Assembly (NCBI RefSeq): GCF_037126465.1
Contig: NW_026999297.1
Coordinates: 124,001 to 188,000, forward strand
From: Ornithodoros turicata
Lineage: Eukaryota; Arthropoda; Arachnida; Ixodida; Argasidae
Reading direction: 5' to 3'
Length of the DNA stretch: 64,000 bases
Of the stretch, positions 1 through 64,000 are shown in pieces; position 1 is the first letter of the stretch, and each line of letters starts with the position of its first letter. The position numbers and the translations under genes are program-made. Below the pieces are notes generated by a model. It saw only the letters and a list, made by a program, of their open reading frames with translations. It had not been told where the DNA came from and did not search any database.

Positions 1-231
1 TTTCGCGCACCGGGGAGTCGGTGGGCTATTGCAGGCGTCCCAATTTTGCTACGCTTGCACTAATTGCGGAAAAATTGTTTTCGACCGCCTAACGTTCTAT
101 ATCCACCAAAAACAAAAACAAAGTTGTGTGCCTCTAAACTGCTCCTTTAAGAGTTAGCAAAGTTTAGAAAAGCTGTTTCAAGAACGGAGTTAATGCCTGC
201 AAACTGTCCAAGGTACGACGAAGGTTAAAAC

Positions 232-365
232 CAGGGAAAGATAACGGTAATGGTAACGGAAACAGAAACGGTATATTACCGAAGTTGGAGATGGTAACGC
301 TAACGGAAACGGAAACACATACCACGATCCTCCATCACCGGAAACAGAAACGGAAACGAAAATTA
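232..365. repeat. GGTAAC/GGAAAC minisatellite
   Basis: Degenerate short-period repeat of GGTAACGGAAAC-type hexamers. The same motif recurs at 925-1030 and, reverse-complemented, at 31770-31900, each time at the edge of a longer dispersed repeat. The open frames across it come from the repeat and are not genes. Confidence 0.75.
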
Positions 366-654
366 TCGTCGGTATTGAATTTGGGTAATGGCTATTCCTG
401 TTGTGGGATGACATTTCAGTGACTTTTCATTTTATTTTTGTATTTCGATGACTCCATTCCTTGTAATGCTCTAAATACTATACAAGAGCATGTACACAAA
501 GCGCAACATTGGATCTCGACGGTGCTTCCCTCGCTTACCTCATCCCAGTGCTCATAACTCCATGACATCAGCACATGACAATACGCTACCATAGCACGAG
601 GACGAAAGCGTATGATTTTTATTTTATTTTTTTTCTACTTCTTTTTAATTTCAC

Positions 655-1030
655 CGTAGCTATGGCAGTATTATTTACTACTAAGAGCGTCCGCTTATGA
701 AGGCGACATTGGATGAAGGTTACGCCCATCTTTAGTTGCTGGCCTCAGCGTGACTGGTGACTAAAGACATGTTCCTACATTTTTCAAACAAATCTTGCAA
801 GATGTGTGCATCCCAACGACGTAAAATTACTTGTGTAGTGTGTACGTGTGACACTGAAGCAGCACTTGGGCAAAACAGGGTGCTGACAGAGCCGGACCGG
901 CTGTCCTCCCGCAGCAGCCTTTCCATTACCGGAAACGGTAACGGAAACGAAATTGAAAGGCTGGTATCAGAAACGGATAACGGAAACAAAAATATAGCGG
1001 TAACGAAAACGAAAACGGTAACGAAAATAC
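655..1030 (-). repeat. Dispersed repeat, copy 1
   Basis: About 375 bp matching, in reverse complement, the segment 31770-32166. Both copies share a stretch around 'acgtcgttgggatgcac' and both end in the GGAAAC/GGTAAC minisatellite. This looks like a non-autonomous mobile repeat. No coding potential is evident and the family is not recognised. Confidence 0.7.
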
Positions 1031-1035
1031 GCCTG

Positions 1036-1590
1036 TGACCCTACCCTGGCTAAAACACACAGGTTACTCTTCAAATAGCGAATATCCGACAAACATGACT
1101 GCTCTGGCACATGGTCACCACAGCAACTGGCTCGTTGATCCGACCAGCGTTGTTCGTTCAATGTAGGACACTGTGGTCACAGAACATTCACAACAAACAC
1201 CATTCACTTGACTTGCACGCAGAACACAAACGATGAAAAGCTAATGTTATGTCCCCTTTCCCAGCCGGGAATTACGCGCATAAAGTGCGGCGATATCACA
1301 GGGAACTTATGCCGATCTTGACCTTCAACTCTTCCGGAGGCGTACGCGGGTCCAGTTTCAGATACGCGGACCAGTGCTGATATCCAAACGACATCTGGTA
1401 TGCGGTTACAAATATACAAGTAATGCTTTGACATCCACGCGGATACAATGCGTCGGATGAAGCCTCTGATGACTGAGGTACGTGCGGATATCCGCATCTT
1501 ATCCGCGAGTAAGCAGTTCCCTAGGGGAATACTTTGCCTTTTTTTTTTACTTCACTTTATTTTATTTATTAATATACAGGCACGGTGATA
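1036..1590. other. No gene seen
   Basis: Nothing coding is supported. A TTTATT-rich stretch at about 1548-1575 resembles the A-rich tail of a LINE on the - strand, but no body is recognisable beside it. Confidence 0.5.
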
Positions 1591-1797
1591 CCCAGGCAGC
1601 ACACTGTCCTGGTCCATTATTGCCCGAACACTGGAACTATCGGTCCGATATATAGGACCACGTTTACCATTATTCTTCCTATAATCGTTGCTGCATAGGA
1701 ATGTTGGTCCAACGTTGCCATCAACAGGTCATTATTCGCTGGTGACTCGAAATATGGTCGCCACATAGCCATGAAACAGGCAATATTGGCTCAATAT

Positions 1798-2300
1798 GGG
1801 CAATGTGGTCTGCATATTGCAGAGGAGCAAACCATATCGGATGGAAGCGGGCAATGCGGTTCGAATATTGCCGGCGATCGAACAAGATTGGATGAAAATG
1901 GGCAATATGGTTTACATATAACCATCGGCCAAGGGATATTGGCTGAAAACTGGCAATATTATTTACATAACGCATTCGGCCAAACAATATTTCATGAAAT
2001 TTGGAAGCATGACCTACATATTGCCGACGACCGAACAGTATTGAATGAAAATGGGCAATATGGTCAAAACATAGCCATCGACCAACGAATCTCGGCTGAA
2101 CACTGGTAATATGCTCTACATATTGCCGACGACCAAATAATATTGGACGAAAGTGGGCAATATGGTCTACATGTATAGCCGTCGACCAACGAATATTGAC
2201 TAAACTCCTAATAGTGTTTACATATTACCGTTTGACCAAATGATACTGGATGGAACGTACTGGTTAATATGGTGTACATATCACCGTAGAACAAATAATA
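1798..2300. repeat. 51-bp tandem repeat array
   Basis: Units begin at 1798, 1849, 1900, 1951, 2002, 2053, 2104 and 2155, exactly 51 bp apart, with decayed units to about 2300. Each has a core like gggcaatatggtctacatat. From 2002 two subtypes alternate (one with 'attgccgacgacc', one with 'agccatcgaccaacga'), giving a 102-bp higher-order period. Because 51 is divisible by 3, a 112-codon frame (1771-2109) stays open. I regard that frame as a by-product. Confidence 0.85.
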
Positions 2301-2309
2301 TACCAGGCA

Positions 2310-2600
2310 GCACACAAACTGGGATCATATTGGCTGAGGAGGTGATACGCGTCCAATATGGGACCAGTTTTGCCATGATTTTCTCCATATTGGCTCAAAC
2401 TTGGCAATATGGGCCGATATGGGGCAAGTTTGGGCATGGGCAACATGAGGCGTGGGGATAGGGCAAGTGTGAACCAATATGGGGAAGAATGTCGGCAATA
2501 TTGGCCCCATATTACACATGTGCACCCCATATTAGATGAAAATGTGGAAAAGGGGATGAACCCGTATTGGGTACTTGTACCAAATGCCAAACAGCACGGC
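2310..2600. repeat. CAATATTGG-rich repeat cluster
   Basis: Repeated short palindromic cores (ccaatatggg, caatattgg, ccatattgg) follow the sequence ccaggcagcacac at about 2314. The same cores reappear at 3575-3985, where 'tgctgcctggg' (the inverse of cccaggcagca at 1591) occurs. This may be the subterminal repeats of one or more non-autonomous DNA transposons spanning about 1590-3985. Boundaries are not resolved. Confidence 0.5.
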
Positions 2601-3330
2601 AAGATTGGACGTTGAAGCGTATGAAATGCCCTACTCAGTACGTCATTACATCCCACAGCTTCCCGCAGACGGCACACAATACTCGGAACAGTCAACGTCC
2701 CACTGTTACATGCACTGTAACTCAGCTGGTATAGCTAGTACAGCTGATGCTAGTATACAGCTGATACATATCGGTATCTTGCTTCGCGATGCCAATCTGG
2801 CGTAGCTGCTGAATAAAGCTAAACGCCTCAGAGCGTGTGGTCGTCTCTGCGAAATCGTGTGTCCTACAAGTCGTAATGCGCATGCGCGATACCCGGATCG
2901 GTCTTTCACTCGAGCGAAAATGTCGGTATTGTTATAGTCTCTAATGACCATGGAAACTGTATTCAAGTAAAAAAGCGGAATGTCTGATAGAAAGGGATAT
3001 CCGTTCTATAACGTTAGGTGCCTTGAAGTTACTGCAGACACAGTGCTGAGGTGTTCGTCCGACGCCGTCACGAAAGTGTTTCGCTCCTTTGTACTCTAGG
3101 AGCGGGTTGTGAGCGTTTGCGTCATATAGTACTGAGATCCCAATGAAGGTTTCTGAAGGATGATTCGTATCGGTAGTTGTCTGGGACTACCTGGACGGAC
3201 ATTGCACCTCTTCTTTGTTTTTACGGCGATGTAGTATTGTTTTTCTAACGCGACGCAACGTGGATCAGTTAGACATGCATGAAAAAAAAAAAAACATTTT
3301 CCGATGTATACAAAGACTTAACTGGTTTTC
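2601..3330. other. No gene seen
   Basis: No convincing coding region, RNA gene or repeat boundary. A run of 13 A lies just upstream of 3300. Confidence 0.45.
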
Positions 3331-3337
3331 GATCACT

Positions 3338-3420
3338 CATTCCCTCCCGAGGGTGCACTGATGATGTCTCCCGTATAGGAGAAGAAACGTCTGAATAAAT
3401 TGGTTTGTTTGTTATGTTAA
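3338..3420 (+). mobile_element. Penelope-type 3' end fragment
   Basis: The segment contains CTGATGA (about 3358), a short hairpin (TCTCC / GGAGA around CGTATA), then GAAAC and an AATAAA signal, followed by T-rich sequence. This order and the hairpin loop closely parallel the fold at 46853-46898 inside the Penelope-like element. Terminal hammerhead-like motifs are known in Penelope elements. No reverse-transcriptase coding sequence is attached. The motif lacks a normal cleavage triplet, so activity is doubtful. Confidence 0.5.
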
Positions 3421-3574
3421 GTCGGTGTTATTGTTTCCATCTTGCATGAAAAAGAAAAGAAAGAAAAGCGAACGAAGTAATATCACTGTTAGTGGTGGAT
3501 ATTATACCGTATAATTCATTATTATTACACGAACTCATCATCGACATTATCACGGGAGAATTTGCACAATTCGG

Positions 3575-3985
3575 GGAACCAATATTGGCAGCCCCACTGG
3601 GCCCGATATTGGCGAACCCGGAAGCCCATATTGGGCCAATGTTGGTATGCTGCCTGGGATGTTCCACTTTTAACTGTAATATCGACACAACACTTTCAGG
3701 CACGACGAAAGTGGGCTGCGGAACTCCAGACGCGCGATTCGAGACAACCGGGTCGCGAGCATTGCATTGATTGGGCCTTTATTGAACTTCCCATTTCCCA
3801 ATATGGGACCAATGTGAGGCCAATATTGAGCTGATACCTGGGCAATACTGGAGCTGAATATCGGCTCTCCATATTAACACTTGCTTGGGCAGGATTGTAA
3901 AATTGAGCCAACGTTGGGAATCTGAGATAGCCTATATTTCCCCAGACTGGGACCCACATTCGGGTGCTGCCTGCATCAGTATCCA
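3575..3985. repeat. CAATATTGG-rich repeat cluster, second
   Basis: Same short palindromic cores as 2310-2600, with tgctgcctggg at about 3650 and tgctgcctg at about 3966, inverse to cccaggcagca at 1591. Interpreted as transposon-end sequence, possibly the far end of the element that starts near 1590. Confidence 0.45.
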
Positions 3986-4605
3986 AAATGGTACTGCGAG
4001 GTCAGGCCTGTTCGCAGTCCCGTTAGCAAAACTCAACATTAAACCCACGTTAAGCAATGGGCGAAGTGAGGTGAAATACAAAACTTATTTGATTCTAACA
4101 ACGAATACACAAAAAATGCGTGCAAAACACCTCCACGAACACTAGCGCGGTATCACAAGCTGGGAGTTTATTTTGATCCTTTAGATAATTTTTATTAAAA
4201 ACAGTTATGAGAACAGCACAGATGTCGTTTTTGCAGTTGAGTTGTACGCCCTCTGGAAGAGAGTATAGAACTACAAGGTGCCACTAATTAGCTCATTCAT
4301 TAGGGAATTTGGGGCGACGGAGAACGGGAGACACTGAAGGTTTTTAAAAATACATGAAAGAGAAATATCCATGGCCGGTATGCAAATGAGCCGAAAGCGA
4401 AAAAGTGCGCATCATCTCCGCCGACGGAAAGCGGTTTATCTCGCCAGCACATCGATACCTCCTCCAATCATCTCCATCGCTCCAAGTCACGTGACCCTCT
4501 GAGGTGAAATGAGTCGCTCATGTGCATATCGAAATTCGGGGGTGGATATATCTTAAGGCACGTGCGTGTTCCAGGACTTGTTAGACGTAGAATGCCTTTC
4601 AACGA
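3986..4605. other. No gene seen
   Basis: Nothing supported. Stops in the frame of the downstream LINE place the LINE's 5' truncation at about 4600. Confidence 0.45.
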
Positions 4606-4609
4606 GGTA

Positions 4610-5264
4610 AGTCTGTCATTCTGCAGGCGGCGCTGTGCAATATCCATACGTACCTCACGCACCTTGGGATGGACCTTTCACCCGAAAAGTGTGTCGGGCT
4701 CCCTTTCACGCGCAAATCTATAGCCAATTTCCCTCTTTGGCTTTGTACAAAGAAGCTTGAGCCGGTACGCTTCCACCGCTTCCTTGGCGTGGTAATCGAC
4801 TCGGACTTGCGCTGGGCTCGGCACATTAAACACCTTGAAACTAAAGTGCAGCGATGGCTCCCGCAATTCAACATCTTTCTGGCTCAGGATGGGGCTGTGA
4901 TCAGCGTTCTCTGCTCGCGGTTCACGCGGCATTGGTGAGGGCGACTGTGCTTTACAGCCTTCCTATTCTGCACAAGATATCAACAACTTCATTAAATACA
5001 CTTCGGTCCCTGTTTGCTTGAAGCCTTCGTCGATGCCTCGGAGTTCCAAGAATGGCTGAAACACGGCATGTACTGGCTGAAGCTGGTGAGCTCCCGACTG
5101 AGGTTCTCCGTGAACGTGAAACGGCTCGGCACTTCCTCCGTTTGCGTGCCCACATTCCCCGCCACCCGCTCCTTTGGAAAATTCGATACCGCCCTGAAAG
5201 CGACTTCTATCGAGTAGCGCAGAGTCTTACTTACACGCCAGACTCTTACTGGCTTCATAACTAA
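4610..5264 (+). pseudogene. LINE reverse transcriptase C-terminal part
   Basis: The frame beginning near 4619 reads AALCNIHTYLTHLGMDLSPE and continues into a segment with FLGVVIDSDLRWARHI, typical of the end of the RT palm and the start of the thumb in RNase H-type LINEs. The frame breaks near 4930, where ALVRATVLYSLPILH is picked up in another frame. It resumes at about 5040 with CLGVPRMAETRHVLAEAGEL and runs to a stop at 5262-5264. The catalytic FADD-type motif and everything N-terminal to it are missing. Confidence 0.85.
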
Positions 5265-5319
5265 GGACACTATACCGCCGGAAGCCCCCTGGTCTCTACC
5301 GGCACCGCCCACTTTTGTA

Positions 5320-5775
5320 CGCCTTCCTAACCTTCTGGAAAGAAGAGATCAGGTCCCCCCTCAAGTCCTCCGACCCCATTTTCATGCTCTGGTAGACGAG
5401 AAGTTTTCTACGTTTACGGCAGCATATACCGATGGCGCATCCCGAAACAACAAGTCCGCCTCAGCATTCGTCATACCATCTGAAGGCGTAGTGCACGGAA
5501 GACGCCTTTCACATCCAACCTCCTCCACAGCTGCGGAACTCTATGCCATCCTTTTCTTTCTACAACACATCGCTGGTTTTAAACCGCGGGAATGGGCAGT
5601 CTTCACAGACTCCAAATCTGCACTTCAAGCAATTGAAAATTCCGTCATACGAGGCCCATCCGCACCCCTAGTCACAGATGTGTTAATGGCTTACCACACT
5701 ATCCACGCAGCAGGCCACAGGCTCGTTCTCCAGTGGGTTCCAGCCCATTGTGGTGTCGTGGGGAACGCAGGCCGA
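5320..5775 (+). pseudogene. LINE RNase H domain
   Basis: In one frame from about 5320 the peptide reaches AYTDGASRNN (first catalytic Asp, near 5430), then STAAELYAILFFLQ (Glu), then VFTDSKSALQAIE (second Asp) and VLQWVPAHCGVVGN. The fourth acidic residue (ADSAAEAALS) lies one frame over because of a 1-base shift near 5770. The D-E-D-D layout is that of retrotransposon RNase H. The domain would remove RNA from the RNA:DNA hybrid during retrotransposition. It is non-functional as it stands. Confidence 0.9.
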
Positions 5776-6286
5776 CAGCGCCGCAGAAGCAGCACTCTCG
5801 TATCGGAAACGGACCAGTATTGTTCTGCTGAGAGGAGACCGCCGTTCAATTCTCCGATGCCTAGTGACACCCCTGGCTTCCCGCCAATGGACAACCGACA
5901 TTCTTCCCCCCTCTATGTTGAACAGAGTTGATCCAACGCTCGCTTTCCGCATGCCACGAAACACCTCTCGTCAAGATGCTGCATTAATCCACCGAATGCG
6001 CCTCGATGTGGCCTCTACAGCTCAGTGGCGTTACCGCTTGAGACAAGTTGACTCTCCCACCTGCTGCCACTGTGGTGTGCTTGAGGATCTGGAGCATATT
6101 CTTCTTCATTGCTCCCACTACCAACCTTCCCGAACCACACTCTCCGAGTCTCTTCGTCAGCTGAACTCTCGCCCCTTCTCCCTATCGAAATTGCTTGGTC
6201 CCTGGCCTAATCCAGCCCAGCAACGCTCTGCGCTCAAAGCTCTTCTCACATTTCTGGACACCATCGGACTTCGATCGTTATTGTGA
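5776..6286 (+). pseudogene. LINE C-terminal region with zinc knuckle
   Basis: Open to a TGA at 6284-6286. It carries the end of RNase H and then a CCHCGVLEDLEHILLHC stretch, a CxxC-x(n)-H-x(4)-C type knuckle common after RNase H in this LINE group. The C-terminus is TFLDTIGLRSLL. In frame with the upstream parts only after correcting the 5770 shift. Confidence 0.85.
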
Positions 6287-6397
6287 CGGGGCTCGTTATT
6301 TTATTCCCCCCATTCCCACCAGCAGTGGGGTAGAGTATCGCCTGTGGCGATGAACCTCCCCACTCTCCAAAGCCAAAATAAAGTTGTTGTTGTTGTC
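6287..6397 (+). terminator. LINE 3' UTR and GTT tail
   Basis: A 111-bp 3' UTR with AATAAA at about 6378 followed at once by a (GTT)n run. Short simple-repeat tails in place of poly(A) are typical of I-type LINE 3' ends. Confidence 0.75.
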
Positions 6398-8550
6398 TTT
6401 CATTCTGCTCTTTCACTTGTGCACCTATTAATGATTTTTAGGTAATTAATTATTTCGTTCGAGAGGATGTCCGCCTGGCCGTGTAACCCTGTTGCAGAAA
6501 CGACATCTCTGCTGTTTTCGTAGTTTTTTATGTAAATTCTGTATATGATAAAGATAAACACCACGTATATGGTAAGATGGGGCAAGACGCGAAATTTTTT
6601 GCTCGCAAGCCTGCCTCAGAGACGCTTTGCTAGATGCGCTTGATACTTTACTCCTATGTGGCTCTGCATGTCCGCTTTATTGCGTGTGAGAATTGTCCGG
6701 ATTTGTGCATGCGTTGAAGTCTTGAGCCTGGAATGTACAGACCTGCCAAAAAGGCGTGATTTTCTGTAGTCATTTTCTTGACATATGTGCGATTCGCAGG
6801 CTTATTCTGTCAATGTAAGTCCATATTCCAGTTCTTTATTCATTCATCGAGATACGTGCAAAATATGGACACTCTTGATTTTCAGGTTTTGAACAGAAAA
6901 AATGAACAGATCATCCGTAATTTCATGCGGGAATGACGGCAATGTGACTCCTCGTTTGCGTGTCGAGCGGTTTATACCAGGTGCCTGATGGTGCTTAAAA
7001 TTGGATTTCCAGTCGCTTCTCATGTAGTATGAGTTGCTGTTGTCAAAGGCTGACTATTTCCTTCAGGACTATACAATGCCAGGTATTGGCACAGCGACGG
7101 TGATGCTGCGTACTTTTTCTACGTACGAATATGTGGAAGAACATGAAACCCACCACAACAAAAATCAAGTTTTGACATTTTGATTTTTTATTTTTCAGCA
7201 GCAGCGCAAAATCGCACAATTCGTTTGCTTGTTTGTGTATGCGCGTGTGTGCCTGTTACAGTCGGTTTTGTGTTACGGACACGGCAATCTCCTAACATCT
7301 TCCGCTTAACAGCAGCCGCTGTGAAAAATCGGAAAGGTCAGCCAAACGGTGTGTGGTATTTCGAGATCTTGCGTGTGCATCCCGTTTACATATAGCTTCT
7401 ATCACTGTACTCAAAAGGAAGACAGACTGGCGGTGCCTCGTTTGCAAATGACGATGGAGCAAAATAGCACATGGTTCTGCGTGGTTTCATTGCACGTCAT
7501 GTGGGCTCAAGGAGGTTGTGTAGGGGCTTTACCTTGTCTGCTTGAATTGAAGCACTAATTTGTATAGCTCATTACAACGGCGTGTTTCATCTTGTCTGTC
7601 CCGCAGGATGTCTCCTCTTGCTCCGAGGTCAATATGCATTTATTAATTTCTTCTTCCGTGATTACCTTACATCGGCAACGTCCGTTGTGCATTTAGAGGT
7701 CAGAATCTCTAAGCCCGTGAGAATGCGGCTCTGGCTAGGGGTTTTTTTATCAGAAAAAATTAAAATTTCACATTCAATTGCAAATTTCAGTCACATCTTG
7801 CCCTACCTTACCCTAATACACAATCACATTAAAAAGTTGAGTTCAGTTCAGCGTGGAATGATGAAGAAAATTCTAACATCCCTGTCGCTGACATTCGGTG
7901 TTGAAGCACATGTGATGTCGGGTATCCCTAACCACGAGTAAAGAATGCGCGTATTACAGAGTGGAGACTTCGGAGCACGAATTTCAACCGGAAGGCGGGA
8001 CTTGATGGTTGACCCTCGGAATGGGAACTGATACAAAGTCCTTTCGCGCCATGCATAAGGGCAGCAATATTTATTATGCAAATCCGGACTACTTGAATAG
8101 GCATTCAAAATGACCAACACTAGCATGCTAGCAGGATCTGAGCAGGATCAACACTAGCAGGATCTGAGTTCTGTCAACTTAAGGATATGTAGAACAGATG
8201 TGATTTTGGACGCATACGTAATGCATAGAAAATGGGGTGACGAAAATAACTGGTATAATGCACGTCTCTGTCAAAGGCGAGATGAGTTGAAGGATTGTGG
8301 GACACGTGAGCACATAAATCTCAAACGGGCGTACATAATTTTGCCGTGAATAGAAAATGGTGTACAAGTGCGCCGTTCCTTTACCTAACTGCTATTATTA
8401 TAGATGACATGACGTTCGTGACAGTTTATTCGCTGGAAAGAGCGTTTGTAGCGTGACATACCCGTCATGCGTTTTTTGTTTTGTTTTTTTCAGCAAATGC
8501 AATAACCGCCGGATGTGCTCATACACTCAATATCCTTACCAGTTGTGGAT
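6398..8550. other. No gene; possible TIR element 6568-7815
   Basis: No supported gene. The sequence ggtaagatggggcaagac at 6570 is matched in inverse by catcttgccctaccttacc at about 7797, which suggests a decayed DNA transposon of about 1.25 kb with TIRs. The internal region shows no transposase I recognise. Confidence 0.35.
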
Positions 8551-8554
8551 ACAC

Positions 8555-8800
8555 CAATAAACCTCTACCAGAGAAACGTCATCATGATGTTGGTAAACAG
8601 ACTGAAGCCGAAACAAATCGAAAGAGGAGGGAATAGGCACTTGTTCGCTGCCTTCTATTCAAAGCAATGTATAGCACCGAAGGTAGCGTCTCTTTCAGGG
8701 ACCATCGTAACCCCATGACGACATTGGCTTTCGGGCGCGACCTTGTTCGCCCCCCCCCCATAGCTTTGAACGTAGTTCAACTCTACCAAACTGGTGGCGT
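8555..8800 (-). repeat. Dispersed repeat R3, copy 1
   Basis: About 245 bp present three times: here on the - strand, and on the + strand at 38461-38672 and 50050-50306. The copies share stretches such as gtctgtctaccaacgtcatga and agggacgcgacc in altered forms, and a C/G homopolymer near one end of this copy. It is a non-coding mobile repeat of unrecognised family, with roughly 85-90 percent identity by eye. Confidence 0.75.
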
Positions 8801-9097
8801 CGCCGAACACTATGACGTCATTTGTTTACAAACACCGAGAGGTCTATTTCGACAGCACGGTTGCGAATCTTACATGCGCGGATACCGCTCCGATACTGTC
8901 AGTCATATATCCGCGCACAGCTTAATTCCTTTCTATTCGTAGGGCAGTAAAATAATTCCCGGCATAATAATGCACTCTCACCGAATACTGATGATGATTA
9001 GAGTTCCTTGACGCGTCGAAAAATAAAGTCATAATGCGCCGCAACAGCGATAAGGATTGCACTAATCACTTTTGTTGCGCATCATGACCTTAATACA
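8801..9097. other. No gene seen
   Basis: Nothing supported beyond possible continuation of the R3 repeat. Confidence 0.35.
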
Positions 9098-9325
9098 ATG
9101 CAAATTGATGTTCTGAGGCTGGAACACAGGAGGAAGAACAGCACAACAGACAAGTCTCAAGTGCCTAAGAACAATGAAGGAAGTATGCCACTGAAAAGGT
9201 TAGGCACCTGTACGACACTAACCCACTGTAGAACGAACCCCACCAATGGAGCCCTGGACCGGCAATCCACCGGACCGGCGAGTTCGTGTCCTACAACTGG
9301 CTAAATATTCAGTGACTTCATTCTT
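9098..9325. mobile_element. Decayed permuted tRNA-SINE copy
   Basis: 9105-9185 matches, in reverse complement, the SINE tail seen at 13392-13478 (ttctgaggctggaacac). 9190-9320 carries eroded tRNA-like sequence (gagccctggaccggcaatcc, then ttcgtgtcctacaactggct). It is more divergent than the 13-kb copies. The inverted tail next to a + strand tRNA-like part mirrors the mixed orientations at 13.3 and 49.5 kb. Confidence 0.7.
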
Positions 9326-9571
9326 TCATTGACGTTAATATTGTCGCTGCGCCAAGGAAAAAACAAACAAACTCGATTCATCGTACTGTATAATGGTCAC
9401 TGGCGTACAGGACCCACAAGCTCTATCTGTCGGTGGATGGGGAGGACGGCGTGCCTAAATTGCTGGCTTCCTCTAGTCCAAGTTATCATTTTACAATCGT
9501 TATGATCAGATTTTCCTGCAGTATGTGCGGAATCGATATCTACACTTGATGTTTCACATACTGCAGTAGTG

Positions 9572-9705
9572 CATGGCAGAGCGGGTTAAGGCGTCCCGCC
9601 CGCTGAGGGGCTTTCCGAAGACATTCCAGGCACAGTTCCTCCTGAAGTCGGCCCAGGACTCCTTCCAGTTGTACACTTGTTTTGCGGCGCTAACACCGAA
9701 TGTTC
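9572..9705 (+). mobile_element. SINE family B, copy 1
   Basis: Starts with a tRNA-like head (ggcagagcgggttaaggcg) and ends in a tail close to gttgcttcgcggcgctaaca. That tail is shared with 16640-16676 and 22930-22966, so it is a dispersed Pol III-type SINE. The B box is eroded in this copy. Confidence 0.6.
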
Positions 9706-12130
9706 TTAAAGAAATACGATAGTGCAACCATATTCAACGTGCATTCTGCATCCCGGCAACATCTTCAAGTGCGGAGTTTGCTAGTGCAGCGGGAACTTCT
9801 AAATATAACTCAGGATGAAAGAAATGCAAAAAATGATGGGCGCTTAGCCATTAATTCAAGTTTGTCGGCTCAAGTCACACTTTTTTTTTCGCGGTCACCT
9901 TGATCGGCAAGATCAGGTCAAGGTCAACAGCATCAAGTGTTATATTGATGCCAGCAATTTATCCGACAACTTTATTACGAGATGGTGACTGGGGAGCAGA
10001 GTTGTGCCTAACTCGTTACTTGGTAACGGTTACTTTTTTTGGTAACGAAGTAACGATTCAGTTACTTTTTCAAAAATGGTAATAGTAACGGAATCAGTTA
10101 CAAAAATTGGTAACTCGTTACTGACGTTACTCGTTCCTTTTCTTCAGCGCGGGAAACACATTTCGGCACTCCGACTGGCGCAATGCGTGCAGATTTGACC
10201 TGTGTGACCCACGACCACGTGTGACTCAAAGTATTATTGCAGTACCTCGCTGGATGTGTTGTTGACGTGCTGAATCGTCTTAAACGAAGGCCCTTGTCTG
10301 TTCTGTTATTTCCGTAATCTCCGACCACCAGAATGGGCACCAATTGTGCTATGGCTACAAAACACGCGTTTCGACTTCTCGCATTTTCTTGTCTTTGCTA
10401 AGCTTCTGAGCGCCCTAAATTATGACGCAGCCCGTCGTCTGTTTTTGGGCACCGTTGGTGATCGGTGGCACGAAAACCGGTGTCCTTTCGTGTGTTTTCA
10501 TAATCTTCGATCACCCCCACTTCGGAAATGTAAATTTCGAGTATCAGCTTCTTCTGAAGTGCAATTCCTACTTACTACAAAACTAACACACTTAATTCGG
10601 ATTCGGATTAAGTCACGGATTTGCGGCTGTCAAATTTTTGTAGAAATATTGCGAAAAAAAAACTGCGATTTTGAATGGAATAGTGTGCTATGGCGATAGG
10701 CTTCCGAATTCATGTAGAAAAATGCTCCCTTTGCTCGGCTAATTTGCGGGTTCAATTGTTTAACAAATTTAGCTAAGTAGTGCGTGACTAGAATGTAGAC
10801 GGCATCAATGTGCGGCAAAAGTTATTTTAGAAATACACTGGCCGCCCGTTGGAGGGCCAAGTAGCAGTGTAAAAACACCGGTATTACACAAAATACATTT
10901 TGAATATGCATCTCGTGCGTAGATATTTGGATACATCTTGAAATACAAATACAGCACACCTTTATATTTCCACGTAAGAGCATTTTAGTGACGTTGTTAA
11001 CGAAACAATTGCAGGCAGGAGATTGCACAACTTCTTCTGGTAGGCTATTCGACTCTTGGACAGTGCGAAAGAATATTTGTAACCATCATTTTTGGGTGGA
11101 ACACACCTAAACTGGCCATTATGCGTAAATCGGATACATCTCACAGTAATTGCTGCGACATAGTCTTCAGGCATTATCTTCCATTGACCAGAAGATGGAA
11201 ACATTTTAATGTATTTATGTTACGAATTGTTTTCAATGTACTTAGCCCCGATGCAGTGCATCTAGGGGATCATCCCTTCTGTATGAGTGTATTCAAAGTA
11301 GTTTCATAATGTTCACAAGTTGTCGCTGAGTTTTGAAGTTTTCGACAAACAGTTGTCCTTACTGCGGCCATGTCCAGACGAACAATTATGCGCTTTACGA
11401 GTGTCTTTTGTGGTCTTGTTTGCCGTCGCACAGACGTCGTTTGCCCTGTGTCATTCGACAGCATAACCTATTTTTGGGAGTTTAATGATATCCTCTCGTG
11501 GAATTGCACCTTGTATGTTCGCTCAAAGTGGGCTTCCATGCTCCTTGAAAACACGGCCACGGATGACGCTAGAACACGGGGCTCTGCTATGCACATTATA
11601 TGACAGATTCTGTGAACACTATGGAGTTTGGCATAATGCTGGATCATTTTCATTGGAAGTTCAATTGCGGTGAACAAAGTGGTTTTGTGGATCAATTGCA
11701 TTCCAAGCTTTTCAGCAAAGGCGCAAGGCTAGCATGAATGCAGCCTACGACGCACACGGATCAGGTGCCGACGCAAAGTAAATATTTTGCTCAATCATCT
11801 AATCAACTCTTCGCCAAAGGAATCATGTGTTATAACGAGAATAGTGCGATACACCATCTATCGCTTCCACCGCCGTGTGGCTTAAGTTTATTCTCTGTTC
11901 TGTCGTTTGTGTATTCAATCATTAACCTGTTGGTAGTTGCTGCGCCAGTCCTCTGTTCCCGTGTTTCATCTCGCGCAAGTTATCTGTAATCAACCATCAA
12001 AAAAACTATCACGAAGTGCCAATCCCAATATCAAGCGTTCGAAGATCGTACGTGCCGAGATGATTCTGTAATTAATTGCGTACTGCTATTAATTGCTATG
12101 CACTGGAACAACAAGACCCCTCTGTTGCAG
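9706..12130. other. No gene; GTAACG repeat at 10015-10140
   Basis: No exon could be supported. 10015-10140 is a dense cluster of ggtaacg/gttactt motifs in both orientations, a degenerate palindromic repeat of a kind seen again, in altered form, near 17160-17230 and 24890-25005. Upstream exons of the coiled-coil gene must lie here or outside the window, but I could not place them. Confidence 0.4.
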
Positions 12131-12378
12131 GTACTGGCTTCCATAGAGGACCGTCTTCGAGGACTGGACGCCTTTGGAGCAGCCCTGCGGTTAACCCGTG
12201 TTGACCTTTCACTAGAGCAATTACTCAGAAAGGTGGACTCCCTAGAGAGCCGGATGGGACGTTTAGAAGCCAAGCTTGATATCAGGCTCGATAAGATGGA
12301 AGCCCGAAAGGAGGAGAGCACCAACGATGAAGAACTAGGACGACGCATCGATACCCTCGCGGACAAGGTGACTACCAA
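12131..12378 (+). CDS. Coiled-coil gene, exon A
   Basis: The acceptor is ctctgttgcag at 12130 and the donor is CAA|GTACGT. The exon is 248 nt, enters at phase 0 and leaves 2 nt of a split Lys codon. An alternative donor AAG|GTGACT at 12367 would end in phase 0 and would not fit the next exon. The peptide begins VLASIEDRLRGLDAF and is strongly heptad-like. Confidence 0.78.
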
Positions 12379-15300
12379 GTACGTCCAATCAAGGTTCCTA
12401 GGCTATCTAGAGCAGCTGCATCTGTCACTATCACTGAAATGAGTTAGCTACAACCATTGATATAATAAAGGAAACCCTTACTAACACCCAAAGCGGATAC
12501 CAACGAGTGTCATAGCGTTCGTTTCCAGAGTGAACAAGTGGCTATATCCAGGGACTTCGTCCCTATGCTGCATACGGCCACGACGTTCATAGTATTATGG
12601 CAGGATTAACCTGGACGTCAACTTGGTTGATGCGCGCAATTGTGACAGCGTGATATGGCGCGACTTTTGCTGGTTTTCTCATTCTGATAATCGCATTCCT
12701 CTCTGCAAACAAACAAACAAAAAAGTACTTTTCGTTCAGACTGGACTTTCTGGAAACGAAACTTGACATGCGGTCCGACCGTCTCACCAACAAACTGGAA
12801 CTCCTCGATCGGGACCTTCAGGATTCTTTGGAAGACGTCCTGGAGAAAGTGACTAAAAGCGAGGAACAACGAGTCCGAATGCACAGTGACATTTCCCGGG
12901 CTCTCGAGGTCATCGATCGAACAGAAGTGACGCAGCGTCAACTGGAAGCAACCCTACGCTTCGACGTGCGGGACACACTCAAGTGGGCGGACGCAAAGCT
13001 GGATCTTTTCAACCACCAGCTACTGACGCAGAGAGACATCTTGAAGGAAGTTCAAGAGAAGATGGGAGTGAACGGCACTGTTACATCGGGTGCCTGTTCA
13101 CGAGAGGATGTTCCAACAGCAGAACAGGTAAGAGGCTGGTCATCATTGGAGCCTTTACGGCAACTACGGTGCGCCAATTCATGATTAAAAGCCAAAGAAC
13201 CGTATGGAAGAACAAAAAATATGTCAGGAGTAGCATTATAAGGCCGGCATATACGTTGTAAGATGTAAGTCACTGAAAAGGTTAGCCAGCTGTAGGACTC
13301 GAACCCACATCTTCTGGATTACCGGTCCAGGGCTCTACCAATTGAGCTAAGCTAACACGCCTTCTCAGCGACTTTCATCTTGACTTTCATCTTTCATCGT
13401 TAATTTCTTAGGCAACTTGAGGCCTTGTATGTGATTGTCCCTTCTTTGTTGTTCCAGCCTCAGAACATCAGTTCTCTCATGTTCAACATTTGCCGCTTGC
13501 GTCGATCCCTGTCGTATGAATGTGCGTATGAGTGTGCAACAATGTAAGAGTGAAAGGAGGATGAGTGAGAGAGAGTGACTGGTTTGTCCCTTCAGATGAC
13601 GCACCCTGGAAGTCGCTGCGAAGGCGTGTTAGCTTAGCTCAATCGGTAGAGCCCTGGACCGGTAATCCAGAAGATGTGGGTTCGAGTCCTACAAGTGGCT
13701 AACCTTTTCAGTGACTTTCAACCTTCATCGTTAATTTCTTAGGCAACTTGAGGCCTTGTATGTGATTGTCCCTTCTTTGTTGTTCCAGCCTCAGAACATC
13801 AGTTCTCTCGTGATATACGTTGTGTTTCACCTAACGCGGTGGTTCCCAAACATGTTTCGAGGCGTTGCGACTCGACCCACAAATTAAAAAAAAAGCCACA
13901 GTTGTGCCCGCTATTCTGCGTTACCAGGAAACCCGTGGCAGCAGACTCGGAGATTTATCATAAGTGCGCCTTAAAGGTACTGTAAAGCAGCACCGATCAA
14001 ATGTCATTTAGTGTGGCTATTCGATAGTCCAAGTCACCAGGACAAAAACTGCGCAAGTTTCATTCCAATCGACGGTGCAATTAATTAGAAAATTACAATT
14101 AAAGATTACGGGCAACACTGTACTAGGTATTCGATATGAATCCGTACTCCTGACACATACAGCGGCAACCGCATTGCATGCGTATAACACTGGGCCCGAC
14201 ATAAGAATCCACCATAAAATCCGCCCCTGCAGTCCACACAACGATCCACGTCTGAGGATAACGGATAAACGGATAAGCGAACTGAAATAAAATGCTGAGC
14301 CGTTGAAAAAAAAAAAAGTGTCAGACGTTCAAGAAGCCAGACAGCGTCGGGACGTGTTTGTTCACTGTGTGTTTCATGCTCACAACCATTATTTTGCGTC
14401 ATGTCATTCACTAGGATTTCCCGCAACTCGCAACACTGGAATGCTTGTTGTTATGGGCTACGCGGTGGATGTATTCTGACGGAGTTTATTTTTGGGAAAC
14501 TAGGTCCACTCTGCAACAGGATATGACTTGGGCGCGGCTGCAGTAAATACAAAAAAATAGAAACAGATTCCAAGTGTCCGTGCTGGTGAGCGTTTCCAGA
14601 AATCATCGTGAAGCAGCCGTAAGATTCCATCGTGAAGTGTTTTGAATACACACGATGGCCCAACTGCAAGTCCACGCCTAGCAACCGAGACCATTCTAGT
14701 CTCAGCTTTTTACACTTCGATACGTTGTAGTACGAGACGACGTTGCTTTCCTCGCGCGTCCTCATGTAGTTGCTTGAGCAGTGCCAAACACAACATTGCG
14801 TACCAGGCATCTTGGTGCAACGAGTGCCTTTTACCGAACAGGCAAAAGAACCGAAGGCGAGTAGTTCGTAGTACCAAAAGAACGATAGCGAGGCAGCGCC
14901 AGCGCGTTCGAAAGAGGCCGCGAACCCCGCGAACAGGAGGAGCGCGCAGGCGCAGTAGAGAAGTAGGGAGAGCCTCCATCGAACAGCGGCCAGCGCTGGG
15001 TTACTTCACAAAAAACACTGTTAACAGGGGCTTCAGAATGCATAGGTAAACAGGAAAACTAATAATATGGTTATTAAAATAGCGAAGTTCCGATGCAATA
15101 GTGTGTAATACAAATTTTCAGTGTTGCCCGCTGTACAGGGGGTTGTTTGACACTAGGCGTCGCACCGCTCCACTACGCCGCATTTTCGTGGCAAATTAAA
15201 AATATTTATAGCGCGTTGTCGGTCGTATGGTTCCACACATGGTATTTAGAAGCAACAAAGTCTCTAGTCACACCACCGGCATATCATGATTCAATGCACA

Positions 15301-18300
15301 ACACAGCCTCGCTTTCACGTCTACTTTCACTTGTGCACGAGGGCCAAAATTTATGACGTGAGGTCCACTCACTCCTGCGTCTGCGTCAATCGCGGCATAC
15401 ACAGACGCCCCACCTTTAGGCCGCGTAAGTGCGGGGAATCTGCAAGGAAACGCGAACGCGGCGCGGTAAACTCTTGTCGCTGGGCGGGAAAAGTTACAAA
15501 AAAATATTGTCGAGGGTCGTGCTCGTGAATGGCCTCTCTTGCCGTTCCTCATCTTCCAACCAAGCTTTTATTTATTTGTTTTATTTATTTGTAATACTTC
15601 TGGCATGAATGCCATAGAAGGAGGGACAGTACAAACGCGGATACAGAAGACATGCAATGAACAGATAATCACACAAATTAAAAAGGACACTAACAATAAG
15701 AGAAAACCTATAACGCTCTGTAATATTGTGAGATGCCGTTCTCAAATAAAGACAGTGTGTCACAGTCAACCACCGCCTGGCGAAGGCTGTTCCAGTCCCT
15801 GATGGCCGCCGGGAAAAAGGAGTCCCGTAGACAATTAGTTCGAAATTTGTAGCTTTGATTCTCTTGAAGCGCGAGCGCCAGTCGAAACACCTTGAAACAC
15901 ATGATGTATTTGTTGCAGATTTGCGGCGTGTGACGCAGTATTTGATGTTTCCTGTCTACTCCTGTTTGCAGTTGACTTGCACTGAAATCTCAACGGCTCA
16001 TATGTCAGGGCCTGCGATAGAGTAAGGCGAGTAAGGCGACCGCCTTAGGCCCCGCGCTTGCATAGGCCCCGCGCACGAAGCCATCAACCAGTGATTACTT
16101 TTTTTCTTTTATAAAGTATGCACTTAATCGCACGCAGGATACTCGACTAAAACAGAAATGAGAGAAGAATGTGTTATGTGCCATTCCGTCATGTGATGAG
16201 AAAATGACCCACTTTTAAGAAAAATCCACCAATACTGCAAGCTATACCGAGGATTTCGCAGCCTTCTCTCCATTTCCCGTACTGCTATCTCCCACTGCGA
16301 AAATCTTATCATTACTTATCTCTTCATTACTGCTGGTGTGAAACAGGCCCCGTGCACCCCTAGCACCGGCCCTGGCTCATGTACACGTGATCACGAAAAC
16401 GTGTGTAGCACAGCAACCAATATTCAAAGATGGATACCACTTGGCACGAGAACAAACGAAGGTCATCGGCGTCCCCGTGGTGTCATCTCCCATCGTGCTA
16501 CACAACCGGTCTTTTGATCACACCTCGTATGATGTTCATGGGCGGGGCAGTAGTATACAGGAGGCATCACTACCAAGCTACGTACTTCCCCACTCCTTCT
16601 TCCTGTCCTCTCTCCATCTGTCTACGTCTGTACGTCGCTCATAGCCACAGTTGCTTCGCGGTGCTAACACGGAAGTCCGGTAACTTTTCTCGGATAGCAT
16701 CTACACAACCTTCGGCAGGCATAACGCCATTTAAGCGTACTATCCCCCGGAACGCTACTCCACTAGCGAATTTTGCGGAGGAGCGTGGCCATTGACAATA
16801 AGGTGTCTGCGATTGTTGGTCGATGTCCATTGGTCTACTTCTTTGTTGAGGTCCTATTTATAGATGCTCTTTATCCGCATATAATACTACATCGTATACT
16901 CCCGTATAGTTTTTTCATCATTCGGTAGTTTAAGGTCAAGAACTTTAATACTCCAATGAACATCCTCTGACGTTGCGATCACCCTGAACGACAATCATAT
17001 TTCGCAGTCATATGATTCTTACGAATCAACGTAAAAGGAGGCAAGAGATGATGCGCCGGGCACTACTCTATTAGAAGACGATGAAACGCTGCGAGGTTAA
17101 CGTTCAGTTGGGGAGTATTGTACTACATCTTCGTAATGAGCAAGGCAAGTACATAACGTTTCGTGGACAAGTAATGTAATGCCATTACTTTGTGGCCGGG
17201 CAATGCGTAATGGCATTACTCATTACTTGGGTTGAATGTTCATGCATTGTCTAAAGCCAGGAGTTAAGAATTGTGTCAGATGATTTTTCTCAGTCACACA
17301 TCTCACCAACCAGCTAGGTCACTAAGGAGGGGGATACAAGTCGAGTCTTGGAACACCAACTACTTCTAACACTGCTATTAACATCGCAAATAGTCGCTCA
17401 TCCAGATTGTATTACATACTGATTTTGTCTATCGAGGAAATCATTCACAAGTAGCAGAAATTATGATTACTATCACCGGTAATGTGTAACAAAGTCAAAT
17501 AAAAAAAAACGAGTCACATCTGTTTACAGTGCAGGCTTCAAACACCACCTAGGACTGTATTAGATTTCTGGGAAAATGTAATAGTAATGCCTTTCAAAAT
17601 CAAAGTAATTGCCCCGACTTTGGTTGACAAACTATCTGTTCCATACATGCTCGAGAAGAATCGATGTAGACAGGTTACGAACTATATACCAGTGGACACG
17701 CTTAGGATGTCTTTTTCTAACCTGCAGGTAACCAACCTGACGGAGCTGGTAGAGAAGGTTCTCCGCGTAGGCGCAGAGCAGTTTCGAGAGATTGACTCCG
17801 ACGTGGAGAGCTACACACGGAAGGTCATCAACGGAATGTACGAACTGCGCAGAACCACAGACGAGTTGGTACGCACGGCTTTCCAGGTACGCAGGCTATC
17901 TCGCCTGCCCTTGTTACACGAGTTGTAATTTCAGGGGATGACACGCAGGACAGTGTGGCACAAGGCAACCGCACACGTCTCCTCGTACGGGACGAGTTCA
18001 AGAAGTTGCATGCACAGATCGAACCGCTGCCCCTCCTGGAGCCTCGACTGACTTTATTGAGTGAGGGACTCGAGAAACGCATCGTTCATCTGGGCGCAAC
18101 CGTCGACCAGAGCTTCGCTACTCTGCTTGTAGCCCAGAACTCCTTCATTTCGTCCTGCCACAGAATACAAGTAAGCAGTATTCACCTCCGAGAATTTACA
18201 CCGCGTAGCACCAAGTATCCAAGAAAACAAGCCTGAACGCCGTTCAATTAGTAATTAAAAAAGCACCGATAATCAGAACCGCGTGACAAGTATGATTACG

Positions 18301-21300
18301 AGCGATACTTTTCGAGCCTGTGGATAAATTTTGCGAGTGTTTCACGCTGCTTTGAAACGCACCAGTACTCCGCAGACCGTGGAGTGATAAGATGTACTGT
18401 AAATCGCCTGTCAGTACTTGGCCGTCCCATATTACCTCCGTTCCGCTTGAAAGTGTTGAGGCAGTATTGTATTTGAAGGCGGACCATGTGCAGCACGTGT
18501 TTATTACTTGAAAAAAAAAAAAGCTTTGCAACACCTGCGATAAACCACGAAGTGCTGATTTTAGATGTCCCCTACAGTACATTACAGGTAAGACGGGCCG
18601 GCCTGGTACATACCTACAGGGTCGGCCATAGAGTATGACGGGAGCGCATGACCTGCAAGTACGTCAGCGCCGCGTAGCGGATGCCCCTGGGTTTGAGACC
18701 TCGCGCCTAGCGAACGTCTGCCACCTCTCGGTTGGGTTCGTCATTGCTCTCGTGGCGCCGGCGGGCGGGGAGACCCACCTGCTGTTGCTATTCAATATAT
18801 CTGCTGGCGATACTTTGATCAGTGTGTGGCGCTGCGTAATCTTTTACTTTTCTTCTCGATTCCGATAAGACAAAGATTACGTCGCGCCACGCACTGATCA
18901 AAACATACAACCGTACTGCCCTGGCTCCTCTCTCCTCTTTACTTTCATGGACCGCTGACTTAGGGCATGGCTTTGGAGACCAGAACAAAAGCTTACTTAG
19001 CTGCTCGTAAAGGGATTATCGTCTGAGCCAGCATTGTCGCGGCCCGTGTAATGTAAAGAAAAAGCACACTGAGACCGACAACCCTCTTCTTTTTTCGGTG
19101 CGCGTAGAGAGAAGTGAGATGAGTTTATTAACTTCACATGAAACGTGAGTTTGTCCGATTTTGCCGTTTCGGGTTTGTGCTTAGTCAGTCAACTGTCTCA
19201 TAAAGCTAATGAGAATCTCTCGTATTTACAGTTAGTGGAAGGCCGACTTTACAAACATTCCAGTATCGTTTAACAGGACTGCCTTGTAATGTTCGTAATG
19301 TTGAAACAGCGAGCAAGGGGATTACACACAGATAAATGTTCATTACGATAACGGCATTTAGAACTGCAGCTTTCTTTGTTCTTATCTTTCTTTCTTTTAT
19401 TGATCGATTCCTTTTTATTTTTTTCTTTATTAATTTCTTTTTCTTTTCTTTTTTTCATCAACGTTCCACGTGAACCAATAGAAAAATCGATCAAGCGACC
19501 GCTGCACAATTATTTCCGCCCACGCAATGAGCAACCGTCTTTTCTGAAACCCAAATTCACGTTCGCGAAACAAGGAAAAACAACGACAATGCTCGGTTGA
19601 TTCGTACGATAATATGTAGTGGTTAAAAGTCCGACATAACTATTTCACTATCACCGTGCACAATGGGTATTATTTCGTAGTCGGAGGCGAACGGCGTGAT
19701 AAGGTACGGCGAGCGTGGCGCCATCTAGAATCGGGAAAATCGTGAATCAGAGTTGCTCCCCGACTGGTATGGCTTCTTAAACCGGACGCCAAGTATAGAT
19801 CGGAAAAGGCGGTTTATACTACCGCTACATCGTCAGTGAATTTTTATTTATAACAACACATCTGAGAAGCTGCGAAAGAAATCTGAGTAGTCCCATGGAA
19901 CTACTCACCGGAAAAGAACATTCCCTGAGCAACCTTCACTGAAACGAAAATTTCATAACAAGGAACGTATGAGAACGCTTCGTTCGGAAGCACCCTCGAA
20001 CGCGGTAAACTCCGTCCGAGATAAGTATTCGACGTAATTACTGTGTCAGGATATATCCTGGCATAAGGGTGAGAACTTGACCAGTCTTAATTCAAAAACC
20101 ATGGAATATATAACAAAAACTGTGCAACCCATCCAGGCTGCTCAAAAGTCATCGTACGAGAAGGAGGCTGATGTCACGTGTCAGTTGTCAAATAAAGTTT
20201 TGACGGCAAGAGGCTCTTTGCAAAGATGGAGTTACATGACAAATGAAGAAAGAAAGAGGGATTGAACGATTGAGAGGGGAGTGAAAATAGGGTAAGAGTG
20301 TTACTACATAGGAAGCTACTCCTCCGCTAGTCCTTTTTTTCTCAGAGCGTGCGGATCGAACTGCAAACATCCCAATTTTAAAGGTAATCCACTCATCCAG
20401 GTAATCATTTCAATCAACTCAGTTATTCCGTTCATCGTGCCGATACATGCGCACAGTGTTGTTACATCCAACAAGCTATCGCAACAAGCAATATCGATGG
20501 ATGTAACTGCACGTCGGATCCTACAGGAAACTCCCTTTCATTTCCTTTTGGAAGACACGAAGGTCGAGAGAAAAAGATCTGTTTTGGCGGTATTGCCACT
20601 TGCATATGTGTGCATTTCGTCTCACATATTTCCATTCTTCGCCTTACGTTTCATGGAATGCGGGACAATGTGTGTTGACCTGAAGGGCATGGTCAATGCT
20701 CAGGGTCTGCGTTGTTTCTCATCAGCATTCAACAATTTCGGCGCCCACATGGCTTCCGCACAACCAGCTCTTGATCAATTACGAAGCGTTTTCTGCGTAT
20801 GCCGAAGGTTTGCGCAATTGGCTTAGCCTACATTTATCGATCTGCGAAAATCAAGTCACAATCAACCGGAGGTCTCCCCACGATGGACGCTGGGCATACC
20901 ACGTTTTCACGGTTCAGAATATCGTCACTTAGTGTCATAGACTTGGCTTGGGGTTTTCTTCTGCATGAAAGGGAACTTGGTGACAGCAGGAAGACATGGT
21001 TCCGTCCTAGCAAAAATGAACGCTTCGCCGAAGACATCATGTTCGCATATCTGGAACTGGGTCAAGAAGGGATCCACCTTCATAGTTCGGACTTTCATCT
21101 TCAAAACAAGCTTGAGCGTTGGTTGCTTCACCGCCTTTGGTAACTTGTATATCAGACCATGGCAACAAACACAATGCAGTTGCCAAATGCTGTACGCAAT
21201 ACTGGATAAAGGGGGAATGTGTATGGAACCGCTTGGCAGGTAACGTGGGTGCACTTACAACACACGGTTGGGCATATGCACCATTCCTGGAACTGTGCTT

Positions 21301-24300
21301 CCAGTAGCAGAGGTTTGCACTCTCACGAGGGCGGGCGGGCGAGGGCCCTCACCTCACGATATTTGAGGTGAGGTGAGATGAGGGCCAATTTTTCTGGTGA
21401 TGTTTGAGGTGAGGTGTGGAAAATCTTCAAAAAGTTTTTGAGGTGAGGTGAGGAAAATTTTCAAGAAACATTTTGAGGTGAGGTAAGGAAAATCTTTTTT
21501 TTAATTTTGAGGTGAGGTGAGGAAAATTTCACAAAAAAATTTGAGGTGAGGTGAGGTGAGGTGAGGTGAGGATAACTTTATGAACGCGCACTTTATGAAA
21601 ACTTTTTCCGCGCGTACACGGGATATCTTTCCTTCTTTTTGCAGTTTCTGTCTCTCACCTGGGCGGGGACTGTCCTCCTCTCTCGACGGTGATACGCGCA
21701 ACTTTTACGGGTATAACAATCGTTCCACGAAGCGTTTTCTGTGATTGATTAGGCCAAATCTGCCAGGAAAGAAAAACAAAACGTTAGGTTGACTAAGCAA
21801 TTTCACGAGTTCATTGGCAGTCACTCAAAGCCAACGCGACTTTAATGATGATTCTTCAATCCCTGCGAATGTCACATCGAATACACAAATAGCTTGAAAA
21901 AATTGAGGTGAGGTGAGGAAAATTTCGAAAAAAATTGAGGTGAAGTGAGGGAAAGTCCCAAAAACTGCTTTAAGGTGAGGTGAAGAAAAATTTTCAAAAA
22001 AATTTGAGGTAAGGTGAGGTGAGGACAAATTTTCAAAACTGTTTTAGGTGAGGTGAGGGGAGGCACATTGTTCTCTCAGAAAATTGAGGTGAGGGCGAGG
22101 CTCGTGAGGAGAAACGCCCACCTCTGTCCAGTAGTGACGCAAAATTATCGATAGTCGTATGAGAATCCAACTATCGTTAGCACTATCGATAGTCGAGTGT
22201 CGATAGTACTATCGATAGTTGGCTGTCGGAAGACTACCGGGGAGCGGATATGATTATGCTTCACTCCTACAAGTTTTACAATACAGCTCAAAGCAGCTTT
22301 CCCTCCGACGTTGACGTTGAGCTTCTCATGTTACCCAAACCGGAAACCGCAAAAAATGTTCCAGGAAAAACTGTCTCCTGAGCGACATTCACTTTTGGTA
22401 CGCCTGGAATTGTTGCGAAATCCCCGATTGCAATATTGCCGCTCTTCAAGTCCTCGGACTCAAAATAAATACTAAAATACCTCACCACTTATTATGTGTT
22501 TTTACTTGGAAAGCTTGGATCACTTTCACCAATGATTTCGCGTAGAGTATACACTGCAATCAACTGTCACGTTTGTTGATACAACGTGCACATTTGGCTG
22601 GGATATTCTTATTTTGTTTCTTTCTCGTTATACTACTAAGAAGTATATCCTGCGTGACGTCACACTGACTGGTGTGCAATGAGAACTCCGGGATTTTAGG
22701 CCTGATGGCACAGCTATCCATTCAGGTTTGAGGGAATAAAGAGCACGCGTGGGGTAGCGGTTAGGATGATCGCCCTTCACGCTGGGAGGTGGCGCGGGAT
22801 CGAATCCAAGTTTTCCCGCAGACTTTCCAGACGGCGCACTTCGCCCTGAAGTTGGCCCTGGACGCATACTAACCCCCTGTCACCCTCCTTCCCGCTGTCC
22901 TCTGTCCACGCCTGTACACCGCGTACAGCAACAGTTGCTTCGCGGCGCTAACACGGAAAAACAGTTTCTCTGCTAATTAGCACAAATGTAAAGTGTCACA
23001 GAAAGGCGTACGCCGCACAGTTTCAACAAAGGAGAGGAGAGAAGATGTCATTCGGAATGACTAGGAGCGTGTCAAGTTATTTTTTTAAAGTGCGTGGATC
23101 CACGTGCAGGGTGATGCGTAAAAAGGAAAATAATATGCGGGAGGGGGGAATCAACAAAATTGATAGGCAAAAATGTATGTGAATATGTGTAGCGGTGTCA
23201 CGCGTTGCATATCGGGAGCCCCATGACTGTATAGGCCGCTTCAGTGCGAGAAACAACGAAATAAATGCACCAAAACTGCCCCTGGTCACCCACAGAGGCC
23301 CCTCTACAAAGAAATGCTATGTGTGAATAGTCATTTTAAAACGGAATTGAATACGAATAAATTAAGCGACTCGTTCAATAACCGCATCGGATACATATAC
23401 AGCATATGTTGGAATATGTATGGAAGTTGTACGGTATGTGTAAGTATATAGCTGATATAGCGCTCACTCTGTTTTATGCACTCAATGTGCCGGCCATACG
23501 TGTGCAGCTTCGGGACTATTCAAATATATTCGGTTTAGAAGAAACATCAATTCGATTCGGAATTGGAACATTCAATTTCATATTTGATTCGGAAATGGAA
23601 TAGGATATACGATTACTCGTTTCGGCGTTCCAAAAGTCCAAATATTCACACCGTCCTAGTAAAAAGTCAACGTCCGAAGTCAACCAGTCCACGCGAACCA
23701 AAAGTGAATGTTCCTCACGGGACATTTTTTTCGGGAACATTTTTTTCCGGGGGCATTTCTTCCTGGACCCGCTCAAGGATCCAGGAAGAAATGCCGCAAG
23801 GTCGTTTGATGCTCTCTGAACTGGATTGATTGCGGCATTGCAGTCTCATAACTGCGATGATTATGATGAGAGTCTTCTTTCGCTGCTCGCAGTGCATCGT
23901 CCATACATTATATAATAACTTGTGTTACACGTGATTTTGTTTTCGTTGTCACTGTGCCAGCGCGAAAACGAAGACGGAAACATCAGTATTGAGAACCGAG
24001 CTATCGATTAAGAAAAAAAGAAGAAGAGTACTATCGATGGTCGATTATCAAAAACCTAGCAATAGAACTATCGATAGTTTTTCGACACTGCAGATTGTTT
24101 TGAAATACTATCGATATAATATCGATAGTGAATTTATCGATAGTTTTGCATCACTAACTTGCACATTCGAGAGTTGTGGTGCTACAAGTTTGGCGTCTTT
24201 GACTGTAGGAAGAAGAGGTGCAGCTGTATGATCTCCTGGAGCTAATCATCCACGAGATGCGAAACCGATCCCTGAGCGACACTCAAAGGCTTAGCGATCA

Positions 24301-24493
24301 GCTACAGGGCCACGCTGACGACTTCCACGGGTTCTTCAAAAAGGTTGTGTCCGCTATATTCGCTGTGGGCAACAGCACTCTGGGCGAAGTGAAAAGACTG
24401 TTTACTGGAAATCACATCCTATGTACAAAGAATCAGACGGCAGTCAACGTGACGAGTGACTATCGAGATACTGTTGCAGACGAAATTTTGTAG
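12131..24493 (+). CDS. Coiled-coil, N-glycosylated protein, 5 exons seen
   Basis: Five exons (12131-12378, 12740-13127, 17728-17886, 17949-18170, 24209-24493) join in phase into 433 codons ending in TAG, followed by AATAAA at 24537. The first visible exon begins at phase 0 with a splice acceptor, so the N-terminus and any signal peptide are missing. The protein is mostly charged, heptad-rich helix (LRKVDSLESRMGRLEAKLD; KLELLDRDLQDSLEDVLEKV) with N-glycosylation sequons NGT, NLT, NRT, NRS, NST, NQT and NVT and only a few cysteines. This suggests a secreted or lumenal rod-like oligomerising protein. It resembles the coiled-coil stalks of fibrinogen-related or lectin-like arthropod proteins, but no globular domain is visible, so no function is assigned. 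Confidence 0.75.
12740..13127 (+). CDS. Coiled-coil gene, exon B
   Basis: The acceptor is tttcgttcag at 12739 and the donor is CAG|GTAAGA. The exon is 388 nt: its first base completes the Lys codon from exon A, and it ends at phase 0. It encodes a long helix (LDFLETKLDMRSDRLTNKLE), then a non-helical end with an NGT sequon and one Cys (GACSREDVPTAEQ). Confidence 0.8.
13281..13356 (-). mobile_element. tRNA-like head of permuted SINE (-)
   Basis: The reverse complement folds as a full cloverleaf: a 7-bp acceptor stem (gttagct / ggctaac), a D arm with an A box, an anticodon stem ctgga/tccag with loop ccggtaa, and a T arm with B box ggttcgagtcc. The anticodon would be GGT (Thr), but position 33 is C instead of the invariant U. 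It is read as a SINE head and not as a working tRNA gene. Confidence 0.8.
13380..13815 (+). mobile_element. Permuted tandem tRNA-SINE
   Basis: Two direct copies of an 87-bp tail (13392-13478 and 13723-13809, offset 331 bp) flank a middle segment of about 150 bp and a + strand tRNA-like head (13628-13703). The order is tail, middle, tRNA, tail. The same order occurs on the - strand at 49463-49765. This looks like a slice through a tandem multimer of a 331-bp unit. The tail contains gttgttccagcctcagaac. Confidence 0.8.
13628..13703 (+). mobile_element. tRNA-Thr-like head of permuted SINE (+)
   Basis: The acceptor stem gttagct/ggctaac has all seven pairs (one G-T). D stem gctc/gagc, anticodon stem ctgga/tccag, loop ccggtaa, B box ggttcgagtcc. 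It lies between the two direct tail repeats, and Pol III A and B boxes are intact. As in the neighbouring copy, C occupies position 33. Confidence 0.8.
13816..14299. other. hAT-end-like and TTAAAGG-family scraps
   Basis: 13838 carries gtggttcccaaac, a sequence common at hAT transposon ends; the partner end is not seen. 13971 starts ttaaaggtactgtaaagc, resembling the TIR of the MITE at 56162-56866. No gene. Confidence 0.4.
14300..15290 (-). mobile_element. THAP-bearing (P-type) transposon remnant
   Basis: 14911-15290 matches 32500-32856 at above 90 percent by eye, and 14334-14365 matches about 32447-32475 (cagacagcgtcggga). The intervening 14370-14905, which includes a THAP reading frame, is absent from the 32-kb copy. 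So this is the longer form of an element whose short form is an internal-deletion MITE. Confidence 0.65.
14451..14810 (-). pseudogene. THAP zinc-finger fragment
   Basis: The 119-codon frame opens with PGTQCCVWHCSSNY and continues to LGHRVYSKHFTMESYG. THAP domains bind DNA through a C2-CH zinc site (C-x2-4-C ... C-x2-H-F) and sit at the N-terminus of P-element transposases and THAP proteins. Here the third ligand is Tyr (VYSKHF, codon TAT where TGT is expected), one base away from Cys. The sequence after about residue 65 does not look conserved. It is probably the first exon of a decayed P-type transposase and not a host gene. Confidence 0.72.
15563..15905 (-). mobile_element. CR1-type LINE 3' end
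   Basis: The - strand frame 15902-15708 encodes a 64-residue end including FRTNCLRDSFFPAAIRDWNS, the SFFPRTIxxWNxLP-type C-terminus found in CR1/L2-type LINEs. It is followed by about 140 bp of 3' UTR and an (AAATAAAT)n tail at 15570-15590. It is 5'-truncated like most LINE copies. Confidence 0.75.
16006..16374. mobile_element. hAT-type MITE with 8-bp TSD
   Basis: A 369-bp element starting CAGGGCCTG and ending GGCCCTG. The right flank is gctcatgt (16375-16382). The left flank is gctcatatgt, the same 8 bp with a 2-bp insertion. An 8-bp target duplication and CAGGG ends are hallmarks of hAT elements. There is no coding sequence. Confidence 0.72.
16540..16676 (+). mobile_element. SINE family B, copy 2 (tail)
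   Basis: Shares the 3' part of SINE family B (acagttgcttcgcggtgcta) with 9690 and 22930. The tRNA-like head is not recognisable here. Confidence 0.5.
17728..17886 (+). CDS. Coiled-coil gene, exon C
   Basis: The acceptor is tctaacctgcag and the donor is CAG|GTACGC. The exon is 159 nt, phase 0 at both ends, and encodes VTNLTELVEKVLRVGAEQF and onward. It follows exon B in phase. The intervening 4.6-kb intron holds many transposon remnants. Confidence 0.8.
17949..18170 (+). CDS. Coiled-coil gene, exon D
   Basis: Two AG acceptors lie 14 nt apart (after 17934 and after 17948). Only the second keeps phase 0 with exon C and avoids stops, so it is chosen, although the first has the better pyrimidine tract. 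The donor is CAA|GTAAGC. The exon is 222 nt and encodes DSVAQGNRTRLLVRDEF and onward, with one Cys near the end. Confidence 0.72.
18171..21330. other. Intron, no gene seen
   Basis: Part of the 6-kb intron between exons D and E. It contains a short hairpin at 18815-18905 (tttgatcagtgtgtggcg against its inverse), a possible tRNA-like stretch near 18680, and poly-T/TTTC tracts at 19380-19460. No coding region is supported. Confidence 0.45.
21340..22115. repeat. GAGGT minisatellite, interrupted
   Basis: Arrays of TGAGGTGAGG separated by A/T-rich spacers (gaaaattttcaaaaaa) with a unit near 35 bp. The array occupies 21340-21575 and 21900-22115, with about 320 bp of unrelated sequence between. It is strongly strand-asymmetric. 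It is not the arthropod telomere repeat TTAGG. Confidence 0.85.
22141..22240. repeat. TATCGATA cluster 1
   Basis: Five copies of atcgata or tatcgat-type palindromes within 100 bp, several as actatcgatagt. TATCGATA is also the DRE/BEAF-type recognition sequence in Drosophila; whether that applies here is unknown. Confidence 0.7.
22290..22400. repeat. Inverted repeat arm, partner at 23665-23760
   Basis: Contains aaaaaatgttcc and cattcacttttgg, matched in inverse by ccaaaagtgaatg and ggaacattttttt at 23700-23750. A hairpin at 23752-23795 (ggcatttcttcctgga and its inverse) lies just outside. This may be the ends of a decayed DNA element of about 1.45 kb. Confidence 0.4.
22742..22966 (+). mobile_element. 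SINE family B, copy 3
   Basis: Best copy of the family. It has a tRNA-like head with ggggtagcggttagg (A box) and ggatcgaatcc at 22797 (B box), a body, and the family tail ending in gcggcgctaacacgg. About 225 bp, + strand, in the intron upstream of exon E. Confidence 0.7.
22967..23990. other. Intron, no gene seen
   Basis: Degenerate attcgattcgg motifs at 23520-23615 and the inverted-repeat arm at 23665-23795. No coding region. Confidence 0.4.
23995..24155. repeat. TATCGATA cluster 2
   Basis: At least seven ATCGAT cores in 160 bp (actatcgatagt, aatatcgatagtg, ttatcgatagtt), ending about 55 bp before the exon E acceptor. Same motif as 22141-22240. Confidence 0.7.
24209..24493 (+). CDS. Coiled-coil gene, terminal exon E
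   Basis: The acceptor is ctttgactgtag at 24208. The frame is phase 0 and gives EEEVQLYDLLELIIHEMRNR, ending in TAG at 24491-24493. An AATAAA at 24537 lies 44 nt after the stop. An internal AAG|GTTGTG near 24341 is a weak possible donor, so a longer isoform cannot be excluded. Confidence 0.75.
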   Translation, partial: EEEVQLYDLLELIIHEMRNRSLSDTQRLSDQLQGHADDFHGFFKKVVSAIFAVGNSTLGEVKRLFTGNHILCTKNQTAVNVTSDYRDTVADEIL

Positions 24494-24536
24494 GTGGACT
24501 ATATCTCGTCACCAACTTCTGAACGCAGAAAAACTA

Positions 24537-24542
24537 AATAAA
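24537..24542 (+). terminator. Polyadenylation signal of coiled-coil gene
   Basis: Canonical AATAAA placed 44 nt after the stop codon of exon E, followed by a T-rich stretch. This marks the likely 3' end of the gene near 24560. Confidence 0.6.
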
Positions 24543-24560
24543 ACACCCTTTTTGTGCCTT

Positions 24561-25030
24561 TGTGCGTGCAATGTAAAGTAATAATGGCAATTGATTTTCA
24601 TTCTAGTTTTCGTGTGTTCCTGTCGGTATCGCGGGCGTGGCACCCCATTTGCAACGGCAAGGTGACTCATTTTGAATGCAGACTGAACGCAGCTGAGTTA
24701 CACACGAAACGCTGTGATAAAGCTGCAGAAAAACTCGGGCGATGTCGTTGATCATCGCAGACAGCAGTGACGGCCTTATGCTGTTGAGGCTCCGAGGAAG
24801 TATTTAGCTGTTCTCTAGTGACGCTGTGTATTAAGCAGCGCCGTCTGACGCAGCACAGTTTCCAGCAACAATGTCCTGTTAGCAGTGTTGTACCCGCTAT
24901 CTAAACTAACGGAATACTGCTTCCCGCTACTCCACTGGAACGCTACCAAATAAAAGCAACGTAAATACTCTGCCGCTACTTTTCCGCTACCTAACTTTGT
25001 CCTACAGGCATCTCGATGGACAGGGTGCGA
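24561..25030. other. No gene; degenerate repeat at 24890-25005
   Basis: Downstream of the coiled-coil gene. 24890-25005 repeats ccgctac/ctaac motifs. No coding region. Confidence 0.4.
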
Positions 25031-25035
25031 ACATA

Positions 25036-26322
25036 CGAGGTGTGTTTAAAGAGTAATGCGACTGCCCGCGTAGCGCATGGTCTGGCAACGTTGCAGACGC
25101 GCTTCCCACTTCGGTAAACATCTATTGGGGGCCCAGTAAGAATTCGTGCTTCACTGCATTCCGCTCGCGACGCGTTCTAGCGAAGTGTGTTTTGTTAGTG
25201 TGTCATGGAGACAAAGAAGAAGCGCTGTGTGATCAAGTTTTGCGCGAAACTCGCTGAAACCCCGACGGACACCTACAAAAAGTTAATGCAAGCGTACGAG
25301 GAGGAGGTCATAACAAGATCCCAAGGTTTCAGATGGCACAACGCATTTTTAGAGGGTCGTGAATGCGTGGAAGATGAACACCGATCAGGAAGACACACAG
25401 CACCTCAAAAACGCAAGAAAACCTGGAAAAAGTACGACCTCTGGTGATGTCTGATCGATGGATGACTGTGAGAGTGATAAGCAGTGAATTGGACTTGAAT
25501 GTTGCAGCAGTCCATGACATGTTAACCGAGGATTTGTCCATGCGGAAAGTGTGTGCCAAGATGGTACCCAAAAATCTGACACCTGAGCAAAAATATCATC
25601 GGAAAGCTGTCTGTCTGGATCTCCTGGACCGCACTAAAGTGGCGACGATTTCTTCAAAAACGTGATCACTGGTGACGAATCCTGGATTTTTGAGTACGAC
25701 CCGGAGACCAAACGCCATAGTCAGGAGTGGCACACGTTAAGCTCACCACGCCTCAAAAAAGCAAGAATGAGCAAGTCCAGGATCAAAACAATGCTCATTT
25801 GCTTTTTGATAGAGAAGGGATAGTTCACAAGGAGTTTGTGCCCCCAGGACAGACTGTCAACCAGCAGTTCTACCCTGAATGTCTCGAGAGACTGAGGAGA
25901 AGAGTTGTTCGCGTGAGACCGGGCATTGCTTAAAGTTGGATGCTGCATCACGACAATGCTCCTTGTCACACAGCACTCTCTGTCACCCAATTTCTGACAC
26001 AAAAAGGGATGTCAGTGGTACTTCAGCCCCCACCTCCACTAATCTGTCCCCGTGCAACTTTTTTTCTGTTCCCCAAACTGAAGAGTCACCTCAAGGGGCG
26101 CCATCTTGGTACTGTCGATATCATTCAGAAGACCGTAACGGACCAACTGAAAGCAATTCTGCTTGTTGACTTCCAGCACTGCTACCAAGAGTGGGGACAA
26201 CGTCTCCACCGATGTGTGGCTTCCCAAGGGAACTATTTCGAAGGTGACAATGTCGATTTGTATATAATAAATAAATACATTGGTTTATTGAAGCAGTCGC
26301 ATTACCTTTTAAACACACCTAG
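25036..26322 (+). mobile_element. Mariner-type transposon, inactive
   Basis: A Tc1/mariner (mariner group) element of 1.29 kb. The left end cgaggtgtgtttaaagagta is preceded by TA (25034-25035). The right end is its imperfect inverse (accttttaaacacacctag), so the TIRs are about 28 bp. The transposase on the + strand is split over several frames. The right-hand TA is no longer evident. Confidence 0.9.
25205..26255 (+). pseudogene. Mariner transposase pseudogene
   Basis: The start is METKKKRCVIKFCAKLAETP, the paired-type DNA-binding N-terminus. A frameshift near 25405 precedes the segment with MSDRWMTVRVISSEL and VCAKMVPKNLTPEQK. A second shift near 25645 precedes VITGDESWIFEYD, which contains the first catalytic Asp. 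Further breaks occur at about 25720, 25800 and an in-frame stop at 25931-25933. LHHDNAPCH carries the second Asp. The third Asp region (normally SPCDFF) reads SPCNFF in one frame and is displaced in the other. The enzyme would cut and paste the element at TA sites; this copy cannot. Confidence 0.9.
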
Positions 26323-26342
26323 AAGCTTTTAACATATATATA

Positions 26343-27098
26343 CAGGGTGTTTCAGTTAAATCCCCGGGCTAAATAATTCGCGAACCGGTGCACCAATCGA
26401 ATAACTTTCTTTTTTACAAGTATCTGTCCAATACCGCCTACAAGATGCGCACCGCGTGAATGAGCGGGAGGCGCTCATTATTTAAATAAAAATGCAAATG
26501 AGTTTCGTAAAAAAGCGTAACTTCTAAAGCAGGGCGCTGTCGGTATTAAAATGGGTACTACCCCTTTTGGGACCTTCAGTGGACACCTTTCAGAGAAAAA
26601 TCTGCCACCGAAGCGGGTCATTTGTTGCAGTAATTAATTGGTTTCGGTTTACGTATTTTTGTCGCGGCTGGTCGCGGCGAAGCGCAAAAAGACGCTCTTT
26701 CACTCCCTTATCCATCAATGAATTACGTCCTTACACCAATGAATTACGTCCTTTTGCGTTTCGCCGCGACCAGCCGCGACAAAAATACGTAAACCGAAAC
26801 CAATTAATTACTGCAACAAATGACCCGCTTCGGTGGCAGATTTTTCTCTGAAAGGTGTCCACTGAAGGTCCCAAAAGGGGTAGTACCCATTTTAATACCG
26901 ACAGCGCCCTGCTTTAGAAGTTACGCTTTTTTACGAAACTCATTTGCATTTTTATTTAAATAATGAGCGCCTCCCGCTCATTCACGCGGTGCGCATCTTG
27001 TAGGCGGTATTGGACAGATACTTGTAAAAAAGAAAGTTATTCGATTGGTGCACCGGTTCGCGAATTATTTAGCCCGGGGATTTAACTGAAACACCCTG
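26343..27098. mobile_element. Palindrome I: foldback element
   Basis: Arms 26343-26694 and 26747-27098 (352 bp each) are essentially perfect inverse copies around a 52-nt loop that itself contains a direct repeat (caatgaattacgtcctt). The outer ends are CAGGGTGTTTCAG, flanked by TATATA on the left and (TA)n on the right. It is a foldback-type DNA element or a snap-back duplication of one. The 94-codon frame inside is only the palindrome. Confidence 0.85.
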
Positions 27099-27231
27099 TA
27101 TATATATATATATATATATATAATGCAGGAAAAAAAGCCATTAAAGAAACAAATAAATGATACTAGACGTGTTTGAAATTCAAACTTACAGATTAATATG
27201 GCTTCTATGGCTGCACGCAGAGAAACAGATA
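27099..27231. repeat. (TA)n tract and spacer between palindromes
   Basis: A (TA)n run at 27099-27122, then about 110 bp of spacer, including tttgaaattcaaac and ggctgcacg. The latter also occurs in the 236-bp ribozyme unit. Confidence 0.6.
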
Positions 27232-27247
27232 CTCATGGAACGATGCG

Positions 27248-27306
27248 GCAGCACCAGAGGACACGTGTTTCGCCGTGTTTGCGGCTCATCGGCCCTGGGT
27301 AGCTGC
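27248..27306 (-). ncRNA. Hammerhead-like fold, family 2 (-)
   Basis: Mirror copy of the 27378-27436 fold in the left arm of palindrome II, read on the - strand. It has the same stems, the same GUC triplet and the same U4-to-C change. Confidence 0.78.
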
Positions 27307-27377
27307 GCATCGTTCCGAATTGGCAAACCAGGGGTCGCTCGCTGAGTGACCCCTGGTTTGCCAATTCGGAACGATGC

Positions 27378-27436
27378 GCAGCTACCCAGGGCCGATGAGC
27401 CGCAAACACGGCGAAACACGTGTCCTCTGGTGCTGC
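27378..27436 (+). ncRNA. Hammerhead-like fold, family 2 (+)
   Basis: Stem I is GCAGC (27378) with GCUGC (27432) plus CCAGGG (27386) with CUCUGG (27425), with an internal loop between. The core is CCGAUGA (27392-27398). Stem II is GCCG with CGGC around loop CAAACA. GAAAC (27413), a 4-nt loop ACGU and the GUC triplet (27422-27424) follow. Every element of a minimal type I hammerhead is in place except that the normally invariant U4 is C, which should cut activity strongly. Confidence 0.78.
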
Positions 27437-27451
27437 CGCATCGTTCCATGA

Positions 27452-27485
<34 letters not shown>

Positions 27486-27557
27486 GGAAGGAAAATTAGC
27501 AGGAGCTCTTTGGCTGCACGTATAGCATATGTTTGTAAGTCAAACGTCGCCATGCCA

Positions 27558-27602
27558 GTACTGGACAGCTGTTTCGGCCTTCTTTGGCCTCATCAGCAGT
27601 AC
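27558..27602 (-). ncRNA. Hammerhead ribozyme 1 (-)
   Basis: Minimal type I hammerhead on the - strand, identical in layout to the + strand copy at 28288-28332: stem I GUACUG/CAGUAC, core CUGAUGA, stem II GGCC/GGCC, GAAAC, 4-nt loop, GUC cleavage triplet. Confidence 0.9.
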
Positions 27603-27793
27603 ACAGGCAGGCAACGTTTGAGCGGATGGCGTCAGAAGGTCACGTGGCACGTGATGCCTCCCGTCAGGGTGTCATAGGACACCTCTGAAAGCCCAGTGCA
27701 AAGCCAGTCAAGTGCATAAGGGGAAGGAAAATTAGCAGGAGCTCTTTGGCTGCACGTATAGCATATGTTTGTAAGTCAAACGTCGCCATGCCA

Positions 27794-27838
27794 GTACTGG
27801 ACAACTGTTTCGGCCTTCTTTGGCCTCATCAGCAGTAC
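27794..27838 (-). ncRNA. Hammerhead ribozyme 2 (-), loop variant
   Basis: As ribozyme 1, but the stem III loop reads AGUU instead of AGCU (plus strand gacaactg). All core and paired positions are unchanged. Confidence 0.9.
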
Positions 27839-28029
27839 ACAGGCAGGCAACGTTTGAGCGGATGGCGTCAGAAGGTCACGTGGCACGTGATGCCTCCCGT
27901 CAGGGTGTCATAGGACACCTCTGAAAGCCCAGTGCAAAGCCAGTCAAGTGCATAAGGGGAAGGAAAATTAGCAGGAGCTCTTTGGCTGCACGTATAGCAT
28001 ATGTTTGTAAGTCAAACGTCGCCATGCCA

Positions 28030-28074
28030 GTACTGGACAGCTGTTTCGGCCTTCTTTGGCCTCATCAGCAGTAC
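28030..28074 (-). ncRNA. Hammerhead ribozyme 3 (-)
   Basis: Third - strand copy, 236 bp after the second. Core, stems and GUC triplet are intact. Confidence 0.9.
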
Positions 28075-28287
28075 ACAGGCAGGCAACGTTTGAGCGGATG
28101 GCGTCAGAAGGTCACGTGGCACGTGATGCCTCCCGTCAGGGTGTCATAGGACACCTCTGAAAGCGGTGTGAAAGCGGTCTGAAAGGCTTTGCACTGGGCT
28201 TTCAGAGGTGTCCTATGACACCCTGACGGGAGGCATCACGTGCCACGTGACCTTCTGACGCCATCCGCTCAAACGTTGCCTGCCTGT

Positions 28288-28332
28288 GTACTGCTGATGA
28301 GGCCAAAGAAGGCCGAAACAGCTGTCCAGTAC
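28288..28332 (+). ncRNA. Hammerhead ribozyme 4 (+), reference copy
   Basis: Stem I is GUACUG (28288-28293) with CAGUAC (28327-28332), extended by UGCC (28281) with GGCA (28334) across a small internal loop. The core is CUGAUGA (28294-28300). Stem II is GGCC (28301) with GGCC (28311), loop AAAGAA. GAAAC is 28315-28319. Stem III is the 2-bp AC/GU pair closed by loop AGCU. The GUC triplet ends at 28326, so cleavage is predicted between 28326 and 28327. All conserved core positions (C3 to A9, G12 to A14, U16.1, C17) are present. Such short stem III forms are known from Penelope elements and animal retrozymes and act best as tandem dimers, which the array would provide. Confidence 0.92.
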
Positions 28333-28523
28333 TGGCATGGCGACGTTTGACTTACAAACATATGCTATACGTGCAGCCAAAGAGCTCCTGCTAATTTTCC
28401 TTCCCCTTATGCACTTGACTGGCTTTGCACTGGGCTTTCAGAGGTGTCCTATGACACCCTGACGGGAGGCATCACGTGCCACGTGACCTTCTGACGCCAT
28501 CCGCTCAAACGTTGCCTGCCTGT

Positions 28524-28568
28524 GTACTGCTGATGAGGCCAAAGAAGGCCGAAACAGCTGTCCAGTAC
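28524..28568 (+). ncRNA. Hammerhead ribozyme 5 (+)
   Basis: Copy of the 28288 ribozyme one period (236 bp) on; core and stems intact. Confidence 0.9.
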
Positions 28569-28759
28569 TGGCATGGCGACGTTTGACTTACAAACATATG
28601 CTATACGTGCAGCCAAAGAGCTCCTGCTAATTTTCCTTCCCCTTATGCACTTGACTGGCTTTGCACTGGGCTTTCAGAGGTGTCCTATGACACCCTGACG
28701 GGAGGCATCACGTGCCACGTGACCTTCTGACGCCATCCGCTCAAACGTTGCCTGCCTGT

Positions 28760-28804
28760 GTACTGCTGATGAGGCCAAAGAAGGCCGAAACAGCTGTCCA
28801 GTAC
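28760..28804 (+). ncRNA. Hammerhead ribozyme 6 (+)
   Basis: Copy of the 28288 ribozyme two periods on; core and stems intact. Confidence 0.9.
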
Positions 28805-28995
28805 TGGCATGGCGACGTTTGACTTACAAACATATGCTATACGTGCAGCCAAAGAGCTCCTGCTAATTTTCCTTCCCCTTATGCACTTGACTGGCTTTGC
28901 ACTGGGCTTTCAGAGGTGTCCTATGACACCCTGACGGGAGGCATCACGTGCCACGTGACCTTCTGACGCCATCCGCTCAAACGTTGCCTGCCTGT

Positions 28996-29040
28996 GTACT
29001 GCTGATGAGGCCAAAGAAGGCCGAAACAGCTGTCCAGTAC
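28996..29040 (+). ncRNA. Hammerhead ribozyme 7 (+)
   Basis: Copy of the 28288 ribozyme three periods on; core and stems intact. Confidence 0.9.
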
Positions 29041-29231
29041 TGGCATGGCGACGTTTGACTTACAAACATATGCTATACGTGCAGCCAAAGAGCTCCTGCT
29101 AATTTTCCTTCCCCTTATGCACTTGACTGGCTTTGCACTGGGCTTTCAGAGGTGTCCTATGACACCCTGACGGGAGGCATCACGTGCCACGTGACCTTCT
29201 GACGCCATCCGCTCAAACGTTGCCTGCCTGT

Positions 29232-29276
29232 GTACTGCTGATGAGGCCAAAGAAGGCCGAAACAGCTGTCCAGTAC
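29232..29276 (+). ncRNA. Hammerhead ribozyme 8 (+)
   Basis: Copy of the 28288 ribozyme four periods on; core and stems intact. Confidence 0.9.
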
Positions 29277-29467
29277 TGGCATGGCGACGTTTGACTTACA
29301 AACATATGCTATACGTGCAGCCAAAGAGCTCCTGCTAATTTTCCTTCCCCTTATGCACTTGACTGGCTTTGCACTGGGCTTTCAGAGGTGTCCTATGACA
29401 CCCTGACGGGAGGCATCACGTGCCACGTGACCTTCTGACGCCATCCGCTCAAACGTTGCCTGCCTGT

Positions 29468-29512
29468 GTACTGCTGATGAGGCCAAAGAAGGCCGAAACA
29501 GCTGTCCAGTAC
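29468..29512 (+). ncRNA. Hammerhead ribozyme 9 (+)
   Basis: Last copy, in the partial unit that ends the array at 29537. Core and stems are intact, and the stem I extension (GGCA) is also retained. Confidence 0.9.
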
Positions 29513-29627
29513 TGGCATGGCGACGTTTGACTTACAAATATATATATATATATCACCTTTTTCGAGATGAAACCAATTGAAATGTAGCATATGCTGAAGG
29601 GCACTCCTTAAGAGGGCAGCAGCAAAC

Positions 29628-31761
29628 TCCTAAGGTAATCAACATTCAATAATTAACTTTTCAATTATAAAAGCTACGAAGTTGTTCCAATGAGAACATC
29701 TGATCTCTTCGGTCACCTGAGCCGTTTTCAGAACAAAAATCCGGTCGATAGATCGTCCGCAAAAAATTTGTGAAGGAACACTTCCTTTTTTTTTTTCATT
29801 GCGCATCTCTAGAGAGGCATCTTTCTCACCCCCAATATGAGAGGATGGAAGAGCACAATATCGCCTCTTGCGTCCTGGAAACAGATTAAACGAAAACAGA
29901 AAATGCAACCCAAGATAAGGGCAGTTCCGAAAGAGTCACCCGATACATTTGTTCTTGTTTTATTTCTGGAAGTTAAAGCTCCTTTTGTCCCCAATTCTCC
30001 GGGAGAACTGGCAACACTGATTTACGGGGGCAAAGGGACAAGGCGCTGACCCCCACTGACCGGCGAACCAGAAAGCGTTCTCCTTATAATGTTATCGGTG
30101 ACGTGCCATCATACCTCCTCATCCTCGTTATACTTGAAGGGACGAGTTAAGGGTGAACGCGCGGAGCCATGTTTATGTGAGTTTTTTTTCTGGGAAACAA
30201 ATTGCACACATCAAAACCTTTCGCGCGATTCGGTAAAATGACACACAAACTTTCATCAGATGTCTTAATCTGAATTCTTTTTTTTTTTTTTTTGGATGGC
30301 CCTCTGTACTCCTTTAATACACATCTCATCCTCCCGTATTTGTGGGCTTCTCTCGAGTACCACATTGTTAGCCTCCAGCGATGAAGGGTATCTTGGTTAG
30401 AGGCTACAGGTAACTCGTCCCGTGTGTTCCGGGATTTCCGTCCTTCTAGAAAACAGTCCAATGTGCTAATGAGGGCATCGCCACCCCAGTTGCTTCAGTC
30501 TTGGAAGCGGGGAGAGAAATGAGAACACCAATTTGGAAAAAGAAACAGAGCCGTTTATAGGCTCTGGGAAAAATGTGATTTGTGACCCTCTTGCGACACT
30601 TGACAAAGCCTGGTGTCTAAAGCGAACCCTTAAAATGCAACCGTTTGCGGCCGTTCAGAAAATCCCAGTGCTCTTTGCGCACGCATTGCATCCTGGGCGC
30701 TTGCTGAGCGGGGGAACGAAGAAGAATGTTTCACATTTCACTTTCGCTGACCTTAACATGTCGTGGACAATGGACCGGTAGGGGAGAAACCTGAACATTT
30801 TGGAGGCCACCCATTTCTTTCGTATTAGTAAACTCCCACAGTTCAAAGCGGCGCTAAGTACTCTGGTATTTCCTGAACTCGTCTATTCTACTCAGTCATT
30901 CACTGGGAACTCCGCGCACTGGCTACAGCGCATCAAACAATTTTTGACGGGGAGTTTTTCACTGTCGCCGCTGAAGATGGAAAGTCGATGAACATAAGCA
31001 GAGGAAGGCAAGCAGGCTGGTGTATACGATTAAACGGAAACATCTCCTTGAGTCCGAGGAACAGCGGGGGGGGGGGGGGGACTGGACAGGACAGTCAGGG
31101 GACAAGAACCGGCAACTACGACTCAAAACCAGCAAATGAACACTTTATTCAACATAGAGAAAGTGGAAGAAGCGATAACGAGTTCATTAGCTGGTTTTTC
31201 AGTCGTCGTCGGTCCTTGCCCTGTGTCCGTCCTGTCTAGTCCCCCCCCCCCCCGCTGCTCTTGAGACTCAAGGAGACGTTTCCGTTCAATGGAAAGTCAG
31301 TCCACGCAAGATGTTGTAATCATCACACTGCATCACGGAAAAATTAAGAAATATGTGGGCTGTGTGCAGCAGACACGCATCCACAGGTGGCTCTATTTAT
31401 ACACTAATTTAAAAGAATAATGTGCCTGGACGGCTCAAAGTATTAACACAAGTAGTTACAGTATTTAAATACCGTCTTAATGCATTTATATTACTTTCAC
31501 CACAAAGTATTTATAGACAGTATTTAAATACCCGAAAAGTGCATTTATACTCATCCCGGATGATGCGCAACGAATAAAATAAAGAAAAAATACTGTTCCT
31601 TCACGAATTGTTTGCGAACGATCTATCGAAGGGATTTTTGTTCCGAAAACGGCTCCGGTATCAGGTGACCGAAGAGATCAGATGTTCTCATTGGAACAGC
31701 TTTGTAGCTTTTATAATTAAAACGTTATTTATTGATTGTTAATTAAGACATTGCCTTAGGA
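29628..31761. mobile_element. 2.1-kb element with long TIRs
   Basis: The left end ctcctaaggtaatc is matched by the right end gccttaggag. The inverse similarity continues for about 140 bp (left 29628-29775, right 31600-31761; for example cttcggtcacctgag against caggtgaccgaag). The interior has no recognisable transposase. It is a non-autonomous DNA element; the superfamily is not determined. Confidence 0.7.
31025..31290. repeat. Palindrome with opposing G and C tracts
   Basis: aacggaaacatctccttgag at about 31033 is inverse to ctcaaggagacgtttccgtt at about 31270. G14 (31067-31080) faces a C14 tract (31240-31253), and gactggacaggacag faces ctgtctagtc. It lies within the 29628-31761 element and may be a nested insertion. 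The homopolymer lengths are error-prone in sequencing. Confidence 0.65.
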
Positions 31762-31769
31762 GGTGGGAA

Positions 31770-32166
31770 CGATAACGGACGTATTTTGGTTACCGTTTCC
31801 ATTTTCGTTACTGCTATATTTTCGTTTCCGTTATCCATTTCTGATACGGGCCTTTCAATTTCGTTTCAGTTTCGTTTCCGTTACTGTTTCCGGTAATGGA
31901 ACGGTTGTTACAGAGCTGCAGGAGGACAGCCCGTCCGGCTCTATCATCACCCTGTTTTGCCAAAGTGCTGCTTCAGTGACACGCGTACACACCACACAAG
32001 TAATTTTACGTCGTTGGGATGCACACATGTTGCAAGATAAAAATCCAGGAACATGTTTTCAGTCTTCAGTCACTCGGAGTCCAGCAACTCAAGGCGGGCG
32101 TAACTTTCATCCAATGTCGCATTTACAAGCGGACGCCCTCAATAGTAAATAATACTGCCATGGCCA
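31770..32166 (+). repeat. Dispersed repeat, copy 2
   Basis: Inverse copy of 655-1030, beginning with the gtttccgttacc minisatellite and sharing acgtcgttgggatgcacac. Non-coding. Confidence 0.7.
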
Positions 32167-32261
32167 CAGTGAAAAGAAAAAAGTACAAGATAAGTAAGGA
32201 CTGGGGCGTGGTAAGTGATGGATGCACCCTCGAGATCCAATAGGCCATTTGCAAAAGTTCC

Positions 32262-32856
32262 ATGGAACAGCGCGCGCCCTGGGAGGGCATGCCGGGAAAT
32301 GTTGTGCAAAACGACAGCGACGATGCATACACCAGTATGACGACGACGACGATCGGAGACGTTAGCAAATCGCTGTCGCTTTGCACAGCATTTCCCGGCA
32401 CGCTCTGCTCCCTGGAACCTTTTCAAATGAGCAGCAATTTCCAGACAGCGTCGGGATTTATTTGTTCACAGAGGTTCACAGAGAGAGCTTGTTCGTTCCA
32501 AAGAGGCCGCGAACAGAAGGAGCGCGCAGGCGCAGCAGAGAAGTAAGAGAGCCTCCATCGAACAGCGGCCAGCGCTGGGTTACTTCGCGAAAAACATTGT
32601 TAACAGGGGTTTCAGAATGCGTAACAGGAAAACTAATAATATGGTTACTAAAATAACGAAGTTCCGGTGTAATAGTGTGTAATACCAATTTTCAGTGTTG
32701 CCCGCTGTACAGCGGGTTGTTTGACACCAGGCGTCGCACCGCTCCGCTACGCCGCAGCTTTCATGGCAAATTAAAAATATTTATAGCGCGTTGTCGGTCG
32801 TATGGTTCCGCATATGGTATTTAGAAGTCTCTAGTCACATCACTGGCATATCATGC
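32262..32856 (-). mobile_element. MITE form of the THAP element
   Basis: 32500-32856 is the partner of 14911-15290. 32262-32421 is an imperfect hairpin (gccgggaaatgttgtgcaaa against tttgcacagcatttcccggc) with a GAC-rich loop. Compared with 14300-15290 it lacks the THAP-coding interior, so it reads as the internally deleted form. Confidence 0.65.
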
Positions 32857-35800
32857 TTGTCTAGTGCTTTACGGGCGCACCGACGTCACTGCTCTAGGTT
32901 TATCTGTCTGGCTTGGCATGGACTCTTGGCTTGGCCGCTTGGCTTTTTTGGTTTCGTTCTCTGTGCATCGTACATTAACAAACAGCTGTTATCTTATTGT
33001 TAAGTCGAAAACAAAACATGTGAACATTGCTTTGGCACGACGTCGTTCGGAAAGCGCAATTCCTTTTGCTGACCTTGCCTTTTATGAGCTGAAGCGACAT
33101 GATACGTGATATGCCACAGCAAGGTTGTCGAGAATGCGACCGTGCTATGCTGTTAGAACAATTCATCGGAGCATTCAAGTGTTATGTATTATAAGTTGCC
33201 AAAAGACCACACAGTGCGAAGCTCTTGGCTGACAGCAACAGCTAACTGAGTTGCACTCCAAGGATATTCTTCCACGAATGTTATCATAGGTTACGCGCGA
33301 CTCCAGAGGCTATTTGGAATCTCGGTACGAAATGGTCTGAAGTGAGATGCACGACACACAAATTTTGAACGTGCCACGCAGAACCACGGCAAAAAACGAG
33401 CGCAAAAGGTAAGTCGAGGTTCAGATATAAAAAATAGGAAGCTTCGTGAATCGATTATGCAGCTGTCCTACTGCGATTATTAATAATGAAACTCGTGAAT
33501 TACCACAGGTGCACGCTGAATTAAGGCGGAAATGAAGCAGGGTATGGCTTGCATCTGATGCATGAAGAACTTGCTGACAGGTTAGTTGCAGTCTAGCTGT
33601 CACCAACAGGTGTGATGTTATAATTTGAGTATTCACCTTTATTCCACTTTTCATGTGATCTCTCATGCAGATACAACGCCTGCTTTCAGGGTCTCTCTCA
33701 TAACCTCATGTGCATTCAGTGGTTCGTGTTCTCAGGTACATGGAAACTTCAACAAATAATTCGTGAGAACACAGACCCTCCTGCTACCAGTCAGGGATGT
33801 TACATTTCAGGCACTCCTTGCCTTTTCATGAAGTACTTCCCAAGGTGGAGCTCGCTACAGCTCATTCTCCTAACTGTTAATCTTGTGGCTTGTGTTGTGT
33901 TTTTCTGTTTGTGTGTTCCAGGCTCAGAACAGTTACTTTGGATCAGGTCAGTTACGTTTCATTTAGACATGGCAAGCAGAAAGCGGTGTTTCTCGACACA
34001 ACTTAGCAGTGGCCTTCCTGCACTACGGGTGCAGTCATTAGCGTGAACGGACATCCGCAAATTATATTCATTGTACTTTTATTCTGTGCTATGTAATCCT
34101 CTTCAAGTTCTGTCAAAGGAGCGTGTAATGCCATGCAATAATAGTAATGTTGTAAAATAATAGTATAGTTCAGTACTCCCTTAAAGTGGGAGGAATAGCA
34201 GCACGTGAATGCAGGAAGGAAACTGTCATGTTATGACAGGTGTTTATGTATTGTATATTTAACAACTTATTTTATTTCTTAGCTTTCACCAGCGAATCGT
34301 GTCAAGCCGTGTTGTATTAATTAGGATCATGTTTATTTTAGTAGCTAGAGCAGCTGTTACACAGTGAGAACATAGCCTATGTATGTTTGTATTTTCCAAC
34401 GTGTCCCTTGGTTTTCCTCCCTGATGCTGCACATCTTAGGGATAGGTTTTGGAACCGGTAGTTCCAGCCAAGTGAGAATTGCTTTTCAGGGGATTATCAT
34501 GCTGGCAGATGACACATATGGTTTAAATTATTTGGTGGACAGGAGTTGCATAGCTTCACACAATAACCACTACTACTGTGAAGTAAGAGTGGTTTCAAAT
34601 CTAGCTTTCTTGCGTTACTGACATTACACAAGATGAAGTATCCACTATGATCCTTTATATGGGGGTTACGTTCAGTGCAATCAGCAGATGCTATTTACAA
34701 TTCTGTGTTTCCTACTGTGTTGAAATGGGACAGTTTGTACCTGAGAGCCATAGTGAAACACAGGCAGCCAAGGACAGACTTTTGATGCCCTCGAGAAATT
34801 TGGCAATGGGGACGTTCACCTGGAGTTTGACAGCGCGACACTAGCGCCGCGTTTCTCCCCTGGTGGTACTGGGAGGAAACGTTTCAAAGTAGACGCGCCG
34901 GGCGACGAATGTGATTACATGCGCTGTGCACGACCTTCCACCTGCTTCCGTGCAATATCCGAGAATGTTCTGCCCGGGGAACGGGAAAAATAAGGCCTGG
35001 ACCACGTTACTATAAAATGTACGAACTGCACAAAGAAAATCGGAACATACCTGTATCATATCTGTTTTTCTGCTCTGTCCTTTTTCTTTTCTTTTTTTTT
35101 TTAATTCAAACTCGATCATGCTGATAGCTGTGTGACTCTGCAAGCTTATAAACTTGGGCTGTTCGGTCTTTGTATCTGCTTCGTGCCCCATGCTCAGGCT
35201 TTTTTTTTATCATGAATTTCGTCGATCAGCTCGCCGGAGTCTCCGCCATTTTGTCGTACACGTAGACCTATGTCTGGTGCTGCTAGTACGGTGTGAAAAT
35301 CATGAGTAATGTGGATTACGCATTTATTTTTTAACATTCTTAGTTACATATTCTACAGATATAGGTGGAACAAATTCCTAGGCAGCGAGTACATGGCAAG
35401 CATAGGAGAAGTATGAAGTGTCGCGAGTGCATGTGAGTCCCAAAATGATCATAATACTTGTGCAGGGTCCACAGGGAGTCATTGCAATTGCTCATTGGAT
35501 TATGAAAGTTGTATGGCACTCGAGACATGTCTCAAAAATCAATAATCTCAGCCGCAAAGACATTTAAATTTTTGTTCTGATGACTGTTCTGACCTGACTC
35601 CCATATTCTTCTCTTCCGAAACAGTCACGGGTATGTGATAAGTGGTAGCGTGGTTTGGAGTAAGCAAACAGAGAAAAAGGGGAATGTAACGCTCATAAAA
35701 AGAGCGGACTACTGGCAAGTATCCCTAATGCTCGCTCCGTTCATTCTACAAATCATTACTCCACCAGCTGTCACACCCTCTTCGTAAACCAGAGTGAAAC

Positions 35801-38460
35801 ATTTGAAACGAGAGATATCCAACTGTATGCATTCTGGTTTTATCCATCAGTGAGGTTTCGCTCAGAGCTAGTAGATCCACGGCGCCTGGGGAGTACCGGC
35901 ATTTTACTCGTATTTCGAGCCAGTCCGATAATATTCTGCCATGCGCCAAAAAGGCAAAAACGCGCCGCTGTTGACGGTTTCCCTTTTTCAGACTTCATGG
36001 GGAAACTATCCTCGGTCTCTTCTGCCTTATAAAAAGCACAACACAGGTTGGCCATTCTGACACAGCACATACCATGGGCGTGATGAGAAAACGCGCTACT
36101 TTGGAAAACTTATCACTATCGCCAAAAGTGGCGCTGACTGTCGTAATCAGGAGCGCCCTCTGGCCCAGCCCAACAACCCTATACATTGTAGGGACTCTGG
36201 ATGCTCCCTCAGTTTCCAGAACACAGAGATTAAGGCTGCATTTAAACAACAAGTAGTTAAGAGAAATCCAAGACGGGAGCAGTCTGCGGTTGGATTTGCT
36301 TCTGTCCGAGATAAGTTTTCTCATAGGGGACGCACAGGCACGCTCAGGGTGGTACTACTGCTGCCTGTGAAATAGAATGAGGAGAGGGGGACGATACATA
36401 ACCTTTTTTTTCTTTTCTTGTCTGTGATTCTGTTCGTTAAACTGTCATTTGTTTAGCAGCCATGTGTGTCTATATTCCAGAGTCTGCTAATAAGGATATC
36501 AATTGAGAGCTAGCAGTTGTGTTATTGTAGCTGTCTCATCCTGTTTTTCGCTGCTTGTGTTTCACTATGGTCATGTTTGCTATTGCAAAAAAGAAAAGGA
36601 AAAGACCATAGAAAAACACGAAAAGAGCTACCTGGAAAGCTGCCTGTTTTAGTGCTCACATGGAGGCAATGCAATGGGGTAACATGTTCCATTGGTGAAC
36701 TGTACATAGTAGTACAGATCACAACGGGAACCAGTTACTCAGATTTTTCTGAAACAATTTTTTCTTTTGGAGCTTTGATTGTCCAGCCTATTATTGGAGC
36801 CTTATGTGATCCCTTCTTGAGATATGATAAGATTGCTGATCCTGTACAGTTCGTTAATTTTGAAGCTATATTGTGCCGAGGAAAGAATTCCCACATCTGC
36901 ATTTGAATATATAGGAATAGTTTGTAAGTACTTTCCTTGTTGACATTTATGTTTGCGCCAGGTCCCAATAATGCCGATTGATGGAAAATGTAAATAAAGA
37001 GATGTATTTGCTTGCCAAACGATACACAAGTGTCATCTTTTCAAGTGAGATATTCCCTGTTCATAAGTTGCAAGGCAAGGGGTTGTAGGGGCACAATGAT
37101 AGTAGAGTTTAGCATTGTTTTTGCCACTTCACATATATTCACTGTTATTCGTGTGGTATAACTAGGAACGTACAGCATGTGCATAAAATAAGTTCGTATG
37201 AAGCCACACGCGTATGGTTCAGAAGATTAGATGATGCACTACATAATAGATGTCCAAGCATATATAATTGTACTTCAAGTGCGATGGTTATACTAAAGCA
37301 TAACTTCCATGAAGACTCTAGTTACATGTAAGACTGGCCTTTGCAAATCATTTGGTAACGTGTCTCTAACTGCAAGAGGCATTCGAGAATGCTGCAGACA
37401 TGGTTGCATCTTACAAATTGCTTATTATGTCCTACATGATAAATATTAAATACGAAGTGATCTGTGCAATCATTCCTGAGTATGGGATTAATTCAGAAGC
37501 TGACCAGTGATGTCACCCATGACGACAATCACAAAACTGCCTCTCTTTTATACCACATGGGCATTGTGAGTTGAAGTAGCATTCTACAGAGGGATAAGGT
37601 GCACCCAAAGATTTGATTTCTAGGACCTATGCTATGCCCTAACTCTTCCGACCCCCGAAACAACATTTCTAACTGGCAATATATGCTCTTCTATTTCTTT
37701 TGCGTCTGCATGGTGTGCAACCACGTGGTTTTGGAGCTTTCGCGTGCATATGTTTTCGTGCTGCGGTGTTCATTAAGAACAAAATCCAGATGTTATACAT
37801 CAAGTGCAGTAGTTTGTGGCGTGCTACACGACGCAGCATGGAGACATGACAGGCATGGAGACAGACATGGGAGTGTGTGATTCAAAGACAACTTCTGGAA
37901 AATACACAGAATCCCACAAAAAGTTTAAAATGTGATCGTTATTCTGTTCTTCGTTCTGCTCGTCGTTCCATAACATCGTCGACGGTGTTACACATTGATA
38001 AACCGTACGCAAAGCTTGTTTCATAGCATATTATGCGGTTCCTCAAATACAATATATAGCACGCTCGTTTCCTGCACAAATAAAACGTCGGCATTTTCGT
38101 GCTATAACGGCTGTCGAAACGTCATTTCCTAATTGACCCTACACCGGGCAAGTGCTGTAAAGAGGCTAACACAGACGCGCCTTGATACATATTGTTCAAG
38201 CTCACAAAACACAGATGACGAATTCCTGTCACAATATCGCACAGAGCTTGGTTCACGAATGAGTTCGCAGCTGCTGCACTGTTTACTCATCGCGGTACCA
38301 GTAGAACCCGGCTGTCCGCTATGTTCAACCACAGATACGTGAAGCCACGAAAAGCCGTTGCTGGAATCACTGGAATCAACTGACAAGTACGAAGGCGCGT
38401 ACACGTCATAATAGACATCTCCTTCTTCGTAAGCAAATGACGTCACAGTATTCGACAGCG
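32857..38460. other. 5.6 kb, no gene supported
   Basis: The frames here (for example 33708-34046 and 36517-36906) show no domain, no codon pattern and no splice logic I can defend. A short inverse pair exists: gccatagtgaaacacaggcag at 34740 against tgtgtttcactatggtc near 36560, possibly the ends of an old element. Confidence 0.4.
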
Positions 38461-38672
38461 CCACCGGTTTGGTAGATGGTTGAACTATGCTCGAAGCTTG
38501 AGGCGGTTACGGTGAAAGGGACGCGACCTTCGGTCCTACTTTTCTTTCAATAGGAGGCAGCGAACAAGTGCCCATTCGTGGAACCCAGCTTTCCCCTTCC
38601 AACCTGTTTTGGTTTCAGTCTGTCTACCAACGTCATGACGACGTTTCTCGGGTAGAGGTTTATTCCCGTTCG
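38461..38672 (+). repeat. Dispersed repeat R3, copy 2
   Basis: Matches 50050-50306 and the inverse of 8555-8800 (agggacgcgaccttcggtcc; gtctgtctaccaacgtcatg). Non-coding. Confidence 0.75.
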
Positions 38673-39266
38673 GGTGCATCTACGTCATAAACATGGCTGC
38701 GCCCATCTGTGTTTCGGAATGAAGTATCTGTTTGTTTGTTTTTATATGGTACGGTACCGAACTGGGAGAATGAATGTGCATTTTGGGTAGAGTTGGATGC
38801 GGGCTTTCAAAATATCACAACCGTTTTGACTGTTTGGGATATCGGCATCGCCTGGGTGAAGGGTAGTGTCAGTGACCTTTTATTCTCCCGATGCGTTACC
38901 TCCCCGTCGTTTTGTTTCTTCATCAGTTTAGTGGGGAGATTTTGAAGGATTAGCAGGTCTTTACGATAACGGTTCCGATTAAATGATAAGCCAAGCACCT
39001 GATACTTTTGTAGTGACTGGTATCACGTTGCTCATCTTGAACATGACAGCTTCCAGCTTGCTTTTTCCTAAAGTGTGCCCGATATCCAAAGCTCCGCAGT
39101 GTGTGTTATCGCCGGGAGACTCTTTTCGGCCTCACCTTAGCCTCACGGCGAACGTCATATATGTCACGGGATGGACATGAGATGAGTATGTGGAAAACCG
39201 ACAGAGGTTCGCCACACTGAGTGCATTCAGGTGGTTCCTACTCTCGAGCGAAACTGGGAAGTGTCT

Positions 39267-39355
39267 TCGTGTTGTGTCTGTCCTTTCGTGTTCCCTGGTC
39301 TCGGGGTTTTACATTATGCATGATCTTCACCAGCTCGCTTGCTTCCTAGCCATTT
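39267..39355 (+). repeat. Short repeat, copy 1 (partner 41514-41605)
   Basis: About 90 bp with roughly 90 percent identity to 41514-41605, including ttcaccagctc and gccattttttca. The second copy also has an inverse partner just upstream (41450-41500). Confidence 0.65.
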
Positions 39356-41449
39356 TTTCAAGTATCTCAAGTTTCACCCTTCCCCGGGCAAAATGGGGGG
39401 GGGGGGGGGGCGATCAGCGAGAGCGCTGGGTATCTGTCACTCAAAATAATTCATACGGCAAAGAAGGCTTTTGTTCGTTTGTTAACGCAAGCATATCATT
39501 CCAGATTTCAAGACTCGTTCACTAATCCTGTCTTCGCAGGCAAGATGGGGATCAGTGTTTGTCGAACGGCAACACAAGCGCCTACTGCTGAATTTGGGGA
39601 AATTTTGGGATCAACAACTACAAATCGCAAGACGATTGTTCCGACCTCCCTGAACTTTGGTGTACCGTCACATACAATTTAGAGTAAGTGCGACGACAAG
39701 TGTGAGCAAGTAGTTTTGCCTGTGATGTGCGATTGACCACATTGCTGAAATCGCTGAAAGCATTAAATAAAAGAAAATAGCGAAATAATAGACTGAGAGC
39801 AATATACACACGATTAATTTATTCCATTTAATGAAACACTTTCTCTGTATCTGTTCTTGTTAATATCACGATATCTCGAAATTCGGAAACACGGACAAAA
39901 ACAACAAGAAATGATGGAAGTTATGATGACATCGGATGTTTCCCCATGGTAGCCACTGCTCCCTACCCCACTTGACAGAGATTAATATAAGAAAACACAC
40001 GTACAAAAGTTACACGTAGCTATGATAGTTTATACTATTTTGTGAACTAAAATAAATGTGAAAATCGCCGTGCATCAAATACATAATGCTGAATTCGAGA
40101 CGCCGTAATGGGTAACACCTGGGACAGCCGTACACAGGCAACAGCGTAAATAGTATTTCATTACGTGTTCCAAGTGCTGACTGTCTCAATGGAACCTTCA
40201 ACGGAACGTTTATGCTGTTCTCAGTTTGACGGACTCCGTAATTTGCCCTATTTGCGAGTAGTTCTGCCACCGGGCACATAACAGTGTTCCCGCCTCATCC
40301 CTTCCTCTCTCTCCCTGCTCACGTAACATATGACGCCCGCCATAAGGAAGCCATACAGAAGTTTCTGTGAGGCCGACACAGCGAGCTCTTTCGCAAGCAC
40401 CACCACAGATGGTGAGTAAGTAGTTGGTGTGGGCCAATTTCAGGGGGAACTATGCCAATACTTATCCCAAAATTGAGCACCAAAAACCAGGGGAATGCAT
40501 AGGCCGCACCATTCCAACACACCACCTCTAATTGTACGGACAACCTTTGCTACCACCAATGAACGTACGCTCTCGGCCATGCTGCTAGTCGCTCAGCCAT
40601 AGCTCAGCTCTATGTCACAACACATCTCACGTGACGTCGTCCACATCATATGGCAAAACGAACGCAGCGGAGAGACACGGAGTTACAGCGTTACAGCGTA
40701 GACTAGTGTTCTCCTGCGCGTGGGTCGCTCATAACACATTCAGCAGAGGGTTGCAAGTCGGCTCAGAAACTATAGAGAGATGTCCATACACCATGCTCTG
40801 CCCACTATTCTGCATCCCAAAAAAGCTTATGGTACGTACTAAAATATGAACGAAACAATCCCTGCTGCCACGCATTTTTCTGTCTGCGATGGTTCAAGGC
40901 TAGTCGTACTACCTGTGACGATATCAACTGTGAAATTAAATTTCAGCGTCGTTTTGTGCATTACTATTCATTCGATAAAACCGAAAAGCTTGTGGCCCCA
41001 CCAAATCAAGGAGGAGGGGGTCGCGAAACGCATTCTTGTAGTTCTGACGGGTCACTGGGTAGCAGAGTGTGGAAACCACTAGCTTAGGTGATGTGCTGCG
41101 GTGCATTCGCTCAACTGCCGGATATTCTGCTACGGGACATGCAGACGTGGTTGACCAAAAATGTGGAAGCAGGCGTATGGCCCATAATGCTAGGAAGCTT
41201 AAAAGCATGGCGTTAGCTGATGAGAGTTCTCTCCCTCGTGTCTTCTGTTTGTGCGCTTTTCATATTATGATGCTAGGAAGCGTTGTGCAAGAAAACCGTT
41301 CTTAATTACATACGGCACATGAGTATCTCCATACATTTCTTTACGGTAGCAGCTCATAAGCACCAAGTGCCGATAACCTCCAGCTGCTCTCCAAATGTTC
41401 ACATGCACCAGAAACACACACACAAAAAAAAAGGTGGTGCATAGTGTAA

Positions 41450-41605
41450 AAGCCTCGAGACTAGGGAACACGACGGGACAGACGCAAACACGAAGAGACT
41501 TGAGACTTCATGTTTGTGTCTGTCCCTTCGTGTTCCCTAGTCTCGGGGTTTTTACATCATGCATCATCTTCACCAGCTCACTTGCTTCTTAGCCATTTTT
41601 TCATT
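41450..41605. repeat. Short repeat, copy 2, with inverted arm
   Basis: 41514-41605 repeats 39267-39355. 41450-41500 (cgagactagggaacacgacg) is the inverse of 41520-41560, making an imperfect hairpin with a short central spacer. Confidence 0.65.
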
Positions 41606-44410
41606 GTCAAAAAAAGGTGGATTTGGCTGGGTGATACCCTCCCGAAGAAGAAAAAAAAATTAGGTAAACCATTAGCTTTCCCCTTTCCCAGTTATGTGCT
41701 TCGACAAAGAACCCCCCTAAAGTCAGCCCCTGCTTGTGATATGCGAAGAGAGAAGACAAGCAAAGTGCTGGTGCCACCATCTACTCGTTCAAGACAGTTA
41801 TTCTCAAAGTAGCGTGTAGCAAGGTAAACAAACAAGGGGGGAGGGGAGGAAGGAGGTGAACGCTCTTCATCGGGCTAACGGAGGAAAAAAACAAGAAACT
41901 TGAGGGGAGGAGGGTATGTGTTTCCTTCGCAACTTTCACACCAGCCCCCACGTTGTTTTTTTTTTCTTTTTTTTCGTGAGTCTCATAAAGAGTGTTTGCC
42001 TCAAAAAGTCACATCTTCCCCCATTTCAAATTTTACCCCTCTGCATCCCTTCTACTGTTTTTACTCTCGAAGTAGACAAAGTACAACACGCCCTATAGCA
42101 GCTGCAGACGACATCTGTGACATGTTTGTCATAGAGGGAATGATGTTTGCTGAAGGTATAGTCATTCCGCTCAGCCAGCTCTCTGCACCAATGGGAGTGG
42201 AACACGGAAGGGTGAAAGAGAGAAGGGATGATGATGGTGGTACAAGAGATGAAGCGTGTACAGTCGCTCTTGCTCTGGGAACCAAGTAGTTGCGGAGAAT
42301 CACCCACCACAGTAAACACATGAGCATCACTTAGTAGCCTTTACTGGGATGCTCCCTGTGCCACAGTAACAGCCCCTGTGCAACAGGATGATTGGCAAAG
42401 TTAGCCCACCTATGCATAACATTCCTCTGGAAAGTCTGTCGAAAGGACAGCACAGCTCATGCAGGGCTTTGAACGTCCCTGTCTCGCCATGAAAGCGGTC
42501 ATCCCAACCACTTTGCCATTGGAGCTGGTACTTCACTATATTCTGGCAGAGATTGAAGGCGTGGTCCTGACATCCGGACCAGGCCACAACACCTCCCCAT
42601 AGAGCCCATAGTCTGAGATAATTCACACAGCACTGGGCACATAATCAATGGAATTCTGAAATGAAATTGCCTACTAGTCAGAAAAGCCTTCCCATTTGGC
42701 CCTGGCCTGGCTATCCACAGCTTTTGTTGGCTTCATGTGTATCGCGGGATTGTTCTGCTGTTCTCCCATGGTAAGGAGGAGGCTGACAAGTTTTGTCAAA
42801 ATAAATATTTATTTGGTTATGTCAATCGCTTAGTGCGAAACACAACTGCCTGTGAACGAACAAGGGAACGTAGATACCATAGCTCGTGTTGTTCCATTGT
42901 ATGCGTTACATATGCTAATATGTAGCACCAAAAATGCAAAGATGTCTATGTACATGCCATGTCATTGTAGCTCATGTCTTACAAAGGAAGCTTTAGTTAA
43001 AAGCATATGTAACCCCTTTGTCCAGATACAGTATTTCACTGACTTTGGTTATGGGCATTCCCAGGGCTCTGCCCCCTCTCGGTACGCCCATGGGCACAAG
43101 TCATGCACGGACACAACACTACATTTGTTACAAAACACAACCAAACAGTATCGTCGCAGCTTCAAGCTCCAAAACAAACTCTTCAGAATGACAACATTAA
43201 AGGCAACTATGGTAGTCCAGTGCATACACAATACTGTACCCAGGTCATCTAAAGTTATCGCCAGGGATCCTAGGATGTCGTTGGTCAGGGAAAGCTCGGT
43301 AGAACGTGGATGTGGCATTTCAGTGGGTACTGTCACTCGCATATCGTTACATCGCTAGTGAAAGACACACATTTTGTTTCCAGACTGACAAATTTCTGCC
43401 GATTTGTTGGCTAACGCACCATAGCAGACAAAGGCTGCTTCATGCAGACCTGCACATTGCTGCAGCCAATCGTAACACCACAAAAGAATCAAAAAAGCAT
43501 ATTTCTGATCATGCAAAATTTCATCCACGAAAGAAAAAAACAGCAATACTAACTTGCCAACACTTAATACCAATGGTAACCCTGGTTCGGGAGATTCTCG
43601 CTCAATAAAGTTACCTAGAGCCAAAAAATTTTAGGTTTTTCTTGGCTCCCAAACTAAGCACCTGAGAAAGGAAAATGAAGCCAGGTTCAGGAGCTGACAG
43701 GAAGTAGCTGACGTAAAGATGTTAATGTGCTGGTGGTGCAGGTAACACAGTATGAAGCCTCAATATGTAAAGTTTGACCATATTGGCAAAGTTTTTGTTG
43801 CAAAAAGAGAGGACTATGCCATTGTGGGGCCAGTGTCGTTTCTGCTGTGGAAAGACAGAATTTGTACACGTCTTAGCATGCTGTTTGGATATTTTTACTG
43901 TGAAAAACTAGAATCCCTGGTTGTCACAGTGCTATGCATATGCAAAGTAAAGTAAAGATAAGCCATTTAGCTTCAAAGTGGTTCTCAAGATATGACTTCC
44001 ATTGCAGGTTTCATGCAAGAGTACACAGCAAAAGAGGCATCAACACAGAACACTGACACACACTTGATACATTTTCCAACACTATTTGGAAGCAAATGAT
44101 ACAAAATTTGCAGACACTACTTGATGCCATTAACTATGCATCTCAAAGTAAAAGCTGAACCATATTGGCATATCATAGGCTTTGGGTGAACAAAATGCCT
44201 GACATACATGAAAGGATCCTCAAGTGGACAGACTGATGCGTTCTATGTAAAGCTTGGGAGACATCAAGAGAGGGTGCAACTCATAAATGTGTTCTTTTCA
44301 TATGCTCTACATTTCAGGCGAGGAGACTGATGGAGCATCATGGGGCATGTCTGAAACTGTAACTTTGTAGGAAGCCTTTTTTGTTTCCTTTGTTTCCTCT
44401 GCTCGCACGT

Positions 44411-46539
44411 TTAGTGAGCACCCTCTGCAGCCTCTCTGTTTCTAAGTCTGACATGGTGTTGTATCATCTTTGTGGCAAAAAAAGATAAGAAATTGGCTCG
44501 ACATGCTCCGCAACAAAACGGCTCATGACTGGTCCCTGTGAATGCACTTATAAGGCGTTCTTTTACTCCTTTCCTGTGTAGAACATTTGCAACCTCCAAT
44601 AAGAATATGTCTTCTAACTTGCAAAACCACGCAAACAATGCATCCGATGGGGCGCAAAGTCTACTGCCACAGCTATCTGATTCACTTTGCAAGTGAGTGC
44701 ATGAACTTTCTGGTCTTTGAAGTCCTTCGTCTGCAGCCTTCAACAAGTTTGGGCAGTTCGGGCATTGTGACTTCTGCAAGAAAGAGTGAACCAGGGACCC
44801 TGCGTAAGCGTACCGTGCATTAGCCTCAATAATGTAGTCTGGTTCCTGCACATCACGCATTCCATGTTCAGCCCCTATTTCTTCAGCTGCACACACCCCT
44901 TCAGAGACAGGCTCGCAAGGAGTGCTTGCAGCTGAGGAAACCGGCATGTGCAACAGCTCGTTTAGAAGTTCAGTCGCCTCGCAGTTCCCTCTGCTTGGAA
45001 GCCCTGTGAGGTTCCCTGCAAGGGAACACTTGAGGCCTGCAATGAACTCAAACGCGTTTGGTGTCTCATCACACCCGTGCATTTGCTGGAATTGACCAAA
45101 CATGTTTTCCACAGGGTCCAGGTTGAGCCTCCGTGTCAGCAGATGTTTAAAACCGAAATTTTGGCGAAGGTCTTCCCACAATGCAAGTACTGCACGAATT
45201 GTGACTTGCCACCCCGTAACTGTGGCAGGTTGCACGTCACTGTCGAATTTCCACTGTGCAATCCACTGTACTGCAGACTCTAGTAACTCCTTATGGTTGG
45301 TGAAATCGCTGATTGCAAACCTCATTTTTTTGTCATCACCCTGTCGAACGGATGAACTGTTTAAACAGTCAAACAGTACATCCATCTTGAGGAGGAAACC
45401 TGAAGTCTCAGTGGCTGCTGGATGCATACACCCCATGCTAATAAGGGCAGCGATCCCAGTGGAAACACTATCGCTCAGTACTTGTGTTGCAAGTTCCATC
45501 TTCGTGTGACTGGATTCTGTGGGGTTAATGTGGTTGTCTGTCAACTTAGGTGCCAGTCGGACCTTTAAGGGATGGTCGGATTCATGGAACTCTTTAATGA
45601 AGCTCCACTGAACTTTGTGTTGGGCATTTCCAACCTGGAGGTCATGTTTCAACAGCAGGTTCCGTGTAGCCTTCATTAAATGTACTGGATCAAAAATACA
45701 GTACACTTTCGACCCATCAACACAAAAATATGGTTTAGATGGGGAGACTTCAAGTTTGCTAGCCAATGCACAGTTGCTGGCACTCTGATCACAGACAACC
45801 ACTTTGACGAAAACATCCAATGAATGAAGCTGTTTAATCAAGCTTTGAACCAAATCATTCAGAACATCTGCTGACATGGAAGACCTTGAGAAAACATATG
45901 ACAAGGGCTGAACCCAAGGTTTCGTTAGCCCTGCGATCACTATAAGCAGTGCTGACTTTGCCATCTGAGAGTTCCTTTCTTTTCCAGTGTCTACAAAGCC
46001 ATAAACTGTGTCTGATCCAGAATCGTAATGTAGATGTTCCTTTATGGACATTTCACCAAATATCATTGCGCACGTGCGATCTTTTATTGGCAGTCCTTGG
46101 AGTCTTGTCTTAAGTCCTTGAAGGACCAAAGGCATGACTCCAGGTTCCAGATAAGTGTCTTCTAGCCAACTCCTCAGGGAACTCTCAGATGGCAATGACA
46201 GCATTCCACTAAAGTAGTGGTATGCCCTAGGGTACATGAAATGCAAGTTAAGAGCGTAGCGCCTAAGCTGGGGGGGCCACATCTGACCAAACCTGTTCAA
46301 AGGCTGCAGATAGAGCTGAACACGAAACAGACTGAGAGAACGTTTTGACAGATACCGTGATGCTGCATACACTATCTGACTTCTTGCGAGGCCCCCAAAA
46401 CGAACTGCTGCACGGCTTCGAGACAGCGCACGTCGTAGGCGATCCCTTGATACCTGAAGCTGATGAATCAGGGAGGATGATCGAGGCGTTCTTTGCCCGT
46501 GGAGACGTCTCCGCCTGTGGGTTGTACCAGACGTGGAGG
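44411..46539 (-). CDS. P-derived gene: transposase body exon
   Basis: 2129 nt, acceptor gattttatag, 708 codons, TAA at 44411-44413, no internal stops. Motifs in order: a Leu-rich N-terminal helix region (SSLIHQLQVSRDRLRRAL), FGEMSIKEHLHYDSGSDTVY (family form DEM; the Asp position is Gly, codon GGT at 46055-46057), VVCDQSASN (Asp at 45788), FDPVHLMKATRN (Asp at 45689), and LNLDPVENMFGQFQ (the Glu at 45107 fits the catalytic Glu). The C-terminus has CPNCPN and CCGAC pairs. The long open frame beside badly broken neighbours suggests retained coding function or a recent insertion. Confidence 0.87.
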
Positions 46540-49500
46540 CTATAAAATCCACAGCATAATGTTAATATTACAACATAAAACCATGATGCAAGAGGAACTC
46601 GATGCATTTTGAGCCTTGCTCAAATGTCATTGTAGGAGAATAAGGTTCAGTAACCAGGGTGTCTACCAGCCAGCAAAATTCAAATTCCCTCACTTTCCCA
46701 GGTTTTCCCTGACATATTCATTCCAATTTCCCAACCATACTTTATGTAGCAGGAATTTATATTAGCTCAAAATTTCCATAACTGTCAACGTTCTTCGATA
46801 AGAACAAACTTCTTTAATAGTATGAAGTAGACACTGGCTTGCATAACAAGTTGTAAACAGAAACGTTTCGACACCTATTCGGGCGTCATCGTCAGCACAG
46901 GAAAATGAAACGGGGGTTTAAAACGGGAATCCTTTTAAACCCTTGTAACAAACTGGTAAAGGCCCCTTGTGACTGTTACAGGCTTTTATCTCGCCATGAA
47001 TGTGCCAAGATTCGAGGAATTTTCTCACCCACTATCTGTGTTGAAAAACCAAGGTTGTCGCGTTGTCAAAACTGAAAGAATGTCCTGTTCTTAACACGTG
47101 ATCAACAAGTTCGGTGCGTTGATTCTTTGCTGATGGTTCTGTCACTTGTGCCTTGTGCTCATTCATTCTGGTGACCTTCTTCCTTGCAGTTTCCCCTACA
47201 TAGCATGTGTCGCATTGTTGACATTCCAGTTTGTATACAACCCCTGCTTCGTAAATGTGGGGCACAGGGTCCTTGGGATGGCACAGCATGTTACGTAATG
47301 TTTGATGGGGCTTGAAAGTGGTGACAATACCAAATTGCTTTAAAAGGCTTTGTGCCGACTCTGATAGGCCGACGACATTAGGAATGCATTTAATATTGTC
47401 AGGAGCAGGTCAGTTACCCGAGATGGAACACATTTTAGAGACCGTGTCTTTGATGAAACGCTCGGGGTAATGACACTTGGATATAATGTTAGTGGCTAAA
47501 AATTGCTCAGATTTCTTAGCTTGATACGTGCTAGGTATCTCGTCAGAACGATTAAAAAGGAACCTGATGGCAGCCCGCTTGTGTTCGGGCACACGGTCAG
47601 AGTAAAAATCTAAAACCGATCCATTATCACAGGGTTTACGATAGACGTTGGTGTTAATTGCACCTGAGTCACTACGTGGTACTAAAACATCAAGAAAAGG
47701 AAGCTGCGAATTCTCCTCTTCCTCTAGGGTAAACTGGATGTTGGGGGTGAACACTGTTGAGTTGCGATAACACCGTATCAGAAATGCTTCCGCACTCTCT
47801 TAATTGTAGAAGGCGCTGGACTAATCCTCGTTCCGATTTCTGCGTAGGATCAGCGGGTAGTTGGACAAAGCGAGATTTGTCCTGGAACAGTTCCTTCATT
47901 TTCCTGATGTATGCTTCCTTATCCATGACTACAGTACTTTTCCCTTTGTCCGATGGAAGTATCATGATGGTGCTATCCGCTCTCAGTTCTTGCAAGGCTT
48001 GCCTTTCGTTTCTTGTCAAGTTGTTTTGTGGTAGCTCCCATTTCTTCGAGATGACTCCCATGAGGCAGTTCCTAGCTAGGTTTACAGCACCAGTATTACT
48101 TTATGAAATGGAACTTCTCCTCGACCTCTGCTATGATGTCTCCGTGTGGTATTTTACTGCTAGTGGTGGCAAAGTTCAAACCTCTACCGAGAACAGTTTC
48201 TTGTTCCTTTGATAAGGTTTTGGAAGAGAGGTTTACGACTGCAGTGTTTCTTGCACGTGGAGGTACGTTAGGTGGATTCTAGCCACGAGGCACTATTTGC
48301 TGTACTTCCTTGCTAATGCAAATCCACGGGGTGTGTTCACCAGAGGTTCGCACCTGAGGGGTATTGGAGTTTTCCCTCTTCTTGAACATTCCATGTTGAA
48401 GAGAAGATGACACGTAAGACAGGCTAGACGCATGGCACAGTCACAGTTGGCACGTACAGCCTGTGTTTACTTCATACTGTTAAAGAAACATGTCTCCTGA
48501 CTTTTGGTCCATCTTCATAAGAACAAACGTCGGTGAATGTAACCTGACAACCTATGTCAAATGCATAGGTCTTGGACGGGACCTATGTATAAGTTCGAAT
48601 TAGCCGGAATTTCGAATTAATGAGGTTCGACTGTATAGTCGAAAGAGGGACCAAAGGGAGGAAGAGGGGGAGTTGGTGATAGTTCATGTCGCTACAATGC
48701 AGCACTCAGACGGGACGAAGGGCGGTCTCCTTGTTTTAACCGCCCTTCGTCCCGTCTGAGTGCTGCATTGTAGCGACATGAAATATAGTCGAGCTTTATA
48801 ATCCTATATTGAGAAATACTTTGGAAAGCATTTCAGAATACAGATTTTTGTACGACAATCTCTGCTGAGTGAATCTTTCCTTGGAGCAAGGATGCCTCAT
48901 GCTGTGCCTCAGTAATTATCTTTTGCCTCTTCTGTTTGGGGCCCCTTATGACAGATGCCACATTCCTTTTCCGTTTGCGGGCCTCAAACTCATCTTGCCT
49001 TTCCTTCCTTTTTCTATCAAAATCTTCCTTCCACTTTCTATTCGCACTGCAAACAGATTCGATCATCCTGTCCGTGATGCTTACTTTGTCCACAACACCA
49101 GCTGCCAGTACAGCATCATGAATCACTCTCTGTGCAATCAGTGATTCTTCTTTCAGGTTTTCAACAATACATTGATAGAAAGATCAGTTTCTACAGCTGC
49201 GTTGGTATGCGACATGCAATGGATGATTTCAACAAATGATTGGAGGTCCTTCTCTCCTTTACACAGCTCCAACCAAAGGATGTCCAGCCTTTGCTCTTTT
49301 CTGTCAAAATTCTTCAGGCATGTCTGTGTCGAGCTCAGCGAGCAGACTCTCACATATGACCGATGAGCTCTTTCTGCATGCAAGACTGTCAGCCACTGGT
49401 GCTTTGTGAGTGTTTCCAAAGCAAACACTTCTTATGGATGAAAGTTGGAAGTCACTGAAAAGGTTAGCCAGCTGCAGGACTTGAACCCACATCTTCTGGA

Positions 49501-52500
49501 TTACCGCCCCAGGGCTTCACCAATTGAGCTAAGCTAACACACCTCCCCAGCAACTTCCAAGGGTGTGTCATCTGAAGGGACAAACCAACCACTCTCTCAC
49601 TCATCCCCCTTTCACTCTTGCGTTTTTCTCACTCATACACATATTCATACGACGGGATCAACGGGAGCGGCATCTGTTGGACATGAGACAATTGACGTTC
49701 TGAGGCTGGAACACATGGAAAGGACAATATATACAAAGCCTCAAGTGCCTAAGAAATTAAATATTGAAAGATGGAAGTCACTGAAGTTAGTCACTGATGG
49801 AAGTTAGCTAAGCTAACACACATGTGTTAGCTTAGCTCAATTGGTAGAGCCCTGGAACGGTAATCCACAAGATGTGGGTTCGAGTCCTACAGCTGGCTAA
49901 CCTTTTTCAGTAACTTCCATCTTTCATCATTAATTTCTTAGGCACTTGAGGCTTTGTATGTATTTGTCTTTTCCATGTGTTCCAGCCTCGGAACATCAAT
50001 AGACTTCTGCCTGTTTATAAACAAATGATAGTTCATAGTGTTCAACAGCCCCACAAATTTGGTAGAACTGAACTACGCTCAAAGCTAGAGGTGAACTAGG
50101 TCGCGCACGAAAGCCACGGTCTTGAGAGGATTACGGTGGTACCGGAAAGGGACGCGACCTTCGGTCCTACTTTTCTTTCAATGGGAGGCAGCGAACAAGT
50201 ACCTGTTCGTCGAACCCAGCCCTCTCCTTCCGATTTGTTTCGGTTTCAGTCTGTCTACCAACGTCATGATGGCGTTTCTCTGGTAGAGGTCTATTGTCTC
50301 AACTTCTTACAGGTCTCCCTTAACAGCTGGCTGGATCCAGGCAGCCTGCACCTTGAACCAATCTATACTTCAAGCAGGACCTGTCTATTACCTTTTTCAC
50401 ACACGCTTTGATGAATAAAACAGTCACACTTGAAGCTGAGCAGAGTAAGCTTTGTCTGCTTTTTGATCTTGCAGAGCTCGGATTTGGCTGCAAGCCCAAT
50501 GTCAAACGCAGAAAAGGAAGTGATATTGTCACTCTGGTCCACACCAATTTCGAGCAAAGTGGAAATTCTATCCGCAGCATGTAGAATCCCCCCTTTAACG
50601 ATTCGGCTCAGCAGAGTCTGCAAAAGGCTCTCCAGTGCTGTTGCAAGAAATGGGAGCATCGGTCTGTCTATTTGAAATTCTGCCGAAAATGGTTCAAACT
50701 CCTCAGCAATCAACAACATCAATCCCGGTTTCACGGGCAGCATTTCGTCCACTACTGCCTTCTCCATTATTGTGAAGCTACTGCAGGTCAGCTTCTTACT
50801 CGATTTCTTTATGGAGTCCACATACTAAGCCAGGTTTGCATTCACTCCAAGTGCCCTAGCAATCACGTCCCTGTTCTCTAGCCACCTCACGGTGCAGAAC
50901 ATGAGCGGAAATACTGCGCTCCCAGTGATGCTCACATAATCTGCACGGCGAGCAGGAACGCACTTGAACAGATTGTGTGCACCGCGGAGGAGCACCACCG
51001 AGTCCCAGCGAGTTTCAGCATGTCCTGCCTTCAACACGCCATTGACAACGTGGAACCCGTAGCTTCCAATATCGAGAACACAGTAAGTGTCTCCCTATTC
51101 GCTGAGTAGTTCTTTGACGGACCTCTGGAATTGTATGTTTACATTTGGACCATCCATCAATATTTGTAGTAGTATCTTCTTGTCCTTTAGGCTTTCTGTA
51201 GCTTTCTTGAAAGAGCAGAAAAGTCCCTTGCATGGGTATGTCTGAGGAAACACGATGTCAAATACTGCGTTTTCATAACTGAATTATTTGAGTCCCAGTA
51301 TCTGACTAGTATACCTATCTGCTCCTTCCGATTCATCTTGTTTAGCAACTCGTCAAAAACGGCAACCAAGTATGGTACACTTGTAAGAGTAAAGAGCAGC
51401 TCGTTCTGGAAATAAGGAGCTAGACCATAACAGATTGTGTACCCAACCTTGTCCCTTCTGGACTGCATTTTTTAGGTGATATCACATCCAGGAAACATCA
51501 CGGGAAACAGTGCAGCAGATGCGGCAGCAGAACGGAAGGGTCATTATGGTGTTTAGGCACCACAGAATTTCGGCCTCACTGACACCTTCCTTCAACAAAA
51601 AACCTCCTAGTGTCACCACTGTAACACGTGTGCTCGCTGGAGACATGCTTCAAACGCTCGTGACAGCGGTGGTGTCTGGCACAGAGGTGTCCGCCGAGGT
51701 TGAACTCGAAGATGGCACGCTCGCTGTCTTCTTAAAACGCAACTCTACACTAACTTGAGAGTAGCTCTGTCCACACCTCATTATAAGCTTGATGCCTCTT
51801 ATTTTGCGTGTGATTAGCAGTCACACTGCAAGGCACACTGGGAGAACGTTTTTCTGCCCCCCCACACTGCGTGCTATTCGGGTCATTTTTGACAGGTCGA
51901 ATCCAAGTGGTGTGCTCCCAAACATCAGAATTTGTCCAGTCTGCATTGAAGGAGCACTTATGCGACGACATGTCAGCAAAACACAACTGTGCACATTCCA
52001 GAATGTCGCCAACAGCAACTGGACACGGGAAACATCATTCGAAACTGTACGACTGAACGCAGTAGTTTTGAAACACCGCAAAGAATGCAAACGCGGCGAG
52101 GGAGACTGCTGTCGGCAGATAAGCAAACAATGCTTGTCATGGGCAGTTGAGATTTCGATTCCTGTAGTTCACAAAACAGGAGCCATTACATCTTTATCAA
52201 GCTCTATTCTGTGCGAAGGTTGTCACCGCGTATCGGTCCACCATATTTCCTTTTCCCCAACATTTTTTAACTTTTCAACAAATTCCCTCACAATTCCATT
52301 ACTTTTCCAGTTGACTCGAAATTCCCTGACAATTCCCGGTTTTCCTGGCCGGTAGACACCCTGCTTTCTAGGGGTTCAGCCACAGCTGCAAAGATTAGGT
52401 TCAGCAGGTTACTCGGAGGAAGGATTCAGCATAAGAGAATAATCACGTTTACGAACTGCCCAGGAAGAAAAGAAAACCATAGCAAATAAAATGTGCTCGA

Positions 52501-54317
52501 GCATATTCTTATCAAAATATAGCTTGAATCCACTTTCCCTCTCCACCTACAACTTGTAACAAAGAACACTCCTTTACTTACAATTGGTTCTTTGAGGAGC
52601 ACTGTAAGGGGATGATGTCCCTTTAGATGTGCCAGATGTGGAAGCTACCGCACCAGCTTTTGTACGAGCTGCCTCCTCAGAAAAGATTTCTGAAGTGAGT
52701 GAAAATGGAATAAATCATGTTAATGCAGCAGCAACTGAACCGTATAAAAGAAAGAAAAAGCTTCGCTATTCTTGGTTGACACAAAAAAGAATGTAGTACG
52801 TCTGCTTACCACTGGCTTTGCCTGGCTCCTTCAATTGGAGGAGGGATGTTATAGGCGTTGGGGATGCAAACCCAACAGTGGGTTCTGTGTGGCCTGTTGG
52901 AGAAAAGCCCAGCAAAATGAAATAGGTGGCATTAAGCAATTCCCTTTCTTTCTTGCTAAATGAACAAATATGATATGTTTACGGGAAAAATGCCACAGGC
53001 AAGCTGGTACATGATGACGAAGAAGGTAACAATCAGAGACAAGGGGAATCAGAGCCAATCTCAAGCACAGTAAAGCCTTTAGAAAGGTTTCATTACAGGC
53101 TCTGCTGCGTTTTGCATTTTAACTGCCTTTGCCTCAGGTTCTTATCTTCGTCATCACCATCACGATGACACTAAAATGCAAGATTAGCTAACACAAAAAG
53201 AAAAAATTTCCACATACCGCTGATGTCTCTCATGTCCCTGAAAGGGAAGGAGGAGCTTATATTAGCTGGAAAGTGCAGCATGTGAGCGGATCTTGTTTGG
53301 CCTGTCAAAGAAAAATGAAACAGGTGCCATTAAACAATTCTCCTACTTTCTTGCTTAACAAAAGTTAAGCAGTGAACTCTGGCCATGCCATCCTTGATCG
53401 ATACAAAGAAATACACGTCCACTTACAGCTGGGCTCCCTTGGCTCGTTCGATTGGATGGGTGATGTCATAGGACATGGAGAGTGGGGTAAAAATTCTGGA
53501 GTCGGCCTTGTGTGGCCTGTTAAGGAAAAGTTGAGCATAATGAAACATGGTGGCACTAAAAACTTCTTTCTTGCTTGTTTGCTTAATAAACAAACTCTGG
53601 CCGCACCATCTTTGACGGATGCAAGAAAGACACATTCACTTACTGCTGCCCTCCCCTGGGTCGTTTGATTGGAGGTAGGAGGTTGAAGGAGCTGCAGAAT
53701 CTGGTGAAGACACCTGAGCATGTTCCGTTTTGCCTGTTAGAGAGAGAGGAATGCCCAGAAGTCATTGAGTGGGTTTTTCTTCTTTTTCTTTTTTGTATGC
53801 TCTGGTTCAAGAACAGGTTCACATACGCCGCATTTATTGAACAGAGTGTCCCCTCAATGGGCTATTTACAACATTTGCTGGGTGTACACAGTGATTTATC
53901 CAGGACTGCAAGCGCAGGGTGGTGGTGAGGTCAATATTACAGTTACGTTTTAATAGCTTTATGTATCATTACCGAAAAGCATCTAACGCTGAAATTACAA
54001 AGGACCCCCCTGAAGGAGGCGTACGTGAAGGAAAGTTACTGTCCTCACCAACTATTTGAGGGGCCTTAGGGGCATGTAAGGGGGGGGGTCTACATAAATC
54101 ACTGGGTCTGGGTGTGCTATTCATAGATCGCTGCCAAGCAGGCGCCAGACACTCAAATGGACTCACCAGTTATTGTAGAAGGACTACGTTGTTCTTCCCC
54201 GAGAGGTATAGTAGGGACTGCCGTTCTTCTCAGATGCATCCTCTGCCTGTTTTCGAACACATCGGATGTGAAATGGGCCGCGCACTGGTTCCGATTTTTT
54301 CCAATCCAGACCTCCCT
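44411..54317 (-). CDS. P-element/THAP9-type transposase-derived gene
   Basis: Seven - strand exons (54317-54167, 53733-53644, 53516-53427, 53301-53218, 52893-52810, 52689-52582, 46539-44411) join in phase into about 911 codons. The first supplies the second half of a THAP domain (CAAHFTSDVF ... RRTAVPTIP). The next five, all phase 1-1, give a Ser/Pro/Thr-rich linker. The last is the RNase H-like transposase body of P elements. Every junction keeps frame. The upstream exon with the THAP CxxC half was not found. Total length with it would be near that of human THAP9 (about 900 residues). P-type transposases cut DNA at 8-bp targets; here the first catalytic Asp position is Gly, so a non-transposing, possibly domesticated role is likely. 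Confidence 0.82.
46853..46898 (-). ncRNA. Penelope hammerhead-like fold
   Basis: On the - strand: GUG, CUGACGA core (46889-46895), an unpaired U, stem II GACGCC with GGUGUC (6 bp) around CGAAUA, GAAAC (46865-46869), a 6-nt loop, GUU triplet, UAC. It fits a minimal type I hammerhead with a bulged base and a weak stem I. Such motifs are known in Penelope terminal repeats. Activity is uncertain. Confidence 0.6.
47032..47289 (-). pseudogene. Penelope GIY-YIG endonuclease domain
   Basis: Reads EAGVVYKLECQQCDTCYVGE then TARKKVTRMNEHKAQV and TELVDHVLRTGHSFSFDNAT. The G-V-V-Y and Y-V-G pair, the Arg-rich helix and the HxxxTGHxF block are the hallmarks of the Penelope GIY-YIG nuclease that nicks target DNA. 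It is about 85 residues and open, but cut off from an intact RT. Confidence 0.87.
47410..47754 (-). pseudogene. Penelope RT, C-terminal region
   Basis: Begins FTPNIQFTLEEEENSQLPFL then DVLV, the block that follows the YxDD palm in Penelope RTs, and continues with NTNVYRKPCDNGSVLDFYSD. In a different frame from the N-terminal part because of the internal deletion. The GIY-YIG frame follows about 120 bp on. Confidence 0.85.
47760..48061 (-). pseudogene. Penelope RT, N-terminal region
   Basis: Reads NNLTRNERQALQELRADSTI and then LPSDKGKSTVVMDKEAYIRK, the conserved N-terminal block of Penelope reverse transcriptases (ILPADKGxxxVVxDxxxY). It ends at GSISDTVLSQLNS, where the family would continue into the YGLPKxHK motif and the palm; that part is absent. 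Confidence 0.85.
48570..48635 (-). repeat. pogo/Tigger-like TIR
   Basis: ttcgaattaatgaggttcga then ctgta: the inverse reads TACAGTCGAACCTCATTAAT, a form typical of one end of pogo/Tigger DNA transposons in arthropods. The other end is not visible. Confidence 0.45.
48685..48780. repeat. Perfect 42-bp hairpin
   Basis: 48685-48726 and 48739-48780 are exact inverse copies (42 bp) with a 12-nt T-rich loop. Located between the Penelope remnant and the hAT-like transposase. No terminator or miRNA evidence is available. Confidence 0.85.
48833..49428 (-). pseudogene. hAT-like transposase C-terminal part
   Basis: 49428-49153 contains FDRKEQRLDILWLEL and CMSHTNAAVETDLSIN, equivalent to the hAT C-terminal dimerisation region (normally around SxxxxERxFS). 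49126-48836 continues with VIHDAVLAAGVVDKVSITDR and a long Lys/Arg-rich helix. It is separated from the central part by about 0.9 kb of inserted SINE and R3 repeats. Confidence 0.72.
49455..49770 (-). mobile_element. Permuted tRNA-SINE, full unit (-)
   Basis: Read on the - strand: tail (gttccagcctcagaac form), middle (with gtatgaatatgtgtatgag), a segment with ggtttgtcccttcagatga, and then the tRNA head. This is the same tail-middle-tRNA order as 13380-13703, supporting a genuine 331-bp unit. It is inserted in the hAT-like transposase. Confidence 0.78.
49463..49538 (-). mobile_element. tRNA-like head of permuted SINE (-), 49 kb
   Basis: The reverse complement keeps the acceptor stem (gttagct/ggctaac), A box and B-box region (ggttcaagtcc). 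The anticodon loop gcggtaa again has C at position 33. Confidence 0.75.
49827..50010 (+). mobile_element. Permuted tRNA-SINE, tRNA plus tail (+)
   Basis: A + strand tRNA-like head (49827-49901) followed by the tail to about 50005. Its 5' end faces the remains of a - strand head, forming a perfect small palindrome around acacacatgtgt-like sequence (gagctaagctaacac against its inverse). Confidence 0.75.
50050..50306 (+). repeat. Dispersed repeat R3, copy 3
   Basis: Longest copy of R3, matching 38461-38672 (agggacgcgaccttcggtcc) and the inverse of 8555-8800. Inserted next to the SINEs within the hAT-like transposase. Confidence 0.75.
50325..51468 (-). pseudogene. hAT-like transposase central part
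   Basis: 51468-51187 has LVAVFDELLNKMNRKEQIGI and then VRYWDSNNSVMKTQYLTSCF. A shifted frame gives DGPNVN, then FPLMFCTVRWLENRDVIARA. 50821-50363 has FSAEFQIDRPMLPFLATALE. A last piece, LKYRLVQGAGCLDPAS, runs to 50325, where inserted repeats begin. These strings follow the order of a widespread but unnamed hAT-type transposase family found in cnidarians, fish and arthropods. Several frameshifts make it non-functional. Confidence 0.75.
51750..51986 (-). pseudogene. hAT-like transposase N-terminal finger region
   Basis: Reads KCSFNADWTNSDVWEHTTWI and then RPVKNDPNSTQC. It resembles the BED-like finger (DW..FxWLxPVxxDPxxAxC ... HxxxxxH) that opens transposases of this family. The second Cys pair is disturbed, while SVTANHTQNKRH preserves the two His. 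Confidence 0.65.
52582..52689 (-). CDS. P-derived gene: linker exon
   Basis: 108 nt, acceptor cacttcag, donor T|GTAAGT, phase 1-1. Encodes IFSEEAARTKAGAVASTSGT and then SKGTSSPYSAPQRTN. The final T joins CC of the next exon to make Ser, giving a second STSGT immediately after the junction. Confidence 0.78.
52810..52893 (-). CDS. P-derived gene: repeat exon 4
   Basis: 84 nt, acceptor ctccaacag, donor G|GTAAGC, phase 1-1. Encodes HTEPTVGFASPTPITSLLQL, ending KEPGKAS. Confidence 0.75.
53218..53301 (-). CDS. P-derived gene: repeat exon 3
   Basis: 84 nt, acceptor ctttgacag, donor G|GTATGT, phase 1-1. Encodes QTRSAHMLHFPANISSSF, ending RDMRDIS. It is the most diverged of the four. Confidence 0.7.
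53427..53516 (-). CDS. P-derived gene: repeat exon 2
   Basis: 90 nt, acceptor ccttaacag, donor T|GTAAGT, phase 1-1. Encodes HTRPTPEFLPHSPCPMTSP, ending QSNEPREPS. Confidence 0.75.
53644..53733 (-). CDS. P-derived gene: repeat exon 1
   Basis: 90 nt, acceptor ctaacag, donor A|GTAAGT, phase 1-1. Encodes KTEHAQVSSPDSAAPS and onward, ending QSNDPGEGS. It shares the SN-(D/E)-P pattern near its end with repeat exon 2. Confidence 0.75.
54167..54317 (-). CDS. P-derived gene: THAP second-half exon
   Basis: Reads EVWIGKNRNQCAAHFTSDVF and then on to RRTAVPTIPLGEE. It contains the C-x2-H-F zinc ligands and the AVPTI motif that closes THAP domains. The donor is ACT G|GTGAGT (phase 1), matching the next exon. 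The 5' limit is set by an in-frame TAG that could be the end of the acceptor (gatctag). Confidence 0.75.
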
Positions 54318-56160
54318 CTAGATCTGTGCCTGACTTCAACACTACAGAAGTGACGCACAAAATGCACGACACAAAATAAGTTTGGACACCTGAGAGATTG
54401 CGGAAGCAATTTGTTCGTAAAAGCATCAAATGTATTATATTTTCATATAAAATTATATTATACTACTTCAGTGAATTCATTTTGAATGTGATTCGGGTGA
54501 CCGGATAAGCAGTGTTCATGCATTCATGCATAGTTCAAGGAAAAATTGAGCCTCTGTATGCAATAAGGGGACAAGTCGAAAAATTCCAAACCGAGAAAAC
54601 TGCGAGTGAATATTTGGTAAAGTAATTGCAGATGAGTTTCTTCCAATAACGCAAGCAAAATGTGTAATATATTTGCATGTGTCTACTCTACATGCATGTC
54701 CCGTTAACATCGTTTCTGAGTGTGTGACTTAGCAGAAATTGAACAAAACCCAGGAGCGTGACATATCCCCTTTTTCTATACACAAAAACGCGGTTCAAGC
54801 AATGGGCGCCGCCATTAGTGCTGCCACCCCGTGGTAATCGCGGGAACTGTGCACGCGTGGACTGCCGATTGCGGAGTTTCTTCAATTTCCCGTGTGTGTT
54901 TTCGTTCATTTTCGTGTCCTTTCGTGTTAATTTCGTGCCCGTTCATTTTCTCAAGCTCGGGAACCGGTGTAGAAAAGATATCGCATCAGCCAGAAGTCCT
55001 CACGTGAACAACTGTGTATATCGCTCGCGAAAGCGAACAATCTTCTTTTTCCTTGATCTTTCGAACGTTGATACGCCACTCAGATGTTTTTCGGATGACT
55101 ATTTACATGGAATGTTACGTTATCGTCAGTCATACTCATTAAAGACGGTGGCGGCCACCAGTATTCATCCCAATGGGAAGAGCGTTTTTGGCAGTCCACC
55201 CCTCATGTGTCGTCGCTGGGAACCAGGCTAAGGAGCGCACGGAGACTAGTGGTTTGAGAGTAACGCGACAAGGTCTATATAACACCGCACGCACAGAGTT
55301 TTCGTGCAGGAAAAAACTGTTTTCACGAGTCGAACTTTCATGGTGACGCCAGGACGGGCGAAGTTACCTTTGTGCAGTGGAGCAGCCTAGATCGTGGTTA
55401 TCGTGCTGCTAACCGATCACAATCTGGAAAATAATGTCTGTATGGCCAGCAAAAGATGACTTATTAGCATAGAGCACACATTTTTCCGATTACAGCGCTC
55501 AGTAGCACTGCTGACATGGTGACGTGAGGTAGGAAGAACATTTATTTAAGCCACACCATTTATATGCATGTGTACAAAAGAGGCCTCGTCTGGCTGTCCA
55601 TCCCATTGACAGGCGTGCATTTCCCATTACTTATCCGCCTATAGCCAGTCAGTAAATTGCAATATGGTCCTAAATTTTCTTTGAGAGGAACATACTGGTA
55701 TGTAGATGTCATTGCAACAAAAATACTAAAAAGGGGATAATTCGACTTATCCACTTATTGCATACAGAGGTTCAATTGGAAGCGTAGTGCACACTACAGG
55801 TCAACCCCATTACTGCTCCCACGAAACGTGAGGTTAGCATGCATATTTCCAAACCAAAAATTATTCGAGCTGCACACCGCTGTGCGCGCTCCCTGACATG
55901 ATCTCACACTTGGCGTGTATGATGGTGCTTTCATAGATCTCAACATCTGTACATGTCACAGTATGATGTCGTAGGCAAATGTATTGTAATAACAAAATTT
56001 ACAAGTATAAGTCGAAATACTCAAAATTGCATCAGTTTTCCTTTTGTATGATGACAGCAAGTTTACTAGGATCTCATCCGCTTCGACTCCAACGACATGG
56101 TTGTCAATTCCTCGATAAATAGGAACTTATCTGAGATGAATTTGTGAAGTAATGCGTGTG
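54318..56160. other. No gene placed; CpG-rich stretch at 54780-54870
   Basis: Expected to hold the first exon (THAP CxxC half) and promoter of the P-derived gene. I could not find the CxxC coding segment. 54780-54870 is locally GC/CpG-rich and could be promoter DNA. The frame 54758-55231 (+) has no recognisable domain. Confidence 0.4.
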
Positions 56161-56161
56161 T

Positions 56162-56866
56162 TAAAGGGGCAATAAACAGGTATGCAAGATGCACTTTTTT
56201 ATAATGCAGTGTGATTCGTTTCCTACAGTGACGTTTAGCAAAAATTTTCGTCGCAAAAATGTAAATAATGGCTCCAAACCCAACCGAATATTCACTGCAC
56301 TCTTTCGCGCTCATGCCCCGCCCTGCGATGCCCTGGCGGCAATAGCCACACGTCATTTTGACGTCGCGCACCATCAACCATTCAAAATGCGGAAAGCGTA
56401 TACATTGATTTTGTTGTAATATCGGGAAGTGAGGTCAATTCTAAACATATTTACACTTGTCATACCCAAGGTAGCCATATCAAAAGGTACCAAAAGCCCA
56501 CAATATTCCATTTCATGTGCGTACTATGTTTTCAGCGCTGTATTGCTCCGCGAGGTCACAGCGGTGTTCTCACAACTGGTTCTCCCCGCACGCTGCTGTT
56601 TGTGTCAACGAGGCCCGTCATTGGCTAGGAGTTCGAAATCTCCCCCATCTCCAGTGACTGGAATGCAGCTTTGCTACACGTGCGAGACGTGTGACGTAGG
56701 TGCTCTCCTAGTAGGAAGGAGAGACCCACGCGGATTATGCTCTTTGAATGGCATTGTTTCGTGGTAAAGGCGCTCGCTAGAAGTAAATGAATTTCATAAT
56801 TGGATATCGTGAGCCACGTTCTTTCATAGCAATATTCCTGGAGCTGTTTAGTGGCCCTTTAAAGAT
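56162..56866. mobile_element. MITE with TTAAAGGG ends
   Basis: The left end ttaaaggggcaataaacag and the right end ctgtttagtggccctttaa are inverse to each other with mismatches, about 705 bp apart. The TTAA at each outer edge fits a TTAA target. Non-coding. A related end sequence occurs at 13971. Confidence 0.65.
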
Positions 56867-57842
56867 ATGTTGGACAAGAGAAACATCAGGTCATGCTGCC
56901 TAGTTTCTAAACTCCAGAGACTCAGTAGCTCGTTGATAGGAGAAGCTTTGGCTCCTTGGGTCGGAAACTGAGCAGAAATACAGACATGTGTTTGACCAAC
57001 TAGTTTATGCCAGCATCAATGCCACATTATTCACGTGGTAGTATTTTCGCTAATCATGTTGAGTCGGGAAATTCATGAAAGCTGTGTAACACATATAACA
57101 GAAAATAAGAAAAAGGAATATAAGAAACTGGAAAAAAATCAAGAAAGAAGCGAAAAAAGGCTCAAAGGCATCACCCGCACTTTACATGTTCAACAGTGTG
57201 AGCAGTCTATGGAGCCAGCAATAATTCCTCCTCTCCCCTTCAGACCTCGTTCCAAAGGCAGGCTGTGTTTCAGTGGTTATAAGAATGTTCTCCCCTCTTG
57301 CCCATTAGCACCAAATGCTCCAAAGCAGCAATTTTTTTTTTGTGCACATATATATTATTATATGTTATATTATAAGCATTTGGAGGTTGTGGCCATTCAG
57401 TGCTTACATCCCCAACTCGCCTGTTGTAACTCATTGAAACTGTCGTTATTCAATGATGAAAAAAGACATGTACACTATCTAATTAAGCAAAGTGTAGCCA
57501 AGGAAAGCAACCAAGGAAAGCAAAAGTGGGAATGGTGAACACAGGAAGTAAGCACACATGTGCACCCAGGTTGTAGTGACATTGTGTGCACTGTAAACAG
57601 GTCATCTTTTGCCTCTCCGTGACACCACTTCTGACACGTGGCAGGGAAGTAAGTGTTTTGTACTTTCCTGTTTTTCAGTGGTGGAGGGTTGTCAGTGGCT
57701 ATGAGCACATTCTCGCATACTACACATCAGCACAAAATGCTCAATACCACTAAATTGTTTTCAGTGCATATTTCAGTGCATATTTTTCTGCGTCTTGACT
57801 TTTGTGTCATTGCACCCTAGGGGGCCCGGGTCCCTTTTAGGA
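56867..57842. other. No gene seen
   Basis: A/T-rich, including short TA-rich sequence at 57348-57375. The 167-codon frame at 57035-57538 is Lys-rich at its start and has no domain or conservation I can point to. Not called. Confidence 0.4.
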
Positions 57843-57859
57843 CCTGTGTGGCAGCTCGT

Positions 57860-57890
<31 letters not shown>

Positions 57891-57963
57891 TACTACGCGC
57901 CTCTGCTACCGCGTGCTACTGTGCCTGGCAGCCGGTTCTACCGGCATCGTCCTAGCGTGAGGC

Positions 57964-58134
57964 TGTAGAGGAGGTGGTGTCCCTCTACATGAGCCCCGAC
58001 CGGCGATGATGGTATGCCACGGAGAGGCGATGACGGTGGCCTATCTCCATGGCCGCGCCGGTGGAACTGCCGTGCCAGAACCGTAGCGCGTGGCAGCAGA
58101 GGCACGTCTTCGTCATCACACACGGGCCGCCACA
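57964..58134 (-). repeat. 3' LTR of nested element
   Basis: 171 bp, TG...CA ends. Its last part forms a hairpin (tgtagagg ... cctctaca). Confidence 0.85.
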
Positions 58135-58926
58135 TCACTCCCCCCCTCAGACGCGGAGCGGTGTAGAGCTAGCGGTTGGGGTCCGCGTCGATACATGAAG
58201 AGGAGGAAGACGGGCGACAGTGGAACAGGGACGACTTGTTCAGAAATCGCAGTAGCAGCAGAATGGTTGGTGCGGGCAAGCGCTGACCGGGCAGGTTCCA
58301 GGGGCGGTGTGAGGGCAGGTATGCCGAAGTAATTCAGAGAGGGGCGACAGAACTGCGACCGGTTCGTGAGCGTTGAGCTCGTAGTGTTGTCACCACGGAG
58401 AGTGCCGGGGAGGACCATCGTGAAGCACGTGGAGACCGGGAGTAAAACTCACTGTGGCCTCCGTGCGTGACCCCGGTGGAACGTTGGTCCCGGTGCCCCT
58501 TGACCACAGTTGGATGGACTGGACTGCCACTATGTTGCACAGAAGCCTGGTGGGAAGGCGAGGCGGGCAGGGTTCCTTGACCGCTGGCGTAGCAGACGCG
58601 GGTGGCGCGGTCGACAGCGGCGTACCGCGGCCGGTACAGGAGCGTGATGCTCGGGAAGGTGCCGCTGGTGGTAGCCCGAGGAGTGCCATCGTGAAGCGTG
58701 TGGCGACGTGACGCAGAGTGCGAGACCATGGCGACGTGATCTGGGTAGATGGGTAAGGTGGGTAGGACCATGGTGTGGCGCGGTCGGGCGTTGCGATGAG
58801 TGGAGCCGCGGTGAATTGACGTCGTCGCCTAGCGGTTCCTCGGTAGAACGTTGCACCGTACCTTCGGAGGTGGGCTTGCAGTAATTTGGGATGGTGCTTG
58901 GCCGAATTATGCCGAACATGGTGTTC

Positions 58927-58942
58927 GCTGCTCGGGTCACCA
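58927..58942 (-). promoter_or_regulatory. Primer-binding site
   Basis: On the - strand TGGTGACCCGAGCAGC lies two bases after the 5' LTR. It would be complementary to a tRNA 3' end ending GGGTCACCA. Which tRNA is not determined. Confidence 0.65.
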
Positions 58943-58944
58943 AA

Positions 58945-59115
58945 TGTAGAGGAGGTGGTGTCCCTCTACATGAGCCCCGACCGGCGATGATGGTATGCCA
59001 CGGAGAGGCGATGACGGTGGCCTATCTCCATGGCCGCGCCGGTGGAACTGCCGTGCCAGAGCCGTAGCGCGTGGCAGCAGAGGCACGTCTTCGTCATCAC
59101 ACACGGGCCGCCACA
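58945..59115 (-). repeat. 5' LTR of nested element
   Basis: 171 bp, near-identical to 57964-58134 (one visible change, accgtagcg to gccgtagcg). The high identity indicates recent insertion. Confidence 0.85.
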
Positions 59116-59198
59116 AGGCCACGTCCATCTGCCCCCTGGGACATTCCATCATCGCCGGTTAGGACTCATGTAGAGGAACACCACCACCTCTACACCTG

Positions 59199-59985
59199 CA
59201 TGACCCAAGGCTTGTAGTAATCATATAAAAAAAAAGTGCTTAGACTAGGTTATCGAGACGTAAGGAGGGGACCCGGGCATGACCCATCCCCTGGGCCTGT
59301 AATTTCTCCAAAGCAAAAGAAAAAAATGAACGAAGGACAAGACTGGAAAGTCGAGCTTCTGAGCAAAACTAGACGGGCAACAGACTGGCATTTCCACTTG
59401 GACCAGTTGTCCAACGGCACTAGCATGAGCTTCAGGAGAGATGGTCCCAATTGCTAACAATACGGCTGAAATCACAGAGCAACACACAGGTTAGGACGGT
59501 GTCATGGAAGATGAGCAAGTAAGGCAACTGTTAATCTGGGGCAGCGTGACACGGACAAAGGCAACTTGAAGAGAACTCCACATCACATCGAGATATCTAT
59601 ACAAGCACAAATTGAACCTTCTATTGACGTAAAAAATCCAACAACGCTAGAGGCAGCACTGTGAGAAAAAATAATCGGAGTGCAGGTTGCACTCCGTAAA
59701 TTATCCATGGAGACCGCTCTGTTTCTCACCGGCAAGTGGTAAATTGTACTGTTCCCATGTAAGTTGATGGCGAACTCTAAGCACCACCTAGCAACTGATG
59801 GCTTCCTTGACTGAAAACACGCCTCTAAACGACTTCCCAGTCACGAACTATCCAAAGACCACTAGGACCCCGTAGATGGTCTCCAAAATTACAGAAAGAA
59901 GCCAGTCGGGTACATAAAGAGCTAGCAAGCACAGGAGGTGGAAGCATATTGAAGCTTTGTTCTGAAGAGAGTAATCGGCGGAGTC
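59199..59985. other. No gene seen
   Basis: No supported coding region or repeat boundary. The upstream limit of the hAT remnant may fall near 59960. Confidence 0.4.
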
Positions 59986-60690
59986 GGGTTTATGTGCGAG
60001 CGTGGATTGGCTATTCGAGGGATGAATGAGCTCAGGAGCTCATCGGAGGATGGAAACATTCTTTGCCTCTTTGGCCTTCTTTCCCAGTACGATGGTTTCC
60101 TAAAGAAGAATACCCTGGGACCACGAGAACTGAGGGAACCACGGGAACTGACACAAACTACCTTTCATCAACCATTTGCACGGAGATTGTATAGAAGGAA
60201 AGGGTCAGGGAGTTATCAGTGAGATCGTTTCGCGGATCAGAACCTCCAAGTACTATTCAATCTCCTTAGGTTCTACGCAAGACATGAGCCATGTTGGTCA
60301 ACTGTCGGTAGTATTCCAGTATTTGAAAAACGGTGCATCAGTCGAACAATTTGTTCAGTTCGTGCCAAGCCAAGGACATAAAGCCCAAGTGTTTATGGGG
60401 CAATAAAGCCATGGGTTTCCTGGATGCTTACAACATAAATATGGAAACTGGCGTAAATGAAGTTTTTCCCAATGCAGAAATAGTACTTAGAATTTATCTT
60501 AGCACGGTCAGCAACAGTTCTTGTGAACGCTCATTTTCAACGAGAAGTGATTGACAGAGTTCACGAGACAACAATGACACACGAGAGACTCAACAGATTG
60601 TCATTGTTGGCAATTGATAGGGGCATTCGAAGGCAAATAGATTTTACCGATCCAATTTCTGTTTTTTTTTTTTTTTCAGAGCAGAAATCC
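59986..60690 (+). pseudogene. hAT transposase remnant (ZMYM1/TTF-type)
   Basis: Three frames carry ordered pieces of a hAT transposase. 59992 on: MCERGLAIRGMNELRSSSED then GNILCLFGLLSQYDGFLKK. 60200 on: SEIVSRIRTSKYYSISLGST and QDMSHVGQLSVVFQYLKNG. 60450 on: LRIYLSTVSNSSCERSFSTR, the C-terminal hAT dimerisation block, followed in another frame by MTHERLNRLSLLAIDRGIRR then QIDFTDPI. A large central part is deleted. The order matches the ZMYM1/TTF-finger hAT family. Confidence 0.82.
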
Positions 60691-61640
60691 CTGAGCGTTT
60701 CAATCCATGCTGGGCGTGCACTGGAGTTGAATTACGTACACTATACATTTTCGACTGCAGTCCCTTAATAAATCGAATCAACTAATGCCTGCTCATGTTA
60801 CATCTATGTAGTGTACACTTGCACAGTACCCATTAAGTGAATAGGCCTCCATGCTATGCTGCCTCGGCCCACCACTATAAACGCAGCACAAGCTGTATAT
60901 ATTTCTGTTTTTCCTTACTTGCATGCCCCCCCCCCACAAGTTACGTATGAATGTATTTATAGTAGTACTAGTATAATGCACATAAGTGTTAGTATCATGC
61001 AACCTCATGCATAATACTACCACAGAATGAAAGTCTTACGTATTAGCAGGGTGTCGGAGCGAACCGGAAACCGCAAAAAAACACACACGCTATTTTGGTG
61101 CAAACTGAAACGGAATCGAAACCGTACACGTTTTTTTCGCTCCGGAGGGAAACCGAAAAATATATCGGTTTTCGATCCAAGAAGAAACTTCGCCAGTTTG
61201 GACTATGAATAGGCGAACGAAACTGACGTCGGGTGTTCTGAAGTCATGTCATGGATACTTTACGAGGGTTACGGCTACAGTGGAATGTATGTCGGTATAC
61301 TATGACCCTTAGGCTCCCTTTGTAGCGTTTTATCATTCGCACACATAGACTTAGAGGTACATGTGACTGGCTGTGACTCTCTACCAATGTGCCGTAGTGT
61401 TCATTTTAATTTCATTCGCCCAAACTCTCCTCAACTAAACAGAGACCCATGGGGGCTGCGTAACTGCTTCTCTTTCAGTAATGTCACTTCTCAGTTAGTG
61501 CCGGATATGTTCGTACAGTCAGGAAAGTAACACCGTGATGTGGTTGCATCATAATCCACACCGAGGCCACTTAGTATACTGAGGCGCGAACGCAAAGCAG
61601 ACAAACTGAGAGAGAACAATCTGCGCTGCGCTCCCATTGG
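60691..61640. other. No gene; GAAACCG repeats at 61055-61165
   Basis: 61055-61165 contains repeated cggaaaccg/cgaaaccg motifs, loosely similar to the GGAAAC minisatellite at 232. No gene. Confidence 0.45.
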
Positions 61641-61918
61641 TGTGCCAGCCTTAGTTGGTAGCATGTCCACGTGCTGATTGTAGGATTGCGGGTTCAAACC
61701 CGGCCCAGGACAGTGGCAACTTGGAGTAAGGGTACAAGTTCCTCAGACATGCCATCTTCTGCGAGGGACATTAACTGTGGTGTGCCACATGATGAGATTT
61801 TGTCGTGCATTAAACAACTCTCATGTGAGCACAATTAATCCACAGACTCGACCTCTGTGGCGTCGCTCATGATCACATTTACGACGTAAAGCCCCAAATT
61901 ATTATTATTATTATTATC
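61641..61918 (+). mobile_element. tRNA-derived SINE with ATT tail
   Basis: The tRNA-like head has gccttagttggtagcatg (A box) and gggttcaaacccggc (B box, 61690-61704), a body of about 190 bp, and a (ATT)n tail at 61899-61918 after gtaaagccccaa. It differs in head and tail from the other two SINE families in the window. Confidence 0.78.
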
Positions 61919-63924
61919 CCATTCGTGTGCCTGGCTCATGTCAGCATGACATTCAGGCTTCCTGAGCTACAGAGGAAGTGCAAATTTGTTCAAAATTTGT
62001 AAGCTGTTTTCCGAAGGGACAGCTGGCCAATTAGATTGTAAAGTGCTGCGAAACATTAGTGTATCGGTCCCATACACACGTTTAATGACCTTCCCATGTT
62101 ACAAATGGATTTGTCATCTAAATTAGAAAGTAAGTAGAGCCCAAGAAACTGTGATACAGTAAGAAAGGGCATAGGAAAGGGAAAACCTGTGTGCATCCCA
62201 CGGAGTAGCATTTTACACGCGGCCGCGTTCAATCCAAATCCCTCTTCAAAAGTGTGATTGAATCCAAATCCAAATCCTAGCCATTAGTTGGCCGCCAATC
62301 AAATGATTTCGATCAAATCCACAACAGTGACCACGGAGTTACCCCTTACACATTCTCCACACACTCTCAGAACAGTGTTATACAAAGGGCATGACCGGAT
62401 ACACAAAGACATGTTTTGATGTGCTGTGACAAAGACATAACAGAAGACACTCGTGGTGTGAGCATATCACCTTCTATTATGTCTCATGAAACAAATGGTG
62501 ATAGTGAAGGGACCAGTGACTCCAGTTCACCTCCAAGCAGTTTTGCGAAATGTGCCCTTTCAATCATTAAAATAGTACTGAACGTCACAACAGAGTCTCT
62601 CAAAGAGTCTCTCTCATCAACCACCTTTCCATTTTCAGTAAACTGCTTTGTTTTGCAAACAGAAAAAAAAAAAGAGACAGATCCATGCATAGTTTAATGA
62701 ACTGTAACTTTTCATTATCTATGTTTTTCCAGATGTTTTCATGTGTCACTAGTGGAACTAAATTTATTTCATTACCATGTCATAAGCTTTTCCGGGACAC
62801 AGTTTGATGTACATTGTTTCAGGTATGTTCCTCGTAATATGCTAAGCCAATCCCAGAAGCACAACAGTTCTTGCATTCCACAGGAATATCTCAAATCAAG
62901 TCAGTCAAATTAAATTAAAGAATGACACTGCACGCTACATCCTTCTTTCCATGCTATACTTTTAGCATGTAGGTCTCATGACACCTGCCATGAAGAAAGT
63001 GTGGCTGTACAGGTTGCAAGGAACATGGAAAGGGACGTGAATGGTTTTTTGAATGTTCGGAAGTTACCTGATGCTTGATCCAAAAGTGAGCACTTTTTCA
63101 GTTCATTTGGCAATTTGCGTCTTGGAATATACGTTGCCATATATTGCTCAGTAGGCTTGTTGCTTGTCACAAAATCTCCCAGTGTCACGGAGCTAAGAAG
63201 GATGATACAACACACAACGTCTCCTTTTTAGCTCCACGACACTGGGGATTTTAACCATTTTAAGATATGTACTACCGAACTGCCCAGTTTTTAACCCTTT
63301 TATGTGCAGCTTAGATATGCTGCTTGAACCATGCAACATGCCTGGCAGTGAGGGCTCAACAACAACTTTATGAATGATGGTGATTGGGGACTTTCATCAC
63401 CACCCATTGCAATACTCTACCCCATCGCTTCGGGTAATGTGCAGGGGAATAATGACTACCAAAGTCTCAAGATGTACAAACACACTGGTGGGAGCTGGAA
63501 AATTCTCTTGGTCCATGTCCTAATGGACATGGACCAAGACCAGTTTACATTTGTCAAGCATGGGAGAACTAACACATATGAAATGTAGTTTGCACAAATT
63601 AAAATAATCATATGGAATCAAATGTCACCCCCCTTTACTTTTCATTTTTTCTTCTTCACTCACAGTTGTACATTCCAGAAATAGGTACAGTATCATTACA
63701 AGCTGCATGAAAATAAAAAGAATGTTTTTCCTTGGCCTGTGGGGGTAGGTTCGAGATAAGTCCACGGATGGTGTAAACGTCAAACCCTACACCATCAAAA
63801 TGTGTGTCTTCTCCGGTCCGCAGGGGATCGGAACCCCACCGTGGACCATTCACCTCCGACCCACAAACTGTGTTGACAGGGGACTTGACTGTATTATCGA
63901 TGAAAGATGGGAAAATTTGAGGCT
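61919..63924. other. No gene; aatccaaatcc repeat and a hairpin
   Basis: 62225-62330 has degenerate aatccaaatcc repeats. 63507-63520 and 63525-63538 are a perfect 14-bp inverted repeat (cttggtccatgtcc) with loop taat. The frame 62416-62697 shows no domain. Nothing coding is supported. Confidence 0.45.
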
Positions 63925-64000
63925 TTGTACGTATTTGTCCTTTCTATGTTGTTCCAGCCTCAGAACACCAGTTCTCTCATGTTGACTGTATTGTTCTCCT
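63925..64000 (+). mobile_element. Permuted SINE tail, cut by window end
   Basis: ttgaggctttgtacgtattt then gttgttccagcctcagaac matches the tail of the 13-kb SINE and continues into the start of the middle segment (tctctcatgtt). The rest lies beyond the window. Confidence 0.7.

Follow-up and report, generated by a model that had tools for sequence, protein, structure and literature searches.

Layout of the mirrored array

The window (the whole 64-kb stretch of Ornithodoros turicata DNA that was analysed) contains, between 27480 and 29538, a tandem array of 236-bp units in two arms that lie head to head and point outward from a shared centre, separated by 20 nt. The left arm (27480–28164, minus strand, 685 bp) holds about 2.9 units and three hammerheads, and the right arm (28185–29538, plus strand, 1354–1359 bp) about 5.7 units and six hammerheads. 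Tandem Repeats Finder gave a period of 236 in both arms (27480–28164 with 2.9 copies and 28185–29543 with 5.8 copies, each with 99% matches and 0% indels), and the arms are 99% complementary across 694 bp. The mirrored 236-bp tandem reported in the initial annotation is thereby confirmed, and the span given there, 27482–29537, is correct to 1–2 bases. The 20 nt at the centre (28165–28184) are a filler made of imperfect 11-bp repeats of the adjoining TCTGAAAGCGG, and the region 28156–28185 was returned by Tandem Repeats Finder with a period of 11 and 2.7 copies.

Positions in the unit are numbered from the base after the cleavage site (+1). The predicted monomer RNA corresponds to a 236-nt unit between successive cleavage sites, such as 28327–28562 on the plus strand; the G+C content of the unit is 52.97%. 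All five complete cleavage-to-cleavage units of the plus arm are identical, and one of the two complete units of the minus arm differs from them by a single base change, which is located in the stem III loop. BLAST at E 1 found no further copy of the unit elsewhere in the 64-kb window, and no open reading frame of at least 130 codons (stop to stop) overlaps 27124–29553, that is, either this array or the second mirrored element described below.

Some long-read libraries are known to produce long palindromes as an artefact, and an assembly or fold-back read artefact was considered. However, a fold-back artefact repeats its flank, while here the arms stop at different unit positions, their lengths differ (685 vs 1354–1359 bp), the outer flanks differ as well, and one base change is private to one arm, so we regard an artefact as very improbable.

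The covariance-model search that the initial annotation had asked for (Rfam cmscan at gathering scores) placed the type I hammerhead RF00163 at three sites on the minus strand and six sites on the plus strand, exactly as had been claimed, with all nine above the curated score of 34 bits. Those of the left arm lie at 27558–27602 (outermost, 41.2 bits), 27794–27838 (middle, 38.5 bits, carrying the sole base change among the complete units) and 28030–28074 (innermost, 41.2 bits), while the first of the six in the right arm lies at 28288–28332 and the others start at 28524, 28760, 28996, 29232 and 29468 (the last being 29468–29512), each of the six with 41.2 bits; the E-value of the eight copies with this score is 4.5e-7. 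The catalytic positions are kept, as was also stated there, with the CTGATGA core, stem II GGCC/GGCC, GAAAC and GTC intact in nine of nine copies, and stem III of the main-array hammerheads does have the 2 bp ascribed to it. A motif scan of both strands of the 64 kb returned the same nine hammerheads and only two more, both in the adjacent palindrome.

Sequence collections that do not consist of animal genomes were searched as well, so that negative results in them carry little weight. Neither an exact 32-mer taken from the ribozyme nor a 22-mer from the unit had matches in a viral contig collection, and a hammerhead pattern had none in a genome contig collection. A looser hammerhead pattern picked out nine stretches in the viral contigs, none of which had an Rfam match at the gathering score, and they were treated as chance.

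Ribozyme fold and predicted circle

According to the predicted fold of the main copies, stem I comprises 6 bp near the core and, beyond a small internal loop, 4 + 11 bp split by a one-base bulge, stem II (GGCC/GGCC) is closed by a 6-nt loop, and stem III consists of 2 bp with the loop AGCU. For the isolated 89-nt domain the hammerhead fold has −36.2 kcal/mol vs −43.3 for the most stable fold, a competing one in which GCUG and CAGC are paired.

The stem III octamer ACAGCUGU is self-complementary in eight of the nine copies, the ninth being the one with the changed base, and since it equals its own reverse complement, two copies could share a long stem III. A shared long stem III formed via palindromic loops is reported for amphibian retrozymes in the available part of PMC7229834. 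A double (dimeric) hammerhead, which the octamer suggests, did not appear in the two-strand fold of the 57-nt core (−48.0 for the pair, −17.6 for the single strand); there, each strand retains the competing GCUG/CAGC pairing, and the strands join outside stem III. As a 236-nt circle, the RNA is predicted to have −83.0 kcal/mol vs −61.5 ± 5.0 for 200 shuffles (z = −4.3), with 62% of its bases paired, compared to the “above 70%” given in the accessible portion of PMC4918200.

The anatomy, with sense hammerheads in one arm for each direction, fits the earlier suggestion that transcription from either direction would give self-cleaving monomers, and judging by the sequence, pairing of the sense arm with the opposite arm could compete with the predicted self-cleavage. 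Because of the 694-bp inverted repeat, a transcript crossing the centre is predicted to form long double-stranded RNA, as was also proposed, and a transcript of this kind could yield it beside the self-cleaving RNA; this may bear on how the element is silenced.

A second mirrored element and the TA tracts

Directly beside the main array, in the same TA stretch, there is a second, diverged mirrored hammerhead element at 27124–27455. Its palindrome (27229–27455) has 112-bp arms with one mismatch, 3 nt between them and one hammerhead per arm (27254–27298 on the minus strand and 27386–27430 on the plus strand, RF00163 with 35.5 bits each at a cut-off of 34), and the left arm extends outward in a “tail” of about 105 nt (27124–27228, minus strand) that reaches the next TA tract. 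A match of RF02275 (HH9) at this element, with 40 bits at a cut-off of 52, was rejected. The hammerhead differs in sequence from that of the main units and has the same design, namely a distal stem I of 11 bp, a 4-bp stem II closed by a 6-nt loop, a palindromic stem III octamer (ACACGUGU) and GTC. Its core reads CCGATGA, with U4 changed to C, in both arms, so the change was probably present already in the template. A U4-to-C change in the core would be expected to lower hammerhead cleavage.

The sequence CGTGCAGCC lies at +43 in the left-arm tail of the neighbour and at +44 in the main unit, and this 9-mer has nine sites in the window, all inside the two elements (30 shuffles gave a mean of 0.5). 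For the sequence downstream of the cleavage site, the local alignment of the main and neighbouring elements amounts to one 14-bp match with CGTGCAGCC as its core, whose score was reached by 3 of 300 base shuffles (+1 to +137) and by 1 of 500 (beyond the ribozyme), while for the hammerhead part the alignment score was reached by none of 300. We would call the two elements related, and not one family.

The outer ends of both elements coincide with TA tracts: (TA)12 at the left outer end of the neighbour (27099–27122), (TA)15 between the two mirrored elements (27453–27482) and (AT)8 at the right outer end of the main array (29538–29553). They are the only three TA tracts of at least six units in the 64 kb, and none was seen in 30 shuffled windows. 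To the left of the neighbour, a fold-back element (26334–27107, with 361-bp inverted arms) also ends in TA repeats, and as it shares the TA stretch with the two mirrored elements, one stretch seems to have been the target of several insertions. TA on both sides of the main array masks any target-site duplication, which in animal non-LTR retrozymes, when present, is longer than 4 bp.

A putative Penelope-like gene and other features of the window

A decayed gene at 47035–48100 on the minus strand, 17.5 kb from the array, comprises three open pieces (N-terminal, downstream of the RT core and GIY-YIG-like), with the RT core apparently absent. The last of the three pieces gave a GIY-YIG match of 17.7 bits (E 0.0044), below the cut-off of 22.6, and Pfam returned no family for the other two; apart from this sub-cut-off match, the gene is putatively assigned as Penelope-like by its motifs. 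The motif scan of the window placed no hammerhead near it. It is possible that the gene is a relative of the enzyme that moved the array.

A P-element-like open reading frame at 44411–46561 has 24 homologues, of which 12 are named tick proteins, 3 other named arthropod proteins and 9 unnamed proteins, and the best two are from Ornithodoros turicata itself (77% and 68% identity). Matches to miRNA families at 28099–28263, 27311–27373, 48682–48783 and 53013–53155 were all below the cut-offs and were rejected, with the first three explained by strong hairpins.

Borders and the insertion mechanism

In unit positions, the outer ends of the main array are +32 (right) and +84 (left), and both run into (TA)n, merging with it through a few matching bases (short homology). 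The outer ends of the neighbour are +31 (right) and about +136 (left). Since the predicted hammerhead fold (stem I) ends at +23 in both elements, both right ends lie 8–9 nt past the folded ribozyme; the chance that any of the four end pairings falls within 1 nt in 236 is about 5% (our own arithmetic, post hoc). The inner ends of the main array are +95 (right arm) and +108 (left arm), 13 nt apart, and the left outer end (+84) misses collinearity with the right inner start (+95) on one RNA by 10 nt, where the chance of collinearity within 11 nt is about 10% (again our own post hoc arithmetic). Being nearly collinear, the arms can be read together as a single RNA, about 8.6 units long, whose 5' portion is inverted, which is the geometry of twin priming. 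The inversions that twin priming produces in LINE-1 likewise concern the 5' part and keep the two parts collinear on one RNA apart from a small gap or filler, although the LINE-1 RNA is single-copy and poly(A)-primed, and here it would be a multimeric ribozyme RNA in a TA tract.

The TA borders, and the fold-back element with 361-bp arms directly to the left in the same TA stretch, could also speak for a TA-targeting, MITE-like DNA transposon that happens to carry hammerheads. However, in neither mirrored element does one outer end repeat the other in inverted form (+84/+32 in the main array and about +136/+31 in the neighbour), and therefore there would be no shared termini for a transposase, which makes this explanation hardly credible.

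The sequence itself shows the units with their hammerheads, the two mirrored arms bordered by TA, the unevenness of the outer ends, the near-collinearity of the inner ends, the filler and the second mirrored element. From these features, seen in two insertions within one 64-kb window, we propose, with a probability of roughly 55%, that the array is an animal non-LTR retrozyme inserted by twin priming, in which both strands would start target-primed reverse transcription and a Penelope-like enzyme would probably carry it out. For the cleavage, the circles, the identity of the enzyme and the order of steps, we infer the following course. A tandem transcript would cut itself, perhaps via paired (dimeric) hammerheads, to 236-nt RNAs, which could be ligated to circles, and multimeric RNA would serve as the insertion template. 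A Penelope-like RT-endonuclease would open the TA tract, and both DNA strands would prime inside the RNA, one strand 32 nt past the cleavage site, just beyond the folded hammerhead, to copy 5.7 units, and the other at +84, further upstream, to copy 2.9 units to the 5' end of the template. The two cDNA ends would then be joined head to head with the stuttered filler. Several observations count against this explanation, namely the broken state of the putative Penelope-like gene, with the motif scan placing no hammerhead near it and with two of its three pieces outside any Pfam family, the 53% G+C and 62% paired bases, both off the ranges described for animal retrozymes, TA tracts that mask target-site duplications, the competing folds of the 89-nt domain and of the two-strand core, and the small number and post hoc nature of the border coincidences.

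The same order of units would follow from a DNA-level inversion of part of a one-orientation tandem array after its insertion, because an inversion of 2.9 units, reaching from the TA border to a break inside the array, is geometrically equal to twin priming, and repaired breaks usually carry a stuttered filler. On the other hand, one of the breaks must then hit the TA/array border exactly, and as the neighbour is mirrored too, the event would be required twice, so we consider inversion unlikely.

The centre of the neighbour, a near-perfect palindrome with a 3-nt gap, suits fold-back (self-primed) copying better than twin priming. In that case, a TA-primed cDNA, once completed to its end, would snap back and copy itself, with the second outer end joined by short TA homology. 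Self-priming on an antisense template is the explanation given in PMC3846280 for the head-to-head palindromes described there, and the inner starts of the main array (+95 and +108) are just 13 nt apart. However, the main centre is a 20-nt filler and not a perfect palindrome, and neither the outer ends at +32 and +31 in two families nor the +84/+95 collinearity is predicted by fold-back copying, which we thus regard as a doubtful, if plausible, explanation.

With regard to the twin-primed insertion of a retrozyme by a Penelope-like enzyme, the insertion of a neighbour with a changed core would agree with the in vitro finding that insertion needs no cleavage, as hammerhead mutants of PAc, a purified Penelope-like protein of Anolis, still insert in vitro (PMC11167929). 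To extend this tentatively, mirrored arrays might be a regular product of retrozyme movement, with a fixed priming site 8–9 nt past stem I, both strands of a simple-repeat target priming one multimeric RNA via a Penelope-like enzyme, and a one-sided tail; the neighbour, whose core is mutated and whose arms (about 217 and 112 nt) hold a single hammerhead each, would correspond, as a monomeric form, to the multimeric main array. If true, the neighbour would separate what the ribozyme is needed for (making multimer or circle templates) from what it is not needed for (permitting insertion).

The borders would be a physical trace of the insertion step, with a TA target, a fixed start distance from the ribozyme in two diverged families, a tail at one end and mirrored arms. 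Such borders give a testable clue to retrozyme mobility, and genome-wide counts in ticks would test the Penelope link.

Comparison with known systems

Animal retrozymes and the mirrored repeats of Penelope-like elements are already known. The retrozyme-like placement made in the initial annotation is supported and can be narrowed, since a putative retrozyme has been figured for Argas monolakensis, a soft tick of the family Argasidae like Ornithodoros (Fig. 7c and the Fig. 7 legend in the available part of PMC4918200). The statement that the mirrored form is undescribed has to be divided. It does not hold for the pLTRs of rotifer Penelope elements, as in the accessible sections of PMC3846280 an inverted arrangement of the pLTRs, one of which may bear a tail, is typical and head-to-head is the commonest inverted form. 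For retrozymes, no description of a mirrored array with these borders was found in the open-access literature, mostly sampled in part.

Published animal retrozyme repeats are 150–450 bp long with type I hammerheads, and a G+C content under 50% is given as their shared trait (PMC7229834, in the part available). Further traits of the class are the lack of LTR, PBS and PPT motifs and expression as self-cleaving RNA in linear and circular monomers. In common with the metazoan non-LTR retrozymes of Acropora, Mytilus and Ambystoma described there, the array has type I hammerheads in tandem units within 150–450 bp, no protein gene (here, no open reading frame of at least 130 codons) and a weak stem III; its predicted RNA is more stable than shuffled sequences, with a lower paired fraction (62%) than is given for retrozymes. 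Unlike them, as far as the available text goes, it has mirrored head-to-head arms, TA-tract borders and a 236-bp unit with 53% G+C, where low G+C is taken as usual and not as defining.

The reverse transcriptase that moves animal retrozymes is left open in the accessible part of PMC7761336, where Penelope-like elements or Terminons are proposed on the ground that they occur in the same genomes. The hammerheads of Terminons are said to expose the adjoining sequence for pairing with the target (PMC6431247, available portion), and the array similarly has a hammerhead beside a stretch that would pair with a simple-repeat target. Terminons differ in that their repeats are telomeric and they are giant and protein-coding, and the exposed-repeat structure is given, in the same portion of that paper, as unique to telomere-associated elements.

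Compared to Penelope-like elements (PMC3846280, in its accessible sections, and PAc, PMC11167929), the array shares head-to-head inverted repeats, a one-sided tail and AT-rich targets, and PAc in addition has its hammerhead upstream of the RT start. In contrast to these elements, no gene with RT plus GIY-YIG, as lies between their pLTRs, is present in either mirrored element (no open reading frame of at least 130 codons), each arm of the array holds several identical short units, the tail difference amounts to 52 nt (main array) or about 105 nt (neighbour) vs the 30–40 bp stated for Penelope-like elements in the available texts, and the joints show TA homology. The purified PAc cuts and extends both strands at AT-rich DNA in vitro. 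It begins copying at two neighbouring internal sites of the RNA, and this accounts for the optional “tail” of its genomic copies (PMC11167929). By our own subtraction of the positions given there (+111–118 and +26), its main start follows its hammerhead cut by approximately 85–92 nt. The sites where PAc starts share no homology with the DNA that is cut, whereas the array ends here merge into TA, a difference that counts against the proposed mechanism. The borders, with their one tailed end and mirrored arms, resemble the action of this purified Penelope-like enzyme on both strands (PMC11167929).

Other elements in the window

To the left of the two mirrored hammerhead elements lies a fold-back element (26334-27107), which is composed of two inverted arms of 361 bp, 99% complementary and spaced by 52 nt, and its termini (CAGGGTGTTTCAG.../...CTGAAACACCCTG) are located within the TA stretch, the region of TA tracts bordering both mirrored elements. 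It is immediately preceded by an ORF remnant (25934-26332), which we take to be mariner-like; a Pfam search of this remnant gave no match.

Tandem repeats are present at 1782-2250, where a diverged 51-bp repeat, also occurring in multiples of 102 and 153 bp, leaves more than 130 codons open on both strands, and at 21403-22058, where TGAGG-rich repeats of 34-39 bp form arrays. The hairpin at 48679-48786 (arms 2 x 48 bp, 98% complementary, 12-nt spacing) attracts miRNA matches below threshold in Rfam. Four tRNA matches were obtained from the same database, two per strand (13284-13356, 13628-13700, 49466-49538 and 49826-49898); the three with inspected alignments are near-identical and resemble the head regions of a SINE derived from a tRNA.

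Among the coding sequences, Pfam assigns an RNase H domain to the ORF at 5218-5931 (E 9e-10); this ORF may be the 3' portion of a non-LTR retrotransposon. A P-element-like transposase ORF (44411-46561, minus strand), open over 716 codons, comprises a TNP-like RNase H, a GTP-binding insertion and an HTH, with its closest relatives in Ornithodoros turicata. The Penelope-like gene at 47035-48100 (minus strand) is fragmented, with a GIY-YIG match below threshold and the RT core apparently missing; its pieces are a possible trace of the helper family, i.e., the Penelope-like enzymes proposed to have moved the main hammerhead array.
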